This document shows positions 1 to 64,000 of a stretch of 64,000 bases of DNA, one piece after another; within the stretch, counting starts at the first letter, position 1; every line of letters starts with the position of its first letter. This DNA comes from Candidatus Bathyarchaeota archaeon. GTDB lineage: Archaea > Thermoproteota > Bathyarchaeia > Bathyarchaeales > Bathycorpusculaceae. The notes below the pieces were generated by a model. It did no database searches. It was given only the letters and a program-made list of their open reading frames with translations, and was not told the origin of the DNA. The position numbers and the translations under genes were made by a program. The stretch spans positions 372,001 to 436,000 of the forward strand of contig JAGTQZ010000004.1 in NCBI GenBank assembly GCA_018396705.1. Reading direction: 5' to 3'.

Positions 1-1
1 C

Positions 2-121
2 ATTATTATAGTTTGGATTTCATGGATACTTATGGCTGTAGGCTTTTTCTCCATAAAAACAGCGCAGGCACCAATTCAACCGGCAGCTATCCAATCATCG
101 CTACAACCCCCCTCACCCTAA
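2..121 (+). CDS. C-terminal end of a membrane protein (partial)
   Basis: A reading frame open from the window edge gives about 39 residues and ends at TAA (119-121). It starts with a strongly hydrophobic stretch of about 20 residues (rich in I, V, W, F), then a short polar Pro/Gln-rich tail. This looks like the last transmembrane helix of a protein whose start lies outside the window. No family can be named from so little. Confidence 0.45.
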   Translation: MIIVWISWILMAVGFFSIKTAQAPIQPAAIQSSLQPPSP

Positions 122-200
122 CTAGCCTTTTTCTCTGTTCATTTATTGGTTAAGCTTAAACACTGGAAAATTCAAACTGTATAGAGGCGTGTGTTCGAAG

Positions 201-410
201 ATGAGCGGTGAAAGCGATAGGGCGTACACAGGTAAATGTGTTGACTGCGGCTCACCTTTGGTTTTATATGAAATGGATTTCGAGAAAGGGCGCCGAGTTA
301 TGCAATGTAGCCGTTGTGGCTTATTCCACTTTTACAAGAAGGATTTCTTTGGCAGATGGAAACTTGTTAAGGCTGGAAGAGTTTCAGACCTCTGGAGAAA
401 ATCCAAATAG
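201..410 (+). CDS. Small zinc-ribbon protein
   Basis: A 69-residue protein with two CxxC knuckles (CVDC near residue 13, CSRC near residue 37), the spacing expected of a zinc ribbon, and a basic aromatic C-terminal half. ATG at 201 is preferred over an in-frame GTG at 189 because a GAGG-like ribosome binding site lies at 184-187. Its 3' end faces the 3' end of hypE, so the two are convergent. Function unknown; nucleic-acid binding is plausible for such ribbons but not shown. Confidence 0.6.
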   Translation: MSGESDRAYTGKCVDCGSPLVLYEMDFEKGRRVMQCSRCGLFHFYKKDFFGRWKLVKAGRVSDLWRKSK

Positions 411-414
411 TCTC

Positions 415-1482
415 CTAGCAAATCCTTGGGACAGGATCTCCAACGGGTCTCGGAATTATTCTTTTCCCGCCAACGACGGTTTGCATAGCAACTCCTGCAA
501 AGGCGTCTGTAGCTTCGCCTATCATTTCGGCTCCCCTCCCTTCCTCTGTTGTTCTCAAAAGTTCTAGAAGTTCTTCGGCTTTCTCTTTCACGACGCCTAT
601 AACTATCTTACCCTCATTCCCAACTTCCAACGGATCTAAGCCTAGCATTTCGCAAGCTGCCCTAACATCGTTTCTAATAGGGATTTTATCCTCATAGATT
701 ATGATCCCTACGTTGGATTTTTCGCTGAACTCGTTGAGAGCGTCAGCTAAACCGCCACGGGTGGGGTCTTTCATGGCTGTTATGCCACCCACCTCGCAGA
801 GCATGCGCTGGATTAGACGGTTTAAAGGTTTGACATCTGATTTTATGTCGCTTCCGAAGCTTAAGCCTTCTTGGGCTGACAGAACCGCCAAGCCGTGGTC
901 AGCAATGGTTCCAGACAAGATTATTTTGTCGCCGGGGCTGAGGTTAGAGTCCAAAATCCACCGTGCCTTGAAGTCGCCTCTAAAACGTTTCACAACATTT
1001 AAATTCTTTTCTAAGGCTTCGGTTCTCCTACCTATGCCTGAAACGTTTATGACGCATCCGCCTAAGTTGCCCTTCTCTATAACCTTTGTGTCGCCTGTAA
1101 TTATGCTCACGCCTGCCTCTTGGCATGTCTGATGCATGCTTGCCAAAATCCTTTCGAAATCGGATAGTGCTAGTCCTTCTTCAAGGATGAAGCCGCATGC
1201 CAAAGCGTAGGGTTCAGCTCCCAGAACAGCGATATCGTTTACTGTGCCGGAAACAGCTAAGCGCCCGATGTCTCCACCCGGAAAGAATATGGGTTTTACG
1301 GCGTGGGAGTCGCTTTTCAAAACAATGTCGCCAACAGCCGCCGCGTCATCAAGTGCTTCGAGAGGGACTTCTGCGTTGCTAAAACCGCCAAAATACTTTA
1401 CGATATAGTTTCTGACAAGTTCATGCATTATTGTTCCGCCAGCACCATGTAACATGGTTATGACGCCTTTACTCGCACTCAA
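415..1482 (-). CDS. hypE: HypE, [NiFe]-hydrogenase maturation protein (AIR-synthase family)
   Basis: This 355-residue member of the PurM/HypE superfamily shows the HypE signature motifs GGDIGRLAVSGTVNDIAVLG and GDTKVIEKG, and ends exactly in PRIC. In known HypE proteins the terminal cysteine receives the carbamoyl group from HypF and the enzyme dehydrates it to a thiocyanate, the source of the cyanide ligand of the hydrogenase iron. The TTG at 1482 follows a GGTGAT-like site; an ATG at 1455 is an alternative. No other hyp or hydrogenase gene lies in this window, so its partners must be elsewhere. The terminal cysteine makes selenophosphate synthase or ThiL unlikely. Confidence 0.88.
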   Translation of the reverse strand: MSASKGVITMLHGAGGTIMHELVRNYIVKYFGGFSNAEVPLEALDDAAAVGDIVLKSDSHAVKPIFFPGGDIGRLAVSGTVNDIAVLGAEPYALACGFILEEGLALSDFERILASMHQTCQEAGVSIITGDTKVIEKGNLGGCVINVSGIGRRTEALEKNLNVVKRFRGDFKARWILDSNLSPGDKIILSGTIADHGLAVLSAQEGLSFGSDIKSDVKPLNRLIQRMLCEVGGITAMKDPTRGGLADALNEFSEKSNVGIIIYEDKIPIRNDVRAACEMLGLDPLEVGNEGKIVIGVVKEKAEELLELLRTTEEGRGAEMIGEATDAFAGVAMQTVVGGKRIIPRPVGDPVPRIC

Positions 1483-1659
1483 GGGCTATCACCGCCTCTG
1501 GATACTAGGAGGTCGCCGGAGATAAAGGAATCGCAACACTTTGACGGTGAACCAAAACCAATGGCTCTCTCCTACACCTTTCACTGCTTTTTGGATTCTT
1601 GAAGGCTTAAGTGTGCTTTTGGCCAGTAGACCTTCTGGAAACATCTTTAACTAAATGGA

Positions 1660-1712
1660 AAACCATATAAATCGCCATGTAGCTGTTCAATTGCACAGTT
1701 GGAGAGTCTATT
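1660..1712 (+). promoter_or_regulatory. Promoter of the ribosomal protein operon
   Basis: An archaeal TATA box (ATATAAAT, 1665-1672) lies about 43 bases before the GTG of rpl22, and a purine-rich TTGGAGAG at 1699-1706 can serve as ribosome binding site. Transcription would begin near 1697. No other strong TATA box is seen before the gap downstream of rpl30. Confidence 0.6.
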
Positions 1713-1714
1713 AA

Positions 1715-2206
1715 GTGCCAGAGTGGGGATATTCAATACCTGAAGAAGCATTAGACCCGGAAAAAACGGTTAAGGCTAGCGGGCGGGAGGTTAGAGTATC
1801 CCCTAAATCAGCCCGCGAAATATGTAAAACCATCAAGGGAATGACCCTTAACGAAGCTAAAAGATTTCTACTGGATGTTATAGCCAAAAGGAGGGCCGTT
1901 CCTTTCACGCGGTTTAAAAAGAAGGCGGGACACCGTCACGGTCTAGAAAAAGCTTATGCTGGCAGATATCCAGTCAAAGCAGCCAAGCAGATCTTAAAGA
2001 TTCTTGGAGGAGCCGAAGCCAACGCTGAAAATAAGGGCTTGGACACAGAAAGGCTGAAAATAATTCATGCGTCAGCGTATCCGGGAATGAAGATCAAGCA
2101 TTACATGCCTAGGGCTTTTGGGAGGGCCACTCCAAAATTTGAGACTTTAACTCACATTGAGTTAGTCCTAGAGGAACAGCCGGAAACAGTTACGGAGGAA
2201 TCTTAA
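1715..2206 (+). CDS. rpl22: 50S ribosomal protein L22
   Basis: The 163-residue product matches archaeal L22 (uL22), a 23S rRNA-binding protein lining the peptide exit tunnel. The long basic hairpin segment around KKKAGHRHG and the C-terminal strand carrying THIELVLEE are characteristic. It starts with GTG at 1715. It is the first gene of the operon here, whereas in many archaea rpl3, rpl4, rpl23, rpl2 and rps19 come before it. Upstream is hypE on the other strand, so the upper part of the S10 operon must be elsewhere. Confidence 0.95.
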   Translation: MPEWGYSIPEEALDPEKTVKASGREVRVSPKSAREICKTIKGMTLNEAKRFLLDVIAKRRAVPFTRFKKKAGHRHGLEKAYAGRYPVKAAKQILKILGGAEANAENKGLDTERLKIIHASAYPGMKIKHYMPRAFGRATPKFETLTHIELVLEEQPETVTEES

Positions 2207-2923
2207 ATGGCTGTTGTGAAACATTTTATATCCAAGTCCAAGAAAAGGGCGGAAATAGACGAGTTCTTGCAGAGAAAACTTGAAAGGGCCGGGTATGGTG
2301 GAGTGAATATTGCAGAAACCCCGCTTGGCACTCACATTGTCATTTATGCTATGCGTCCGGGACTTGTAATAGGGCGGAGCGGCGAAACCATAAGAGAGCT
2401 TGCCAAAACTTTAGAGGAAAAGTTCGGCGTTTCAAATCCACAGATTTCGGTTTCCGAAATAGAGGTTCCAGAGCTAAACCCCCATATTGTTGCCACGCGG
2501 ATAGCCTCCGCCCTGGAAAGAGGCGTACATTTCAGGCGGGCAGGCTTCTGGGCTCTAAATCAAGTGATGGAAGCCGGAGCTTTAGGTGTAGAAATCATAA
2601 TCAGCGGAAAGCTGAGAACTGAGAGAGCACGATACGAAAAGTTTAAGGCGGGTTACCTACCTAAGTGCGGCGATCCCGCAATAAAATATATGCGGAAAGC
2701 TGAAGTTCATGTGCAATTAAAGCCAGGCATTTTTGGAGTTAAAGTTAGGATAATGCCTCCAGACGCAAAGTTTCCAGACAAAATCGAAATAGCGGAAACT
2801 CTTCCGGCAGAGGTAGAATCAGAAGTGACAGAAGATAGTAAACCCGCAGACACCGCGCCGAGAGAGGTTGAAAAGGAGAAGGAAGTTGAAGAAACAAGCG
2901 GAGAAGAGGAGGCTGCTAAGTAA
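2207..2923 (+). CDS. rps3: 30S ribosomal protein S3
   Basis: The 238-residue S3 (uS3) begins immediately after the rpl22 stop. A type II KH domain occupies roughly residues 20-90, with its GxxG loop visible as GRSG within VIGRSGETIREL, followed by the S3 C-terminal domain (EIIISGKLR, KYMRKAEVHV). The protein sits at the mRNA entry channel of the small subunit. The last 35 residues are a Glu/Lys/Thr-rich, probably disordered tail, as seen in several other ribosomal proteins of this operon. Confidence 0.96.
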   Translation: MAVVKHFISKSKKRAEIDEFLQRKLERAGYGGVNIAETPLGTHIVIYAMRPGLVIGRSGETIRELAKTLEEKFGVSNPQISVSEIEVPELNPHIVATRIASALERGVHFRRAGFWALNQVMEAGALGVEIIISGKLRTERARYEKFKAGYLPKCGDPAIKYMRKAEVHVQLKPGIFGVKVRIMPPDAKFPDKIEIAETLPAEVESEVTEDSKPADTAPREVEKEKEVEETSGEEEAAK

Positions 2924-3181
2924 ATGCCAATAATCCGAGTTAAAGAGATAAGAGAGCTGTCGCCGGAGGAGCGAGCTAAAAAACTAAATGAATTCCGAAC
3001 AGAGTTGGTCAGGCTAAAAACCATGGTTAAAGCCGGGGGCGCCGTAGAAAATCCTGCGCGAATAAAGGAGCTGCGAAAAGCAATCGCCCGAATATTAACA
3101 ATTGAAAACGAGCAGAAGATTGAAGCTTCCCTATCTCAGGCATCTAAAGGAGGAAGGAGAGCAAATGAGAGTAACGCCTGA
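2924..3181 (+). CDS. rpl29: 50S ribosomal protein L29
   Basis: The 85-residue L29 (uL29) is an all-helical 23S rRNA-binding protein near the tunnel exit. Typical motifs are LSPEERAKKLNEFRTELVRL and the pair NPARIKELRKAIARI. Its last 17 bases overlap the start of rnp1. In many euryarchaeal clusters an aIF1 (sui1) gene follows L29; none is present here. Confidence 0.94.
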   Translation: MPIIRVKEIRELSPEERAKKLNEFRTELVRLKTMVKAGGAVENPARIKELRKAIARILTIENEQKIEASLSQASKGGRRANESNA

Positions 3182-3446
3182 CATTATACGCTACGAGTTT
3201 ATTGGAACAGAAGCTAAAGTCGCCAAAAGCACTAACCCGAACTATATAGGCATACAAGGTAGAGTTATTGATGAGACAAAGAACACTTTCACGATACTTC
3301 ATAATGGTGAAAGGAAGATAATTATTAAAGATACGTCAATTTTTCATTTCAAATTTTTTGACGGCACTATTGTGGAGGTTGATGGAAAACTTCTTGTTGG
3401 AAGACCTGAAGACCGCCTTAAAAAGCGAGTTAAGAGGTTATGGTGA
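3165..3446 (+). CDS. rnp1: RNase P protein component 1 (Rpp29/Pop4)
   Basis: This 93-residue protein is the archaeal homologue of eukaryotic Rpp29, an RNase P subunit with an Sm-like barrel that supports 5' processing of pre-tRNA. The core [15 protein letters not shown] and C-terminal [17 protein letters not shown] are diagnostic. The ATG at 3165 follows a strong AAAGGAGGAAGG site (3148-3159); a longer upstream frame only extends into rpl29. Its stop overlaps the beginning of rps17. Confidence 0.93.
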
Positions 3447-3766
3447 TGGCGCTTACTTTCAAAGTGCCGAAAAAAACGTGTAACGACCGGAACTGCCCCT
3501 TCCATGGAAATCTTCCAGTAAGAGGACGCATATTAGAAGGCGTTGTTGTCAGCGCCAAAATGAATAATACCGTAATAGTGCGACACGATTATCTAAAATA
3601 TGTGTCAAAGTTCATGAGATATGAGAGACGATACAGTCGCATACCCGCCCACAACCCACCATGCATAGACGCGAAGGAGGGCGATTACGTTACAATAGCT
3701 GAATGCAGGCCGATAAGCAAAACCGTCTCCTTCGTTGTTGTTGAGAAGAGGGAGGAGGAGAAGTAA
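3440..3766 (+). CDS. rps17: 30S ribosomal protein S17
   Basis: The 108-residue archaeal S17 (uS17) has the N-terminal [10 protein letters not shown] motif found in archaeal versions and the OB-fold strands [19 protein letters not shown]. It binds 16S rRNA early in small subunit assembly. The ATG at 3440 overlaps the end of rnp1 by 7 bases; a second ATG at 3446 is also possible. Tight overlap implies translational coupling. Confidence 0.94.
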
Positions 3767-3767
3767 A

Positions 3768-4208
3768 ATGGCTGCAAAGGCAAAGACAAGGGGCCTAGTT
3801 GCAAAAGGAGTGATCGGGCAAAGACCAAAGATTTCACGGGGGCTGCCTACTGGCGCTATATTGAAGTGCACAGACAACACTGGAGCGAGAGAATTACGTT
3901 TAATTCAAGTTTTAGGCTACAAGGGAAGGCTAGGCCGCTTGCCATCCGCGGCTGTGGGAGATCGCGTAACGGTTTCCGTTAAGCGTGGAACGCCGGATAT
4001 GCGTAGAAAAATTTTCCAAGCGGTTATAGTCAGGCAGAAAAAGCCCTTCCGCAGAGCTGATGGTGTATGGATTCAATTTGAAGATAATGCTGCTGTGATA
4101 ATAACTCCGGAGGGCGAGATGAAGGGTTCTGAAATCCGCGGACCTGTTGCAAAGGAGGCTGCGGAAAGATGGCCGAGGATAGCCAGCGCAGCCAGCATAA
4201 TAATATAG
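3768..4208 (+). CDS. rpl14: 50S ribosomal protein L14
   Basis: L14 (uL14), 146 residues, has the conserved beta-barrel sequences [20 protein letters not shown] and [19 protein letters not shown]. It lies at the subunit interface on 23S rRNA. The ATG at 3768 follows GGAGGAGGAG inside the rps17 tail, a strong binding site, so the longer frame starting within rps17 is rejected. Confidence 0.95.
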
Positions 4209-4220
4209 CGGGGTAGGCCT

Positions 4221-4841
4221 ATGCAAGCAGCTAAAACATCTAAACCTTCAAAGCAAAGGAAAGCACTGTTCCAGGCGGCTGACCACGTACGCTATAAACA
4301 ATTTGCAGCTCCGCTGTCTCCAGAGTTAAGGAAAACCTACGGCACGCGAAGCTTGCCTGTGAGAAGCGGCGACACAGTCCGCGTCATGCGAGGCGACCGC
4401 AAAGGATTCGAGGGGAAAGTTTCCCGTGTGGATCGGAAAAAATACCGCATCTACGTTGAAGGTTTAACCCGAGAGAAGGTTGATGGTACAACTGTTTTTG
4501 TCCCCGTTCATCCATCAAAAGTCATGATAACCAAGCTTAATTTAGACGACAAATGGCGAAGGAAAATTTTGGAAAGAAGAAAGAAAACGAAAGAAAAAGT
4601 GGAGGCAGCAACTGAAAAAGCTGTGGAGGTAACGGAGAAACCCCCAGAAGCAGTAAAAGTTGAGGAAAAACCCTCAGAAGAAAAAGCGGTGGCTGAGTTT
4701 CCACTAGCCTTGGAGGCAGAGAAACCAGGAAAAAAGAAGAAAGCAACAAAGAAAGCTGTTAAAGGAGCGGAAGCGGCTAAGCCAGAGGCGAAAACCGGGA
4801 CAAGAAAAAGAAAGTCGTCGGAGGAATTAAAGGTTGGGTAA
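4221..4841 (+). CDS. rpl24: 50S ribosomal protein L24 with long charged tail
   Basis: Residues 1-120 are a standard archaeal L24 (uL24) with the KOW motif around [19 protein letters not shown]24 starts large-subunit assembly. Residues about 120-206 form an unusual Lys/Glu/Ala-rich extension, so the protein is some 80 residues longer than the usual archaeal form of about 120. The extension may be disordered and RNA- or chaperone-interacting. The gene overlaps the TTG start of rps4e by 8 bases. Confidence 0.93.
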
Positions 4842-5601
4842 AAAAGGTGGGTCAATGGGTCTGAAACGGAAGCCAGCGCCAAAAGTCTGGCCTATCCATA
4901 GAAAAGAGTTTGTATGGGTTGTAAAGCCGAAACCAGGTCCACACTCGCTTGAAAACTGTCTCCCCTTAACCGTAATTCTGCGTGAAATCCTCGGAGTTGC
5001 AAAAACGAGGAAAGAAGCTAAAATAATTGCTTCCCAAGGAAAGGTTTACGTAGATGGAAAGGTTAGACGCGAAGACAAGTTTCCTGTGGGGCTTATGGAT
5101 GTTGTTTCACTTCCAGAGGCAGACAAACACTTCCGTATATTGCCGTCTCACAAGGGCTTTATTCTCCATCCAATAACTGGGGAAGAAACAACATTTAAAC
5201 TCTGTAGGATAGAAAACAAAACAACTGTAAAAAATGGTCATGTACAGTTAAACCTTCATGACGGCTCAAATGTTCTCATAAAGGTGGCGGATCCAAGGAA
5301 CCCACAAGAAGACGTTTACGATACCTTTGACACAGTTCAGCTGAACCTTCCAGACAGGCGGATCATTGGACACATAAAAATGAAAGAAAAGGACTTCGTG
5401 TTAATAACCGGCGGCAAAAACATGGGGAAATGTGGTAGAATAATCGCTATCGAGGAGGCAAAAGGCAAGAAACGCAAAGACTCCATAGTGACCATAGAAG
5501 ATGAGAAAGGAAACCGTTACCAAACAATTCTAGACTTTGTCTTTGCAATAGGCGAAGAACAACCCTTAATATCTTTACCGGAGGCCAAACAAAATGTCTG
5601 A
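4834..5601 (+). CDS. rps4e: 30S ribosomal protein S4e
   Basis: S4e (eS4) occurs only in archaea and eukaryotes. The 255-residue product has an N-terminal S4-like RNA-binding region, a central domain, and a C-terminal KOW-like segment ([14 protein letters not shown]). TTG at 4834 is chosen because the resulting MGKKGG start matches the usual S4e N-terminus (MGKKG...); the in-frame ATG at 4855 would remove it. The start overlaps rpl24 by 8 bases and the end overlaps rpl5 by 8. Confidence 0.94.
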
Positions 5602-6133
5602 GGATGAAATCCGGAAAAAATGGGAAGAAAACCCTATGCTTAAACCAAAAATAGACAAGGTTGTTGTAAACATAAGTGTCGGAAAATCCGGGGAGCCCCT
5701 TGAGAAAGCATCAAAAGTTTTGAAGGAATTAACCGGACAAAATCCATGCAAGAGGAAAGCGAAGAAGACAATAAGAGATTTCGGAATTAGACGTGGCGAA
5801 CCTATGGCATGCATAGTTACTCTTAGAAAGCAAAAGGCTCTAGACTTTCTGAAGAAAGTCTTGCATGTTATTGATTACAAGCTTCCAAGGAGCTGTTTCG
5901 ACAAGCATGGAAACTTCGCTTTCGGCATAAAAGAGCACATAGAAATTCCTGGAGTGAAATATGACCCGGAAATTGGCATATTTGGCATGGATGTTTGCGT
6001 GTCCCTAAATCGACCTGGTTGGCGTGTTAAAAACAGGCAAAGAGCTAGGTCAAAAGTTGGTGCTGGGCATATTTTAACTCCAGAGGAGGCCATGGTTTTT
6101 GTTAAAGACACCTTAGGGGTTGAAATAGTCTAA
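5594..6133 (+). CDS. rpl5: 50S ribosomal protein L5
   Basis: L5 (uL5), 179 residues, carries the family motifs DKVVVNISVGKSGEPL and FGIKEHIEIPGVKYDPEIGI. It binds 5S rRNA and contacts P-site tRNA. Its start overlaps the end of rps4e by 8 bases, a spacing seen repeatedly in this operon that suggests coupling by re-initiation. Confidence 0.95.
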   Translation: MSEDEIRKKWEENPMLKPKIDKVVVNISVGKSGEPLEKASKVLKELTGQNPCKRKAKKTIRDFGIRRGEPMACIVTLRKQKALDFLKKVLHVIDYKLPRSCFDKHGNFAFGIKEHIEIPGVKYDPEIGIFGMDVCVSLNRPGWRVKNRQRARSKVGAGHILTPEEAMVFVKDTLGVEIV

Positions 6134-6148
6134 AAGGGGTGAAAGGTT

Positions 6149-6313
6149 ATGGCCAAACAGAAACCTAAGAAAGAGCGGAAATACGGTAAAGGTTCAAGGC
6201 CTTGTATAAGATGTGGTTCCTATGGACCCATTATTCGGCGTTATAATTTATATTTATGTAGGCATTGTTTTAGGGAAGTGGCTAAAAAATTAGGCTTCCA
6301 AAAATATGAATGA
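6149..6313 (+). CDS. rps14: 30S ribosomal protein S14 (zinc form)
   Basis: A 54-residue archaeal S14 (uS14), easily overlooked for its length. It has four cysteines in the CIRCG ... LCRHCF arrangement that bind one zinc ion, preceded by a basic N-terminus (KYGKGSRPC). The ATG at 6149 follows AAAGGGGTGAAAGG. Its last eight bases overlap the start of rps8. It occupies the expected place between rpl5 and rps8. Confidence 0.95.
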
Positions 6314-6707
6314 GGCTAAGGCTATGGATGTGTTGGCAAACGGCTTGACAACAATACTAAACAACGAGTTACGCAACAAGCGCGAATGCGTAATTAGCCC
6401 AGCCTCTAAACTTCTCGGTAAAGTTTTAAGAGTTATGCAGTTACACGGATACATTGGCGAGTTTGAATTTATAGATGATGGACGCGCTGGGAAATTTAAA
6501 GTTCAGCTTTTGGGCAGAATAAATAAGTGTGGCGCCATCAAACCCCGTTTCGCCGTTAGTGTAGACAAGATTGAAGATTGGGAGAAAAAGTTTTTGCCGT
6601 CCAGAGATGTGGGATTATTAATTATCTCGACGTCGAAAGGCGTGCTTTCCCACAGGGATGCTAAGGAGAAAAAAATCGGAGGGAGACTTCTAGCATTTGT
6701 ATACTAA
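6306..6707 (+). CDS. rps8: 30S ribosomal protein S8
   Basis: S8 (uS8), 133 residues, binds the central domain of 16S rRNA. The family C-terminus is visible as [20 protein letters not shown] followed by GGRLLAFVY. The ATG at 6306 lies inside the last codons of rps14. Confidence 0.95.
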
Positions 6708-6722
6708 AGAGAGGGCTTTACA

Positions 6723-7268
6723 ATGCGGGCTGTAGAGGTCTCAAAGGTTCTGCAAATTCCAGACGACGTTGAAGTTACATTAGAAGGCAAAAAAGTAACC
6801 GTTAAAGGCGCCCTCGGCTCTCTTACAAGAGATTTTTCGTACGCTCCTATCTCAATGGAGCTTCAAGGAAAAACCCTTAGAATCTGGGCTAATTGGCCGC
6901 GCAAAAAAGAAAGCGCCCTTGTTGGCACTGTTTATGCGCATATCAACAACATGATCACCGGAGTTAGAAAGGGCTTCACCTACAAGTTGAAAATAGTTTT
7001 CTCTCACTTTCCAATTTCGGTTAAGGTTCAAGGTAACACTGTTTTAATTGAAAATTTCACCGGTGAGAGAAACCCGAGAAAAGCGAAAATAGTAGGCAAC
7101 GCGAAAGTCAAAGTTTCAGGCGACGATGTGATAGTTCAAGGAATCAACATTGAAGATGTAAGCCAAACAGCAGCCAACATAGAGCAAGCCACCAAAGTGA
7201 AAAGAAAAGACCCGCGGGTTTTCTTAGACGGCGTATACCTATACGAACGTGGTGAGGGGATGAATTAA
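6723..7268 (+). CDS. rpl6: 50S ribosomal protein L6
   Basis: L6 (uL6), 181 residues, shows two homologous alpha/beta domains; the motifs VTVKGALGSLTRDF and, near residue 95, YKLKIVFSHFPISV fit the archaeal form. It lies near the sarcin-ricin loop. A 15-base gap with GAGAGGG precedes the ATG. Confidence 0.94.
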   Translation: MRAVEVSKVLQIPDDVEVTLEGKKVTVKGALGSLTRDFSYAPISMELQGKTLRIWANWPRKKESALVGTVYAHINNMITGVRKGFTYKLKIVFSHFPISVKVQGNTVLIENFTGERNPRKAKIVGNAKVKVSGDDVIVQGINIEDVSQTAANIEQATKVKRKDPRVFLDGVYLYERGEGMN

Positions 7269-7270
7269 AT

Positions 7271-7768
7271 ATGAGTGAGTCGAAAAGCGTGACTTTGGAA
7301 AAAGCCTTGCGTTTGAGGGCTAAGATAAAAAAGAAGAAGCCGGACTTTGTCAGACATGAAAGTTGGCGGTATGACCGTTTAAAAGAGAATTGGCGTAGAC
7401 CAAAAGGCATAGACAACAAAATGCGGAGGAAAATCAAGGGTTGGCCTCAAACGGTAAACGTTGGATACCGAGGGCCGAAAGCTTCTAGAGGTATCCACCC
7501 CTCAGGCTATGAGGAAGTTTTGGTTTATAACATCGAAGACCTTAAAAAAGTTGATGCAAAAACCCAAGCGGTACGAATTGCCCATACAGTTGGAAAAAAG
7601 AAGCGAATGCAAATCCTTCAAGAGGCAAGAAAAAAGAGAATAGTCGTTTTGAATCTTAGCGAAGCAAAAGAAAAAGTCGAGGAAAAATCTATAGAAAAAG
7701 AGAAGGCAGAGGAGGTCGAAGAGGAAAAGGTGAAGGAAACGCAAAAAAGAAGAAGGAGGAGAAGATAA
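7271..7768 (+). CDS. rpl32e: 50S ribosomal protein L32e
   Basis: L32e (eL32) is specific to archaea and eukaryotes. Its core (FVRHESWRYDRLKENWRRPK and the KASRGIHPSGYEEVLVYN region) occupies residues 25-130. The last 35 residues are a Glu/Lys-rich segment ending in a polyarginine run, an extension comparable to those on S3 and L24. It starts two bases after the rpl6 stop. Confidence 0.94.
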   Translation: MSESKSVTLEKALRLRAKIKKKKPDFVRHESWRYDRLKENWRRPKGIDNKMRRKIKGWPQTVNVGYRGPKASRGIHPSGYEEVLVYNIEDLKKVDAKTQAVRIAHTVGKKKRMQILQEARKKRIVVLNLSEAKEKVEEKSIEKEKAEEVEEEKVKETQKRRRRRR

Positions 7769-7771
7769 GCA

Positions 7772-8227
7772 ATGACAAATCTTAGAAGCCAGCGACGCCT
7801 AGCCGCACAAATATTGAAAGTCGGCCAAGAAAGGGTTTGGATAGACCCGAACAGAATAGAGGACGTAGAAGCTGCGATAACCCGTGAGGAAATTAAAAAG
7901 CTTATCCATGAAGGCGTAATCAAGCCCATAAAAGAGAAAGGTGTTAGCCGCGCGAGAGCAAGGGTTGTTCATGAAAAGAGGAAGAAAGGCTTGAGACGCG
8001 GCCCAGGAAGCAGGGGTGGGGCAACTGGTGCAAAAATCTCCAAGAAAGAAGCTTGGATGAATAAGGTTAGGGCCTTGCGGAAGAGGCTTCGCGAGCTTAA
8101 AATCGGGAAGATCATTACTGAGAGCACCTATCGAAAACTGTACACGATGGTGAAAAGTGGAAGGTTCGCGTCTGTTGCAGACATGGAGCGCTACATTAAG
8201 GCGCATGACTTGTGGAGGAAGCGTTAA
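7772..8227 (+). CDS. rpl19e: 50S ribosomal protein L19e
   Basis: L19e (eL19), 151 residues, has the conserved N-terminal [20 protein letters not shown] and the basic [15 protein letters not shown] segment; long helices extend from the large subunit toward the small subunit. The stop TAA shares its last base with the ATG of rpl18. Confidence 0.95.
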
Positions 8228-8841
8228 TGGCGAGAAATGCCCGCTACTGTGTACCCTACCGTCGGAGGAGGGAAGGAAAAACAAACTATCGAAAACGGAA
8301 AGCGTTGATACTTTCTGGGAAGCCGAGACTTGTGGTTCGCGGCTCGCTGAAAAACATTCTCGTCCAAATAGTTACAGCTAAACCCAGAGGCGATGAAGTT
8401 TTGGTTTCAGCTCACAGCAGAGAACTCCTAAAAAAGTTCGGCTGGAGGGCTCCGAGAGGTAATGTTCCCGCAGCCTATTTAACTGGGCTTCTTTGCGGGT
8501 TAAAGGCCAAAGCTAAAGGCGTAGATGAGGCTGTTTTGGACATTGGACTGCATTCCCCAACGAAAGGCGCAAGAGTTTTCGCTGCCTTAAAAGGGGTTTT
8601 AGACGCAGGGTTATCCGTTCCCCATGGAGAGGAAAAGCTTCCAGATGAGGATAGAATAAAGGGTCTGCATATAGCCCAGTATGCTAGAAGCTTGTCGGTT
8701 AACGCTGAAAAGTATATGATTGTATTCTCTAAATATTTGGAGAATAAAATCTCACCGGAGCAACTTCCTGAGCATTTTGAAGAGGTTAAAAAGGCTGTAG
8801 TTGCAGCATTTAAAGGTGGAGGTAGAGGTCGTGGCGAGTAA
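8227..8841 (+). CDS. rpl18: 50S ribosomal protein L18
   Basis: L18 (uL18), 204 residues, the archaeal/eukaryal long form that binds 5S rRNA together with L5. Motifs include [18 protein letters not shown] near the start and [20 protein letters not shown] in the middle. ATG at 8227 overlaps the previous stop by one base and is favoured over an in-frame upstream start at 8212, which would place an atypical segment before the conserved [14 protein letters not shown]. Confidence 0.95.
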
Positions 8842-9463
8842 AGCTAGCAGTCTGGAACAGTGGGTTCCAAAAACACGTCTTGGAAAGCTTGTTCAAGAAG
8901 GCAAAATAACCTCTATTGAAGAAGTTTTCATGGAAGGTTTACCAATTCGGGAACCTCAAATTGTTGATGCTTTGCTCCCGGGCCTTCAAGAGGAAGTTAT
9001 AAACATAAATCTTGTTCAAAAGCAGACTGATGCCGGGGAAAAGTCTAGGTTTAAAGCCATAGTTGCTGTTGGAAATAGGGACGGTTTCCTTGGACTTGGC
9101 GCTGGCAAGGCAAGCCAAGTGCGAACAGCTATAGAGAAAGCAGCTACGGATGCTAGGCTCAATATAACTCCAATCAGACGAGGATGCGGAAGCTGGGAGT
9201 GTGGATGTGGAAAACCCCACTCTGTGCCTTTTCAAGTGGAGGGAAAATGCGGAGGCGTTAGAGTTGTTGTAATCCCCGGCCCGAGGGGGTTAGGACTTGT
9301 TGCCAGTGAGGTTGCAAAAGTTATCCTTGGACTTGCTGGAATAAAGGATTGTTGGACTAGAAGCTACGGCTCAACAAGAACTGTTCCGTCATTTGCTTAT
9401 GCTGTTTTTGATGCTCTAAAGAAAACTTACAGTCTGACAACTCCCGTGGACTGGGTGAGATAG
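8831..9463 (+). CDS. rps5: 30S ribosomal protein S5
   Basis: S5 (uS5), 210 residues from the chosen GTG at 8831. The double-stranded RNA-binding-like domain is seen in [20 protein letters not shown], and the C-terminal domain in [20 protein letters not shown]. An N-terminal [16 protein letters not shown] region is typical of archaeal S5. The GTG is preceded by GGTGGAGG (8816-8823); an upstream TTG at 8801 would only add residues encoded within rpl18. Confidence 0.94.
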
Positions 9464-9952
9464 TTGGCGGAGCCACATCAAGAACGCAAATGCATTGCAG
9501 CTGTGAGGGTTCGAGGGATCATAAGCGCACCATTGCAGGTTAGGGAAACCCTACGTATTCTAAACCTAAAAAGAAATAACTATGCCATTTTAATAGACAA
9601 TCGCCCATCATTTCTTGGGATGCTCAAAACGGCACAAAATTTCGTTACATGGGGAGAAGTTTCGAAAGAAATCATAGCTAACTTGCTGAAAAAGAAGGGA
9701 AGATTGGCTGGAAACAAAAAGTTAACAGATGAATACGCGCAAAAATTTGGCTTCAAATCACTGGAGGATCTAGCGGAAGCCATACATAACTGCAAAGTTG
9801 AATATTGGAAACTTCCTAGTGTACAACCATATTTTAGGCTACATCCGCCGACAAAAGGCTTCAAGGGCAAAATAAAGAAGGGCTACAACATGGGCGGCGA
9901 ACTTGGCTATAGAGGCGAAAAAATAAATGACTTATTGGAACGGATGATTTAG
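9464..9952 (+). CDS. rpl30: 50S ribosomal protein L30
   Basis: L30 (uL30), 162 residues, the long archaeal/eukaryal L7-type form. It shows AVRVRGIISAPLQVRETLRI and the C-terminal HPPTKGFKGKIKKGYNMGG. It begins with TTG at 9464 directly after the rps5 stop. The gene after it is a small heat-shock protein instead of rpl15, with its own apparent promoter. Confidence 0.94.
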   Translation: MAEPHQERKCIAAVRVRGIISAPLQVRETLRILNLKRNNYAILIDNRPSFLGMLKTAQNFVTWGEVSKEIIANLLKKKGRLAGNKKLTDEYAQKFGFKSLEDLAEAIHNCKVEYWKLPSVQPYFRLHPPTKGFKGKIKKGYNMGGELGYRGEKINDLLERMI

Positions 9953-9979
9953 CCTCTTCTTATATGACATTTTTAAGGC

Positions 9980-10034
9980 GATACCTTTTATAGCCAGTTT
10001 ACGAATGCCATTATGCTATAAGGGAGAAGGTTTG
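9980..10034 (+). promoter_or_regulatory. Internal promoter upstream of the Hsp20 gene
   Basis: The 84-base gap after rpl30, the largest in the operon, contains a TATA-like CTTTTATAG at 9985-9993 and a GGGAGAAGG ribosome binding site (about 10021-10029). This would let the downstream genes, including rpl15 and secY, be transcribed separately from the upstream block. Confidence 0.5.
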
Positions 10035-10036
10035 AA

Positions 10037-10495
10037 ATGAGGTGGCGGAGAAGCAACCGGCGTCCCAAATGGTTTAAAGCTGTAAGAAGGTTGGACGAAG
10101 CTGAAGGTAGGAAACATCTAAAAACTATTAGATTTGATGAATTCAAAGCCAAGGGAAATCCTTACACGTACCCACGTAAACGATTAAAGATTGACGGAAA
10201 AACTGCTTCACAATGGAAAGAACCTAAACCTTTGCTGGACGTTTTCGATGATGAAAATTATGTAATTATTGTTACAGAGCTCAAAGGCTTCAAAAGAGAA
10301 AACATAAAAATCAATGTGGAAAAGAATCAGCTAACTCTGCTAGCGAAATCTCAAAACCGCAGATATTGTAGACGTCTAACTTTGCCCGAAACCGTTGTCC
10401 CGGAATCTATGTATACAACTTATAAGAACGGAGTGTTGGAAATAAGGCTTAAGAAAGCCATTAAAGAAAGCACCATAAGCAAAATGGCTGGTTAG
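10037..10495 (+). CDS. Hsp20/alpha-crystallin family small heat-shock protein
   Basis: Residues 65-150 form an alpha-crystallin-like domain: DVFDDENYVIIVTELKGFKR, a central NVEKNQLTL strand, RRLTLPETV and a near-terminal YKNGVLEIRLKK, the classic Hsp20 edge strand. The first 60 residues are very Arg/Lys-rich (RRSNRRPKWFKAVRR), unlike the hydrophobic N-termini of ordinary Hsp20 proteins and more like an RNA-binding segment. The gene sits between rpl30 and rpl15 with six bases to rpl15, behind its own TATA box. A role linked to ribosome assembly or nascent proteins is inference. Confidence 0.8.
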   Translation: MRWRRSNRRPKWFKAVRRLDEAEGRKHLKTIRFDEFKAKGNPYTYPRKRLKIDGKTASQWKEPKPLLDVFDDENYVIIVTELKGFKRENIKINVEKNQLTLLAKSQNRRYCRRLTLPETVVPESMYTTYKNGVLEIRLKKAIKESTISKMAG

Positions 10496-10500
10496 TAAAT

Positions 10501-10944
10501 ATGCCCCACAAGCTTAGGAAAATTCGCAAAAAACGTGGTTCACGAACATGCGGCTACGGAAGAGTAGGCCAGCATAGAAAATCAGGCTCGAAGGGTTATA
10601 GAAAGGCTGGCCGCCATAAGCATGGATGGACTTATGTCATGAGATATGAACCAGAATACTTCGGCAAGAAAGGTTTTACCTCTCCCCAAAGCATTAAACG
10701 AATAGTTAAAGCCATAAACGTTGGAGAACTAGAAGAAAACATTGAAAAATTCCAGCCAAAGGAAGAAGAAGGCAAAATCTTCGTGGACTTGGAAAAATTT
10801 GGAATAACAAAGCTCTTAGGAACCGGAAAAGTTACTAAACCGTTAGTGGTGAAAGTTACTTCATGTTCAAGGTCTGCAGCTGAAAAGATAAAAGAAGCCG
10901 GGGGACAAGTTTTAGTAGAATCCATGGAAGAATCTGAGGAGTAG
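10501..10944 (+). CDS. rpl15: 50S ribosomal protein L15
   Basis: L15 (uL15), 147 residues, starts with the family RKIRKKRGSRTCGYGRVGQH and has the C-terminal LLGTGKVTKPLVVKV strand-turn. It is a late large-subunit assembly protein. It precedes secY as in most bacteria and archaea. Confidence 0.95.
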   Translation: MPHKLRKIRKKRGSRTCGYGRVGQHRKSGSKGYRKAGRHKHGWTYVMRYEPEYFGKKGFTSPQSIKRIVKAINVGELEENIEKFQPKEEEGKIFVDLEKFGITKLLGTGKVTKPLVVKVTSCSRSAAEKIKEAGGQVLVESMEESEE

Positions 10945-10956
10945 TAAGGTTAATCC

Positions 10957-12375
10957 ATGGCTGGAAGATTCTTAAACTTTTTCAGGCCTCTTGCAAGATT
11001 CATTCCAGAGGTTAAGGCTCCAGAGCGGAGAGTAAGTTTTAACGAGAAGCTTTTCTGGACAGCCATAGCGCTCATAATATACCTCGTCATGGCCAGCGAT
11101 GCTTGTCGCCTCTACGGAATCCAAAGAGAGGAAGCATTCGCTCCTCTAAGAATAATTTTTGCCTCAAGCCGCGGCACTCTAATGGAGCTAGGCATAGGCC
11201 CAATAGTAACCGCCGGTCTCATTTTACAGCTCTTAGTGGGCTCAGCTATGATTGAGTGCGACATGTCAAAACCCGAAGACAGAGCCCTTTTCACAGCTGC
11301 AAGCAAGGTCCTCGCCTTGATATTGACAGGCATTCAAGCGTCTGCTTACATAATAAGCGGCATGTACGGTCAGTTGTCCGGTACAACAGCCATTATAATT
11401 TTCTTGCAATTGTTAGCCGCTGGGGTGATCGTTATGCTTTTAGATGAGCTTATCCAGAAGGGCTGGGGTTTCGGCAGTGGAATAAGCCTCTTCATAATGG
11501 CGGGTGTGGCGCAACAAATATTCTGGGAATGCTTCAACCCTTCACCAGTTGACCAATACGGCGGCTTCGGAATCTTTGTTGCATTGGCACAAACCTTGAT
11601 GAGCGGACAATCTGTAACCGGCTTGCTGTTGAGGCCCGGAAACTTTCCCTCCCTGACAGGCCTCATAGCCACAATAGCCGCTTTTCTTGTGATAATTTAT
11701 ATGGAAGGTGTCAGAGTAGAGTTGCCGTTGTCTTACGCGGGCTATCGCGGTTTTAGGAGCCGCTACCCAATCAAGCTCTTATATGTCTCAAACCTTCCGG
11801 TAATTTTTGCTTCAGCCCTCTTCGCTAACATATATTTCTTCTCTTATCTCTTGTGGTATAATTGGAGCCGGCCTCAAGGAGGAAACTTTTGGACAGACCT
11901 GTTAGGCTGGTACAAGCTGCAAGGTGACCAGTATGTGCCAGCCGGGGGGTTAGTCTATTACGTAACCTCTCCCGGGAACCTTTCAAATGTTCTGAATGAG
12001 CCTTTAAGAGCCGTAGGATATCTCATAATCTTGATGGTTTTCTGTGTTATTTTTTCACTTACATGGCTTGAAGTGGGCGGCTTAGGGCCTTCCACGGTTG
12101 CAAAGCAGCTTGTGGACTCTGGTATGCAGATTCCGGGTTACCGGCGTTCTGAAAAAGCCGTTGAACAGATTCTTAAACGCTACATTCCAGCCGTGACTGT
12201 GCTTGGCGGAATAATAGTTGGGCTTATCGCAGGCTTATCAGACTTCTTTGGAGTTTTCGGCTCTGGCATTGGGATTCTCCTCTCCGTTGGCATAATCTAC
12301 CAATACTACGAGATTTTAGTGCGGGAAAGGGTGGCTGAAATGTACCCAGCCTTTAGAAGAATATTTGGAGGCTGA
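10957..12375 (+). CDS. secY: Preprotein translocase subunit SecY (Sec61 alpha)
   Basis: The 472-residue protein has about ten hydrophobic helices and is the channel subunit of the Sec translocon. Recognisable parts are the plug-side region LGIGPIVTAGLILQLLVGS, the loop GWGFGSGISLF and the cytosolic loop GYRGFRSRYPIKLLYVSNLP. A DUF106 gene follows; the adenylate kinase gene that often sits between secY and DUF106 in archaea is absent. Confidence 0.97.
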   Translation: MAGRFLNFFRPLARFIPEVKAPERRVSFNEKLFWTAIALIIYLVMASDACRLYGIQREEAFAPLRIIFASSRGTLMELGIGPIVTAGLILQLLVGSAMIECDMSKPEDRALFTAASKVLALILTGIQASAYIISGMYGQLSGTTAIIIFLQLLAAGVIVMLLDELIQKGWGFGSGISLFIMAGVAQQIFWECFNPSPVDQYGGFGIFVALAQTLMSGQSVTGLLLRPGNFPSLTGLIATIAAFLVIIYMEGVRVELPLSYAGYRGFRSRYPIKLLYVSNLPVIFASALFANIYFFSYLLWYNWSRPQGGNFWTDLLGWYKLQGDQYVPAGGLVYYVTSPGNLSNVLNEPLRAVGYLIILMVFCVIFSLTWLEVGGLGPSTVAKQLVDSGMQIPGYRRSEKAVEQILKRYIPAVTVLGGIIVGLIAGLSDFFGVFGSGIGILLSVGIIYQYYEILVRERVAEMYPAFRRIFGG

Positions 12376-12392
12376 AATGGAGGAGTATTAAA

Positions 12393-12860
12393 ATGTTACC
12401 CACAACCCCTCCCGGGTCAACGCTTTTCTTCTTCTTGCTAGCTGCTTCCCTCACCTTCTTAATGACTCTTGCAAATCGTCTCTCAACAGACCCTGAAAAA
12501 CTGAAGGCTTGGAGAAAAGAAATCTCAGACTTTTATAAACAGTGGCGGGAGGCCCAAAAAAGCGGAGATAAAAAGCGGATGGAAAAGCTTATGAAAAAAC
12601 AACAGTACATTTTACAGCTTAACGCTAAAATTTCGTGGCAATCAACCAAAGTAATGCTCATATTTATTGTTCCTTTATGGATTATCTGGTTCTTTCTTAG
12701 AGGGATATACGGCGAAGCTGAAATTGCTTATTTTCCAGGTGTAGGTTGGCATCTGCCTATTCCATTGTTTGGTTCGTCGATATTCTGGTGGTACACCTTA
12801 TGTTATTTCCTTTTCAGTACACTGTTCTCCCACTTGTTTGGCCTAGTTAGTGTGGAGTGA
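12393..12860 (+). CDS. DUF106 membrane insertase-like protein (Oxa1/EMC3 superfamily)
   Basis: The 155-residue protein has three hydrophobic segments (about residues 10-27, 88-108, 128-150) and a charged helical cytosolic loop (residues 35-75, ending MEKLMKKQQYILQLNAK). This is the pattern of archaeal DUF106 proteins, placed in the YidC/Oxa1/Get1/EMC3 superfamily. Its position directly after secY supports a role in membrane protein insertion. The insertase activity is inferred from the family. Confidence 0.87.
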   Translation: MLPTTPPGSTLFFFLLAASLTFLMTLANRLSTDPEKLKAWRKEISDFYKQWREAQKSGDKKRMEKLMKKQQYILQLNAKISWQSTKVMLIFIVPLWIIWFFLRGIYGEAEIAYFPGVGWHLPIPLFGSSIFWWYTLCYFLFSTLFSHLFGLVSVE

Positions 12861-12867
12861 TGTGAAA

Positions 12868-13149
12868 ATGCCTAAACCAGCCCTTCGAACTAGAAGTCGA
12901 AAACGCGTCTCAAAAGCGTTGCCAGGTGGACGTACAGGCGTGCACTTTAAACGCGAAGTACCAGCCAAAACTAGTTGCAGTATGTGCGGTAAACCACTTG
13001 CTGGGATTCCGAGGATGCTTCCGTTCGAGGTGAGAAAACTTACCAGTTCAAAAAGAAGAGTTTCAAGAATTTATGGCGGCCAACTCTGTCCCAACTGTTT
13101 GAAAAGCGCTTTAAAACAAGCTGCAAGAAGTCTAACAGCCGCAAGCTGA
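12868..13149 (+). CDS. rpl34e: 50S ribosomal protein L34e
   Basis: L34e (eL34), 93 residues, with the expected start MPKPALRTRSRKRV and the GGRTGVHFKRE motif. Two cysteine pairs (CSMCGKPL and LCPNC) form a zinc site. ATG at 12868 is chosen by homology; a GTG/ATG further upstream would add residues from the DUF106 end. Confidence 0.94.
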   Translation: MPKPALRTRSRKRVSKALPGGRTGVHFKREVPAKTSCSMCGKPLAGIPRMLPFEVRKLTSSKRRVSRIYGGQLCPNCLKSALKQAARSLTAAS

Positions 13150-13159
13150 GGCTAGGAAG

Positions 13160-13738
13160 ATGGTGAAAGAATCGGTCGTCATCTGTATCTGCGGGATGGC
13201 TGGGAGTGGTAAAAGCACAGTTGCCAAGAAGCTGGCTGAAAAATACGGCTTAAAATATTATTCTGGAGGAGACGCTCTAAAGGCTCTAGCCATAGAAAAG
13301 GGCTATATGCCCCTTGAAAAAGGTTGGTGGGAAAGCCGGGAAGGCTTAGCCTTTCTAGAAACCAGAGAAAAAAATTTGGAGTTCGACAAAGCTGTGGACC
13401 AGAAACTCTTGGAAGTGGCGGGACAAGGCGACGTCATATTAGACAGTTGGACCATGCCATGGCTTCTTAAGAATGGCTTTAAGATATGGCTAGAGGCATC
13501 CCTAAAAAAAAGGGCTGAAAGGGTTGCCAAGAGAGACGGAATAAGCATTAAAAAGGCTTTAGAGGCGTTAAGAAACAAAGAAGAAAAAACCAAAGCCATT
13601 TACAGGAAACTCTACGGTTTCAGACTAGGCGAAGACTTCACACCCTTCCAGTTAATATTAGACGTGGACAATCTAACAGCTGAAGAGGTTTTCCAAACCT
13701 TAGTCTCAGTTTTAGACCGAATGGTTTTTAATAAATAA
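13160..13738 (+). CDS. cmk: Cytidylate kinase (archaeal Cmk)
   Basis: A 192-residue P-loop kinase phosphorylating CMP/dCMP. Walker A is CGMAGSGKSTVAKKLA near residues 11-26, followed by YYSGGDALKALA; a lid-like KKRAERVAKRDG segment near residue 118 suits the family. The position after rpl34e is standard in archaeal superoperons; rpl14e and truB, which often follow, are not seen here. Confidence 0.9.
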   Translation: MVKESVVICICGMAGSGKSTVAKKLAEKYGLKYYSGGDALKALAIEKGYMPLEKGWWESREGLAFLETREKNLEFDKAVDQKLLEVAGQGDVILDSWTMPWLLKNGFKIWLEASLKKRAERVAKRDGISIKKALEALRNKEEKTKAIYRKLYGFRLGEDFTPFQLILDVDNLTAEEVFQTLVSVLDRMVFNK

Positions 13739-13827
13739 ACGCTTTTTCACAATTTTTTAATGTTCAAACAGAAGATATTCAGATTTATCCAAGCGTAACT
13801 TGGGCGTCCACTCTGTTTAACGGAGAT

Positions 13828-14205
13828 GTGGAAGATGTGAATTTGAGGCATGTGCTCATTGGGCTGATTGCTGGCTTCATTATTATCTTTTCTTCCTATT
13901 TGTTGCGTGTTTCCGACGAAACCCTTCAAGCATTACTCACTTTTAACATATTCTTTGTATGCATGCTTTTTCCGTTAAATGGTTCGTTAGAAAGAAAGTT
14001 AATCATCCTTTTAGTTGGAAATGCGGTCTGTTTTATTTGGAGTACCTTGTTTTCCATGTTTGTCGGCGTCGTTTCCTCCTGTTTCGGTGATGGTTTTAAC
14101 GCTTTGTTTCTTTTTCTGAATCCATTGTTAAATTTACTCTGGATTGTTTCCTTTTGGTCCACCAGCTTAACATTTTTGGTGAAATCTAGGAATAGTGAGT
14201 GGTGA
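13828..14205 (+). CDS. Four-helix membrane protein of unknown function
   Basis: About 125 residues with four hydrophobic helices (roughly 9-27, 32-52, 58-82, 90-115) and no recognised motif. Starts at GTG 13828 or GTG 13837 are possible; CGGAG at 13821 fits the second better. It overlaps the following glycosyltransferase by seven bases, so the two are probably cotranslated and it may be a membrane partner of that enzyme. Confidence 0.6.
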   Translation: MEDVNLRHVLIGLIAGFIIIFSSYLLRVSDETLQALLTFNIFFVCMLFPLNGSLERKLIILLVGNAVCFIWSTLFSMFVGVVSSCFGDGFNALFLFLNPLLNLLWIVSFWSTSLTFLVKSRNSEW

Positions 14206-15509
14206 CGGCGATAGTGTTTATTGAGTTCTTAGAGGCTCTGTTTCTTCTTCTAACTGGTGTAATGGTTGTTTATTTACTTCGTCACTACATTTTCACCATA
14301 ACAGTACTTAAACATAACCAGAAAAATAAAGCGAATTTAGGCTTTACCAATGGATGTTACCAGCCTACAGTTTCAATTTTGATACCTGCCCGCAATGAAG
14401 AACAGGTTATTGGAAGGCTTCTCCAAAGGATTACAGAGCTAACATATCCAAAGGATAAACTACAAGTAATAGTCGTTGATGATGCATCATGGGATGATAC
14501 TGGAAAAATAGCTGAGCGATACGCTAAAAGCTACAATTATATTAAGGTACTTCACCGTCGTGAACATGAAGGTGGACGTGGAAAAGCTTCTGCCCTAAAT
14601 GCTGGGTTAAAACACGCCGATGGCGAGATAGTCCTATGTTTTGACGCAGACTACTACCCACAGAGATGCATCGTAGAAAAACTCGTTAAAGAGTTTGCAG
14701 ACCCCAAAGTTGGCGCTGTTCAAGGCAGAGTCGTTGTTTTAAACGAGCCGCAAAACATCGTTACGCGACTTGTTGCGTTGGAAAGAATAGGCGGGTATCG
14801 TGTTGATCAAGAAGCTCGTGACAAACTAGGCCTTATAACTCAGTTCGGCGGCACAGTTGGTGGTTTCCGCCGAGAACTTTTAGAAGAGCTTGGCGGCTGG
14901 GATGAGCGAATGCTCGCGGAGGACACCGACCTAACTTTCAGAGTTTACCTTGCAGGCTACATGGTCAAATATGTTTTAGACGCGGAATGCTACGAGGAGG
15001 CTGTGGAAAACTGGTGGGCTTACTGGAAACAGCGATACCGATGGGCTAAGGGTCACATGCAATGCGCCTTCAAACACTCCATAAACCTTTTGAGAAGCGA
15101 TAAGCTTACGTTCATCCAAAAAGTTGATGGGCTACTTCTGCTTAACGTCTACTTCATGCCAATCATAGCACTTCTTTCATGGATTGTTGGCATCCCGCTT
15201 TTCATTTTGAAATACTCTCAGTGGCTTTCTCCATTTTGGGCTGCCATGTTCATTTCTATGTATAGCACCGTTGGAAATTTCGCACCTTTTTATGAGGTTG
15301 GTGTTGGAACATATCTAGATGGCAGAATACGAGTTCAATGGCTTATCCCTCTTCTGATTTTCGTATTTCTATATAATATTCCAATATGTATGAAAGCTCT
15401 CTTGGATCTCTTGTTTTCAAAGCTTATTGGAAAAAACAACAATTGCTGGGAAAAAACTATGCATTCTGGAAATGGAAACCGTTATATTATGATTCCTTCC
15501 AAAAAGTGA
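14199..15509 (+). CDS. Membrane GT2 glycosyltransferase (processive, BcsA/PgaC-like)
   Basis: The 436-residue protein has an N-terminal TM helix, a GT-A catalytic domain (VSILIPARNEEQVIGRLLQR, VDDASWDDT, the metal-binding CFDADYY, the acceptor-site AEDTD) and the QRYRW motif (Q(R/Q)xRW) that marks processive GT2 enzymes, followed by C-terminal TM helices. Such enzymes polymerise cell-surface polysaccharide from nucleotide sugars and extrude it across the membrane. The sugar cannot be told from sequence. Confidence 0.85.
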   Translation: MVTAIVFIEFLEALFLLLTGVMVVYLLRHYIFTITVLKHNQKNKANLGFTNGCYQPTVSILIPARNEEQVIGRLLQRITELTYPKDKLQVIVVDDASWDDTGKIAERYAKSYNYIKVLHRREHEGGRGKASALNAGLKHADGEIVLCFDADYYPQRCIVEKLVKEFADPKVGAVQGRVVVLNEPQNIVTRLVALERIGGYRVDQEARDKLGLITQFGGTVGGFRRELLEELGGWDERMLAEDTDLTFRVYLAGYMVKYVLDAECYEEAVENWWAYWKQRYRWAKGHMQCAFKHSINLLRSDKLTFIQKVDGLLLLNVYFMPIIALLSWIVGIPLFILKYSQWLSPFWAAMFISMYSTVGNFAPFYEVGVGTYLDGRIRVQWLIPLLIFVFLYNIPICMKALLDLLFSKLIGKNNNCWEKTMHSGNGNRYIMIPSKK

Positions 15510-15521
15510 AAACGATAAGGA

Positions 15522-15809
15522 ATGGCTCCGACTTCGAATCCGTTATCGATGGTGATGTTGCTATTTTTTAGTGTTCTGTCCCTTATCATCCTCATGCTTT
15601 TGCCATCCTTAATCGAGTTAAAAAAACCAAAGGACCTTGGACCGAGAGTTATTAAAGATTATGATTACATGATACTTCATGATTTAGACTTGGGGATCGA
15701 GATCGCGGATGGCGGAAATCTTGATCTTGAAAAGGAACTCAACGCCAATATTACTGTTCCCAAAGAGGTTTCGTCGATCTTAGCCTTCCTGTCCGATTTA
15801 GAATCCTAG
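15522..15809 (+). CDS. Small single-pass membrane protein
   Basis: A 95-residue protein with one TM helix (about residues 9-28) and an acidic soluble tail. It lies twelve bases after the glycosyltransferase with a weak AAGGA site. No family recognised. It could be an accessory subunit of the polysaccharide synthase, by position only. Confidence 0.5.
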   Translation: MAPTSNPLSMVMLLFFSVLSLIILMLLPSLIELKKPKDLGPRVIKDYDYMILHDLDLGIEIADGGNLDLEKELNANITVPKEVSSILAFLSDLES

Positions 15810-15902
15810 GCTGTTTTCATGGACGTTGTGGCTGAGGCTGCAAAAGCTTATAGAATAAAATGTACATTGAAATTTGCATACAGAATCCCAAAGTGAATTT
15901 AA

Positions 15903-17015
15903 ATGCACGCATATGTGGTTACCGCATCTATAAATCCCTTAGAAAACCTTAACGTACTTGCAAATAACCCTTCGTCTATAGACGAGGTTAAGATCCTGGT
16001 TATAGATGAAGGTGATGAAAACGTTCGCAGGTTGAATGAGAAACTCTTGTCAAGGGTGCTCCATGAGTACTATGGGCCAAAGGAAAGGGAAAAGTGGTTT
16101 AAGGATAGATTTGGGCGGTCATATCGGAAATATGTTAAAATTATCCCCGAGAAATGTCATGCAGAGATTTCTTTTGGCTTCTTAAAGGCTTATGAGGAGG
16201 GCGCCGATGTTATAATAGAGTTAGATGATGATGTCGAAATATCGAGGGACTTTCTTGAGTCACATGTCGATAACCTGTTTAGCGAAAAGGGTGTAACAGT
16301 TAACGCTTCTGGTAAATGGTACAATGCCATCGAAAACCTCCGATTAAATATTGATCAAACAATTTTCCCAAGGGGGCATCCTTACGATCCAACATGTAGG
16401 AGAGAAGACTACACCTGGACAGACGAGGGTGCGAAATGTGTTTTAAACATGGGACTTTGGAGTGGACACCCAGACTTAGACGCTTTAACAATACTTTATT
16501 ATGGTGGGTTGGATGGTAAATGTTCAATAGAAAGTATGGGGCACAAACGGGACAAAGTGGTTGTAGAAAAGGGAACCTATTTTGGAATTTGCAGCATGAA
16601 CACCTCTTTTCTGTCAAAAATTGTGCCAGCTTTTTACCAGCTTTACATGAACTTCAATGGCATTGACAGGTTTGACGACATTTGGTCCGGTGTCTTCCTC
16701 AAAAAAATAGCTGACCATATAGGTGATAAACTCTGTCTGGGTAAACCTTCTGGAAGACATGTCAAGCGGGGTAGAAGCGTTTTCAAGGATTTGCTTAAAG
16801 AGGCAAATGGGTTGGAGATAAATGAATATTTATGGAGAGTCTGTGACTCTGCAGATTTTTCGGCGAAAAGTTATGCGGACTGTTACTTCGAATTAGCCGA
16901 CTACCTTGAAAAAAACTTGAACATACTGGTAAAGCGTCTTGAACATGTCAAGTTTTGGAAGGTTCAAATAGAGAATATGCGGAAATGGGTTTACATAACT
17001 GACAAAATATCATAA
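15903..17015 (+). CDS. RGP-like glycosyltransferase/UDP-sugar mutase family protein
   Basis: The 370-residue protein resembles the reversibly glycosylated polypeptide (GT75) family. It has a DDD motif at residues 108-110 (VIIELDDDVE), NMGLWSGHPDLDA, YFGICSMNTSFLS, and a region containing DDIWSGVFLKKIADHIGD then GKPSGRHVKRG. Plant RGPs interconvert UDP-arabinopyranose and UDP-arabinofuranose. In an archaeal glycosyltransferase cluster the protein may supply or transfer an unusual sugar. The family assignment is moderate and the substrate unknown. Confidence 0.55.
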   Translation: MHAYVVTASINPLENLNVLANNPSSIDEVKILVIDEGDENVRRLNEKLLSRVLHEYYGPKEREKWFKDRFGRSYRKYVKIIPEKCHAEISFGFLKAYEEGADVIIELDDDVEISRDFLESHVDNLFSEKGVTVNASGKWYNAIENLRLNIDQTIFPRGHPYDPTCRREDYTWTDEGAKCVLNMGLWSGHPDLDALTILYYGGLDGKCSIESMGHKRDKVVVEKGTYFGICSMNTSFLSKIVPAFYQLYMNFNGIDRFDDIWSGVFLKKIADHIGDKLCLGKPSGRHVKRGRSVFKDLLKEANGLEINEYLWRVCDSADFSAKSYADCYFELADYLEKNLNILVKRLEHVKFWKVQIENMRKWVYITDKIS

Positions 17016-17045
17016 CAGAAAAGACACTTACGGTGGCTTCCTCAC

Positions 17046-18056
17046 TTGTCGAACAAATGGCCCATGGTTTCCGTGGTCGTGATCAACTTTAGAGGAACAG
17101 ACCAGCTTGAAAAATGTTTAACCTATCTAATGCGGACAAATTACCCTAACTATGAGGTAATCATCGTAGATTGTTTAACTGAAAACTTGGAATCATGGAC
17201 TAACCAGCACTTTCCAAAAGCGAAAATTGTCCATTACGCCTATGATATAGGGCCTTCAGCCTCCCATAACGTTGGAAAGGCCATTCTAAATCCGGAAAGC
17301 AAGTACTTGGCTTTCCTCGACAATGATGCCTACGTAACCGAAAACTGGCTAACCGAGCTTGTGAAAGTCATGGAAAGCAACGAGAAGATAGGTGTTGCTC
17401 AAGCGAAAATACTGATGACAAGCAACAAAAAATTAATGGACAACGCTGGACTAGCCATAGACGCTTTAGGAACATGGTACACTCCAAGAGGTTTAAAAGC
17501 AGACAACTTTCAAACGCTTACCGAAATTTTCGCCGCGTCCTCCGCCGGATGTTTAGTAAGGCTTGAGGCTTTTGAAAAAGTTGGAGGCTTCGATCCAGAA
17601 TACTTCATTTACGACGATGACACAGATTTCTCCTTCAGGGTGAGGCTACTTGGATATAAAATAGTTTTTGTTCCCACCGCGGTAGTTTTTCATGATGGAG
17701 ACCCCGTGAGAGCTTTGAATCCAAGGAAGCTATGGCACTCTGTTAAGAACAGAATCTTCACGATGGCTAAAAACTATGAGTTAAAAAATTTGTGGTGGCA
17801 TCTTACCCTTTACTCCTTTCTAACTTTTTTAGCCGGAATTGGCTTTGTTTTGGCTGGTCACTTTCTAGAGGCTAAGGAAACCTTTAGAGGCCTTTTCTAT
17901 CCTCTAGTTAATTTCAGGAGGATTTTGGAAAAAAGGGCGGTTGTACAGTCTTTTAGAAAAGTAGGAGATGCTGAGCTTTTTAGATCTGGTTTTATTAAAA
18001 ATGATATTCGTGCAACTGTTCAGGATATCAAGCTTAAAGCGAGACAAATCCTTTAA
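17046..18056 (+). CDS. GT2 family glycosyltransferase (rhamnosyltransferase-like)
   Basis: The 336-residue enzyme starts with the GT-A strand VSVVVINFRGTDQLEKCL and has LAFLDNDAYV as its metal-binding motif, GGFDPEYFIYDDDTDFSFR as the acceptor loop, and one hydrophobic helix near residue 270. This is the layout of single-sugar GT2 enzymes of the WbbL type. TTG at 17046 or ATG at 17064 may be the start. Confidence 0.8.
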   Translation: MSNKWPMVSVVVINFRGTDQLEKCLTYLMRTNYPNYEVIIVDCLTENLESWTNQHFPKAKIVHYAYDIGPSASHNVGKAILNPESKYLAFLDNDAYVTENWLTELVKVMESNEKIGVAQAKILMTSNKKLMDNAGLAIDALGTWYTPRGLKADNFQTLTEIFAASSAGCLVRLEAFEKVGGFDPEYFIYDDDTDFSFRVRLLGYKIVFVPTAVVFHDGDPVRALNPRKLWHSVKNRIFTMAKNYELKNLWWHLTLYSFLTFLAGIGFVLAGHFLEAKETFRGLFYPLVNFRRILEKRAVVQSFRKVGDAELFRSGFIKNDIRATVQDIKLKARQIL

Positions 18057-18079
18057 TAATTTGGGCTGCAAGGGATTAT

Positions 18080-19489
18080 GTGGAAATGACGTTTTTGGAA
18101 TGTGTTTCGTGTGGTTCAAAGTTTGATGCTTTTCCACCAAAGTTTCTCTGTGGTAACTGTGGAGGCGTGCTGGAATACAAGTATGATTATGAACGGTTTA
18201 AAGTTACAAAGCTTACAGAGCGCTTTTACTTCTGGCGTTATAGACACTTTATGCCAGAAGTTAAAAATGTTGTCTCCATGGGTGAGGGCGGAACACCCCT
18301 CCACAAGGCGCATAGACTAACCGGAACCATCGGATTTGGAGATTTCTACTTTAAGGATGAAACACGCAATCCCACGAACTCTTTCAGGGATAGATGTGCG
18401 GCGCTTCTAGTCTCAAACGCTTTAGACTTAGGTTATAGATCAGTGGTTTGCGCTACAAATGGCAACCTTGGCGCTTCCCTGGCGGCCTACTGTGCAAAGT
18501 TTGGACTTGCATGTCATATAGTGGTCCCCAAAAATGTGGACATAGGAAAACTTGCCCAAATGCTCATTTACGATGCTATGATTGAAGAGTATGGTGAGAT
18601 AGTTGATGAAGCCTTAGAAAAAGCTGAAGAAATCGCAAAAGAAACAAGATGGTATCAATGCTCCGTTGAGCTGAATCCATTGGCTCTGGAGGCTCTCAAA
18701 ACCATAGCCTACGAAGTTTTCGAGCAGATAGGTGTCCCAGAATGGTTTATAGTTCCCATGGGAAGCGGCGGAACACTGTATGCTATATGGAAAGGATTCA
18801 GAGAACTTGAAAAAGCTGGTAAGATAAGCAAGCTGCCAAAGCTTGTTGGCGTTCAAGCTGAAGGATGTTCGCCAATAGTTAACGCCTATCTGCGAAAGAC
18901 CCATAAGCCAGTCTTAAAAGTGAAGCCTTCAACCCATGCCCTTGCAATTTTAGTAAAAAATCCAGCATATGGCATTTTAGCCTTAAATGCTATAAAAGAG
19001 TCGAAAGGCTTAGCGTTGGCTGTTTCCGACGAAGAAATATTCTTGGCGGAAAGAGAGATGGCAAAGTTTGAAGGCGTCTTCGCTGAACCAGCAAGCGCAG
19101 CCACTTACGCTGCTGCTAAAAAACTCATGAATCAAGGATTGATAGGCAGGATGGATAAGGTTGTGTGCTTAATAACAGGAAGCGGACTCAAAGCAACCGA
19201 AGTTCTGCAAGCTTTGACGAAGAAAAGAAAGACCGCAGTGGTTGGCTTAGAGCTAACCACAAAAGAGAAAATACTGAGAATTCTAAACGAAAAAGACGCA
19301 TATGGTTATGAATTATGGAAAAAGCTTGGTGAGGTCATGACAAGAGCGGCTGTCTATCAGCATTTAAAAGAGCTTTCAAGCAAGGGACTTATTACATGTT
19401 ACGAAAAGAATGGACGAAAGTTTTTTAAAATCACTAGCCGTGGATTAAAGGTTCTTCAAGCCTTTGACGACTTGAAACTTTTGCTTTGA
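18080..19489 (+). CDS. Threonine synthase-like protein lacking the PLP lysine, fused to a winged helix
   Basis: Residues 1-35 form a zinc-ribbon-like start (CVSCG ... CGNCG), 60-385 a fold-type II PLP-enzyme domain like threonine synthase (GEGGTPLHKA, CATNGNLGASLAAYCAKFGL, PMGSGGTLYA, CLITGSGLKATEV), and 395-469 a PadR/ArsR-like winged helix (RAAVYQHLKELSSKGLI). The motif normally reading NPTGSFKDR is NPTNSFRDR: residue 103, the Schiff-base lysine, is Arg (AGG at 18386-18388). Without that lysine normal PLP chemistry is not expected. A regulator that senses a metabolite through a dead enzyme fold is a reasonable guess. Confidence 0.8.
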   Translation: MEMTFLECVSCGSKFDAFPPKFLCGNCGGVLEYKYDYERFKVTKLTERFYFWRYRHFMPEVKNVVSMGEGGTPLHKAHRLTGTIGFGDFYFKDETRNPTNSFRDRCAALLVSNALDLGYRSVVCATNGNLGASLAAYCAKFGLACHIVVPKNVDIGKLAQMLIYDAMIEEYGEIVDEALEKAEEIAKETRWYQCSVELNPLALEALKTIAYEVFEQIGVPEWFIVPMGSGGTLYAIWKGFRELEKAGKISKLPKLVGVQAEGCSPIVNAYLRKTHKPVLKVKPSTHALAILVKNPAYGILALNAIKESKGLALAVSDEEIFLAEREMAKFEGVFAEPASAATYAAAKKLMNQGLIGRMDKVVCLITGSGLKATEVLQALTKKRKTAVVGLELTTKEKILRILNEKDAYGYELWKKLGEVMTRAAVYQHLKELSSKGLITCYEKNGRKFFKITSRGLKVLQAFDDLKLLL

Positions 19490-19527
19490 TTTTAAATTCG
19501 ACAGTAAATTAAAAATAGTCAAGTTGC

Positions 19528-19548
19528 AACTATACTATATACTAATGG
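19528..19548 (+). promoter_or_regulatory. TATA box of the ECF transporter gene
   Basis: TATACTATATAC at 19531-19542 is a good TATA box in an AT-rich gap. The predicted transcription start, about 25 bases downstream, falls near the ATG at 19561, so the transcript may be leaderless. Confidence 0.45.
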
Positions 19549-19551
19549 TTG

Positions 19552-20304
19552 ATGAGGCTGATGAAAAAGAAAAGTCTAACAAAACAATCCAGCATAACCG
19601 CTGTTTTCACAGCCCTTGTGTGTATAGCTACGGCCAGTTTTACGGTTTATGTGCCAAGCACCAAAGGCTACTTTAACATCGGTGAAACAATGGTTTACAT
19701 GGCAGCCATACTTTTCGGACCTTTCGTTGGTGCTTTTTCCGGTGGAGTCGGCTCCATGTTTGCCGACCTCCTACTGGGCTACTATTACTATGCACCGGCG
19801 ACGCTTATCATTAAAGCTGTTGAAGGATTCGTTACGGGTTTTCTTAGCAAAAAAGGACAAGGCATTGCTAAGGCGTATACCAAAAACGAACTAAGACTTT
19901 TCACGGTTCTAACGGGGGCTCTCGTCGGAGGGCTTGTAACTCTGGTAGGCTCACTATATTACAGTGGACTTGTTAAACTTTACTCCGGCATAGTTTCCGC
20001 CGAAAATCCGATGTCAACCCTCTTTATTCCGGCAAGCTTTTGGTCCGGAATAGGTGTGCTTGCATTCTTAATGATTTTGTTCATTGCGTTTATCTCCGAG
20101 CCAGAGTATGGTTTTACAATCATTTCGTGCGTTTCTGGGGGATTATTGATGGTTCTCGGCTACTTCCTCTACGAACAATTTTTCCTAGGCGTCTTCGCTA
20201 TAGCCGAAGTTCCCATAAACATCGGACAAATGACCATTGGGCTTATAATAGCCACGCCAATAGTGAGAGTTGTTAGGCATATACTGCCACAACTTAAAGG
20301 CTAA
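19552..20304 (+). CDS. ECF transporter S component
   Basis: About 250 residues with five to six hydrophobic helices. The N-terminal region SSITAVFTALVCIATASFTV and the GYFNIGETMVYMAAILFGPF segment match ECF-type S components of the HmpT/ThiW/riboflavin group, which bind a vitamin or precursor for import with an AT module. No energising A or T components are nearby, so it probably shares a general module encoded elsewhere. The substrate is not evident. ATG codons at 19552 and 19561 are both possible starts. Confidence 0.78.
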   Translation: MRLMKKKSLTKQSSITAVFTALVCIATASFTVYVPSTKGYFNIGETMVYMAAILFGPFVGAFSGGVGSMFADLLLGYYYYAPATLIIKAVEGFVTGFLSKKGQGIAKAYTKNELRLFTVLTGALVGGLVTLVGSLYYSGLVKLYSGIVSAENPMSTLFIPASFWSGIGVLAFLMILFIAFISEPEYGFTIISCVSGGLLMVLGYFLYEQFFLGVFAIAEVPINIGQMTIGLIIATPIVRVVRHILPQLKG

Positions 20305-20319
20305 AAGAAGGAACAAAAA

Positions 20320-21336
20320 ATGAAACTGCCCCCCGGAAAAGTCCCAGTGGAGATATTGAAGGATATAGTCTTCAAAAACCTTGGAGCGAAAAGACGCGAA
20401 GTAGTCCTGGGGCCTTCGGCCGGGTTTGACGGCGCAGTGATAGACACTGGCGATAAGTCCTTCATAGTTTCAATGGACCCAATAACTGGAGCTGTTGAAC
20501 GAATTGGGTGGCTTGCTGTTAACGTCAACGCCAACGACATTGCAACCTTTGGCGTTGAACCAGCTTTCTTCTCCTCTTGCATTCTCTTACCCGAGGAGGC
20601 TGATGAACAAATAGTTGAGGCTATATGCTCACAAATGGATGAAGCCTCGAAGAACCTTGGAATGGCAATCATAGGAGGACATTGCGAAGTTACGCCTGGG
20701 CTTACCAATCCAATTGTTATCGGCTGTGCCATGGGAATAACCGATAGAGGAAAATATGTGACGGCCGGAGGGGCAAAACCCGGCGACAAACTAATATTGA
20801 CAAAAAGCGCTGGAGTTGAGGGAACAGCTATCCTTGCAACAGAACGCTGTGAACTGCTTTTAAAAAGTGGCTTAAATGAAGAGATGGTTTATTCAGCTCA
20901 GAGGTTCTTTGAAAAAATAAGCATCGTAAAAGAGGCAATTCTGGCCTTCAAAACTGACGGCGTGAACGCTATGCATGATCCAACTGAAGGCGGTATTCTT
21001 GGTGGGATCCACGAAATGGCTGACGCTTCAAACTGCGGTGTTAAAATTTTTGAAGAAAAAATTCCAGTAGCAAAAGAAACTGTTGAAATTTGTAAATTCT
21101 TTGGAATAGACCCTTTACAGTTAATCGGCTCCGGAGCCTTACTCATAGCTTCAAAAAAGGGATACTCTGAAAAAATTGTCGAGGAGTTAAGGAAAAATCG
21201 TATAGAAGCTTCGATTATTGGAGAATTCTTAGCCCATAGACAACAGCGCTTCCTAGTGCGGAAGAACGGTAGTTTAGAGGCTATCCCTCGCCCCGAAAGT
21301 GATCACTTATGGCTTGCCTTAGCAAAATATAGATAA
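20320..21336 (+). CDS. AIR synthase-related protein (PurM/HypE-like)
   Basis: The 338-residue protein belongs to the PurM superfamily: SAGFDGAVIDTGDKSFIVSM, VNVNANDIATFGVEPAFF, GGHCEVTPGL, HDPTEGGILGGIHEMAD. It resembles HypE at 415-1482 but lacks the C-terminal PRIC, so it is not a hydrogenase maturation factor. Archaea often carry such uncharacterised ATP-dependent paralogues. It follows the ECF gene after 15 bases and is probably cotranscribed; a role in cofactor metabolism is only suggested by that. Confidence 0.75.
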   Translation: MKLPPGKVPVEILKDIVFKNLGAKRREVVLGPSAGFDGAVIDTGDKSFIVSMDPITGAVERIGWLAVNVNANDIATFGVEPAFFSSCILLPEEADEQIVEAICSQMDEASKNLGMAIIGGHCEVTPGLTNPIVIGCAMGITDRGKYVTAGGAKPGDKLILTKSAGVEGTAILATERCELLLKSGLNEEMVYSAQRFFEKISIVKEAILAFKTDGVNAMHDPTEGGILGGIHEMADASNCGVKIFEEKIPVAKETVEICKFFGIDPLQLIGSGALLIASKKGYSEKIVEELRKNRIEASIIGEFLAHRQQRFLVRKNGSLEAIPRPESDHLWLALAKYR

Positions 21337-21382
21337 ATTGGCAACAACAGCTTTAAAAAAGCAAAGTTATAAAAGAAAAAAC

Positions 21383-22351
21383 ATGCTCTCTCCGAGCTTC
21401 GGAAAAGTTTTCATAACCGGAGGAGCTGGCTTTATAGGAAGCCACCTAGTCGACAGATTGTGTGCAGAACATGTACCCGTAGTTGTTTTCGATAACTTAA
21501 GTGCGGGAAGTATTGAAAATATTAAAAGGTGGCTGGATGCACCGAACTTCCGTTTTGTTTTAGGTGATCTACTGTTTCCAGAAAAAATCTTGAAGTCTTT
21601 AAATGGTTGCGAAACGGTTTTTCATTTTGCAGCAAACCCAGAGGTCAAGATAAGCTCAGAAAATCCTAAAATTCACTACGAACAAAACGTGCTCGCAACC
21701 TTCAACTTACTAGAGGCAATTCGCAGAACAGACAGCGTTAAAACCCTAATTTTTGCTTCCACATCGACGGTTTACGGGGATGCCCAGCAAATTCCAACAC
21801 CTGAAAATTATGCCCCCTTAAAACCCATTTCTGTTTATGGCGCTTCCAAACTAGCTTCAGAAGCATTAATAATAAGCTACGCTTACAATTATGGATTCAA
21901 AGCGGTAATTTTTAGGCTTGCAAACATAGTTGGTTCCAGAGCGCGTCATGGAGTAATCTGCGACTTCATAAGGAAACTGAAAGAAAACCCGGAAAAGCTT
22001 GAAATACTTGGGGATGGTACCCAGAAAAAATCCTACTTGCATGTTGAAGACTGCGTGGACGCGATTTTATTTTGCATAAACCTAGTCCATAGAAAAGCGG
22101 AAATTTTTAATGTCGGATCGGAAGACCAAATAACCGTCAAGGAAATTGCGGATATTGTCTGTAGAAAAATGGGATTAAACAACGTCAAATACATGTTTAC
22201 AGGTGGCGTTGAGGGAGGGCGAGGGTGGAAAGGAGACGTAAAATTTATGCTCCTAGATATTGATAAAATTAAAAAATTAGGTTGGAAACCTAAACTAAAC
22301 AGCTATCAAGCAGTAGAAAAGGCTGCAGAGGAGATCCTGAAGGATGAATAA
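21383..22351 (+). CDS. NAD-dependent nucleotide-sugar epimerase/dehydratase
   Basis: A 322-residue extended SDR enzyme. The N-terminal Rossmann motif FITGGAGFIGSHLVDRL binds NAD, a Ser/Thr-rich ASTSTVYGD strand and YGASK supply the catalytic Ser/Tyr/Lys, and LHVEDCVDAI is typical of UDP-glucose 4-epimerases. ATG at 21383 is chosen; a TTG at 21338 would add 15 residues without family similarity. It precedes a GT2 gene, so it likely supplies a nucleotide sugar for surface glycans. Confidence 0.85.
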   Translation: MLSPSFGKVFITGGAGFIGSHLVDRLCAEHVPVVVFDNLSAGSIENIKRWLDAPNFRFVLGDLLFPEKILKSLNGCETVFHFAANPEVKISSENPKIHYEQNVLATFNLLEAIRRTDSVKTLIFASTSTVYGDAQQIPTPENYAPLKPISVYGASKLASEALIISYAYNYGFKAVIFRLANIVGSRARHGVICDFIRKLKENPEKLEILGDGTQKKSYLHVEDCVDAILFCINLVHRKAEIFNVGSEDQITVKEIADIVCRKMGLNNVKYMFTGGVEGGRGWKGDVKFMLLDIDKIKKLGWKPKLNSYQAVEKAAEEILKDE

Positions 22352-22371
22352 AACCCTGTGAAGGAATAAGG

Positions 22372-23430
22372 TTGAGGGAAGAAGAAAATAGAATTCCAAA
22401 AGTTTCGGTTATAATTCCCGTAAAGAATGGAGCAGCTAAAATAAAGGACTTACTAGATTCCCTAATGCAGGTTGATTATGACAAAGACAAGCTTGAAATA
22501 ATAGTTGTTGACGGAGACTCAACAGATGGTACAAAAGAAATAGTCTCTAAATATCCTGTAAGACTCTTGGTGGAAAAGAAGCCGGGGGTTAACACTGCAA
22601 GAAACACGGGAATAAAAAACAGCACAGGAGAAATCATAGCCTTTACGGATCACGACTGCGTTGTTCCAAAGGATTGGATCAAGAAAATAGTTGAAAACCT
22701 TCAAGACTCTGAAGTTGGATGCGTTGGCGGCCAAATTTTAAGATATGGCGACGATTTCTTTTCCCGTTATGCTGATGAAAGCATAATCCCAGTGATGCGA
22801 ATTTTCAAAAAGGAAATAGTTTTAAACAAAATAAGCTCTCCCGCATATTATCCAGTTGGATGCAACTTTGCCGTTAAAAGGGAGGCCGTTGAAAAAACTG
22901 GATTTTTTGATGAGAGATTTGAATATGGCTTTGACGAGTTGGAGTTTGCCGAAAGAGTTTGCGAGAAGGGATATAAAATACTGTTAACTCCGGAAATAAC
23001 GGTTAAACATAAGCATCGCTCTAGTTTTTCAGAACTCATTAAACAAGCTTTCCGTTATGGGCAAGGAGGCGGCTTAGTGCCAAAAATCAAGGGGGTTGAC
23101 AGCATTTTATCTATATGGGTTTTATTTAGTATTGCTGCTTTTTCACTTTGGTTTTTTGTAGTTTTATCTCTGACTATTTACATAGTCTTGACGTGGTCAA
23201 CGGAATTCCTATCACCATTACTTGCTCTCCTATTTTTCCCAATTGTTGGGCTTATGGCGTTGTACGCTTACAGAACATTTCACCTAGGGGACGGAATGTA
23301 CATGCGTATATTAGCTTATCCATTTGTGGATGTCGCGCGTTCTCTGGCTTTCGTGGCTGGAGTGATGCAGCGTTTATTGAAACCGGCTGGGCATAATGCA
23401 TCCGCAAAGGCTTTCAATTTAAAAGGTTAG
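22372..23430 (+). CDS. GT2 glycosyltransferase with C-terminal membrane helices
   Basis: The 352-residue protein has a GT-A domain (VSVIIPVKNGAAKIKDLLDS, VDGDSTDGTKEI, metal site FTDHDCVV, GFFDERFEYGFDELEFAERV) and two or three hydrophobic helices between residues 245 and 335. It starts with TTG at 22372 after AAGGAATAAGG. Paired with the epimerase upstream it probably adds a sugar to a lipid-linked or protein-linked glycan. Confidence 0.82.
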   Translation: MREEENRIPKVSVIIPVKNGAAKIKDLLDSLMQVDYDKDKLEIIVVDGDSTDGTKEIVSKYPVRLLVEKKPGVNTARNTGIKNSTGEIIAFTDHDCVVPKDWIKKIVENLQDSEVGCVGGQILRYGDDFFSRYADESIIPVMRIFKKEIVLNKISSPAYYPVGCNFAVKREAVEKTGFFDERFEYGFDELEFAERVCEKGYKILLTPEITVKHKHRSSFSELIKQAFRYGQGGGLVPKIKGVDSILSIWVLFSIAAFSLWFFVVLSLTIYIVLTWSTEFLSPLLALLFFPIVGLMALYAYRTFHLGDGMYMRILAYPFVDVARSLAFVAGVMQRLLKPAGHNASAKAFNLKG

Positions 23431-23495
23431 ACATTAGAAATGGAAAACCTAAATTGGGTCTCCAAACATTGTAAGTGAGTGTAGGTTGGTTGGCA

Positions 23496-23870
23496 ATGGT
23501 GGAAAAAGAAGATCCTGTTAAGCTACATAAAGATGGAAACACTCTTTACGAACTTGGCAAGTACGAAGAGGCGAAAGCAAATTTTCTGCAAGCATCAGAG
23601 CTTTACCAGAAGGCAAACAACTTTTTTGATGCAGCTTACTCGCTTTTCAAGGCTGGTGAATGTGCTTTCATGTTAAAAGACTATGAAAAAGCTGCTGAGC
23701 ATTTCCTAAAATCCGCAGACCTTTCATTCAACAAAGGTTTTGACAGGTTCGGAGTAAGCGCATTAGAGTATGCAAAGGACTGCTACAAAGTGTTGATGCA
23801 AAAAGAGAAAGTTGAGGAACTGGAGAAAAAGATAAGGGAGATTAAAGCTCGGCTGGAAGAATCCTTCTAA
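23496..23870 (+). CDS. TPR-repeat protein
   Basis: A 124-residue helical protein with about three tetratricopeptide-like repeats (DGNTLYELGKYEEAKANFLQ, SLFKAGECAFMLKDYEKAAE) and a C-terminal coiled coil. TPR proteins act as protein-binding adaptors. The ATG at 23496 is preferred to a GTG at 23475. It lies 88 bases before the ligase gene, but a likely regulatory gap separates them. Confidence 0.7.
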   Translation: MVEKEDPVKLHKDGNTLYELGKYEEAKANFLQASELYQKANNFFDAAYSLFKAGECAFMLKDYEKAAEHFLKSADLSFNKGFDRFGVSALEYAKDCYKVLMQKEKVEELEKKIREIKARLEESF

Positions 23871-23958
23871 AACTTACGCTCCACTTTTTCCTTTAGGCTA
23901 CCGTAGCCTTATCTAAGAGGGCATATAAATCTTTCATGAAGCATGTAAAGGGTGAGTT

Positions 23959-25677
23959 ATGCCCACCCCTTTTAGGAACCTTGCGGAATTATGTGAAAAA
24001 CTAGAAGGCATGAAAAAACGAACCCACATGATCAGCCTAGCTTCTTATTTTCTAAAATCTCTAGAACCCGAAGAGGTTGAGCCCGCTGTTTCAATGATTT
24101 TAGGAAACGCGCTTCCTAAAAGTAGCCAGCAAACTCTAGAAGTAAGCTGGGCTACCATAAGCGAAATAATCAAGCGCATAACCAGAGTTAGCCGGGAAGT
24201 TTTCACAGAAGCCTTCAGCAAAACTGGCGATGTTGGCTCGGCTGCAAAAATTGTATTTGAAAAAAGCAAGGTTAAGAGGCAAGTGTCTCTGTTCAAAAGA
24301 ACTTTAACGATAATGGATGTTAGGAAAAGTTTTGAAGCCATAGCAGAGGCCACCGGCCCTGGCTCTAGAGAAAAAAAGGAGCGCTTGTTAGAAGCGTTGT
24401 TGAGTTCAGCATCTCCTCTCGAAGTCAAATACTTAGTTAAAATAATTATCGGGGAAATGCGGACCGGCCTCCAAGAGGGCCTAATGGAACAAGCAGTTTC
24501 CGAGGCATTCCATGTTCCGGTTGATGTCATTCGAAAAGCCAGTATGACATTGGGCGACATTGGAACTGTGGCGTCGATGGCTAAAACCCAAGGAAAAGAA
24601 GGTCTTTTAAAAGTAAGCCTCATGGTTTTTAGGCCTGTTAAACTTATGTTGGCGCAAACAGCCGCCAGTGTGGCGGAAGCCCTTAAAGAGCACGGTGGAA
24701 AAACAGCTTTCGAATATAAGCTTGACGGCGCCAGAGTTCAAATTCATAAGGAAGGCGGAATTGTCAAAATTTACAGCCGCAGGTTAACGGATGTCACTGA
24801 AAGCCTTCCAGAAATAGCTGAAATTGTCAAAAAGAACGTGAAAGCTCAAAGCGCCATTTTGGAGGGCGAAGTCATAGCCGTCGACGGCAAGGGCAACCCA
24901 TTACCTTTCCAACATTTAATGCGAAGATTTAAAAGAATCCACGGAATTGAAGGGGCAGCCTCAGCCATACCGGTTAAACTCTTCCTTTTCGACATCCTAT
25001 ACTTAAATGGGCAAAACTTAACAATACTTCCATATCTCCAGAGGAGACAAATTTTAGCCGAAAGCGTCGGCGAAATCTCTTTAACAAGGCAAATAATAAC
25101 CGACAGTGTTAAAGAAGCCGAACAATTTCTTAAAGAAGCCACGAGTTCCGGCCATGAAGGGCTCATGGCTAAAAAAGTTGACAGCAAATATATGCCCGGG
25201 ATACGTGGAAAACGTTGGCTCAAGATAAAGCCGACGCTTCCCCCACTTGATCTGGTAATCGTTGCAGCGGAATATGGCTACGGAAGAAGGCGTGAATGGC
25301 TGTCAGACTATTATCTTGCAGCGCGAGATAACAATACTGGCGAGTTCTTGATTGTAGGTAAAACTTTCAAGGGGCTAACAGATGCGGAAATCATTGAAAT
25401 GACAGAACGTCTCAAAGCATTGGCAATTAAAGAAGAACCTAGAAGAGTTTTTGTGGTTCCAAAACTAGTTGTGGAAGTAGCCTACAACGAAATTCAAAGA
25501 AGCCCAAAATATAAATGCGGTATGGCATTGCGGTTCGCGCGGATAACCCGCATACGAGACGATAAAACTGCCGAGGAAGCTGACACTATACAGCGGGTTA
25601 GAGAAATCTACGAGAGCCAATTCTCTAAAAAAGGTAATATAAACTTGAAAACCATAAATACGCTTCGGGTTGATTGA
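23959..25677 (+). CDS. lig: ATP-dependent DNA ligase
   Basis: The 572-residue replicative ligase of archaea/eukaryotes has an N-terminal DNA-binding domain (residues 1-200), an adenylation domain with motif I EYKLDGARVQIHK (lysine 254 takes the AMP), motif III-like ILEGEVIA, and an OB domain ending near residue 560. Length matches archaeal LigI proteins. It seals nicks in replication and repair. The start follows AAAGGGTGAG. Confidence 0.95.
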   Translation: MPTPFRNLAELCEKLEGMKKRTHMISLASYFLKSLEPEEVEPAVSMILGNALPKSSQQTLEVSWATISEIIKRITRVSREVFTEAFSKTGDVGSAAKIVFEKSKVKRQVSLFKRTLTIMDVRKSFEAIAEATGPGSREKKERLLEALLSSASPLEVKYLVKIIIGEMRTGLQEGLMEQAVSEAFHVPVDVIRKASMTLGDIGTVASMAKTQGKEGLLKVSLMVFRPVKLMLAQTAASVAEALKEHGGKTAFEYKLDGARVQIHKEGGIVKIYSRRLTDVTESLPEIAEIVKKNVKAQSAILEGEVIAVDGKGNPLPFQHLMRRFKRIHGIEGAASAIPVKLFLFDILYLNGQNLTILPYLQRRQILAESVGEISLTRQIITDSVKEAEQFLKEATSSGHEGLMAKKVDSKYMPGIRGKRWLKIKPTLPPLDLVIVAAEYGYGRRREWLSDYYLAARDNNTGEFLIVGKTFKGLTDAEIIEMTERLKALAIKEEPRRVFVVPKLVVEVAYNEIQRSPKYKCGMALRFARITRIRDDKTAEEADTIQRVREIYESQFSKKGNINLKTINTLRVD

Positions 25678-25678
25678 A

Positions 25679-26722
25679 ATGGCAAAACCAAGAAGGCCTA
25701 AAATCTCTTACAATGAATTTTACAGTCGACAACTCGTCTTAAAAGAGCTCGGCCCGCAGGGACAAGAAAAGCTTGCAAAATCCAAAGTTGCTGTTGTAGG
25801 CCTCGGCGGCCTTGGCACAGTTTCGGCGCTTTACCTAACATTGGCTGGTGTTGGATACCTGCGCATAATAGACCAAGATACTGTTGAGCCCCACAATTTG
25901 CATAGACAAGTTTTGTACACTGCAAAAGATTTAGGTTATCCGAAGGCTGAGGTTTCAGCGAAACGGCTTATGGAAAGAAACCCTTTCATAGAGGTTGAGG
26001 CAATTCCTGAAAACGTGAATGCGGATAATGTTGAAAAACTTTTAAACGGTGTTGACTGCGTCGTTGACGGTTTAGATAACATTCGAACCCGTTATATCGT
26101 TAACCGTGCATGTGTGAAACTAAAGATTCCATATGTTTTTGGAGCAGCAATAGGCGTTGAAGGAAATATCTCAGTTTTTGCGCCTCCGGAGACACCATGC
26201 CTAGAATGTGTTTTACCAAACATTGACGACAGCACTATTCCCACGTGCGATGTCAGAGGCGTGCTTGGAGCGACACCGGGCATAATAGGCACGATGGAAG
26301 CCATGGAAGCCTTAAAGCTTTTGGCAGGCATAGGCGAACCCCTAAAAGGCAAACTCATGATATGCGATTTCAACGACATGTACTTTACCACAATAGAAAT
26401 CAACAAAAGGCCGGGTTGCCCGGCGTGCAAAGGCGAAGCAACAACTCATAAAATTCGAGAAAAATTAGTTTGGCTGTGTGGAAGAAACACAGTCAACATA
26501 AATCCGGAAAAACCATTAAAAATAAACATGGAAACCATTCATGCAAAGCTAAAGGAAAACTTCAAAATTCGACTAAAATCCTCAATGGCAATAGTCTTCG
26601 CCTACCAGAAATATGAGATAACCCTATTCAACCATGGAAGAATGTTAATAAAAAACGTGCCAGACGAAGAAACAGCAACAAAGATATACCAAGAAATCAA
26701 ACAGAAAATTGGATTAAACTGA
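25679..26722 (+). CDS. E1-like activating enzyme (ThiF/MoeB/UbaA family)
   Basis: A 347-residue protein with the adenylation fold: nucleotide-binding VAVVGLGGLGTVSALYL, HNLHRQVLYT, a probable catalytic cysteine in PTCDVRGVLG, and two zinc-binding pairs CLEC and CPAC. It would adenylate the C-terminus of a ubiquitin-like sulfur carrier (SAMP/MoaD/ThiS type) for tRNA thiolation or cofactor synthesis. The C-terminal 100 residues look like an extra domain, not part of minimal MoeB. It begins one base after the ligase stop; no carrier gene is adjacent. Confidence 0.83.
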   Translation: MAKPRRPKISYNEFYSRQLVLKELGPQGQEKLAKSKVAVVGLGGLGTVSALYLTLAGVGYLRIIDQDTVEPHNLHRQVLYTAKDLGYPKAEVSAKRLMERNPFIEVEAIPENVNADNVEKLLNGVDCVVDGLDNIRTRYIVNRACVKLKIPYVFGAAIGVEGNISVFAPPETPCLECVLPNIDDSTIPTCDVRGVLGATPGIIGTMEAMEALKLLAGIGEPLKGKLMICDFNDMYFTTIEINKRPGCPACKGEATTHKIREKLVWLCGRNTVNINPEKPLKINMETIHAKLKENFKIRLKSSMAIVFAYQKYEITLFNHGRMLIKNVPDEETATKIYQEIKQKIGLN

Positions 26723-26738
26723 ATTTTCTGTACGAAAA

Positions 26739-27245
26739 CTATAGTAGTGTTAACACAGCGGCTATTATTAGCGCCACTGTTAATGTGAGGATTGGTTCAG
26801 GCATCCTACTTACACTTATTGGGAATATAAACGGAACCTTTTGCTTATATTGTCGATACTCTTTTCCATGCTTGTTTAAGAGGCATCGCTCCTCGTAGCT
26901 CGCCAGCAAGCAGTAGCCCAAAACCTCAATCAGCCACATTAAAAGGACTTTAGGCTCCATTCCCGACCATTGTATAGACATTATAGTTAACCCTAAAGTC
27001 ATAACGATAATTCCAAAGTATTGAGGATGTCTGACAACTGAATAGAGTCCGCTGGTTAAAAGCCGCTTTCGCCTCATCCTCAACATCTGAATAAAAGCCG
27101 TTAAGAATATTATCAAACCAACCAGCGCAACAACCCTTCCAAACATTATCCTCGGTTCAAAAAGGAAAAGGTAAAATTGCGGTTCTCTAAATTCCGGAAT
27201 ACTCCAAAAGAATCCAAATACATAAAATACCAATGGAAAAACCAT
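26739..27245 (-). CDS. ICMT/PEMT-like membrane methyltransferase
   Basis: A 168-residue membrane protein. SGLYSVVRHPQYFG followed by an EE-containing segment and HGKEYRQYKQKVPF is the SAM-binding signature of isoprenylcysteine carboxyl methyltransferase and related phospholipid methyltransferases. At least four hydrophobic helices. The N-terminus seems short: a different frame just upstream (to 27352) encodes a hydrophobic segment that could be the missing N-terminus, so a frameshift at the T5 run near 27237-27241 is possible. Confidence 0.72.
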   Translation of the reverse strand: MVFPLVFYVFGFFWSIPEFREPQFYLFLFEPRIMFGRVVALVGLIIFLTAFIQMLRMRRKRLLTSGLYSVVRHPQYFGIIVMTLGLTIMSIQWSGMEPKVLLMWLIEVLGYCLLASYEERCLLNKHGKEYRQYKQKVPFIFPISVSRMPEPILTLTVALIIAAVLTLL

Positions 27246-27498
27246 AAGGCCATACCAAGACCTGACACGGGTACATACTGAAATAAAAAGAGAAAAGCCG
27301 AAGTCAAAACCTCGATTAAACGCCTAAGCTTCCCTTCTAACACGCGAGACATACAAATCCAACGATAACATCCTTCAGTAAAAACATAAAAATCTACACA
27401 TTAGAACATCACCAAGCACAATTGACACTCCATCATCACCGTCAACAGAATTAACAAAATTTATTACCCAAAGATCGCTTTAAAACCATATAAATAAC

Positions 27499-27570
27499 GC
27501 CGGGGTGGCCGAGCGGCTCAGGCGGCTGCCTGCAGAGCAGCTATACGTGGGTTCAACTCCCACCCCCGGC
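27499..27570 (+). tRNA. tRNA-Cys (GCA)
   Basis: Complete cloverleaf of 72 bases: acceptor GCCGGGG/CCCCGGC, anticodon stem GCTGC/GCAGC around loop CTGCAGA with anticodon GCA at 27532-27534, five-base variable loop and T arm GTGGG-TTCAACT-CCCAC. A T5 run follows immediately. An integrase remnant starts 65 bases downstream, so the tRNA 3' end was probably an integration site. Confidence 0.95.
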
Positions 27571-27635
27571 TTTTTGGCATAAACCCCCGGTTTGCCGGCG
27601 AACCCCCTGTTTCTCGGTGAACATACAGACAGTTG

Positions 27636-28680
27636 CTATTTCCTTTTTCTGAAGAGTTTTATGCCTTCCATGTCGCAGACATATTCAAATCCTTCTTCTA
27701 TGAGTTTGGTTGCTTCTTCAATGTTTCTTGCAGCCTTGCAAATGTATTCGTTGTCCTCAAAGCTTACTAGCTGTGTATAAATTAGGGTGTTTTTGATGTT
27801 TTTGTGTCCGAGCAGCTTCATGACGTAAAGAATGTCTTTGGTTCTATGGTATTCCATGGTGGCTTTCCAATGACGGAACGTATGAAAGGTTATCTGTAAC
27901 AGTCTTGGGTTCCCAAGCTTAGCGGCCAATAATTTTCTTGACCTTTGGAAGGATCTTGCAAATCCTCTTAGGGGATAATCCCCCGAAAACTCTTGTTGAA
28001 GTTTTTGGAAGCATGGAAAGCATTGCAAGCAGCTTGCTTGAAACTTTGAAGATTCTTGGGCTGCTGCCTTTTTCCGGCGATATCCTAATAGTCCTGTTGA
28101 CGAAGTCTATGTCCGCCCATTGAAGATTCCAAGCTTCGCCGGCTCTGGCTGCTGTTTCTTTAAGCAGTTGTAGAAAGGCTGACATTTTCTTTCCGCAACC
28201 CGCAATCAGCTGATCTATCTCTGCCTCTGTGGGAATGAATGGAAGCTTTTCAATGCGTCTGTATTTTGGCGGGTTCCAGTTGCCCCCGATCATTTGGAGA
28301 AAACTGCTGTAGGCTTCAACGGCAAGCTCTTTTCGGCCTTCGCTCCAAGTCTGCTTAGCGATAACGTCTTTTACAGATTCTGGATCTAGCAGGTTTGCAC
28401 CGCGTTTAACGAGAATTCTCAGAAGCTTGGTCCTGCCGATCACCGTTGATTCCGAGTAGCCTTGCTTTTTCATCCGCCATGCAAACTCTAGGATTTTGCC
28501 TTTAACGTCAGCTTGAGCTGGGTCTGTTTTGGTTGTCTGCTCTGTGGCCCCCGCAGCCCATTTTTCGCCCCAAAAGGCTGGGAGGCGCATATTTGGCGGT
28601 AATAGGCTATGGCGTCCAAACCTTAGGGGACAGCATTCTGGACAGGCTATAGGCTTGTTTTTGGCTTGCCGTGAAGCCAA
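27636..28680 (-). pseudogene. Tyrosine recombinase (integrase), frameshifted
   Basis: Two minus-strand frames together encode an archaeal XerA/phage-type integrase. The upstream frame (28680 to about 27982) holds the SAM-like core-binding domain and the first catalytic Arg (TAARAGEAWNL); the downstream frame holds FHTFRHWKAT and LGHKNIKNTLIYT with the remaining catalytic His, Arg, His and Tyr. They join cleanly if one G is removed from the G5 run (C5 on the plus strand, 27980-27984). The protein is close to the integrases at 46872 and 48254 and starts with a partial zinc ribbon (CPEC). Either a decayed gene or a sequencing error. Confidence 0.85.
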
Positions 28681-29391
28681 AAGCCGACCGCCCTCTAGGC
28701 CATTTGCCTTGTTGCTGAGGGCCTAAAATGCCCCTTTGCACTGCTTCCATGAGTTGGTCTGCTTTTACGTAAACGGCCTTCCAGTGGTAGCCATCACAGT
28801 CCATCATGAAGGCGACCAGTGCATAGCCTATAGCCTCGTATTGTCTGCTTGCTCATTCAAAGTTGTCCATGTGCAAGCCGCCCAAAACAATAAGGTCAAT
28901 TTTGTGCTTGCCGTCAACGGTCAAAATTGATGGCCCCCTCTAGGATTTTTCGCTTGGAAAATGGATGCTCCTAAAAGCAATTTTCGCCTCCCCTCCCCCT
29001 CTAGCTTCCCATCAGCCCCGGTTTAGAGGCAAGTGCATGGTGTGCCTGTACGGGTTCGCAGCATTCAATTTTGAAAAGGAGAGTGAAAGGGAGAAAGAGA
29101 AGAAGAATAAAAGCATACACATAAAAGCTACTGTTCACTGTCCGCAGAGTCTGGCAGCGTTTCTAAAAGTTCCTCGTAGAGCTTTGGGGCGCATTCTAAT
29201 AGGCCAGGACGTGTTGTGGATTGTTGCAATCTAATTTGTTATCATCTAGCCCATTGGGCTCTCGTAAAGCATAGTTTATTAAAAGCTTCACGTTTAATCA
29301 GGGAGCCCTAGTTTGATGTTTGTTTTAATGAAACAGCCCTGACAATTATCTGCATCTTTAGTTCCATCTTGATAAAATCTGGGTGTGTGAA
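28681..29391. other. Degenerate region next to the integrase remnant
   Basis: No intact gene is seen. On the minus strand about 28690-28935 reads as a coding-like segment (DGKHKIDLIVLGGLHMDNFE, then a TGA, then YEAIGYALVAFMMDCDGYHW) that looks like a broken element gene. The rest is low-information sequence with a purine-rich run near 29080-29110 and a small hairpin AGCCC/GGGCT (29248-29260). Consistent with the rotting end of an integrated element. Confidence 0.4.
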
Positions 29392-31239
29392 TTAGCCTAG
29401 CTTTATCTCCTTTATGAAAGCCAAGTCTTCCATGCTGTTTAGTTTGACTTTTGCGTTTGACACTGTATAGAGCACATTGTTAATGAATAGTATTCTTTTC
29501 ACTTCGAAGTCGCCTTCAACTAATGTTGCGTTTTCTTGATGGATGATAGAGCCTTTAAGTTTGAAGCCATTTAGTGACATATTGAATATGTACGCGCCTT
29601 GCCAAAAGCCCTTAGAATAATACTCTCTTTCTTTTACAGTTTCCATCCAGCTTATTGAAATGGGTAGTGCTAGTACTTGTTTTTCTTTATCGAATAGGAA
29701 AGCCTTGTGATCCCATAAAACTGGTGTTGTTGACCAGTTGCCTATTAGGAATCGGTCAATTTCCTTTGGGTTTGCGACGTCTGCAACGTTATAAAGTGAA
29801 ACCTTCACACTGTTTTCTTCCATGCCTACGCCTATAATGTGGCTTTCGTCGTACGGATGAAGATATCCTGAAAAGCCTTCTATTTCTAAGGCTCCTAGAA
29901 CCTTCGGCTTAAACGGGTTGCTTATGTCTATCACAAAGAATGGGTCCTTCTGGTAGAATGTTACAAGATAGCATCTGTCCCTCATAAACCTTGCCGCGTA
30001 TATCTGTTTGCCAGGATCTAGGTTTGTAAGGCTTCCAACGATGTTCAAGTTCATGTCCAATACGAATAAGTTGTTAACGGAAGTTTCACTCCATCCAATG
30101 GTTGTAGCTACCCTAAAGAAACCGTTATACTCATCCATGCTGAACTGATTGAGCACATACCCTGGAACATCCCCCTCAGCCTCCCACACTATTTTATCTC
30201 TGTCCAGTTTAACTCTATAAATTAATGTTTCATATTTTGGCTCAGTTGCCATTAACGTTTGAATCCACGCATCCGTGTTAGGGGTTGTCAAGTACATGTT
30301 TGTTGTTGAAACGTACATGCATGATGTTGTGCTTGTTAAGATTGATTCGCAAGTTGGCTCTTGAGTATCGTCTGCAATGTTTACTGCAATGACTGTCGTG
30401 AAGAAATAAGATACATCTAAAACGTCGACGTAACGTATGTCCGTAGGTTTCACCTCTTTAATGTAGCCGTTGATAATAATTTTTGGCAAATTCACCTCTA
30501 GGTCTGTTTCGTTCTTTTCACTTGGACGTATAGCTGGCTGCGTGATCACTACATAGACATAGTCCCCTATCATTCGCGAACCAGAAAGAGATCCGTTGAA
30601 AATTATGGTTCTTGTAAGAACAGGATCAGCCTTGTCTGACACGTCGTAGACCTTAATGAACGCGTTTCCATAGTAAGACCGCACACTTTTTAAAGCGTAA
30701 ACATGGCTTCTTCCCAAAACTGCAAGCCTATCTCCGTTTACATAAAGTTCTATACCGTATGCCTCATCTAAAACGATTTTTGAGAGTAATGCGGCTTGTT
30801 CAGGCGGATAAGCTTGAAGTATATGCACCGTGCTGCCTGAAACAACATACAAATACTTGCCGTCAGTCTTCACTATGTCAGCTTCGTCCACACCTTCCAC
30901 TTGAATGTTCGTAGTCGAATACTCAAGCACGCCATTAACATCTCGAACATTAGGAGCGATGGTTTTTGCCTCTAGGATATTTACGAAAGGAGAGCCGTAC
31001 AATTGAAAGGTTCTTGAAGCTTTTTCCATGTTAGTCTTCAAGAAAAATTCGAGTTCTTCATAGCTTGAAAAGGTTTTAAGCTTAGAATAAAACCTCTGTG
31101 TCCCATGTAGAACGCCTAAGTTATAACATACGGCTGCAAGCAGAATAGCTAAAAGCACTGTTGCAACACCATATGATAACAGTATCCTTTTTAATTTCAC
31201 CTGCAATTTTAACACCGCATATAGGTAATTAACAAGCAT
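29392..31239 (-). CDS. Secreted/membrane-anchored beta-propeller protein
   Basis: The 615-residue protein has a N-terminal membrane anchor (about residues 20-42) and then an extracellular region matching archaeal/bacterial beta-propeller proteins of the PF09826 type: NIQVEGVDEADIVKTDGKYL followed by repeated four-stranded blades such as YVVSGSTVHIL and AVLGRSHV. Such proteins are common on archaeal surfaces; the function is unknown. It is transcribed away from tRNA-Ser. Confidence 0.82.
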   Translation of the reverse strand: MLVNYLYAVLKLQVKLKRILLSYGVATVLLAILLAAVCYNLGVLHGTQRFYSKLKTFSSYEELEFFLKTNMEKASRTFQLYGSPFVNILEAKTIAPNVRDVNGVLEYSTTNIQVEGVDEADIVKTDGKYLYVVSGSTVHILQAYPPEQAALLSKIVLDEAYGIELYVNGDRLAVLGRSHVYALKSVRSYYGNAFIKVYDVSDKADPVLTRTIIFNGSLSGSRMIGDYVYVVITQPAIRPSEKNETDLEVNLPKIIINGYIKEVKPTDIRYVDVLDVSYFFTTVIAVNIADDTQEPTCESILTSTTSCMYVSTTNMYLTTPNTDAWIQTLMATEPKYETLIYRVKLDRDKIVWEAEGDVPGYVLNQFSMDEYNGFFRVATTIGWSETSVNNLFVLDMNLNIVGSLTNLDPGKQIYAARFMRDRCYLVTFYQKDPFFVIDISNPFKPKVLGALEIEGFSGYLHPYDESHIIGVGMEENSVKVSLYNVADVANPKEIDRFLIGNWSTTPVLWDHKAFLFDKEKQVLALPISISWMETVKEREYYSKGFWQGAYIFNMSLNGFKLKGSIIHQENATLVEGDFEVKRILFINNVLYTVSNAKVKLNSMEDLAFIKEIKLG

Positions 31240-31390
31240 ATTTTATCCTAGTTTTTAGTACACTCTGTCCAGAAACTAGTACACGCAACAATACATGAAT
31301 CAATGTGAAGAAAAAGAAAGACTAATAGACCTCATTAAATTGTTAATTAACAAAGATAAGCTTCAGTAATAAATGGGGTATACTTCCTAA

Positions 31391-31491
31391 GCCGGGGTCT
31401 CCTAGTCCGGTAGGGAGCAGGCCTGGAGACTTAAAAGCCGCTAAGCCTGTGGTCCAATTTGGGCCGCGTGGGTTCAAATCCCACCCCCGGC
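31391..31491 (+). tRNA. tRNA-Ser (GGA) with a 15-base intron
   Basis: Class II tRNA with acceptor GCCGGGG/CCCCGGC, anticodon stem CAGGC/GCCTG, long variable arm GGTCC-AATTT-GGGCC and T arm GTGGG/CCCAC. The anticodon loop region has 22 bases. Removing 31429-31443 leaves CTGGAGA with anticodon GGA (31425-31427). The intron lies between positions 37 and 38 and a bulge-helix-bulge can be drawn (three-base bulges AGA and TAA, short helix TGG/CCG, mini-hairpin CTT/AAG), as needed by the archaeal splicing endonuclease. Confidence 0.9.
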
Positions 31492-31610
31492 GCCTAAAAC
31501 TCTTTTAGCTTTGCCGCTCTAAAATTCAGTAATTGTAAGATACGTTGAAAATCAAAGTTAAAATTAATATTCTGAATCTTTTTGATAAAGATCTGTAAAG
31601 GCATGGTGGT

Positions 31611-32999
31611 GTGTTGAAAGTTTGCCTTATTTCTCCCTCTTACAGCTCAGCCGTTAAGTCCGTTATTGGGATCAGTTCTCCACCTTTGGGGCTTGCTTAT
31701 TTGGCTTCTATGGTTAAAGATGCGCATGACGTTAGAATTATTGACTCAAACGTTTTGAATTATACTTTAGACGATATTAGAAGAGAGTTGAAAAATTTTT
31801 ATCCGGATGTTGTCGGCATAACCTCAGCAACACCGTCCGTCTATGAAGCTTACAGGGTTGCTGAGGTTGCTAAGAGTGTGAGAGATGACTGTGTTGTTGT
31901 TTTGGGAGGGCCCCACGCAACTTTCCTTCCAGAGGAGGCCCTTACAGAATGTAGGAGCGTTGACATTATCGTTCGAGGTGAGGGTGAGGAAACCTTCCAA
32001 GAACTCATTAATGCAACAGACCGCAAAATCCCCTTGGAGAACGTTAGGGGTATAGCCTTTAGAAAAGGCGACAAAATAATTGTCACAGATTCAAGACCCT
32101 TCATTAGCGATTTAGATAAGATTCCTTTTCCAAGCATCGACCTGCTCCCCGTAGAGAAATATGCGCTTCAAGGGATAAAATATATGCCAATAATCACTAG
32201 TAGAGGATGCCCATTTAAATGTTCTTTTTGCGCTTCATCACGCCTTTTTGGAGGATGCTGGCGTGGCAGAAGCCCCAAAAACGTGGTTGAGGAGATTAAA
32301 TTCATACACGATAAGTTCAAGATCAAAAACATAGAGTTTATTGACGACACCTTTACATTAAACGGTAAAAGAGCTGAAGAAATTTGTGATGAAATTTTAA
32401 GGGAAGGCCTTGACATTTCGTGGGGTGCCTCCTCAAGAGTTGACACCATCCACAGGGGGCTGGCTGAAAAAATGCGGAAAGCCGGATGTTGGATAATATA
32501 TTTGGGCGTGGAGTCTGCATCCCAGAAAATCCTAAACACGATTGGGAAGAAAATAACCATAAGCCAAATTGTGAAGGCTGTTAAAACCTTAAAGGAAGCA
32601 GGAATTCAAATTCTAGGATCCTTCATTTTAGGTTTTCCTGAAGAAACGATTGAAACAGCTGAGCAGACGATAGCCTTTGCCAAAAAGCTTGACCTAGACT
32701 ATGCACAGTTCTCAATTCTGACACCCTATCCCGGAACACCTCTCTATGAATATGCAAAGGAAAATAACATGCTGTTAACTAGAGACTGGTCCAAATTCAA
32801 CGCTATAGAACCAGTAATGAAGCTAAAAAACTTAACCATAAAGCAGCTTCAATCCTTATTTGAGAGGGCTTACCTAACCTTCTACATAAGACCTAAAATG
32901 CTGTGGAGATGGGTTAAACAAAAACAGTTCCATATTATAAAAAGCACTATCAAAACGGCAGCAAACTATCTAAAAAGCCACGTCCTCTACTCTTCTTAA
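31611..32999 (+). CDS. Cobalamin-binding radical SAM protein
   Basis: The 462-residue protein has an N-terminal B12-binding-like domain (residues 1-150, with GGPHATFLPEEAL and RGEGEETF) and a radical SAM domain with the cluster motif RGCPFKCSFC (cysteines 200, 204 and 207). Class B radical SAM enzymes of this type often methylate unactivated carbons or act on lipids, hopanoids or peptides. The gene stands alone between tRNA-Ser and a convergent nitroreductase gene, so the substrate is unknown. Start GTG at 31611. Confidence 0.87.
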   Translation: MLKVCLISPSYSSAVKSVIGISSPPLGLAYLASMVKDAHDVRIIDSNVLNYTLDDIRRELKNFYPDVVGITSATPSVYEAYRVAEVAKSVRDDCVVVLGGPHATFLPEEALTECRSVDIIVRGEGEETFQELINATDRKIPLENVRGIAFRKGDKIIVTDSRPFISDLDKIPFPSIDLLPVEKYALQGIKYMPIITSRGCPFKCSFCASSRLFGGCWRGRSPKNVVEEIKFIHDKFKIKNIEFIDDTFTLNGKRAEEICDEILREGLDISWGASSRVDTIHRGLAEKMRKAGCWIIYLGVESASQKILNTIGKKITISQIVKAVKTLKEAGIQILGSFILGFPEETIETAEQTIAFAKKLDLDYAQFSILTPYPGTPLYEYAKENNMLLTRDWSKFNAIEPVMKLKNLTIKQLQSLFERAYLTFYIRPKMLWRWVKQKQFHIIKSTIKTAANYLKSHVLYSS

Positions 33000-33085
33000 T
33001 TATCTCTCACGATTGACGTTTCACTCCATTAATCTAAGACAGTCCACACATAGCACGCGTGTAATCTTCAAATTTAATGAATGAA

Positions 33086-33637
33086 TCAGGCTTTTTGCCC
33101 GTATTTCTCGTAATATACGAAATCTTTAAGCTCCTTTCTGGCGGGGGCTGATGGGGTCTCTAATGGGTAGCCTATGGGCATAAGCTCTACCACGGTTACT
33201 CCTGCTGGGACTTCAAGAATTTCGGCGGCTTTTTTGGCATCAAAAGCTCCCACGTGGAGTGTGCCTAAGCCTAGGCTATGAGCTGCAAGGCTTATGTTGT
33301 GAAGGGCTAAAGCTACATCAAACATGTAAAAGTTTTCTTTACCAGCAATCGGCTCTCCTCTCAGAAATCCTGAAAGTCCAAGTTTTGCACATGCAACTAT
33401 AACCACAGGAGCGTTCTTTATAGCCTCAATCGCCGGGTTCCGTGGAGTCAATGTTTCAGCCAACCTCCTTTTAGTCTCAGGGCTTGTAACCACTATAAAC
33501 TCCCAACATTGAGTGTTAGCCCATGAAGGAGCCCATCGAGCAGCCTCCAAAACAGCCTGAAGTTTCTCCTTTTCAACAGGATCAGGTTTATATCTTCTGA
33601 TAGATCTACGCGTTTTTATAGCTGTAATCAGATCCAT
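33086..33637 (-). CDS. Nitroreductase family protein
   Basis: A 183-residue FMN-dependent nitroreductase-like protein: AIKTRRSIRRYKPDPVEKEK at the start, the flavin-site segments APSWANTQCWEFIVV and LAAHSLGLGTLHVGAF, and ELMPIGYP near the end. Family members reduce nitro compounds, quinones or flavins with NAD(P)H. It is divergent from the dehydrogenase gene at 33756. Confidence 0.88.
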   Translation of the reverse strand: MDLITAIKTRRSIRRYKPDPVEKEKLQAVLEAARWAPSWANTQCWEFIVVTSPETKRRLAETLTPRNPAIEAIKNAPVVIVACAKLGLSGFLRGEPIAGKENFYMFDVALALHNISLAAHSLGLGTLHVGAFDAKKAAEILEVPAGVTVVELMPIGYPLETPSAPARKELKDFVYYEKYGQKA

Positions 33638-33689
33638 GTAACCACCTTTAGATACAATATCAACCGCAGAGATTAATAAAAGCTATCCG

Positions 33690-33755
33690 CGATGCGCGTA
33701 ATCGAAATAAATAAATATTAATTATTCAAATTTTACGCGGTAATTGGTGGTATAA
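33690..33755 (+). promoter_or_regulatory. Promoter of the dehydrogenase-Lut operon
   Basis: AAATAAATAAATATTAATTATT (33705-33726) offers overlapping TATA-like sequences about 35-50 bases before the GTG at 33756, with GGTGGTATAAGTG just before the start. It lies between divergent genes. Confidence 0.4.
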
Positions 33756-34886
33756 GTGGCTAGATTATATGAGAAGACGGTTCCAGTGCCGCCTGAAGAG
33801 TTTGTTAGAGTCGAGTGGGAATCTTTGAGGAGTTATGTTGCTGATGTTTTGAAGGCTTATAATGTTCCTGAAGAGCATTCCAAGATAGTTGCTGACGTTC
33901 TTGTCTCAGCTGATCTCATGGGAATTGAAAGTCACGGGGTTCAGAGGCTTAGAAGATACACCGTTGGCATTCAAGTTGGTTCAGTTAACCCTAAAACGAG
34001 TATATCTATTGTGAAGGAGTCTCCATCGACAGCATGGATTGACGGGGGCTCTGGACTTGGGCATGTCGTAGCTTATAACGCCATGGAAATAGCTATTAAG
34101 AAGGCTATGGACACCGGCGTTTCTGTTGTTGGAATTAGAAACAGCCACCATTTCGGTATAGCTGGCTATTATGCTCTTCAAGCAGTCAAAAGCAACATGA
34201 TCGGTCTAGTTATGACTAACTCTGAAGCTTTGGTGGCTTACACTCACACGGTGGGCAGAAATGTGGGCACGAATCCCATAGCCTTCGGCTTCCCAACCCG
34301 AAACCCTCCACCCATACTTTTTGATGCAGCCACAAGTGTTATTCCGATAGGTAAAGTTGAGGTTTACGCCAAGGAAGGGAAAAAAATGCCTTTGGGATGG
34401 GCTATATCTCCGGAAGGGAGACTTTTAGATGACCCCAAAGAGGTTTTAGCAAGAAAAGGTGCAGTGCTGCCTTTAGGAGGCTTTGGCGAAGAATTCGGGG
34501 GCCACAAGGGCGCTGGCTTAGCCCTTGTAGTGGACTTGCTATGCGGAGTTTTGACGGGCGCAAACTATGGCAGAAACGTGAAGCATACAACTGATAAAGA
34601 GCGGGCCAACGTGGGACATTTCATGATGGCAATTAACATAGACAAATTGACTTCTCTAGACTATTTCCTTCAAAGAGTTGAGGAATACAAAGGGTATGTG
34701 AAAAGTTTATCTAAGATATCTGAAGATGCTGAAATCTGGATTCCTGGAGAAAAAGCTTGGTTAACCATGGAGACACGTAAAAAAATTGGGATACCCGTCC
34801 ATAAAAATATCTTGAAGGAAATCATGGAGGAAGGCGAGAAGGTCGGAGTGGAATTTAAAGTCAAAGTGCTTAAAGATACAGCATAA
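33756..34886 (+). CDS. Malate/L-lactate dehydrogenase family 2 (Ldh2)-type enzyme
   Basis: The 376-residue NAD(P)-dependent oxidoreductase has family motifs ADLMGIESHGVQRLRRYTVG, GIRNSHHFGIAGYYA with the active-site His, and GTNPIAFGFPT. Members oxidise malate, lactate, sulfolactate, ureidoglycolate or similar 2-hydroxyacids without relation to classical LDH. The next gene encodes a Lut-type iron-sulfur protein, so a 2-hydroxyacid oxidation pathway is likely. Start GTG at 33756. Confidence 0.88.
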   Translation: MARLYEKTVPVPPEEFVRVEWESLRSYVADVLKAYNVPEEHSKIVADVLVSADLMGIESHGVQRLRRYTVGIQVGSVNPKTSISIVKESPSTAWIDGGSGLGHVVAYNAMEIAIKKAMDTGVSVVGIRNSHHFGIAGYYALQAVKSNMIGLVMTNSEALVAYTHTVGRNVGTNPIAFGFPTRNPPPILFDAATSVIPIGKVEVYAKEGKKMPLGWAISPEGRLLDDPKEVLARKGAVLPLGGFGEEFGGHKGAGLALVVDLLCGVLTGANYGRNVKHTTDKERANVGHFMMAINIDKLTSLDYFLQRVEEYKGYVKSLSKISEDAEIWIPGEKAWLTMETRKKIGIPVHKNILKEIMEEGEKVGVEFKVKVLKDTA

Positions 34887-34939
34887 ATTAAAGATAAATG
34901 AGGTAAGATGAACTATCAATTGCATTTTACGGTGAAACA

Positions 34940-37006
34940 ATGGCTATTGAAGAGCTTGCGAGGGAAATAATCAAAGCGCAGAACAATGTGGAACTTCAAA
35001 TCGGACTTAAAAAGTCAGTTGCAAACTTCTCTAATTCTGTGGAGAAGGTTTTAACAAGGTTCCCAGAACTTTCCGAAATGGCTGAATATGTTAAGGGCGT
35101 CAGGGAGAAGGTTTTAGAGAACATCGAATATTACATTGAAAAAGCCATCGCAGGCATAAATGCCACCGGAGCACGCGCATATCTTGCCCGAAATTCTGAA
35201 ACAGTTTTAGGCATAATCGACAAAATAATCGGAGAAAGAAGAAAAATTATTGTGAAAGCAAAGTCAATGGTGACTGAAGAAGTAAGACTAAGAGAGTTCC
35301 TTGCTGAAAAAGGTCACGAGGTTTACGAAACAGACTTAGGCGAATTCCTAATACAGATATCTAAAAGTAAACCGATGCATGTTATAGTTCCAGCAATTCA
35401 TATAAGTAAAGAACACGTCGCCCGGCTTTTTGAGCATCACCTTAAATTCCAAGTAACTGAAAACTCAACTCACGAAGAGCTTGTCCACAATTTTAGAAAC
35501 TTTTTCAGGGAAAAATTTATGAAGGCTGACGTTGGGATAAGCGGCGCAAACGTTATAGCAGCTGATACAGGTTCAGTTTTTCTCGTGCACAATGAAGGAA
35601 ACATAAACAATGTTATTACTCTCCCTCCTGTGCACATCGTGGTTGCGAGCGTTGATAAAATCATGCCAACTTTTAGGGATGCACTCCTACAAGTTATGGT
35701 CCAATCAGCCTACGCCGGCCTTTACCCCCCGACATACATGAACGTGATTTCCGGGATAAGCAGCACAGCTGACATAGAGTATCATAGGGTTTATGGTGCT
35801 CATGGAGCCCAAGAAGTCCACGTGATACTCTATGATGGTGGAAGAATTAAAGCGTCAAAAGACCCACTCTTAAAAGAACAGCTGCGCTGTGTCAAATGTG
35901 GACGATGCCAAATTTCATGTCCCATCTGGAATGTTTGCGGAAACTTTTGGGGTGGAGCAGTTTATGGAGGACCCATGGGTGTCGGCTGGACCGCGGTAAC
36001 TGAAGGCTTGGACAACGCTGAACCTTTATCTTGGTTCTGCCTGCTCTGTAACGCTTGTAAAGAGGTGTGTCCCGTTAAAGTTAACAGCGCCGAAATTTCC
36101 AGGAAGATTAGAATGCAAAGCATTGAAAAAGGAACGATACCCGCCAAAATCAAAGAAGTTCTGGAAAACATTTACAAATACGGCAACGCTTTCGGGCTGC
36201 CTCGTGGGAAACGGCAAGCTTGGACTGATGAAAAAGTTCCTCAATACAAGCCTGGAGTGGGCATCCTCTACTATGTTGGCGACATGGGATCATTCCATCC
36301 AAGAGCCCAGGCAGCCGCTAAAGCTTTAACAGAAATATTGCTTAAAGCAAACGTTTCCTTTGGAATTTTAGGCGCCGACGAAAACTGTTCAGGCAGCGAA
36401 GCCTATGAAATCGGTGAGATAGGATTGTTTGAAGAAATAGCTAGATCAAACATAAAACTTTTCGAAACTTTAAAAGTTAAAGAAATTGTCACGTTATCGC
36501 CACATTCATACAATGTTATGAAAAATTTCTACCATGCCTATGGTGGAAACTTCACAGTGAAACATTACACCCAACTCCTCTGGGAGCTTATTTTAAACGG
36601 AAAACTCAAGCTTCAAGAAAATGTTAAACTTAACAAGTCTGTGACATTTCACGATCCCTGTTTTCTGGGAAGATGGAACAACGAGTATGAAGCCCCACGA
36701 CAGATTTTAAAAGCCGTTCCAGGGGTTAACTTTGTTGAAATGAAAAGAAATAGGCAGAACTCCCTTTGCTGTGGCGGAGGAAGCGGAAACTGTTACACTG
36801 GTTTCGGATGCGGCCTAATATCTGAAAATGAGACAAGCCCAAGTAGAATGAGGGTTAAAGAAGCAATCGAAGCTGGCGCCGAAATCTTAGCGGTGGCGTG
36901 TCCATCATGCCTAATAATGCTTGAAGAAGCCGTTAAAGCAGAAGGGCTGGAAAACAAATTATCCGTCAAAGACATAACAGAAGTAATTAGTTCAAACCTT
37001 CAATAA
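34940..37006 (+). CDS. LutB-LutA-type fusion: LUD domain, two [4Fe-4S] ferredoxin sites, CCG domain
   Basis: The 688-residue protein combines parts usually found in separate lactate-utilisation subunits. Residues 1-310 are a LutB-like LUD domain (FMKADVGISGANVIAADTGS). Residues 315-395 carry two ferredoxin motifs (CVKCGRCQISCPIWNVCG and CLLCNACKEVCPVK). Residues 430-688 form a LutA/GlpC/HdrB-like cysteine-rich domain with FHDPCFLGR and SLCCGGGSG. Electrons from 2-hydroxyacid oxidation would pass through the clusters to a carrier. It follows the Ldh2-type gene by about 50 bases. Confidence 0.85.
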   Translation: MAIEELAREIIKAQNNVELQIGLKKSVANFSNSVEKVLTRFPELSEMAEYVKGVREKVLENIEYYIEKAIAGINATGARAYLARNSETVLGIIDKIIGERRKIIVKAKSMVTEEVRLREFLAEKGHEVYETDLGEFLIQISKSKPMHVIVPAIHISKEHVARLFEHHLKFQVTENSTHEELVHNFRNFFREKFMKADVGISGANVIAADTGSVFLVHNEGNINNVITLPPVHIVVASVDKIMPTFRDALLQVMVQSAYAGLYPPTYMNVISGISSTADIEYHRVYGAHGAQEVHVILYDGGRIKASKDPLLKEQLRCVKCGRCQISCPIWNVCGNFWGGAVYGGPMGVGWTAVTEGLDNAEPLSWFCLLCNACKEVCPVKVNSAEISRKIRMQSIEKGTIPAKIKEVLENIYKYGNAFGLPRGKRQAWTDEKVPQYKPGVGILYYVGDMGSFHPRAQAAAKALTEILLKANVSFGILGADENCSGSEAYEIGEIGLFEEIARSNIKLFETLKVKEIVTLSPHSYNVMKNFYHAYGGNFTVKHYTQLLWELILNGKLKLQENVKLNKSVTFHDPCFLGRWNNEYEAPRQILKAVPGVNFVEMKRNRQNSLCCGGGSGNCYTGFGCGLISENETSPSRMRVKEAIEAGAEILAVACPSCLIMLEEAVKAEGLENKLSVKDITEVISSNLQ

Positions 37007-37504
37007 TAACTACAACACCAGAAGATGAGAAGAGCCTTCAGCTTCATTATGCCTTTTTGTCGTATTAAATTTATTAACATAATTTTTCGAGTTAAACCCT
37101 TTTTAGTTAAAAGATGTCGCATGATTCCAGAAAGGACAGCGCAACCTCACCGTTCCTAAGCCCCCAAATAATCCTGCGGTAGCGCTTTATAACACGTTCA
37201 AAGCCCGTAGATGTCCACTCCAGAACCAGCCCATTAGCATTGGAGCCTCTGAACTTTAAAATGGGGAACAGCGCTGAACTCGGAAAACTGGTGCCGAGGG
37301 CCGGGTTTGAACCCTTGATGCATGGCGAATTCTCCCGCAAAACCCCCATTTTTCTTTGTGGCTCGTTTATGAAGCCCATAAAAGGCCATTCTTGTGGTTA
37401 TATTGTTTGTTTCTTAAGGGTAGAAGTTTCTTACATAAAGTAATTATGCTTGTACACTACTATGTTTTATTAAATGCAAAAAGTTTGAGAAGGAGGGAGG
37501 AAGG
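37007..37504. other. Intergenic stretch holding the left attachment site
   Basis: No convincing gene. A minus-strand frame of 90 residues (37107-37379) has a plausible protein-like segment (VLEWTSTGFERVIKRYRRI) but runs through the att repeat and is not supported. The stretch holds the 22-bp copy of the tRNA-Phe 3' end and, near 37490-37503, a GGAGGGAGGAAGG ribosome binding site for the subtilase. Confidence 0.5.
37292..37313 (-). repeat. Attachment site copy (3' end of tRNA-Phe), distal end of the element
   Basis: These 22 bases are identical to 48142-48163, the discriminator base, acceptor strand and T arm of the intact tRNA-Phe gene, in the same orientation. No tRNA 5' half is present here. 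This is the hallmark of site-specific integration into a tRNA gene. Confidence 0.85.
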
Positions 37505-38863
37505 TTGAGAAGGCTTTGGGTCTTGTTTGTTATTGCAGCTTTTTCAGCGGTATTACTGGCGCCTGCTTTTGCGGCTCCCAAAGTTTCTTTACCACACCGT
37601 TACACTTGGGATGCAGATATGATAAATGCTGATATAGTTCATAAGATGGGCTATACGGGTAAGGGCGTTTATATTGCTGTTTTAGATACTGGCCTGGTTC
37701 CGAACTGGCGTGACTATTTCCCAGCTGACAGGATAGCCACAAACCTTGGCAAGGGCTTTTATGAGCCTGTACATGTTGACCCGAAAACAGGAGAGCTTGT
37801 ATATGCAGGTTTTGTGGTTGAAACTTCATGGATTGGCTCAACTCTATCATCGCATGGAACCCACGTGGTAAGCACAATTATAGGCTACAATTACTATGCT
37901 CCAGCCGATGCAGCTGCAGGGTTTCCGCTTCCACCATTATTCATCGAAGGAATAGCCCCGGATGTAACTATTATACCGGTTAAGGTTCTACATACGTATA
38001 ATTTGCCGCCTTACACTGGGCCGGATGGTTTGGTTTTTGGGACGGATCTTATGGTGGCTGCAGGTATACGCTATGCTACTGAGTTAAAATTGAAGGGCTA
38101 CAGCCCAATGATCATATCAATGAGTCTCGGCGGGCCTGAACCATCAGACATAATTGAGAAAGCAATAAATTACGCGATTGAAAATGGCGTTATCGTTGTA
38201 GCTGCAGCAGGTAACGATGGAATTGAAGGGATGGATTGGCCGGGAGCCTATCCGCAAGTTATATCGGTGGGCGCATGCGGATGGAAATACGAGTGGTACT
38301 GGCCAGGTGATCTTAATCCGCCGCCACCGCCGCCGAGATACCGCCTCTGGTGGCTTCAAGACAACACGCATGGATATAATGATGTCCCTGAAAGCCCATA
38401 CAGACTTGCACGCCAAGTTTACGTGACAGACTTTAGCGGCAGAGAAAATGACAATCGCGTTGCTGGCTACGATCAAGAGCTAGATGTGCTTGCACCTGGA
38501 AGCTGGGTTAGAGGCCCATATCCAGGCTTCCCAGGCTATAGTCATATTCCATGGTGGGCTAAAGGACGGGGATGGATAAAGGCGCCCCCGGGCCTTGTAA
38601 ACTTCTATTATGTTGGCGGAACCAGTATGGCAACACCGCATGTTGCGGCTGTTGCAGCCTTAATGCTTCAGAAAAACCCAAACTTAACGCAGAGACAAAT
38701 ACAGCGTATAATCAAAGCAACCGCCCTGAACATTCCGGCAGGCAGCATGCAGGTTTATGACTATGACCATTGGGCAGAATTCTCGTGGGAACAAGAAACT
38801 CCACCTTACGAGGCAACAGGCGCAGGCTTAATCCAAGCCGACAAGGCAGTTGAGAAAGTATAG
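37505..38863 (+). CDS. Secreted subtilisin-like serine protease (S8)
   Basis: The 452-residue protease has a signal peptide (residues 1-23, cut after AFA) and no long propeptide. The catalytic triad is visible: Asp61 in YIAVLDTGL, His117 in SSHGTHVV and Ser374 in GGTSMATPHVAA, with oxyanion-region VAAAGNDG. A proline run (residues 265-270) and Trp-rich insert lie before the serine. TTG at 37505 follows a strong GGAGGGAGGAAGG. It sits at the distal end of the element, next to the secreted companion at 39080. Confidence 0.9.
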   Translation: MRRLWVLFVIAAFSAVLLAPAFAAPKVSLPHRYTWDADMINADIVHKMGYTGKGVYIAVLDTGLVPNWRDYFPADRIATNLGKGFYEPVHVDPKTGELVYAGFVVETSWIGSTLSSHGTHVVSTIIGYNYYAPADAAAGFPLPPLFIEGIAPDVTIIPVKVLHTYNLPPYTGPDGLVFGTDLMVAAGIRYATELKLKGYSPMIISMSLGGPEPSDIIEKAINYAIENGVIVVAAAGNDGIEGMDWPGAYPQVISVGACGWKYEWYWPGDLNPPPPPPRYRLWWLQDNTHGYNDVPESPYRLARQVYVTDFSGRENDNRVAGYDQELDVLAPGSWVRGPYPGFPGYSHIPWWAKGRGWIKAPPGLVNFYYVGGTSMATPHVAAVAALMLQKNPNLTQRQIQRIIKATALNIPAGSMQVYDYDHWAEFSWEQETPPYEATGAGLIQADKAVEKV

Positions 38864-38989
38864 GCGCCATAAGTATTGCAAGTTTTCTCTTTCAATCTTG
38901 CTTGAGACAAAGGAGAACTCTGGAGAGAAAGACTCGAGCAGAATACCCTTTTTTCTTTGTTCAACGTTTAGATGGTTAATAAAGTTATG

Positions 38990-39079
38990 AGCTAGAAGGT
39001 TATGTATGTTTTTCTATATCAATGTAACATGCACCTTTTTATAATTCATAACAATTATTACTTTGGTTGAGGAGAAAAT
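38990..39079 (+). promoter_or_regulatory. Promoter for the anchored surface protein gene
   Basis: TTTTTATAATTC at about 39035-39046 is a good TATA box, placing the transcription start near 39065, and GGAG at 39071 precedes the GTG at 39080. The gene thus appears to be transcribed separately from the protease. Confidence 0.45.
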
Positions 39080-39712
39080 GTGAAGAAAATAGTTGTAGGA
39101 TTTATGCTTGTATCAGTTATGGTTCTATTAATGTATGGGAAGGTGAATGCTGATCCTGAAGATGTAGCTTGGTATGTTACTAATAGTTCAGGGTATCCTG
39201 TAAATGGAGCTAAACTAACTATTTACTGGGCAAATTCAACCAATGGACCGTTTAGCGTTATGCCAGCTGACGATGGCCAAGGCACATACGTAAAAGATAA
39301 GATTGCAGACATTAAGCGAAATCCAATCTACACTAGCTATCGTAACCCAAATTATCCTAATGGCACGGCAGTATGTGACATTCACCCGAAGGGGAGCTTA
39401 GCGGGCTTATACTTTTATGTGAAGATCGAGTTTGATTCAACCGTTATGTACTGGCCTACAGCATGGAGCTATAAGCCTGGAGACCCGAGTTGGCGTCCGG
39501 TTGAAGCCAGTGGAAGCCCAAGCGGTTATGCTGCAGCAGGCCCAGGTATTGGTAATGGAGTTAGTACAGCGTATCCTACCAACGTGCCTCCGCCTCCACC
39601 TCAAGTTATTCCAGACGTTCCTTTTGGAACAATTACTGCGATGCTTTCAATGTTATTCGCATTTGGAGCCTACATCACATTACGAAGGCGTAATATTCTA
39701 GCGCGATTTTAG
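39080..39712 (+). CDS. Secreted protein with C-terminal membrane anchor
   Basis: The 210-residue protein has a signal peptide (residues 1-24), an extracellular domain beginning DPEDVAWYVTNSSGYPVNGA that looks like an Ig-like/carboxypeptidase-regulatory beta fold, a Pro-rich linker (PPPPPQVIPD), one TM helix (about 182-200) and the basic end RRRN. This tripartite C-terminus is like archaeal surface-anchoring signals. No family recognised. With the subtilase it forms a surface-directed pair at the edge of the element. Confidence 0.65.
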   Translation: MKKIVVGFMLVSVMVLLMYGKVNADPEDVAWYVTNSSGYPVNGAKLTIYWANSTNGPFSVMPADDGQGTYVKDKIADIKRNPIYTSYRNPNYPNGTAVCDIHPKGSLAGLYFYVKIEFDSTVMYWPTAWSYKPGDPSWRPVEASGSPSGYAAAGPGIGNGVSTAYPTNVPPPPPQVIPDVPFGTITAMLSMLFAFGAYITLRRRNILARF

Positions 39713-39861
39713 AAAGGCTTAAAAGCTGGGTTTGCTGCACCTGCAAAGGATGCGGCCTAGTTTTAGACTTTTCCTAATCCAATTTTTATGCATATTTTTA
39801 GGTGGAAAATGCTGAAAAATGTTATTTTTAACTAGTTAGGCCAGGCTAAACCCGTAAGAGC

Positions 39862-40014
39862 CTACTCTTGGGCTGTTTTAATGTAGGATTTTTCTGCTAG
39901 GTAGGCGATTATGATGTTTCGAATTTTCTCCGCGTCTTTTGTTCCAAACCCTTTAATTTTTTTGAGAATTTCGTATTGTTCGTCGTCTAATGTTACCATG
40001 ATGCGTTTTACCAT
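39862..40014 (-). CDS. Ribbon-helix-helix (CopG-like) regulator
   Basis: A 50-residue protein with the short MVKRIMVTLDDEQYEILKKI start (a beta strand then helix) and a second helix DAEKIRNIIIAYLAEK, the ribbon-helix-helix pattern of plasmid copy-number and partition regulators. It is transcribed away from the rest of the element, toward the surface-protein gene. The promoter region between it and the gene at 40106 contains an 18-bp palindrome and repeated TTTCTAAC boxes that could be its operators. Confidence 0.72.
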   Translation of the reverse strand: MVKRIMVTLDDEQYEILKKIKGFGTKDAEKIRNIIIAYLAEKSYIKTAQE

Positions 40015-40025
40015 TTTCTCACCAG

Positions 40026-40072
40026 TTTCTAACCAATTTCTAACGAAATCGAAATATTTAAATATTTCTTAC
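40026..40072. promoter_or_regulatory. Divergent control region with an 18-bp perfect palindrome
   Basis: GAAATATTTAAATATTTC (40051-40068) is a perfect palindrome. TTTCTAAC occurs at 40026-40033 and 40037-40044, eleven bases (one helical turn) apart, and TTTCTTAC at 40065-40072. The AT-rich core can also act as TATA box for both divergent genes. The layout fits autoregulation by the ribbon-helix-helix protein at 39862. Confidence 0.6.
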
Positions 40073-40105
40073 TAATTTATTACTCAAAAGCAATAAAATA
40101 GTAAG

Positions 40106-40417
40106 ATGAAAATGAATGATGTGGTAACTGTTAGGGGCCGAAGATACATCCGCCTGAATAGAATAACTTTCGCAGCCGTTGAGCCTTCAGTTGAATGGTT
40201 AATGGATGAGGGGCGTTTTGTCGAGAAAGTTAAGACAGCTTACCGCGTTCAAGTCGAATGTAACCATGGCTGGGGCTTCACGGTTAGGCATATGGGCTAC
40301 AGGATTCGCTTCGAATTGCCAAACACGACGGGCTATAAGCTGCCACGAATTTTTGAAGGCTACGTAGAAGAGAAGCTTGGAACTGTTCAGCTAAGTCTTC
40401 TCGAGGTGACTGGTTGA
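40106..40417 (+). CDS. Element protein of unknown function
   Basis: A 103-residue basic protein, first gene of the rightward block. It appears to be mostly beta strands (RRYIRLNRITFAAVEPSVEW, YRIRFELP). No family recognised. ATG codons at 40106 and 40112 are both possible. Confidence 0.55.
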   Translation: MKMNDVVTVRGRRYIRLNRITFAAVEPSVEWLMDEGRFVEKVKTAYRVQVECNHGWGFTVRHMGYRIRFELPNTTGYKLPRIFEGYVEEKLGTVQLSLLEVTG

Positions 40418-40496
40418 TGGCTAACCGAGAATTAGGTGAGGCGGTTTAGCTGTAGGATGGACCACATATTATTACTGTTGTCCAATCTGTGGAAGG

Positions 40497-40667
40497 ATGG
40501 AGATGGCCAGCACTGAACCAGCCCTAAAAGAACGGATAACCCGGCATGTGTTGGGCCACAGCCTCGACGTTTTAGGCCTGTCTGAGAAGCAGCGGGAAAG
40601 GTTAAGCCGCAAAATTGACATGGCTCTTAAAAAGATTGAAGAGGATTTCCGCAAGGGCTTGATTTAG
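40497..40667 (+). CDS. Small helical protein, possibly truncated zinc finger
   Basis: A 56-residue helical frame (LSEKQRERLSRKIDMALKKI) ending at TAG 40665. The same frame is open upstream to about 40436 and encodes YYYCCPICGR, a zinc-finger-like knuckle, but no start codon precedes that knuckle. Either the real start is unusual, the gene lost its start, or the CPIC is chance. Confidence 0.35.
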   Translation: MEMASTEPALKERITRHVLGHSLDVLGLSEKQRERLSRKIDMALKKIEEDFRKGLI

Positions 40668-40991
40668 GCTTTCTAACGCGTTCACCTCGAAAACTTCGTT
40701 AACGAGGGTTGAAAACTGCCTTTTCCTCGCAAAATAGCCCCAGCTTTTTGAAATGCTTAATTTATGGTTTGAACTAGAAGCCAAAAATATTGAATCCGCG
40801 GAAATGCGATGTTTCCAACGGTTGATTTACGGTATTTACAGATATGCACCAAATTATACGTTATAGTATACCGTAATGTATGCGTGTATGCGTAACTTAG
40901 TGAATTGGAGCAAACGGAGCAAATGGAGCAAAAACGGACTGTTTGCGAAACATTTATAAGTATGTGTTTAAAATTCTGTTATTTGGTGACT
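40668..40991. other. Gene-free stretch with origin-like repeats
   Basis: No supported gene. The stretch contains an inverted repeat, two kinds of short tandem repeats and, at about 40951-40958, the TATA-like TTTATAAG for the gene at 40992. Confidence 0.55.
40827..40933. repeat. Iteron-like repeat cluster, candidate replication origin
   Basis: Contains an inverted repeat TTACGGTAT (40827-40835) / ATACCGTAA (40868-40876), a tandem direct repeat GTATGCGT (40878-40885, 40886-40893) and three nine-base tandem units GGAGCAAAN (40907, 40916, 40925). It lies just upstream of the replication genes of the element. An operator cluster is the alternative. Confidence 0.5.
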
Positions 40992-41312
40992 ATGAGTCGA
41001 AAAATCGAAAAAGACACAGTGGATGTGTCAGAAGAAATTGAGAAATTAAAGGACGGCGAACCTATTCCAATCTCACAGCTTAAACTTAAAAGGCGTAGGG
41101 GACTAAGCCTCGAGGTCTTTAGCGAATTATGCCGCAGCATTCCTGAGGGGTATGCGCAGGCTATACGAGGAATTCCTGGATCCACAGCGAGAGATCGCAT
41201 AAGAAAGTTGATCCAAGAAGGCATTTTGCCAAATTCTTATCGTGTTACCATTACAGGTAAAGGGGAAAACGCACGGGTTTACATAATTCATGAGAAGGAG
41301 GTGAAAAAGTAA
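40992..41312 (+). CDS. Putative DNA-binding protein of the element
   Basis: A 106-residue basic protein. The middle has a helix-turn-helix-like character (LSLEVFSELCRSIPEGYAQA then STARDRIRKLIQEG) followed by a beta hairpin, as in a winged helix. ATG at 40992 is chosen because the TATA box near 40951 would start transcription close to it; a longer frame to 40905 would read through the repeats. It may bind the neighbouring repeats; unproven. Confidence 0.55.
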   Translation: MSRKIEKDTVDVSEEIEKLKDGEPIPISQLKLKRRRGLSLEVFSELCRSIPEGYAQAIRGIPGSTARDRIRKLIQEGILPNSYRVTITGKGENARVYIIHEKEVKK

Positions 41313-41321
41313 AAAGTTAAA

Positions 41322-41453
41322 GTCATGAGTTAGAGGCCTTTCATCCAGGGGCTAGCTGTCAAAGGCCTCACCCGAACGTGGGCAAAATATTACATAATAA
41401 TCAACGAGTTTAAAGATTTTTCGCTTCTAGATGATTGGCCTCTAACTTTTGAC
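41322..41453. repeat. Competing inverted repeats in an untranslated stretch
   Basis: GAGGCCTTT (41333-41341) can pair with AAAGGCCTC (41361-41369). GTTAGAGGCC (41329-41338) can pair instead with GGCCTCTAAC (41437-41446), extending to 17-base arms 41322-41338 and 41437-41453 with two mismatches. Both use the same left arm, so they exclude each other. The stretch lies between the HTH gene and a run of tiny genes. A regulatory RNA switch, an origin structure or a recombination site are possible. Confidence 0.5.
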
Positions 41454-41498
41454 GGATCCAGCCCGAATGAGGGGCTTAAAACAGGTAGGAGGAATAGG

Positions 41499-41678
41499 AT
41501 GAAAGAAGAGTTGTATGAAATGGAGCTGTTTTATGCGATTGTTTTGTATGGTAAATATCGAGACATAGCCCAGGTTATCGACTATATCAAAAATTTCAGT
41601 GATGTAAAAGTCGTTTTTGACAAAAAAGCTCCTTTTAAATTGTATATCACGGAAAAACCGCTAAAAGGAGGTGACTAA
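41499..41678 (+). CDS. Small element protein (59 residues)
   Basis: An intact 59-residue frame starting at ATG 41499 behind a strong GGTAGGAGGAATAGG site, ending just before another good ribosome binding site. Predicted helices (LYEMELFYAIVLYGKYRDIA) and a short beta end. No family recognised. Spacing and signals support translation. Confidence 0.55.
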   Translation: MKEELYEMELFYAIVLYGKYRDIAQVIDYIKNFSDVKVVFDKKAPFKLYITEKPLKGGD

Positions 41679-41681
41679 AAC

Positions 41682-41828
41682 ATGAGTGAGCGAAAACCTA
41701 AAATTAAGGAAGATGGCACGCTTGCAGGTTGTATAGGCCAAAATAAACCCATTCCGCCAAATGTTTGCAAAACCTGTGCAAAATCAAGCGACTTAACCTG
41801 CCGAGACGTTAAGAAGGCATTAAAATGA
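41682..41828 (+). CDS. Small cysteine-rich protein (48 residues)
   Basis: ATG at 41682 follows AAAAGGAGGTGAC. Four cysteines (C in LAGCIG, the pair CKTC, and LTCRD) could hold a zinc ion. Its TGA overlaps the ATG of the primase gene (ATGA), so it is probably coupled to primase translation and may be an accessory factor. No family recognised. Confidence 0.55.
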   Translation: MSERKPKIKEDGTLAGCIGQNKPIPPNVCKTCAKSSDLTCRDVKKALK

Positions 41829-42826
41829 CCATTTGTTTAGCTGAAGTGGTTTTTAAGTGTTTCGTCAACCGTGTAGATTGCCACTGCCTACAGAAAAATG
41901 ATGGCAGTTACGTTAAAGTCGAACAGCCATTAATGTTGGATGTTTTGCAGGATCATTTAACGGGAATGCTAACCGTCGGGGCCTACCAGTTAGGCTTAGA
42001 CAACACAGTTAAGTATGTATGCTTTGACTTGGATCCTGAAAGGCTGAGTGATCCAGAGGCTGCAGCTCGTAAAATATTGCAAACCTGCTTCCAGAAGAAG
42101 CGTGAGGGCGACGTAGAAAGGCCGCGTATATGGCCTCATGCGGTCTTACTTGAGGCTAGCCGTTATCCGGATCCTTCATATCATGTTTGGGTTTTATTCA
42201 ATGTCCCAACCTATGCTAAGGTTGCTCGTTGGCTTGGCATGCGAATTTTAGAGTTGGCTGGTTTAAACCCTCGAGAGATTGAACTTTTCCCAAAGCAGAC
42301 GGAGCTTACGCCTGAAAGGCCGTATGGCAACTTTGTTAAGCTTCCATTGGGCAAGCATCAAGCAGCTGGTAAATGGAGTAGGCTGTTGGATCCGGAAACC
42401 TTTCAACCCCTTCCAAACGAAACCCTGCTTGAATGTTTTGGAATTTCGTTCTCAGAGGCTGACACAGCTAAGATAATGAGTTTTAAGGCTGAGAAGTTGG
42501 TTCAAGTTCCGTTAAAATTGCATGAGTTTATGGTGTCTTTGCCAAATGAGGAGGAAGAGCGGGCGGCTCAATTCTTAGCCCGGTATTGGGTTAAGGGCCG
42601 AAGGAATCAGCTTGAGATGGCGTTCTTGGGCTTTTGCATCAAGAGGGGTATAGCCTACGAGTCTGCAAGGAGAATAATTGAACGGGTTTGCGATTTAACG
42701 AGGGATGAGGAGAGGGCTGCGCGTCTCGCCCTTGTCGACTATCATTACAAAAATCGCGTGAGCCTAGGCTCCGCCCTAGCTGGAGTCAGTTTAATCCGCG
42801 AAGTAATCAGAGAGGTTGTGAAATGA
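41825..42826 (+). CDS. Archaeo-eukaryotic primase (AEP superfamily)
   Basis: The 333-residue protein carries the AEP catalytic pattern: the metal-binding pair in YVCFDLDPE (Asp68 and Asp70), the later DPSYHVWVLF with His120, and a lysine-containing NFVKLPLGKHQAAGKWS segment like that of the TOTE/plasmid primases. Residues 240-330 form a helical C-terminal domain (RRNQLEMAFLGFCIKRG) similar in role to PriCT domains. It would start replication of the element. The helicase follows with a four-base overlap. Confidence 0.78.
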   Translation: MTICLAEVVFKCFVNRVDCHCLQKNDGSYVKVEQPLMLDVLQDHLTGMLTVGAYQLGLDNTVKYVCFDLDPERLSDPEAAARKILQTCFQKKREGDVERPRIWPHAVLLEASRYPDPSYHVWVLFNVPTYAKVARWLGMRILELAGLNPREIELFPKQTELTPERPYGNFVKLPLGKHQAAGKWSRLLDPETFQPLPNETLLECFGISFSEADTAKIMSFKAEKLVQVPLKLHEFMVSLPNEEEERAAQFLARYWVKGRRNQLEMAFLGFCIKRGIAYESARRIIERVCDLTRDEERAARLALVDYHYKNRVSLGSALAGVSLIREVIREVVK

Positions 42827-44514
42827 GCGTTGTGGATGAGTTGGCTAAAATTGAGGCTGAAGTTAAGGCGGAAAAGCAGATTCAAGCTGAAATTGAGGCT
42901 GGAAACGCGTTTAGGCTTGGCAAACTAACAGTCTTGCCTAAATTTGATGGACTCATGCGTAAAGTGCATCCAGCCATAGATGTGGTTGACGGCCGAGCCG
43001 TTGTGGGCGTTACACTTCCGTGCCTAACAGTCGATGAGGAAGGCAATCAGGAAGAAAGGGAGCTGCCATTTTTAATAACTTCGGATAGGCAGAAGATTCC
43101 ATTACACAAAGACGCGTTGAAGCCTCTCCATTGGCGTTTAGCCTACCGCATTGTCGAGTTTGAAAACAGGTGGCCCCTCGAGGGCGTTAAAGCCTGGCTT
43201 GAAGGAGCATCTGTCAATCCCGCCGAAGTTTACGATATGGTTAAGAAAGCCTATCAAACATACATAGAATTCGAAAATCCTGATATTTACGATTTCATAA
43301 CCCTCTGGACCGTTGGAACATACTTTTTCCATCTCTTCAACACATATCCATATGTTTATGTGGGCGGACTGAAACAAGCTGGGAAAACTAAGCTTCTAAC
43401 CGTTGCAAGCCTATTGGCCTTCAATGCGATTTTCACCAATAATATATCAACAGCCTCGCTGTACCGCCTAACACAAAGCGGCCGCTGTACTCTACTATTG
43501 GATGAGAGTGAGAAACTTGCCGCTAAAGAGCGAGCGGAAGAGCTTCGCAATCTGCTTTTAACAGGCTACAAGAAAGGCGCGGTAGTTTACCGCACAGAGA
43601 AAAAACGTAGCGAAAAGCTTGTTCCTGAAGCCTTTGAGGTTTACTCACCCAAAATCGTTTGCAATATCGAAGGAATTGAAAATGTCCTAGAGGAACGGTG
43701 TATTCCCATAATTATGAAGCGGGGCAAGAATAAGGCCATCATAAACGCGGAGCCTAATATTGCAGATCCCGTTTGGCAGCAGATCCGCAGTAGGCTTTAT
43801 GTGCTTTTCTTAGACTATTTTAGTGTAGTTTGTGCACAAAGTGCAGTTTGTGAAGTTAAGGAGACAAACGTTTCTGCTAGAGATTTAGAGCTGTGGAGGC
43901 CTATTTTCACTCTCGCAGCCTTCTTTGACAAGTATAATCCAGAGTTAAACCTTTTACAGAAAATGATTAACCTTGCCAGCCGAACAACTGAAGAAAAACA
44001 AGTTGAAAACATTACGGAGACAGCAGAGTTTATTCTGGTTGAAACTTTAACGAAGCTTGTAACACAGGATGGCTACTTCTCTGTCCGACAGATTAAGGAG
44101 ACAATGTCTCAAGCCTACGATGAAGAGCAAAAATGGTTGTCAACCAAGTGGCTGGGCCGCGCTCTCAAGCGTTTAGGTTTCACTGAGAAACGTAGAGTTG
44201 GACGTGGAGTTGAATACTACCTTACACTTAAAGCTGTGCAAGACCTTGCTGAACGCCTAGGCTTCCAAAACTCTTACGTCTCCCCAACTTCACAAACTGC
44301 ACTAAATACACAAACTACACTAAAAGAAGCCCTTAAACAACTCACCGTCTGGCTTATAGAAAACAAGGATTCCGACGGCCTTGTGGATGCTTTCGCCTTA
44401 TACGCGAAAATTCAGGAGCTTGGCTTGGAGCCGAAACAGGTTATTGACGTTTTGAAGGCTGACGGCTGGCTTATGGACGCGTCTAAAATCGGCAAGTTTG
44501 GGGTTGCAAAATGA
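42823..44514 (+). CDS. P-loop replication ATPase/helicase with C-terminal winged helix
   Basis: The 563-residue protein has Walker A GGLKQAGKTKLL (Lys188) and Walker B TLLLDESEKL (Asp227-Glu228) followed by an arginine-rich sensor region. The N-terminus (1-45) is charged and helical. The C-terminal 170 residues contain winged-helix-like segments (FSVRQIKETMSQAYDEEQKW; GRALKRLGFTEKRRVGRG). It resembles replicative helicases next to AEP primases in mobile elements (the DUF3631/DUF927-like group). Its ATG overlaps the primase stop; its TGA overlaps the next ATG. Confidence 0.72.
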   Translation: MSVVDELAKIEAEVKAEKQIQAEIEAGNAFRLGKLTVLPKFDGLMRKVHPAIDVVDGRAVVGVTLPCLTVDEEGNQEERELPFLITSDRQKIPLHKDALKPLHWRLAYRIVEFENRWPLEGVKAWLEGASVNPAEVYDMVKKAYQTYIEFENPDIYDFITLWTVGTYFFHLFNTYPYVYVGGLKQAGKTKLLTVASLLAFNAIFTNNISTASLYRLTQSGRCTLLLDESEKLAAKERAEELRNLLLTGYKKGAVVYRTEKKRSEKLVPEAFEVYSPKIVCNIEGIENVLEERCIPIIMKRGKNKAIINAEPNIADPVWQQIRSRLYVLFLDYFSVVCAQSAVCEVKETNVSARDLELWRPIFTLAAFFDKYNPELNLLQKMINLASRTTEEKQVENITETAEFILVETLTKLVTQDGYFSVRQIKETMSQAYDEEQKWLSTKWLGRALKRLGFTEKRRVGRGVEYYLTLKAVQDLAERLGFQNSYVSPTSQTALNTQTTLKEALKQLTVWLIENKDSDGLVDAFALYAKIQELGLEPKQVIDVLKADGWLMDASKIGKFGVAK

Positions 44515-44912
44515 ATGGACTGTCAGAGCTTGAATTTGAAAAGGTGGTTAAAGTGCGGAAATGGCTTCAATTCGCCAACATAACAATATGCCTTTACAAA
44601 GTCGGCTACAACTTGGCTCCTGAAGGGCAAAGGAAACTTTTCCGCCTCATCTACCATTATATTGCTAATCATAAGAACAGCCGATGGATTGCAAGGCAAA
44701 GCTTCGCCTTCGCCCCCGACGTCGCAGCCTTCACAGTTTTGAGTAAAGACCTTCCAAAAATTCAGAAAGCCATCGCCAACATATTACAGAACCCCCGTCA
44801 CCTAACCCAAAGCTACATTCCAGTTGAAAAAAACAGCCTTATTGAAACTGTTCTCCCATTCTGGACAATTAAAAAGAAGAAAATTTGGAAAATCAAACAG
44901 TTGGAGCCTTAA
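44511..44912 (+). CDS. Element protein of unknown function
   Basis: A 133-residue protein, very basic at the C-terminus (IKKKKIWKIKQ). ATG at 44511 overlaps the helicase stop, so it belongs to the same translation unit. Aromatic and Lys-rich composition suggests nucleic-acid contact, but no domain is recognised. Confidence 0.55.
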   Translation: MNGLSELEFEKVVKVRKWLQFANITICLYKVGYNLAPEGQRKLFRLIYHYIANHKNSRWIARQSFAFAPDVAAFTVLSKDLPKIQKAIANILQNPRHLTQSYIPVEKNSLIETVLPFWTIKKKKIWKIKQLEP

Positions 44913-44914
44913 AA

Positions 44915-45082
44915 ATGAGAATTTATGTGATTCACGTTTTTCTGGGCTTGAAATTGGAGAAAGGGCGGTTCAACAGTACAAACAAGCGAGGAGGTGTCCC
45001 ATTCCCGCATAGAGGCTCGGAGTTGCTGGCTCGCCGAGCCTCCCGCCCCTCCAAAAGCCGGAGGTTCACCAGTCCGGCTTAA
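44915..45082 (+). CDS. Doubtful 55-residue frame
   Basis: The frame starts MRIYVIHVFLGLKLEKG and becomes Arg/Ser-rich where it runs through two hairpins (45013-45080). Coding is doubtful because the second half is explained by the inverted repeats. Listed for completeness. Confidence 0.25.
   Translation: MRIYVIHVFLGLKLEKGRFNSTNKRGGVPFPHRGSELLARRASRPSKSRRFTSPA
45013..45080. repeat. Two consecutive hairpins between gene blocks
   Basis: AGGCTCGG (45013-45020) pairs with CCGAGCCT (45034-45041), and AAGCCGGA (45055-45062) with TCCGGCTT (45073-45080). They separate the replication genes from the downstream coiled-coil block. No T-run follows, so a simple terminator is not obvious; processing or mRNA-stability elements fit as well. 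Confidence 0.5.
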
Positions 45083-45105
45083 ACAAAACGGAGGTGCCAT
45101 ATTAA

Positions 45106-45294
45106 ATGAGGGTTGAAGCCCTGAAAAGCCAAATTGAAGCCGACTTGCACTTGGCTAAAAAGCTTGCCAGAGACTATCCGGAAACATTTGTTGAAGGTAA
45201 AAAATTGAGTCAAGTGGTTTCAGCTCTTGAAAATGCTTTGCGCCTTGTCAACGAGGTTTTAACGCCTAAAACAGCAGAGGAGAGACGCCAATAA
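45106..45294 (+). CDS. Small helical element protein
   Basis: A 62-residue all-helical protein (HLAKKLARDYPETF, SALENALRLVNEVL). ATG at 45106 follows ACGGAGGTGCC. Its stop overlaps the start of the coiled-coil gene. No family recognised. Confidence 0.55.
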   Translation: MRVEALKSQIEADLHLAKKLARDYPETFVEGKKLSQVVSALENALRLVNEVLTPKTAEERRQ

Positions 45295-46022
45295 TGGAGC
45301 GGATTGCAAGGCTGCTTCAAAAAGAAGACGCGGAACAGAGGCTACGCGAACTTCACATGCAGCTTAACGAATTAGTTAACCATGAGCTAAGCCTAGCCCA
45401 CAGTCGGTGGGTTAACAGTAAAATGTCGCTTGAACAATGCGAGCGCAGGCTGCAACAAGAGGAACATGCTTACAAGGAGTTAGACGGCCGAATCGAGAAA
45501 ATTGAACATGAAATTAAAAGCATGAAAGAGCAGATTCCGCGGCTTCAAGACGAGTTGAAAACGCTGAATGAACGGGTTGAGCTTAGGCAAAAACGCATCA
45601 GCGCTTTACAAGAGGATGAGCAGAGGCTCCTAGCTGCTCTTGAAGACTTGGAGAACAAGGCTTTAACGAAGGGTGAAACCCACGAGCTCACCAAAGTCCG
45701 AAACGCCTACTTTGAAAAACAGCTAGCCTTAACCGTTGCGAAAATGTTTCTCGCCAAGGACAAGCAAACAATAACCGCCATCCAAAACCAAATCGAAAAT
45801 TACAGAGGAGAAATCGCTAGAATGGAACGTGAAAAACCCCAGCTTGAACAGCAACTTCTAGAAAAACATAAAACAATTGAAAGCTTGAAAAACTGGCTCA
45901 AACAATTACGCAAAGAAGAGCCTGAGCTTCGCAGCAGAAAAGAAGCCCTAGAAAAGCAAGTTCAGAAAATCCAAGCTGAAATAAAGGAGCTTGAAGAAAA
46001 AATTAGATGTGGAAAAACTTGA
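45294..46022 (+). CDS. Long coiled-coil protein
   Basis: The 242-residue protein is almost wholly heptad-patterned coiled coil (LHMQLNELVNHELSL; EIKSMKEQIPRLQDELKTLN; QKIQAEIKELEEKI), resembling phage tail-fibre chaperones, SMC-like arms or partition proteins, but with no globular domain. The role could be structural or in DNA partition. It is the largest member of a run of small plus-strand genes of the element. Confidence 0.6.
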   Translation: MERIARLLQKEDAEQRLRELHMQLNELVNHELSLAHSRWVNSKMSLEQCERRLQQEEHAYKELDGRIEKIEHEIKSMKEQIPRLQDELKTLNERVELRQKRISALQEDEQRLLAALEDLENKALTKGETHELTKVRNAYFEKQLALTVAKMFLAKDKQTITAIQNQIENYRGEIARMEREKPQLEQQLLEKHKTIESLKNWLKQLRKEEPELRSRKEALEKQVQKIQAEIKELEEKIRCGKT

Positions 46023-46038
46023 ACGGAGGTGAAAACGG

Positions 46039-46305
46039 ATGCAAATTGACATGGATAAGTTTGTAGAAATATTGGCAAACCTCTTCACAGAAAAGCAGGA
46101 AATCGCCATGGTTATCGACGGAGTTAAAACCGTGGTAGGCTACACACAGCCGAAAACCATAGTTTTCGATAGCGATATGGTGAATGTTAAAAAAATTCCA
46201 AGCAACGCCATAGGCTATGTTAAAAAAGAAGGCGGCAAAACCATTCTAAAACTGGTTGAAGTTCACCCGCCAAGCCTTGTTGAAAAACTGTTACGAGGCA
46301 AATAG
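46039..46305 (+). CDS. Element protein of unknown function
   Basis: An 88-residue protein with a helical start (MDKFVEILANLFTEKQEIA) and a beta-rich middle (VVGYTQPKTIVFDSDMVNV). ATG at 46039 follows GGAGGTG. No family recognised. Confidence 0.55.
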   Translation: MQIDMDKFVEILANLFTEKQEIAMVIDGVKTVVGYTQPKTIVFDSDMVNVKKIPSNAIGYVKKEGGKTILKLVEVHPPSLVEKLLRGK

Positions 46306-46308
46306 CCA

Positions 46309-46572
46309 TTGGAAAACCAGCAGCCCCCATCTTTTTCCGCCTACGAATATGCCAAAATGAGTTCATTGATAGCTGACTCTATACAGAAAATCGAGAAAAT
46401 TTTAGAAAGGCTGGAAAAAGTCGGCGATAGAAAAAACATAATGTTGCTGCTTCAAGTATTGGACAATTTAAGCAGAGTCCACGCTAAATTAACAAGTCTA
46501 GGAAGGGCTAAAGCACGACGACAAGCTGAGAAAGCCTTGGAAAAAGCGAGGCAAATTCTAGGCGAAAAATAG
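46309..46572 (+). CDS. Helical element protein
   Basis: An 87-residue predicted helical hairpin (IQKIEKILERLEKVGDRKNI, RRQAEKALEKARQILGE). TTG at 46309 lies three bases after the previous stop. Basic C-terminus. Could be a DNA-binding or assembly factor; unknown. Confidence 0.5.
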   Translation: MENQQPPSFSAYEYAKMSSLIADSIQKIEKILERLEKVGDRKNIMLLLQVLDNLSRVHAKLTSLGRAKARRQAEKALEKARQILGEK

Positions 46573-46612
46573 GGGGGTTAGAAATTCCAACAGTTGGAAT
46601 TTAGCGAAAAAA

Positions 46613-46861
46613 TTGCCAACGAGGCTTAAACAAGCCATGAGAAGCTACATCTTCACATCCCATGAGCTTGAAGCCATAGAAGAGTTCATAAAAACGCGAA
46701 GGCGAAACCCAACAGTCAACAAAATAATGCATTACCTCAAACACAACCAACGGCTTTGGATAGACCTCCGCCTTATCCTTACATTGACGCGCCTAGCTCA
46801 CTATAAGCCCGACAAAAGCAAGCCTAAACTTCCGCCTGGAAGACCCCCTAAAATCCTCTGA
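46613..46861 (+). CDS. Basic element protein with an AT-hook-like end
   Basis: The 82-residue protein starts with TTG at 46613 and ends in PGRPPK, the core of AT-hook motifs that bind the minor groove of AT-rich DNA. The rest is basic and helical. It lies ten bases before the integrase gene and may be a DNA-bending or excision factor, which is inference. Confidence 0.5.
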   Translation: MPTRLKQAMRSYIFTSHELEAIEEFIKTRRRNPTVNKIMHYLKHNQRLWIDLRLILTLTRLAHYKPDKSKPKLPPGRPPKIL

Positions 46862-46871
46862 GGCATATAAA

Positions 46872-48116
46872 ATGGCTGAAGAGGCTCCCGCAGCAAGCCC
46901 CTCTGAAAAACCCGCTTTCACAATTGAAGCCCAAAACGGGCTTTTCTGTCCAGAATGCAACTCAAAAAGGCTTTACAAGGACGGCTTACGCTATCTAGCC
47001 GACGGCAAAACCGTTCAACGCTACTTGTGTAGGGATTGCGGCTACCGCTTTAGCTGGCCGAGGGCTGAAAAGCCAAAGCAGCATGGAAGCAAGAATTTAA
47101 AAAGCGAACATGGCTTAACTTTTAACCGATGCAGCTCCAGAGCCTTGGCCCTTCTGGAGCAAAGCGAGGAAGGGGCCATGAACGGGCAAAAGGAAAATGG
47201 GCAATGGGCTGCGGGAGCCACAGGGCAAACACTAGACGGGGCGAAAATAAAGGAAATCATCATTAACTTTGTCTGGTGGATGAGGAAACAAGGCTACGCG
47301 GAGTCAACTATTGAAAGGCGAAGCAAAATCTTAGAAGTTCTAGCCAAGCGAGGTGCAAACCCATATGATCCAGAAAGCGTCAAGGAAACTTTAGCGAGGC
47401 AAAAATGGGATGAAAACAGCAAAAACGTTGCAGTCAAAGCCTACAACACGTTCCTAAAAATGGTTGGAGGCTCATGGACTCCGCCTAAAACAAGGCCTGT
47501 GGAAAAATTACCCTTCATACCAACAGAGGAAGAGCTTAACAGTTTAATAGCAGCTTCAAACGGGAAACTTGCAGCCTTTCTAATGTTGCTTAAAGAAACC
47601 GGAATGAGAGCCGGCGAAGCCTACAACCTTCAATGGAAAGACGTAGACTTTGAAAACGGCACAGTCCGCGTAACACCTGAAAAGGGAAGCAACCCACGCA
47701 TATTCAAACTTTCACCAAAACTTTTAGCCATGCTAAATCGCATGGACAAAACAAGCGAGTGGATATTCAAGCCGTGGCAGCTTAAACACATGAGGCGCAC
47801 ATTCCAGAGAATACGAAACCGCCTTGCCTTGAAACTATGCAATCCGAGACTAAAACTAATAACGTTTCACACTTTCCGTCATTGGAAAGCCACCATGGAA
47901 TACGCCAAAACCAAAGACATCCTACATGTAATGCAGCTGCTAGGCCACAAAAACATCAAAAACACCCTGAAATACACGCAGCTCGTGAACTTTAAAGATG
48001 ACGAATATCATTTCGCAACAGCCAAAACAATAGACGAGGCGGGCAAACTAATAGAGGCCGGCTTCGAATACGTATGCCACCACGAAGGTGTAATGCTGTT
48101 TAGAAAACGCAAATAA
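46872..48116 (+). CDS. int: Tyrosine recombinase (integrase) with N-terminal zinc ribbon
   Basis: The 414-residue protein has a zinc ribbon (CPECNSKRLYK ... CRDCGY, residues about 26-60), a linker, a SAM-like core-binding domain (130-205, MRKQGYAESTIERRSKILEV) and a catalytic domain with Arg246 (MRAGEAYNLQW), His333 and Arg336 (FHTFRHWK), His359 (LGHKNIKN) and Tyr368. All catalytic residues are present. Its stop is 26 bases from the tRNA-Phe 3' end, the usual place for an integrase acting on that att site. The intact gene is not split by integration, unlike SSV-type integrases. Confidence 0.93.
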   Translation: MAEEAPAASPSEKPAFTIEAQNGLFCPECNSKRLYKDGLRYLADGKTVQRYLCRDCGYRFSWPRAEKPKQHGSKNLKSEHGLTFNRCSSRALALLEQSEEGAMNGQKENGQWAAGATGQTLDGAKIKEIIINFVWWMRKQGYAESTIERRSKILEVLAKRGANPYDPESVKETLARQKWDENSKNVAVKAYNTFLKMVGGSWTPPKTRPVEKLPFIPTEEELNSLIAASNGKLAAFLMLLKETGMRAGEAYNLQWKDVDFENGTVRVTPEKGSNPRIFKLSPKLLAMLNRMDKTSEWIFKPWQLKHMRRTFQRIRNRLALKLCNPRLKLITFHTFRHWKATMEYAKTKDILHVMQLLGHKNIKNTLKYTQLVNFKDDEYHFATAKTIDEAGKLIEAGFEYVCHHEGVMLFRKRK

Positions 48117-48141
48117 ACCATGCCGCGGGCCCATCCAAAAA

Positions 48142-48163
48142 TGCCGAGGGCCGGGTTTGAACC
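48142..48163 (-). repeat. Attachment site copy inside tRNA-Phe
   Basis: The 22 bases identical to 37292-37313; here they are part of a complete tRNA gene, so integration preserved the tRNA. Confidence 0.85.
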
Positions 48164-48215
48164 GGCGACAACCCGGTCTTCAGCCGGGCGCTCTCCCAGG
48201 CTGAGCTACCTCGGC
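48142..48215 (-). tRNA. tRNA-Phe (GAA)
   Basis: Complete 74-base cloverleaf on the minus strand: acceptor GCCGAGG/CCTCGGC plus A73, D stem GCTC/GAGC, anticodon stem CCCGG/CCGGG with loop CTGAAGA (anticodon GAA at 48179-48181), T arm GCCGG/CCGGC. Elements are inserted on both sides: one attached to its 3' end, another just beyond its 5' end. Confidence 0.96.
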
Positions 48216-48253
48216 TAATTTTGGAATAACCTCGGAGATTTTTTAATGTTTCG

Positions 48254-49294
48254 CTACTTGCGCTTTCTAAAGAATAGTAGCCCATCTTTCTCGCAAACAT
48301 ATTCAAAGCCCACCTCAAGCAGAGCTTTAATCTCTTCTGGATTGCTTGCAACCTTGACTGTAAATTCATCGTTGCATGAATCGCCGAATATTGCCCGCTC
48401 AACTGTTATGTAAATTTCCGTGTTCTTAATGCTTTTATGGCCCAAGAAATCTTTGACGTAGAATGGATCCTTAGTTTTATGGTAAAGCATAGTTGCTTTC
48501 CAATGCCTAAACGTGTGAAATGTAATCTTGTTAAGTCTCGGATTTTGGAGCTTAGCCGCTAAACGCTTTCTTGTTTTCTGTAAAGTTTGTTTTAAAGTCT
48601 CGTACCTAGATTTTCCAAAGACATTATCGTTTTCCCTTGGCAGACTTCTTAACATTCCAATGAGTTTTTCACTTACCTTCCATATTCGCGGTTTACTTCC
48701 TTTTTCAGGCTCGTTTAGGGTTATAATGCGCCTCTCAAAGTCTATATCTGTCCATTTAAGCTTCATGGCTTCGCCAGCTCTCATAGCAGTTTCCTTAAGG
48801 AGTTGTAATAAAACCGAGGTCTTACTTCCTGAACCTGCTATTAAAGCATCCAATTCTTGTTCTGTTGGGATGAATGGAAGTTTATTGGTAACTTTGCATA
48901 TTGGTTTATCCCATTGTATTCCTTCATGCTTTAGAAAGCGTGAATAGGCGTTTATTACATTACGTCTTCTAGCTTCAGACCATTTTTGTTGAGCAACAAC
49001 CTCCTTGACCGATTCTGGATTGTATAGATCCGCTCCTCTTTCATGCAGTGTTCTCAGGGCTGAAACATGCAACCTTATTGTTTCTTCACTGTAACCTTGC
49101 TTTTTAAGGAACCATGCAAACTCTAGGATTTTCCCTTTAACGTCGAAGCCTGACAAAACACAAAACAAAACGCGAAAAAGCCAAAATAAGCATTTTTCGT
49201 TGGACATTACTAACAGAACACTACACAAGCGATGTATCATTTGTCTATAAAGTTTGAATGCAAAGGGGCTTGTTATTGAGGCAGCGATGCTCAC
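48254..49294 (-). CDS. Tyrosine recombinase (integrase), short N-terminus
   Basis: The conserved part begins at DVKGKILEFAWFLKKQGYSE and has all catalytic motifs (MRAGEAMKLKW, FHTFRHWKAT, LGHKSIKNTEIY). The zinc ribbon seen in its relative at 46872 is missing and the first 50 residues are a hydrophobic, unrelated stretch, so the true start may be internal or the N-terminus is lost. It lies 38 bases from the tRNA-Phe 5' end, oriented toward the tRNA. Probably belongs to the second element. Confidence 0.82.
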   Translation of the reverse strand: MSIAASITSPFAFKLYRQMIHRLCSVLLVMSNEKCLFWLFRVLFCVLSGFDVKGKILEFAWFLKKQGYSEETIRLHVSALRTLHERGADLYNPESVKEVVAQQKWSEARRRNVINAYSRFLKHEGIQWDKPICKVTNKLPFIPTEQELDALIAGSGSKTSVLLQLLKETAMRAGEAMKLKWTDIDFERRIITLNEPEKGSKPRIWKVSEKLIGMLRSLPRENDNVFGKSRYETLKQTLQKTRKRLAAKLQNPRLNKITFHTFRHWKATMLYHKTKDPFYVKDFLGHKSIKNTEIYITVERAIFGDSCNDEFTVKVASNPEEIKALLEVGFEYVCEKDGLLFFRKRK

Positions 49295-49448
49295 GCTTTC
49301 GTTTAAAAGCTGATGATAACTTTGGTTTTTGAAATAAAATTAGCGCCATTTTTAAGTTTTACAACGTTTTATCGTTTTCAGCTCCTAAAAGAAAAGGAAG
49401 CTTTGCTTAAAAAGGTGAAAGTGGAAGCCTGTTAAAATGTTTAAGGAT

Positions 49449-49760
49449 TTACTTCTTTGCTGAAGCTACAGCTTTTTTAATTGATTCTATGGCTTGATCA
49501 ACTGTCAATACTGGCACCACTTCAAAGTGAGCGAAGGGTATCCATTTAAGCAAGCGGGTGAAAAGTTCAGCCTCATTTGCTGCTTCACTAATTGAGTATC
49601 CGTAATCTCCTCCAGTAGCTATTCCCCAGTCCTTCGTTACGCCTGCATTCAAGTCTGCCTTAACCATTTCAAGCATTGAAAGCCAACCCTTAACCCTCTG
49701 CTCAGCATCAACAGGCACTTTAGTCTGCTCTAACCACCACTTCACATAGAATTTAGGCAT
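49449..49760 (-). CDS. Small conserved-looking protein of unknown function
   Basis: A 103-residue alpha/beta protein (FYVKWWLEQTKVPVDAEQRV at the start; FAHFEVVPVLTVDQAIESIK at the end) with a good AATAGGAGGTGAAT site. The pattern of strand-helix-strand-strand suggests a ferredoxin-like dimeric barrel, but the family cannot be named. Confidence 0.6.
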   Translation of the reverse strand: MPKFYVKWWLEQTKVPVDAEQRVKGWLSMLEMVKADLNAGVTKDWGIATGGDYGYSISEAANEAELFTRLLKWIPFAHFEVVPVLTVDQAIESIKKAVASAKK

Positions 49761-50051
49761 TTCACATTCACCTCCTATTAGGTTTTATGCGCTCCGGAGT
49801 CGGAGCTGAACTCCACCAACAAGTAAAGAAAGCAGCCTCAAATGCTCGCTTCACAAGCCAGCGAAGCTCACTTAAACTTGTAAGGGCCTCCTAATAAGAC
49901 TTACCTAAATGCTTCCAACCTAACCAATTTTAGAAACTTATCAATACAGACAAAAATTACCCTTCTCAAGCTGATTAACGCGGATTAAATTGTTTTAGAG
50001 CTTCCTTTAATGTCTCCTAACAGAACCAGAAGTGTAATTATGGTTCACGTT
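49761..50051. other. Intergenic stretch with a hairpin
   Basis: No gene seen. A perfect six-base-stem hairpin GCTCCG-GAGT-CGGAGC lies at 49791-49806, upstream of the minus-strand gene at 49449. The rest has no clear signal. Confidence 0.4.
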
Positions 50052-50627
50052 TTAAATTTGCTTAATTTCCTCTGTTAAGTTAAGCGCTAGTTGTGCTGCT
50101 TCTTCCAATATTGTTTCGTTTGGTGGTGCTGGGCCGAAATACCAGAAGGGTGGTCCATTTATGCTGTCTACGCTTGTATAGTTGAGTATGCTCCAGTAGG
50201 CTTGTGCAACTTTCTGTCCAATATCATGGATTGTGTTCATCATTCTTGATTGTTCAGTAGAGTTCAGCCAAGACAAATCAATGTTGGGACCCCTGATGGT
50301 ATCTATTAAGTAAAGGATTTTTCCTAATTGGACTTGATGCCCTTGGTCCAGATTAATGAGCTCCGTCAACGAACTGGTTGCATAAACTAATTCAGCATTA
50401 AGCCAGTTTGAAGTTGTGGGATCCAAGCTTCCATTAAATTTGGCTGGCAAGAGCACATAAACGGCGTCTAGATGAGTTCTTAGACGTTGCGACTCCCTGA
50501 GCATCGATGCCCAAAGCTTGTGCGCATTAATTTTCTGGAAAGCCCAAAAAACCCCAGCAACCACAACTATAACCAAGAGAAACAAAATTACAAATCGTTT
50601 CAGACTTATGCAAAAAATTCTCCCCAC
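50052..50627 (-). CDS. Membrane-anchored extracellular protein of unknown function
   Basis: The 191-residue protein has one N-terminal TM segment (about residues 11-30) and a helical extracellular part with several N-glycosylation sequons (NGS, NST, NYT, NET). No family recognised. It stands alone with AT-rich flanks. Confidence 0.55.
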   Translation of the reverse strand: MGRIFCISLKRFVILFLLVIVVVAGVFWAFQKINAHKLWASMLRESQRLRTHLDAVYVLLPAKFNGSLDPTTSNWLNAELVYATSSLTELINLDQGHQVQLGKILYLIDTIRGPNIDLSWLNSTEQSRMMNTIHDIGQKVAQAYWSILNYTSVDSINGPPFWYFGPAPPNETILEEAAQLALNLTEEIKQI

Positions 50628-50789
50628 TTTAGCTCCCTCTATATAGTCTACTGTTTTTCAAACCTTAAAATTTTCTCGCCGCAAGCCAAACGATAAAACT
50701 CTGACTCGCATACTTTGACATAACATCACAAATATAAAACAATGAGTGCTAACTATAGCTCGACATTCTTTTAGTCATTGCTAACAGAA

Positions 50790-50868
50790 CATTATTTAGG
50801 CAATTACTGTAATTTTTTATAGTTATTTTTGGGCAAAATTTTTAAGGTTTAAAATTACATGCTTTAAG
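50790..50868 (+). promoter_or_regulatory. Promoter region of the gene at 50871
   Basis: TTTTTTATAG (about 50814-50823) and AAATTTTTAAGG further on are TATA-like, 35-55 bases ahead of the ATG, with AAGGT just before it. Confidence 0.35.
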
Positions 50869-50870
50869 GT

Positions 50871-51446
50871 ATGAGCATGCCTGAGCCGTTTGTTTTATAT
50901 GTTGGTAAGAGGTTTGTTGATAAGGCTTCTAAAACTTTTGGTTTAGGCCTTATTGTTAGGAAACCTCTGGTAGATATTTTAAAGAAGATGGATGTAAAGT
51001 TTAAAGAGCTTGACAGTGATGAAGCCAAAGCGGCCCTTGAAAGACTCGGCGAGTCAAAAGGCATAACTGTGTCTACTGCCCAGCTTATTAAAGGCTTGGC
51101 GCTTGCATTTTTCCTTCCAACAGGCGTTTTCCTAGCCACATTAAAGAAAGTTTTCTATAGGTCGGGCGCTGAAACCGAAGACAGCATAATACTCGAGTTC
51201 CTTGCAGAAATACCGAGGGCCTTCAGGCCAACCATATTCTACGACATCTGGCTCGTCGTGCCAAAAACTGAAAAAGGAGAAGCAAACACAAAACAAATAA
51301 TCAAAACAATAGTGGAAAAGACTGGTGTTCCACCACTAACAGAAGAAGAATGGGAAAACGCAAAACCCATAATTGAAAAACTGAAAGGAAAACTGGAAGT
51401 AAAGGGCGTAACAGAAAACCTATGGACGTTAATACTAACTACTTAA
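50871..51446 (+). CDS. Unknown protein (191 residues)
   Basis: A soluble mixed alpha/beta protein with one hydrophobic stretch (LIKGLALAFFLPTGVFLATL, about residues 73-92). No family recognised. ATG at 50871 and 50877 are both possible. Its 3' end lies 15 bases before the NosD-like gene. Confidence 0.55.
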   Translation: MSMPEPFVLYVGKRFVDKASKTFGLGLIVRKPLVDILKKMDVKFKELDSDEAKAALERLGESKGITVSTAQLIKGLALAFFLPTGVFLATLKKVFYRSGAETEDSIILEFLAEIPRAFRPTIFYDIWLVVPKTEKGEANTKQIIKTIVEKTGVPPLTEEEWENAKPIIEKLKGKLEVKGVTENLWTLILTT

Positions 51447-51460
51447 GTGGGTGGCAAAGG

Positions 51461-52569
51461 ATGCGCTGTAAGTTTGTTAGATTTACGGCGATTTTGACCT
51501 TTCTGAGCTTCATTTTTCTTCCGCTGTGTAAGGCTTCTTTATCTCCGAGGGGTCCAATCCGCATAAGTAGTAATATGGACTTTACCGCTGTTAACGGGGT
51601 GACTGGCGGTTCTGGAACGGCTATCGACCCGTATGTCATTGAGGTTGGGCCATAACCGAAGACTATGGCGTTGATTATGGAATTTGGCTTGAAAATACAG
51701 ATGCCTATGTCGTTATTAGGAACTGCTTGATAGTTTCACCATACACCGATATTAGGCTTGAACATGTGGCAAACGTTTTAATTGAAAATGTTACAAGTGA
51801 ATGGAGGTCATCAAGGCTTATACGTGTACGACTCAGCAGATATTGTCATTTCCAACAGCCATATTGACCATATAGTCGGCGACGTTGTTCTGCTCTATTC
51901 ATCAACCAACATTAAAGTGGAGAATTGCATAATCGGAGAAGGCCAATACTATAGCCTCTACATGCAACACGTAAACAACACCACCATCAAAGATTGCGAG
52001 ATCTACGGTAGCCTTTACGGCGTCTACGCTGAATCGTCATCGAGCATTTCCATAAACAACTGCAACATCCACGACAACTCTGGGGACGACGTGCACTTTT
52101 ACGTTACCATTGACAGCGCAATCCTAAACTGCCTAATCCATTTCAATGAAGACCACGGAATATACTTGGATTCATCCGACCACGTAACAGTGGAATACTG
52201 CGATGTAAGAAACAGCTCCTTAGGCATATGGCTTAACTCAGCCTTCAACTGTGAAATTCACTACAACAACTTCGTCAATATACACCAAAACGCACAGGAT
52301 GACGGACAACAAAACAACTGGGGGACGGAAACTACTGGAGCGACTATCATGGAATTGACGCTAACAAAGACGGATATGGAGACATAGCATACAATATTGT
52401 TGGAAGCGCCAACGCAAAGGACAACACTCCACTCATGCAAGTTATTCCAGAATTCCACAATCCAGCAATACTTCTGCTAATAACGTTAACGCTATCCGCA
52501 ACAATTTGCCTGCTCAAAAATGTCTACAGAGTAACCAACAAACCGCTAAAGAAAAACACAAGGTCATAA
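51461..52569 (+). pseudogene. NosD-like right-handed beta-helix surface protein, three frameshifts
   Basis: The pieces read: a signal peptide (MRCKFVRFTAILTFLSFIF), short beta-helix rungs (VVIRNCLIVSPYTDIRLEHV; SSTNIKVENCII; SSSISINNCNIHDN), the NosD-type DGNYWSDYHGIDANKDGYGD segment, and a C-terminal TM helix. Frames change near 51648 (a GGG run), 51797-51801 and 52319-52323 (a G5 run). Intact relatives are secreted carbohydrate-binding or copper-related proteins. Either a decayed gene or homopolymer errors in the assembly. Confidence 0.82.
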
Positions 52570-52677
52570 AGCTTCTTTTAATCGCTGATAACAGAAAAGT
52601 GGATGTTTATTTAGTATAGATTTTTCTATATTAGAAATTCCTATTCTTGGATAAGCAAAAAATAGTCCTCGATTATT

Positions 52678-53646
52678 TTATCTGTTATTAGGTATTTTCC
52701 TTCTTTTTTTATAAATTAGGTCGTACCGTTCAAGCTCTTGAAGATAATAGGGAACACTTGACAATTTTAGCTTTACATGTCGTGCAATTTGCGAGGAAGT
52801 GTTTTTGCCTTGGGCAATCGCTTGTAGTATTTTGCGGAGTCTTGCCTCTTTTGTGGAGGATCCTAAATCTTCTTTCAACAAGTAATTAACATATAAGTTG
52901 AGGGCGCCAGTTGGACTTGTTAAAATTCTTTTATATGTTTCCTCGTAACTTTCGCCAGGTTTGTGGCTCTCAGCAAGCATTATGAGATAGTAAGGGTGGC
53001 CTCCGTCGATTTTCCATGTGCACTCAGCCTCATCTAAACTGCACTTGGCGCTTTTCATGAAAAGCTCGAGTGCATATTCCTTAGAAAGTGGACCAACTTC
53101 CATAATTACAAAGTGTCCAAATAGTGGGCTTTCTCCTTTTCCCAAGATATTTAGCATGAAGTGAACTCTAGAACCGCTTACAACATGCTCTACATTTTCC
53201 CTGCTTTCAACCACGCCTCTAAAAAGTTCAATTATAGCTTCAAGCTTAGAATAACGTTTAAACTCAATCAGATTTGGAAATTCATCGATAATCACTACAA
53301 TACGCTTACCGCTTTTCCTCGAGACTTCATTTGCGTAGTCAAAAGCTAATAGAAAAACTCCTCTGTAATCTTCAGTTTCCGCTAACTCAGGGCGGATCTG
53401 CCGTGAAAACTCGCCCTTCTCGTCTATTGACGGCTCAAAAGTTAAACGTAGCTTCTTCAATTTCGTCAAAGTTTTCAAGAGGTTACCTATAACTATTGAT
53501 GCCTTTTCAATTTTACCTAAATCTTTTGCATAAGCTCTAGTAATTTGAGACATCAAATTTTGAGCAAAATCATAGGGGAAAATTTGTAAACGGAAAGATC
53601 CACATAAACAACAGGAAAGCTTATGATCGATAGAATTTAAACTCAT
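52678..53646 (-). pseudogene. Archaeal AAA ATPase (PF01637-type) lacking its P-loop
   Basis: The 322-residue remainder has Walker B in RIVVIIDEFPNLIEF, sensor-like EHVVSGSRVHFM, and a C-terminal winged helix (NTSSQIARHVKLKLSSVPYY). These are typical of archaeal STAND-like/MNS ATPases, but the N-terminal FVDRE and GxxxxGKT segments are missing, so about 60 residues are gone. The lost end faces the degenerate tRNA repeat at 53786, so truncation at an element junction is likely. The residual frame may still be expressed. Confidence 0.65.
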
Positions 53647-54015
53647 TTTCTGAGATCTTGTTCCGCAGCGATCGTACCGTTAGCTAAGTAGACCAAAATT
53701 TTGATTTTATATTAGATTAGATTAGATAAGATAAAAACAGAGAAAATGGAGATGCGCGGGAGAAATCTCCATACTCTTTTGAGAATGAGCTGCCTCGGCT
53801 ATTTTTTGGAATATCACTGGAGATTTTTTAACGTTTCGTTACAAGTTTGGTATGCGAGCAATAGCATTGTATGATATTATGAATGAGTTTAAGCTTGGTT
53901 TAAATAAATGTGTGTCGTATATCATATTCTGAATCCGTGTTTAAGATAGGTCAGCCACTGAAGTATCCTTTAAATGTTGGTGTATGGTGTTCCGCAGAAA
54001 AGAGGTGGTTAAGAA
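53647..54015. other. Junction region with degenerate tRNA repeat
   Basis: No gene seen. It has the short tandem TTAGATTAGATTAGATAAGATAA near 53711-53733, the degenerate tRNA-Phe 5'-end copy (53786-53842), and an AT-rich stretch. Confidence 0.45.
53786..53842 (-). repeat. Degenerate copy of tRNA-Phe 5' end and flank
   Basis: TGAGCTGCCTCGGC (53786-53799) matches tRNA-Phe 48202-48215 at 13 of 14 bases, and the next 43 bases match the tRNA upstream flank at roughly 80 per cent, including GGAGATTTTTTAA. The rest of the tRNA is unrecognisable. Confidence 0.65.
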
Positions 54016-54177
54016 ATGGGGCGCATGTTAGCCGTGGTAACTGTCGAGTTGGTCGATGAAAGCGTCTCAGAGGATATGAACAAAGTTCAAAGAGAAATTC
54101 TAGAATGGTTTGAGGAGAACTGCTTCTTAATTCCATGGATTAAACGAGTTAAGAATGTCGTGGTTAAAGAGAGCTAA
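54016..54177 (+). CDS. Small protein (53 residues)
   Basis: ATG at 54016 follows AGAGGTGG. The product has a short strand-helix pattern (MLAVVTVELVDESVSEDMNK, EILEWFEENCFLIPW). No family recognised; length and ribosome binding site support a real gene. Confidence 0.5.
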   Translation: MGRMLAVVTVELVDESVSEDMNKVQREILEWFEENCFLIPWIKRVKNVVVKES

Positions 54178-54193
54178 ACTGCAAAGCTAATTT

Positions 54194-54319
54194 TCATCGT
54201 AAGATCAGCTTTGCAGCAAAGTATCCTATTATAGCGAACACTGTGAAGCATAAAACCAGCATAAAAGAATCCATTTTGCTCCAGCATTTTAAATGTTCAT
54301 TTTTGCTTATCTTGTCCAA
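54194..54319 (-). CDS. Possible 41-residue membrane peptide
   Basis: A TTG-started frame with a polar N-terminus and a single TM helix (FMLVLCFTVFAIIGYFAAKL). Small single-helix membrane proteins are common in archaea, but nothing else supports it. Confidence 0.3.
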   Translation of the reverse strand: MDKISKNEHLKCWSKMDSFMLVLCFTVFAIIGYFAAKLILR

Positions 54320-54411
54320 CGTACAACCCCTGCGTCTATCTCTAAATGTTTTTGAAAAAGTTTTATGAAGTAGAAATATTAATTCTGGATTAATAATTTC
54401 CGCTTCAAACT

Positions 54412-54485
54412 GGGCCGGTAGTCTAGCTGGTTAGGACGTCGCCCTCACGCGGCGAAGGTCGCCGGTTCAAATCCGGCCCGGCCCA
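54412..54485 (+). tRNA. tRNA-Val (CAC)
   Basis: Complete 74-base cloverleaf: acceptor GGGCCGG/CCGGCCC plus A73, D stem GTCT/GGAC, anticodon stem TCGCC/GGCGA with loop CTCACGC (CAC at 54446-54448), T arm GCCGG/CCGGC. Confidence 0.96.
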
Positions 54486-54545
54486 TTTTGCAAGTTGAAG
54501 AGGGGAGGCTTAAGCACATGGGTCGTCTAGCTCTCCCTCCTTTCG

Positions 54546-54836
54546 TCATCGTATTAAGAAACGCAAAATGGCCGCTATAATAGCTAATAGAATGATTATA
54601 AGCCCCCATTTTCCATAAGTTTTAATTAAGCCGTAAATCACGATAACGGCTGTAACAAAATATATTATAATCGATATGATCGCCAATTGTGGAATATACA
54701 GAATTTGAGGATTTTGGACTGATACAGAAATAAGAGTAAGCGAAACTGCAAGCATGGTAAAGTTGGATATTAACCCAAACCATAAAAATTTTCTTCCACA
54801 AAGTCTGCTGAATATCTTTCTATAACTGTACGGCAA
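54546..54836 (-). CDS. Three-helix membrane protein
   Basis: A 96-residue protein with three hydrophobic helices (about 16-38, 44-66, 72-94) and a basic N-terminus. It starts at TTG 54836 within the end of the gene upstream (54770-55015), so they are probably cotranslated. No family recognised. Confidence 0.5.
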   Translation of the reverse strand: MPYSYRKIFSRLCGRKFLWFGLISNFTMLAVSLTLISVSVQNPQILYIPQLAIISIIIYFVTAVIVIYGLIKTYGKWGLIIILLAIIAAILRFLIR

Positions 54837-55015
54837 CCGTCCCTAAGCTTTTTGTTTGAAGCCAGAACTACAAACCAAAAAAGCGCAACAAAAATGGGGA
54901 GTATATATGGAACATGGTCTGGCCAGAGCTCAGCGAGAAATGTTGTAAAAAGGGCGATTAAAATAACTGAGCCTATAGTTGCGAAGACCATAACTCTTGA
55001 CAAACTTTCAGCCAA
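54770..55015 (-). CDS. Two-helix membrane protein
   Basis: An 81-residue protein with two hydrophobic helices (about 8-28, 36-53) and a charged C-terminal part (LRDGCRTVIERYSADF). Starts at TTG 55015, divergent from the phosphosugar mutase gene. No family recognised. Confidence 0.5.
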   Translation of the reverse strand: MAESLSRVMVFATIGSVILIALFTTFLAELWPDHVPYILPIFVALFWFVVLASNKKLRDGCRTVIERYSADFVEENFYGLG

Positions 55016-55093
55016 AATTTGAAATTAAGGCTCAAGTATTTAAGTGCATTTTCCAATAATTGTGAATGCCTTCAGCGAGTGCTGGGGATAGAT

Positions 55094-56461
55094 ATGAGGC
55101 TGTTCGGGAGTTCGGGATTAAGGGGTTTGGTTAATGTGGATCTAACTCCAGTTTTGGCGGTTAAGGTAGGGCTGGCCGTTGGCACCCTCAGTAGAGGTAG
55201 AAGAGTTTTCGTTGCAAAGGATACCAGAACTTCCGGTTTAATGCTTGAAAATGCCCTCGTTGCTGGTTTGCTGGCTTGCGGCGCGAAAGTTTGCTGCTTC
55301 GATGTTTTGCCAACTCCAGTCTTGGCATATCTGGCGAAAAAGTTGAATGCTTATGTTGGCATAATGATTACAGCCTCGCATAATCCGCCACAATATAACG
55401 GAATAAAAATTTTTGACGAGAATGGCATGGCTTACGATGAAAGAAGCCAAGAAGAAATAGAGCAAATACTCGAACATGAAGCTTTCTGCCTAGCAGATTG
55501 GCATGAACTAAGCGAACCTTCTCCCATGAATGAAAGCTGCCTATACATTGACATGATATGCGAAAATGTGAAGCTTAACCGTGAGTGGCGTGTTGTCGTC
55601 GATCCTGGAGGCGGCGCAACATACCAAATAGCACCGGCAGTCTTTAAGCGTTTAGGCTGTAGGCTTACAACAGTGAATGCCCAGCCCGATGGATTTTTTA
55701 CTGGAAGAAGCCCAGAGCCGAATGCGGAGTCTCTTCAAGCCCTAGCTAAAATTGTGAAAGAGCTTGGCGCAGACGTTGGGGTGGCATACGACGGCGATGG
55801 TGACAGAGCAGCCTTCATCGACGACAAAGGCGCCTTTGTAGATTTCGACAAGGTTTTAGCCGCTTACGCAGCGCATGTCGTAAAAAACACGCTTAAAAAG
55901 CAAAGGATCATAGTTACAAATGTTGAAGCTTCCATGTGTGTTGAAAAAGCCGTGGAGGCTTTAGGCGGAGAAGTCATCAGAACAAAGGTTGGAGACGTGT
56001 ATGTTGCCCAAGCTGTGAAAAAGTTTGATGCTGTTTTTGGCGGGGAGCCTTGCGGGGCGTGGATACACCCTCAGCATCATTACTGTCCAGACGGAATACT
56101 TTCTTCGACGCTTCTATTGAAGGCTTTAGAGGAGGAAGACAAAAGCCTCTCAGATTTTGTCTCTGAGATCCCAACCTATCCAGTCTTGAGGAAAAACATT
56201 CCATGTCCAAATAGTATAAAATATGCTGTTGTCGAAAGAGCGGAAAACCTTCTGAAAGCCCATTTTCCAAAATACAAAAGTATTTCGACGGTTGACGGAG
56301 TTCGCTTAGCCCTTGAAGATGGCTGGGTTTTAGTTAGAGCCTCCGGCACCGAGCCTCTTATACGTTTAACAGTCGAGGGTGAATCTTTAAAAGTTACCAG
56401 AGAAATAATGGAGGAGACTACAAGCCTTATAGTGGAAGTTATGGAGAGTTTTAGTAAATGA
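55094..56461 (+). CDS. Phosphoglucosamine/phosphomannomutase family enzyme
   Basis: A 455-residue alpha-D-phosphohexomutase: active-site Ser in MITASHNPPQYNG, metal-binding AYDGDGDRAAF, sugar-binding FGGEPCGAWI and phosphate-binding RASGTEPLIR. ATG at 55094 gives the usual short N-terminus (MRLFGSSGLRG); a GTG/ATG further upstream would add 25 unrelated residues. It interconverts sugar 6- and 1-phosphates for the nucleotidyltransferase encoded next, with which it overlaps (ATGA). GlmM is the likely role given that neighbour. Confidence 0.9.
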   Translation: MRLFGSSGLRGLVNVDLTPVLAVKVGLAVGTLSRGRRVFVAKDTRTSGLMLENALVAGLLACGAKVCCFDVLPTPVLAYLAKKLNAYVGIMITASHNPPQYNGIKIFDENGMAYDERSQEEIEQILEHEAFCLADWHELSEPSPMNESCLYIDMICENVKLNREWRVVVDPGGGATYQIAPAVFKRLGCRLTTVNAQPDGFFTGRSPEPNAESLQALAKIVKELGADVGVAYDGDGDRAAFIDDKGAFVDFDKVLAAYAAHVVKNTLKKQRIIVTNVEASMCVEKAVEALGGEVIRTKVGDVYVAQAVKKFDAVFGGEPCGAWIHPQHHYCPDGILSSTLLLKALEEEDKSLSDFVSEIPTYPVLRKNIPCPNSIKYAVVERAENLLKAHFPKYKSISTVDGVRLALEDGWVLVRASGTEPLIRLTVEGESLKVTREIMEETTSLIVEVMESFSK

Positions 56462-57735
56462 AGGCTGTAGTTTTAGCTGCTGGTGAAGGAATACGTCTTC
56501 GGCCATTAACTTTTACGCGTCCAAAACCCATGCTGAGTGTTGGCGGAAAACCAGTCCTCCAGCATTGTTTAGAAGCCATTAAAACCTGCGGTGTAACCCA
56601 TGTGATCATAGTGGTCAATTACATGGCTGACACGATCCGCAGTTACTTCGGTTCCGGCGAAAAGTTTGGACTGAAAATAGAATATGTGGAGCAGCCACGT
56701 GTTCTTGGAACTGGGAACGCTGTAAGCGTTGTTGAACCATTTCTGCAAGAAGACTTCGTACTAGTTTATGGTGACTTGCTTTTCACGGCTGAGGCTCTTC
56801 AAAAAGCTATCACAGCGCATGGCGCCAAGAAACCTGTTGCTACATTGACGGTTTTGCCTGTCGAAAAGACAGAGGACTATGGCATCGTGGAACTTGAAGG
56901 GGACGGCGTCGTAAAACGTATTGTGGAAAAGCCGTCCTGTGGAGAGGTTTCCTCAAAAATGGCTAACGCGGGACTGTACGTGTTCTCTACTGAGATTTTT
57001 GAAAAGGCCAAAAAGATAACGGTTTCTTCGAGGGGGGAGTGGGAAATCACCGATGCAATAGGGCTTCTGCTTGCGGAGAAAAAACCCGTTTTCGCCGTTG
57101 AAATTTCCCGAAGCGATTGGTTTGACATAGGTAGGCCATGGGACTTACTTGAGGCCAACCGTTGGATGCTAAGCCGTATGGAACATGAGATACTTGGACA
57201 CGTAGAAACAGGTGCCCACGTGTTAGGTCCCGTAACGGTGGCTGAAACCGCACATATCCGCTCCGGGGCCTACATTGAGGGGCCTGCCTATATAGGTGAA
57301 TATAGCGATATAGGTCCTAACTGTTACATACGTCCATACACAAGCATAGGCCGGAAAGTGCGCATCGGAAACGCATGTGAAATAAAGAACAGCATAATCA
57401 TGGACGGAGTGCACATTGGCCACTTATCCTATGTGGGCGACAGCATAGTAGGCGAAAACTGCAATTTCGGCGCTGGAACCATAACCGCCAACTACCGTCT
57501 TGACGCCGGAACAGTTAAAATGATGGTTAAAGACAAGCTTGTAGACAGCGGTAGAACAAAGCTTGGCGCAATTTTGGGCGATAATGTTAAAACAGGAATA
57601 AATGTGCTCTTCATGCCAGGCGTAAAAGTTGGAAACAACTGTTGGATAGGCCCAAACGTTGTTGTTTACCGTGACGTGCCGCCAAACACGGCCTTATTCC
57701 TTAAACAAGAACTGGAAGAAAGAAGGCTTAGCTAG
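56458..57735 (+). CDS. Bifunctional sugar-1-phosphate nucleotidyltransferase/acetyltransferase (GlmU-like)
   Basis: The 425-residue protein has an N-terminal nucleotidyltransferase domain (VVLAAGEGIRLRPLTFTRPK, residues 1-230) and a C-terminal left-handed beta-helix of hexapeptide repeats (YIRPYTSIGRKVRIGNACEI; FGAGTITANYRLD). Archaeal enzymes of this kind make UDP-GlcNAc from GlcN-1-P and UTP with acetyl-CoA. It supplies precursors for glycans such as those built by the glycosyltransferases at 14-23 kb. Confidence 0.88.
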   Translation: MKAVVLAAGEGIRLRPLTFTRPKPMLSVGGKPVLQHCLEAIKTCGVTHVIIVVNYMADTIRSYFGSGEKFGLKIEYVEQPRVLGTGNAVSVVEPFLQEDFVLVYGDLLFTAEALQKAITAHGAKKPVATLTVLPVEKTEDYGIVELEGDGVVKRIVEKPSCGEVSSKMANAGLYVFSTEIFEKAKKITVSSRGEWEITDAIGLLLAEKKPVFAVEISRSDWFDIGRPWDLLEANRWMLSRMEHEILGHVETGAHVLGPVTVAETAHIRSGAYIEGPAYIGEYSDIGPNCYIRPYTSIGRKVRIGNACEIKNSIIMDGVHIGHLSYVGDSIVGENCNFGAGTITANYRLDAGTVKMMVKDKLVDSGRTKLGAILGDNVKTGINVLFMPGVKVGNNCWIGPNVVVYRDVPPNTALFLKQELEERRLS

Positions 57736-58787
57736 CTGATTATTATTGATGTTCCACAGTATTCGCATTGTACAGATGTTTGTCCCTTGTAGATTTCTTT
57801 CGTGTACGGTGCTCCACAGTGGGGGCAGCGAACAACCCGTATTGTTGGCGCCTCTTTCAGCGTTACGCCTCTTATTGTTGCTATGTCTCTGTCTGCCTCC
57901 CCGCCAATGATATATTGGAAAAATCTGGTTATTATATCAGCTTCCCAGTCTCTAACGTCGAAGGATGTTTCCTCCATTCGAACCCCCGGCTTGAAACTTA
58001 TGTATATACCTGTCCAAGCAATCAGCCCTACTCTTCCCTTTGAAATTTCTTTCAAGGCGCCTATGGGCTGCTCAATTAGGACGGTACGTTCAGTCTTCTT
58101 TTTAGTGGCTATGAACAGCTTTTTTTCAAGCACTACTTCCCTTTTCCCTTCAAAAATGAACCGTTGATTTGTAAAGTACAAGGTGCCTTCACACTTATCT
58201 TTTACCATGATTTTTCCTTCAATGGCTAGAACCGGGCTCTCTTCGGGTTTAAGTGGAAACGAGGCGAAGGAAAACAGTTCCATGGTTTTCTCTGCAATTT
58301 TTAAGTCTCTGTCTATGGCGTTTATGCTCCCGAGAAACTCGCCGAGGGAAGCATTCACTCGGGCAGTTTCAGCAGTAACCCGCGCCTTCAACGTGGAAGC
58401 TTCCACTGAAAGACGGCTTGCTAAGCCCCAACAGAGGACTGTGCTTCCGCGATTTATTTCACTCCTTAATTGGTTGGCATCAGATTGGAGCATGCGAATC
58501 TGAACTGTTAAAGGTTGAATGTTGTTGTAGAAGGCTTGCCTGATTGTAGGTGAAGCCTCCATCCATTTTTTGGTTAAGAGATCTATGCTTTTTTCGAGGT
58601 GTCCCATGGCAGCGTAGCCGCGACCTCGAACCGCTGTAAGTCTGCTTGGCAAAGAAGCCATGGCAGCGTCAATGTAGGCCAGTTTGCCCTCCACATCACT
58701 TATGGCTGCAGAAGCACTGGACAAGTCGGATTCGATGGAGCGCAGCCTAGCATAAAGAGCCTCTCGCTCTCTGTCAACATGGGCCAT
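57732..58787 (-). CDS. Coiled coil, PH-like (GRAM/bPH) domain and zinc-ribbon protein
   Basis: A 351-residue protein. Residues 1-170 are helical with coiled-coil patterns; residues about 185-295 look like a bacterial/archaeal PH or GRAM-like domain (CEGTLYFTNQRFIFEG, GLIAWTGIYISFKPG); the end is a zinc ribbon (CPHCGAPYTKEIYKG, CEYCGTSIII). Such combinations are unusual and suggest a membrane-associated scaffold. It is convergent with the nucleotidyltransferase gene, overlapping by four bases. Confidence 0.65.
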   Translation of the reverse strand: MAHVDREREALYARLRSIESDLSSASAAISDVEGKLAYIDAAMASLPSRLTAVRGRGYAAMGHLEKSIDLLTKKWMEASPTIRQAFYNNIQPLTVQIRMLQSDANQLRSEINRGSTVLCWGLASRLSVEASTLKARVTAETARVNASLGEFLGSINAIDRDLKIAEKTMELFSFASFPLKPEESPVLAIEGKIMVKDKCEGTLYFTNQRFIFEGKREVVLEKKLFIATKKKTERTVLIEQPIGALKEISKGRVGLIAWTGIYISFKPGVRMEETSFDVRDWEADIITRFFQYIIGGEADRDIATIRGVTLKEAPTIRVVRCPHCGAPYTKEIYKGQTSVQCEYCGTSIIIS

Positions 58788-58895
58788 TGTCTCGCCACGG
58801 AAATAGGTTTATCCTTTACAACGCTAATAACCCTTGTGTAGTTTAAATCCTAAAATATGTGTGGAGTGTACTTTTAAGTTAGAGGAGGATAAGCT

Positions 58896-59318
58896 TTGTC
58901 AGTAGCTCAGAGAAGATACTTCACCGAAGTTTCAGCCCTTGTAGATAGGAGTGTAATTGTTGTAACGACAACCGGCAAAACATACAATGGAACATTAGTG
59001 GGCATAAACCCGGACAACTTGAGCCTATGCTTAGCAGACGCGAAAGACGAGGAAGGCAAAAAACTCCATAGAGTGTTCTTGAACGGAAACGTTGTCGCCC
59101 AAATTTTAAGCGTTGAAAAGCCTTTTGATTTGAAGGCCTTGGCAGAACGTCTAGAAAGGGTTTTCCCAACCATGGTTAAGCTTTACGAGGACAAAGGTTT
59201 CATTTGGGTTATGGATAAAATTAAGGTAACTGAAAAAGGCGTTGTTGAAGGCTCCGGCCCGGCTGCGGAGAGGGTGCAGAAAGTCTACGAACAGTTTGTA
59301 AGCGAGACCAAAGGCTAG
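58896..59318 (+). CDS. LSm/Sm-like RNA-binding protein with C-terminal extension
   Basis: Residues 10-75 match the Sm fold: SVIVVTTTGKTYNGTLVGIN (Sm1) and RVFLNGNVVAQIL (Sm2). Residues 80-140 are an additional helical/beta domain, making this longer than a simple archaeal SmAP (about 75 residues) and closer to the SmAP3-like type. TTG at 58896 follows AGAGGAGGATAAGC. RNA binding in RNA metabolism is expected. Confidence 0.82.
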   Translation: MSVAQRRYFTEVSALVDRSVIVVTTTGKTYNGTLVGINPDNLSLCLADAKDEEGKKLHRVFLNGNVVAQILSVEKPFDLKALAERLERVFPTMVKLYEDKGFIWVMDKIKVTEKGVVEGSGPAAERVQKVYEQFVSETKG

Positions 59319-60064
59319 ACAAACCAGCGGAATTCTTCCTTTTTCTTTTCCTGCTCTTTAACCGTTCTAACCCAGCCGAAAGATTCCAAAATCTTCGCGG
59401 TTTTCTCAGCTGCCAAGTCCAGCCTTGTCAAATCAACTTTTAGGCCTAAGTACTTGTTTAGAGCTGAAAGGGCATAACGTGCAGCATTCGCATCCGGATA
59501 AGTGCCCAAAGTTTCCACCAGAAGCGAAAAACCTCTAAAACCTCTAAGGGCTCCGAGGCCTATTAGGATGCCTGCCACGCCGAAAATGTTTCCAACCATT
59601 ATTTTTGTGCCCAGATTTAGCGCTTCTTTTAGAGTTTCCACGTCTGAGGCTGCGCAGTATATTTCCGGAGGTTCTTTAATTTCCTCCTGCTTGAAGCCGC
59701 CTACAGTTATTAGGAAGCGGCATCCCAACTCCTCGGCGATGTCTAGTATGCGTCCGCATAGTTCATATTGCCCAACGGTTGTTAGGGCTTGAGTGTTTCC
59801 ATACCATATAATTAAGTCTCGGCCTTCACCAATACTTTTGTAGTAATAAAGCTCGTTTATTGGAGAACGGGGTTCTCCGGTTTCGGCTGTTACCGCCAAG
59901 TCTTGGAAGGAGGCGGAGAATATTCTTGCAAAGCGTTTTGCTTTCAACTCGTGGATTAAATGTAAAGCTACAATATTCGCTACGAAGCCTATTCCCGGAA
60001 GCCCCTCAATAAGCACCGGATTGTTGAGGTTCGGCTTTTCCTCGATTTGAATAGTTAGTGGCAT
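59315..60064 (-). CDS. PAC2 family protein (proteasome assembly chaperone-like)
   Basis: A 249-residue PAC2-family protein: NPVLIEGLPGIGFVANIVAL at the start, DLIIWYGNTQALTTVGQYEL and GVAGILIGLGALRGFRGFSL are typical. Eukaryotic PAC2 helps assemble the 20S proteasome; archaeal relatives are less well defined. ATG at 60064 is chosen; GTG 60079 would add five residues. Overlaps the LSm gene by four bases tail to tail. Confidence 0.8.
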   Translation of the reverse strand: MPLTIQIEEKPNLNNPVLIEGLPGIGFVANIVALHLIHELKAKRFARIFSASFQDLAVTAETGEPRSPINELYYYKSIGEGRDLIIWYGNTQALTTVGQYELCGRILDIAEELGCRFLITVGGFKQEEIKEPPEIYCAASDVETLKEALNLGTKIMVGNIFGVAGILIGLGALRGFRGFSLLVETLGTYPDANAARYALSALNKYLGLKVDLTRLDLAAEKTAKILESFGWVRTVKEQEKKKEEFRWFV

Positions 60065-60165
60065 GCTGTTTCCCTTCACCCTTTATAGAAGAAGGGTTTG
60101 TGGTAATTAAGCTTGCAGCTTCACCTTTTATAAGTCGGTTTGACTGATTTTGACTAGATCTGGCG

Positions 60166-61791
60166 ATGAGCTTCGAAGTAAAAGAAAAAGATTTACTGGC
60201 GAGAATTGGGAAGCTGCGAACAAAAAGTGGTACGGTGGAGACTCCGCTTCTTTTTCCAGTCATAAACCCAACAGTGCAGCCGGTTTCTCCCAGAAAGCTA
60301 CGCGAAGAATTTGGTTTTGAAGCTCTCATAACAAACGCCTACATTCTAAAGAAACGTTTCAAAGACGAACCGGTGGAAAAAGGCTTACACGATTTTCTTA
60401 GCTTTAACGGTGTTGTGATGACTGATTCAGGCGCCTACCAAATACTGGTTTACGGTGATGTGGAAACAACTCCAGAAGAGATTGTGGCCTATCAAGAGCG
60501 AATAGGCACGGACATAGCCACCATACTGGATTGGCCGACTGGATGGAAGGCCACAAGAAAACATGCAGAACAAACAGTGGAGGAAACATTGAAAAGGGCA
60601 CGTGCACTATTCAAAATCAAAACTAGGGACGACATTCTATGGGTTGGGCCTGTTCAAGGTGGACGCTATCTAGATCTCGTGGCAAGGTCAGCCTCTGAAA
60701 TGGGTGCTCTTCCATTTCATGTCCACGCGCTTGGCAGTCCCACTGAAGTTATGGAAAACTATCGATTTGATGTTTTGGTCGACATGATTTTAACTGCCAA
60801 GATGAACTTGCCGGTTGAGAGGCCTCTGCACCTTTTCGGGGCTGGACACCCGTTCATGTTTGCGTTGGCTGTTGCGTTGGGCTGCGACCTTTTCGATTCA
60901 GCGGCCTACGCTATATACGCCAAGGAAGGCCGCTACTTGACGGAGACTGGAACAGCTAGGCTTCAAGAGCTTGAATATTTCCCATGTACATGTCCAAGGT
61001 GTTCAAAGAGAACGCCAAAAGATGTTGCCAGGATGTCTCCAAGTGAAAGACAGGCTTTTCTCGCTGAGCATAATCTTTACGCGTGTCTTTCAGAGATTAG
61101 GCGGATAAAACAAGCGATAAGGGAGGGCCGCCTCTGGGAGCATCTGGAGCTTAGAGCCCACGGGCATCCTACGCTTCTGCAAGCTTTGAAAAAACTGAAA
61201 AAATATGAAAATTTCATTGAAAAGCATAGTCCAACAGTCAAGCCCAGCGGAATATTCTTTTTCAGCTCTGTTGGCTTGTCCCGTCCGGAGGTCGTGCGCC
61301 ACAGGGCTAGGCTTTCTGAACGGTTTACGGCTTCTGAAAGGGCTGAAGTTCTGGTTTTAATGCCTCAAACGCGGACGAAGCCTTTTCATAGGTCTGGACT
61401 TTACAAAAAGTTAGCTAAAGTCCTTCGCAGCGTTTTAGGAGAAGAAGGCCTGGCCAAGGTTTATGTTTGCTTTTATGAGGCGCCTTTCGGTGTTGTTCCA
61501 GTAGAACTTGATGAAGTTTATCCGCTTTCCCAGCATGAGACTGCGCTTCCACTCGACGTGGAAACCGTGGAATATGTTGCGGTTCAAGCGGCAAACTACC
61601 TAAGCGGAATAAACTACAAAGCCGTGGTGTTTATTAACGACTCTGAAGTTTGGGGTGAAAAGGTTCTGGAGGCTTGCAGAAAAGTTTGCTTAGAAAAGGG
61701 AACAGTCTTCAAGCATTTTGATGTTAGCGAAAATTGGGTTGAACCCATCGCCAATTTTCTGAAAGGAAATGTTGGATGTGAAACATCTTGA
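60166..61791 (+). CDS. tgtA: tRNA-guanine(15) transglycosylase TgtA
   Basis: The 541-residue enzyme inserts preQ0 at position 15 of archaeal tRNA, the first step of archaeosine formation. The catalytic domain (1-350) has MTDSGAYQILVYG with the nucleophilic region, WVGPVQGGRYLDLV, HLFGAGHPFMFALAV and the zinc site CTCPRCSKRT. The remaining 190 residues are the archaea-specific C-terminal region. The PHP gene overlaps its stop (TTGA). Confidence 0.92.
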   Translation: MSFEVKEKDLLARIGKLRTKSGTVETPLLFPVINPTVQPVSPRKLREEFGFEALITNAYILKKRFKDEPVEKGLHDFLSFNGVVMTDSGAYQILVYGDVETTPEEIVAYQERIGTDIATILDWPTGWKATRKHAEQTVEETLKRARALFKIKTRDDILWVGPVQGGRYLDLVARSASEMGALPFHVHALGSPTEVMENYRFDVLVDMILTAKMNLPVERPLHLFGAGHPFMFALAVALGCDLFDSAAYAIYAKEGRYLTETGTARLQELEYFPCTCPRCSKRTPKDVARMSPSERQAFLAEHNLYACLSEIRRIKQAIREGRLWEHLELRAHGHPTLLQALKKLKKYENFIEKHSPTVKPSGIFFFSSVGLSRPEVVRHRARLSERFTASERAEVLVLMPQTRTKPFHRSGLYKKLAKVLRSVLGEEGLAKVYVCFYEAPFGVVPVELDEVYPLSQHETALPLDVETVEYVAVQAANYLSGINYKAVVFINDSEVWGEKVLEACRKVCLEKGTVFKHFDVSENWVEPIANFLKGNVGCETS

Positions 61792-62381
61792 TTAGGGCAG
61801 ACTTACATGTTCACACAACTTTCTCTCCAGATTCTTCCATCCAGCCGAAAGTGTTAGTAAACCTTCTTTTAGCTCACCCATACCTCAATGTGGTGGCAGT
61901 AACAGACCACAACACTGTAAGAGGCTATTTTAAAGTGCAAGAGTTGGCCTCCACCTACCAAGATTTGCTAATTATTCCAGGCGTCGAAGTAAGCACCGTC
62001 GAAGGCGACATAATCATTTTAGGCGTGACGGAAGTGCCGCCACAACCTTGGACGGTGGAAAATGTGATTGATTTTGCCCGAAGCAGAGATGGCCTAGTAA
62101 TTGCAGCGCATCCTTACAGGATTTATGGTTTAGGCGATTCCGCAAAGAAATACCCCATAGACGCCATTGAAGTTTTAAACGGCGGCTGCTCTCGCCAGCT
62201 TAACATGTTAGCGGAAGAACTCGCCAAAACAATGGGTCTGCCGGGCGTAGCCGGAAGCGACGCCCACAAAACAGATGAACTCTGGACAGTCTACACTGAA
62301 ATCCAAGCTTCCACAGACTTAGATGAAATCTTAAAAGCCATTAAACAAGGGCTTGTAAAAGTGGCGCATGCCGGAAAGTGA
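61788..62381 (+). CDS. PHP-domain metal-dependent phosphoesterase
   Basis: A 197-residue PHP-fold protein with metal-binding motifs ADLHVHTTFSPDSS, VAVTDHNTVRGY, AAHPYRIYG and GSDAHKTDEL. PHP proteins hydrolyse phosphate esters such as histidinol phosphate or 3',5'-nucleoside bisphosphates, or act in DNA polymerases. The substrate is unknown. TTG at 61788 overlaps the tgtA stop, so it is cotranslated. Confidence 0.85.
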   Translation: MIRADLHVHTTFSPDSSIQPKVLVNLLLAHPYLNVVAVTDHNTVRGYFKVQELASTYQDLLIIPGVEVSTVEGDIIILGVTEVPPQPWTVENVIDFARSRDGLVIAAHPYRIYGLGDSAKKYPIDAIEVLNGGCSRQLNMLAEELAKTMGLPGVAGSDAHKTDELWTVYTEIQASTDLDEILKAIKQGLVKVAHAGK

Positions 62382-62396
62382 ATGTTAGTGGTTTCT

Positions 62397-63590
62397 CTAA
62401 ATAACTCCCTCTTTTCTCAGCTGGTTTATTTCTTCTTCGGAGTATCCCAAGAGATTTTTTAAGATTTCATCTGTATGCTGACCTAACAGGGGCGGCGCAG
62501 TCCTAATCTCTCCGGGAGTTTCAGAAAATTTCATAGGTATTCCAATCTGCTTTATTGTTCCTGCTTTTGGGTGTTCTATTTCAACCAACATTTTTCTGTG
62601 TAGATCTTGGGGGTCGCGGAATCCTTCATCTATTGCATACACTGGACCACACGGCACTCCTTTTTTAAGTAATATATCTATCCACTCATCGCGAGTCTTA
62701 TTTAGGAAAATTTTTTCCAATGTAGGAATCAGCTCATCTCTATTTTTAACTCGTTTCGGGTTCGTGGAAAATTTTGGGTTTTCCGCCAAATCTGCTAGCC
62801 CTAGCGCTTCACAAAAGTTTCTCCAAATTCTGTCATTTCCAACAGCAACAGTCAAGTATTTTCCATCACGAGCCTTAAAGCATTGGTATGGTGCGATGTT
62901 TGGATGAGTGGACCCATCTCTTTTGGGGACTATGCCCGTAGCAAAGTAGTTTGCTGCCATATGCGTCATCAATGAAACTGTAGAGTCGAGTAGTGACACA
63001 TCAATCCATTGGCCCTTCCCAGTTTTTTCACGAGCAATCAAAGCAGCGAGAATCGCAATAGCGGCGTACATTCCAGCTCCGATATCTGCTATAGCTATGC
63101 CTACTTCCCTTGGAGGTCGATCTGGTTCGCTGGTAATGCCCATTAAGCCGCCCATGCCCTCAATGACTATATCATATGCAGGATAATCTCGATACGGGCC
63201 AGTTTGACCGAAACCTGTTATTGAACAGTAAATTATGCGGGGATTAATCTTACTTATTGTTTCATAATCCACTCCGAGCCTTTTGGTTACGCCAGGTTTA
63301 AAGTTCTCTAGAAGAACATCACACTCCTTTACTAATTTGTATATTATCGCCTTACCTTTTTCACTCTTTAGGTTTAAAGTGATGCTTTTTTTATTACGAT
63401 TTAAACATAGGAAATACGCGCTTTCACCCCTAATAAAAGGTGGTCCCCAGAGTCTAGCATCATCACCGCTTCTAGGCATCTCCACCTTAATTACTTCAGC
63501 ACCTAAATCAGCGAGGATCATAGAGCAGAAGGGCCCTGTTAAAATACGGGATAAGTCTAGGATACGTATACCTTTCAAAGGCGGAACCAT
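62397..63590 (-). CDS. CaiB/BaiF family (class III) CoA-transferase
   Basis: A 397-residue CoA-transferase: LDLSRILTGPFCSMILADLG and EVIKVEMPRSGDDAR near the start, CSITGFGQTGPYRDYPAYDI with the region of the catalytic aspartate, and GEIRTAPPLLGQHTDEIL at the end are characteristic. These move CoA between carboxylic acids via an aspartyl anhydride. No acyl-CoA pathway genes are adjacent, so the substrate is open. Confidence 0.9.
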   Translation of the reverse strand: MVPPLKGIRILDLSRILTGPFCSMILADLGAEVIKVEMPRSGDDARLWGPPFIRGESAYFLCLNRNKKSITLNLKSEKGKAIIYKLVKECDVLLENFKPGVTKRLGVDYETISKINPRIIYCSITGFGQTGPYRDYPAYDIVIEGMGGLMGITSEPDRPPREVGIAIADIGAGMYAAIAILAALIAREKTGKGQWIDVSLLDSTVSLMTHMAANYFATGIVPKRDGSTHPNIAPYQCFKARDGKYLTVAVGNDRIWRNFCEALGLADLAENPKFSTNPKRVKNRDELIPTLEKIFLNKTRDEWIDILLKKGVPCGPVYAIDEGFRDPQDLHRKMLVEIEHPKAGTIKQIGIPMKFSETPGEIRTAPPLLGQHTDEILKNLLGYSEEEINQLRKEGVI

Positions 63591-63924
63591 AACTTTCCCC
63601 GCTTAACTTTAACATCAATGCCTTTAATTCTTGCTCCTCAATGATGCAGCGTTTATTCTCCTTTCAGAGACTCGCCTCGTTAATTAATTTTAACCCCTCT
63701 TAAAGTGGTGATACATTACTTAAAATTTATTTCCACACTTGAGAGAAGCCTTACCTCTTCTAATCTAATTAACTTAAGTACGCAACACACAGTCTGAAAG
63801 TGGTTCTAGGATAAAATTTTTTACAGAGCAATCAAACCGATTAACTACTACCAAACAAAACAAAATACTAAATATTTTTAAAATAGCAGTGTGAATGTTT
63901 ACTGCGTTAGACGGTTGAATAGAA
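63591..63924 (+). promoter_or_regulatory. Divergent intergenic region with promoter of the terminal gene
   Basis: No gene in this stretch. AAATACTAAATATTTTTAAAATAG (63863-63886) contains a TATA box about 40-55 bases ahead of the ATG at 63925. The remaining sequence is AT-rich without an evident signal. Confidence 0.45.
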
Positions 63925-64000
63925 ATGGGTTCGTTGCAGATAAGGTTTCTGGGCGCAACCCGCGAGGTTGGTAGGGCAGCCATTGCTGTGAAAACTGCAA
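63925..64000 (+). CDS. Start of a beta-CASP/metallo-beta-lactamase protein (aCPSF-like, partial)
   Basis: The first 25 residues, reading LQIRFLGATREVGRAAIAVK, match the N-terminus of archaeal beta-CASP ribonucleases (CPSF73-like/aCPSF2), whose first strand typically reads RFLGAxREVGRSA. The rest lies beyond the window. Those enzymes cut or trim RNA 3' and 5' ends. Confidence 0.6.
   Translation, partial: MGSLQIRFLGATREVGRAAIAVKTA

Follow-up and report, generated by a model that had tools for sequence, protein, structure and literature searches.

We report here that an AEP primase gene and the AAA+ helicase gene overlapping it are probably the replication core of an integrative plasmid-like element whose origin would lie inside the helicase gene. 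The two genes were found in a stretch of 64,000 nucleotides (hereafter the window, to which all coordinates refer unless a locus is named) of a 1.7-Mb archaeal genome, which likely belongs to the Bathyarchaeia; a Bathyarchaeota MAG is among the relatives that were found.

An element integrated at a tRNA-Phe gene

The primase and helicase genes lie between two copies of a tRNA-derived direct repeat, identical over 22 of 22 bp. The main features of the element, apart from these two genes and their neighbours, are the following:

37292..48163: integrated element, about 10.85 kb, delimited by direct repeats of 22 bp that match the 3′ end of tRNA-Phe
37292..37313: attL, TGCCGAGGGCCGGGTTTGAACC, an exact 22-bp copy of the tRNA-Phe 3′ end
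37505..38863, + strand: subtilase of the secreted type, probable cargo (Pfam PF00082, 2e-35)
45294..46022, + strand: coiled-coil protein of the element, with weak coiled-coil matches only
46872..48116, + strand: tyrosine integrase, 414 aa, with a zinc-ribbon region at the N terminus; the gene adjoins attR at its 3′ end
48142..48163: attR, coinciding with the 3′ end of tRNA-Phe, whose gene is intact (48142-48215, − strand)

The integrase matched Pfam PF00589 (2e-24) and the NCBIfam zinc-binding domain of IS1/IS1595 (2.6e-7). As the att pair is accompanied by a tyrosine integrase ending at tRNA-Phe, we conclude that this is a defined integrated element. Chromosomal integration had been absent from a previous, sequence-only reading of the same DNA. 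A nearly identical integrase/tRNA-Phe junction was found in another genus (G066, locus L058). Within the element, 39080-39712 encodes a small protein that apparently has a signal peptide as well as a C-terminal membrane anchor; together with the subtilase, it likely represents cargo or surface functions.

The surroundings of the tRNA gene were compared with those in a relative, G048. On the 3′ side the flank is rearranged between the window genome and G048, and the relative supports an insertion on the 5′ side only. The idea that a large insertion separates the conserved 3′ neighbour from the tRNA was dropped, because window 1-27 kb carries ribosomal-operon and other core genes, as judged from their translations. 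The segment 48202-53838, located 5′ of this tRNA gene, is a probable second integrated element, with its own integrase (48254-49294, − strand) and an imperfect direct repeat (48202-48253/53786-53838). The G048 match to window 53924-54496 sits 69 bp from tRNA-Phe, so that some 5.6 kb was probably inserted 5′ of the tRNA in the window genome. tRNA 5′ ends are uncommon integration sites.

The primase-helicase operon

The two genes belong to a run of four (41682-44912), each overlapping the next by four bases:

41682..41828, + strand: 48-aa Cys-containing ORF, 4-bp overlap with the primase gene (41825-41828)
41825..42826, + strand: AEP primase, 333 aa; catalytic domain aa 1-200, helical C-terminal domain aa ~239-333
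42823..42826, + strand: primase-helicase 4-bp overlap, ATGA
42823..44514, + strand: AAA+ helicase, 563 aa; ATPase aa ~130-315, winged-helix-like regions aa ~415-478 and, C-terminal, aa ~495-561
44511..44912, + strand: 133-aa ORF, 4-bp overlap with the helicase gene (44511-44514)

Both large frames are open as the sequence-only reading had them, and the four-base overlap that it described corresponds to the shared ATGA.

The AEP fold proposed for the primase was recovered by profile search as well as by structure prediction. Motif I (DxD), motif II (SxH) and an acidic motif III, which define the superfamily, are all present: the DxD consists of D68 and D70, in CFDLDP, the motif read before as "HVW" is S118-x-H120 followed by VW, and E153 and K172 are further residues. 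Most catalytic residues, D68, D70, H120 and E153 among them, are kept in relatives of 29-62% identity. The best Pfam model was AEP-TOTE (3e-21, 76 bits for a cut-off of 27), and PHROG primase 5362 matched at 2e-19; the curated cut-off of 200 of NCBIfam PrimPol_Msp was missed, with 74.8 bits. The closest PDB sequences are Marinitoga CAPP Prim-Pol chains, onto which the AlphaFold model (mean pLDDT 86) was placed by Foldseek with a value of 2.5e-13 and a TMt of 0.71-0.79. The C-terminal domain is helical in the model, as had been suggested. We conclude that 41825-42826 encodes a primase of the AEP superfamily, for which primer synthesis is predicted.

Concerning the helicase, the Walker A (GLKQAGKT, aa 182-189) and Walker B (LLLDE, D227) motifs were both confirmed, and the announced winged-helix tail turned out to comprise two winged-helix-like regions. 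Structure prediction (pLDDT 78.5) gave an AAA+ fold, with MCM, PriRep1, AsfvPrimPol, AAV Rep40 and papilloma E1 as structural neighbours. On both folds, AEP and AAA+, the sequence-only reading withstood the refutation test that it had set. These replicative helicases point to an initiator-type motor, and on its model the helicase is an AAA+ protein of the MCM/Rep/PriRep1 type. No Pfam family scored above cut-off, and a PDB sequence search gave no credible match. The SF3, DUF927 or DUF3631 assignment considered earlier was rejected, as the Pfam models did not match; the D5_N, Pox_D5 and DUF5906 models did not match the window helicase either, although one member of an alignment (A2) does match them.

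Relatives of the helicase were detected in 32 of the 91 genomes of the same family, and relatives of the primase in 21 of the 163 genomes of the same order. They often adjoin a tyrosine integrase and various tRNAs, and one relative is carried by a 6.4-kb plasmid. At L042 (genome G065), a 43-bp perfect repeat of a tRNA-Ala end (15992-16034 / 19649-19691 of that locus) adjoins a tyrosine integrase, and is probably the att pair of a related element.

These observations bear on a role of the pair in defence or repair, instead of element replication. Such a role could be suspected from the catalytic domain, which is nearest to a CRISPR-associated Prim-Pol in the PDB and to AEP-TOTE in Pfam. The TOTE conflict system associates an AEP with an SF2 helicase and an endonuclease. 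Here the partner is AAA+, no nuclease or SF2 helicase was seen among the element ORFs scanned, and no cas match was obtained among the ORFs scanned at 37.5-53.6 kb. Since, in addition, the pair recurs in integrase-bearing elements at various tRNAs and on a plasmid, we consider a CAPP- or TOTE-like function extremely unlikely.

The ATPase found downstream of the primase is of three types: that of the window, a second one (L002, L054, L051), and a D5/SF3 type (L056, L096, L093, by Pfam assignment). The C-terminal domain of the helicase (aa ~495-561) is found again in each of these types where this primase precedes the ATPase, and is missing from the nearest ATPase relatives, L042-L045, which are without that primase; in most of the three ATPase classes, the C-terminal winged-helix domain accompanies the primase. 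At L003 (950-2251), the C-terminal domain of the primase is joined to a different, partly masked N-terminal part, which suggests that this domain itself has been swapped between primases.

Several parts of the operon are fused elsewhere. Primase and ATPase form one 844-aa chain at L057, and the 41682-like ORF is fused to an AEP at L003. At L188 and L192, Prim-Pol, PriCT, ATPase, 41682-like and 44511-like parts make up one polypeptide, whose C-terminal part is the homologue of the 133-aa ORF (E 2e-20 and 3e-18). Fusions and operon order agree, which indicates parts of one replication machine. The L188 fusion, of 1017 aa (Prim-Pol/PriCT/ATPase), is encoded in the window's own genome (G000:C9:188000-202000) next to two integrases, and that element carries its own intragenic inverted repeat.

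The tRNA-Phe repeats bounding the element, the integrases and tRNAs beside the relatives and the L057 fusion thus uphold the earlier view of a replicon core: AEP primase and AAA+ helicase, translationally coupled, would replicate a mobile element. That this core is independent of host MCM and PriSL, as was also claimed, cannot be concluded, because the host genome encodes both PriS and MCM, and of those element proteins that were scanned none was recognised as a polymerase, clamp or ligase.

Inverted 9-bp arrays inside the helicase gene

The helicase gene holds the strongest inverted repeat lying wholly within the element, which had been overlooked in the sequence-only reading. It is made of WGTGNAGTT units repeated at a 9-bp pitch, in two arms:

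43818..43865, + strand: iteron arm 1, inside the helicase gene; units at 43822, 43840 and 43849, degenerate unit at 43831
44278..44325, − strand: iteron arm 2, inside the helicase gene; inverted units at 44286, 44295 and 44313, degenerate unit at 44304

In a self-BLAST of the gene, the arms appear as a 48-nt inverted repeat (87.5%, E 1e-12). Each arm contains one degenerate unit, and the window arms fail the strict scan described below; their case therefore rests on the 48-nt repeat and on the orthologues L042, L043 and L045 (33-50% protein identity), where inverted repeats of the WGTGNAGTT unit are found as well. The same DNA unit is present in both arms in opposite orientation, but the peptides encoded are different, which argues for a constraint on DNA or RNA. 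For this reason, tandem repeats of the Borg type (PMC9879509) are not the preferred reading. Arm 2 encodes a low-confidence linker of the model, before the C-terminal domain, and this linker is probably disordered. The spacer is only slightly AT-rich (57%, compared to 55% for the gene).

Inverted-repeat bit scores were compared between 24 helicase genes and 60 control genes, which encode 400 aa or more and come mostly from the same loci. The score exceeded 28 bits in 12 of the 24 helicase genes and in none of the 60 controls, the maximum of which was 27.4 (Mann-Whitney p 4e-8). Arrays were also searched by a blind rule, which required three hexamers spaced at a constant pitch and, within 700-900 bp, two or more copies in inverse orientation; shuffled sequences gave no arrays under this rule. 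In the discovery set, 13 loci matched, and in all 13 the ATPase gene, which makes up 10% of the sequence, contained both arms; these are not 13 independent events, as the loci are partly interrelated and L097 duplicates L002. An independent set of 40 loci, some of them close relatives, gave 13 matches, with both arms inside the gene (21% of the sequence in this set) in 12 cases and one spanning the gene end. Other classes of the phylum contributed 20 loci, of which 10 matched, 5 with the arms fully inside the ATPase gene, 3 with one arm inside and 2 outside. The pitch was 9 bp in 29 of 36 matches (discovery and test sets, pitches of 6-22 tried). The strict array is absent from about half of the ATPase genes. 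None was found in pRN1, SSV7, PhiF3 (first 7 kb) or a staphylococcal 6.4-kb plasmid, nor at the loci of 24 distant primase relatives (22-42% identity) that a primase alignment detected in viral contigs; a search of these contigs with the single primase protein had found no relatives.

The strongest iteron pair seen, at 66 bits, belongs to a locus from another class of the phylum (L246, 4441-4730), with about four near-identical AATTACTYA units per arm, and would be a good experimental model.

The unit sequence varies by lineage, and the two arms match each other. Among three relatives, GTTGAC occurs in both arms at L002 and L051 and CTTGAC in both arms at L054, hence the arms co-vary. Cores match between arms at 96%, partly a consequence of how they were picked, and spacer positions between cores at 47%, a value that speaks for distinct protein-binding sites more than for a single continuous stem. 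These are conserved repeated sites in or near an initiator gene, as in iteron origins, and their binding and use in replication are predicted.

Alternatively, the arrays may be regulatory, either as repressor sites or as an mRNA stem controlling helicase expression, the origin being elsewhere. Plasmid iterons are often autoregulatory, and pairing of the two arms in the RNA of the window could give a strong stem with two perfect 17-18 bp helices (z −4.7). Nevertheless, the conserved 9-bp pitch and the diverged spacers fit separate protein sites better, and the arrays lie deep in the gene, far from a promoter, and occupy the same type of gene throughout a phylum. Regulation thus seems to us an unlikely explanation.

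Origin-like repeats had also been announced in the regions flanking the operon. One group exists:

40010..40107: 11-bp direct repeats, x3.2 (40010-40044), followed by AT-rich palindromes (40051-40107); candidate for an operator or a rival origin

The other, an inverted repeat at 41322-41348/41427-41453, does not exceed chance (self-BLAST E 1.2) and was rejected as an origin. The 40010-40107 segment, some 1.7 kb upstream of the primase-helicase genes, lies between a divergent RHH-like ORF (39862-40014, − strand) and ORF 40106-40417. It might be the true origin, the in-gene arrays serving another role: its repeats and palindromes adjoin the RHH-like ORF, and in pRN1 (copy control protein) and pIT3 (CopG/RHH) the primase gene is likewise preceded by a small gene for a DNA-binding protein. 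However, its layout resembles an RHH operator, the essential cis element of pRN1 is located downstream of the replication gene (PMC4234260), and recurrence was shown for the in-gene arrays, which makes an upstream origin very unlikely. Any origin is more likely to be found inside the helicase gene than in the flanking repeats.

Finally, the element is integrated, and its protease and surface protein could have been retained because they serve the host; it may be a decayed or domesticated relic, in which the module no longer works. This is quite unlikely in our opinion, given that the core ORFs are intact, the att repeats perfect over 22 bp, the catalytic residues conserved and the arms still matched.

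Proposed mechanism and known systems

Taking the helicase gene as the site of the origin, we infer the following scheme. The tyrosine integrase would excise the element from the tRNA-Phe 3′ end, and replication would start at the two inverted 9-bp iteron arrays. The helicase would bind them, probably via a winged-helix domain, and form rings of opposite orientation, melting the DNA that separates or adjoins the arrays. The coupled primase would then lay primers, to be extended by a host polymerase or by its own Prim-Pol activity. By B-DNA arithmetic, which is not evidence, a 9-bp pitch would turn successive sites by ~50-60 degrees, near the spacing of ring subunits.

Beyond the window, we see an even balance for and against a phylum-wide class of archaeal mobile elements, having their origin in the helicase gene as two inverted 9-bp iteron arrays, lineage-specific and with co-varying arms. 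Helicase and origin would then move together as a single exchangeable cassette, flanked by the primase gene on one side and the C-terminal domain on the other, both of them conserved. If true, this would explain how helicases are exchanged between elements with the cognate origin retained. The origins of archaeal integrative elements are largely unknown beyond a few cultured plasmids; a 9-bp signature in the helicase gene would predict them in many uncultured archaeal elements, where they could be tested by synonymous recoding, and would offer small replicons for genetic tools in groups without any.

Integrative elements with an AEP and a helicase are already known (PMC6563490, PMC5862659). 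The matching passages of these two papers make no mention of in-gene inverted 9-bp iterons, and no report was found in the open-licence literature, which is weak evidence of absence. CalSub-E1 and other thaumarchaeal cryptic integrated elements likewise have an integrase, a tRNA target and separate primpol/PriCT/SF3 helicase genes (PMC6563490); they differ from the present element by their host group and by their helicase, as that of the window is not recognised as SF3 by Pfam. No report of iterons or replication origins in these elements came up in a term search of the paper.

The Marinitoga CAPP (7nqf, 7nqe, 7p9j; PMC8211822) shares the Prim-Pol catalytic fold and motifs with the window primase (TM up to 0.79), but the latter has a helicase partner in the same operon and no CRISPR context was seen. 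The modules of SaPI and SCCmec (PriRep1, Cch2; PMC7581432) also combine an AAA+ initiator helicase and a primase on an integrating island. Their iterons, bound by the helicase C-terminal domain, are downstream of the helicase gene, whereas the window arrays are inside it. pRN1, with its ORF904, is similarly an archaeal primase-helicase replicon that needs an inverted-repeat cis element, a stem-loop after its replication gene (PMC4234260), but 9-bp arrays were not found there.

The likeliest reading, by analogy, is an in-gene origin comparable to that of lambda, where ori lies inside the O gene and consists of inverted iterons (PMC5043065). In lambda the units are of 19 bp, O binds them as dimers and the helicase is that of the host (PMC5043065), whereas the window has 9-bp units in two opposed tandem arrays, placed in the helicase gene.
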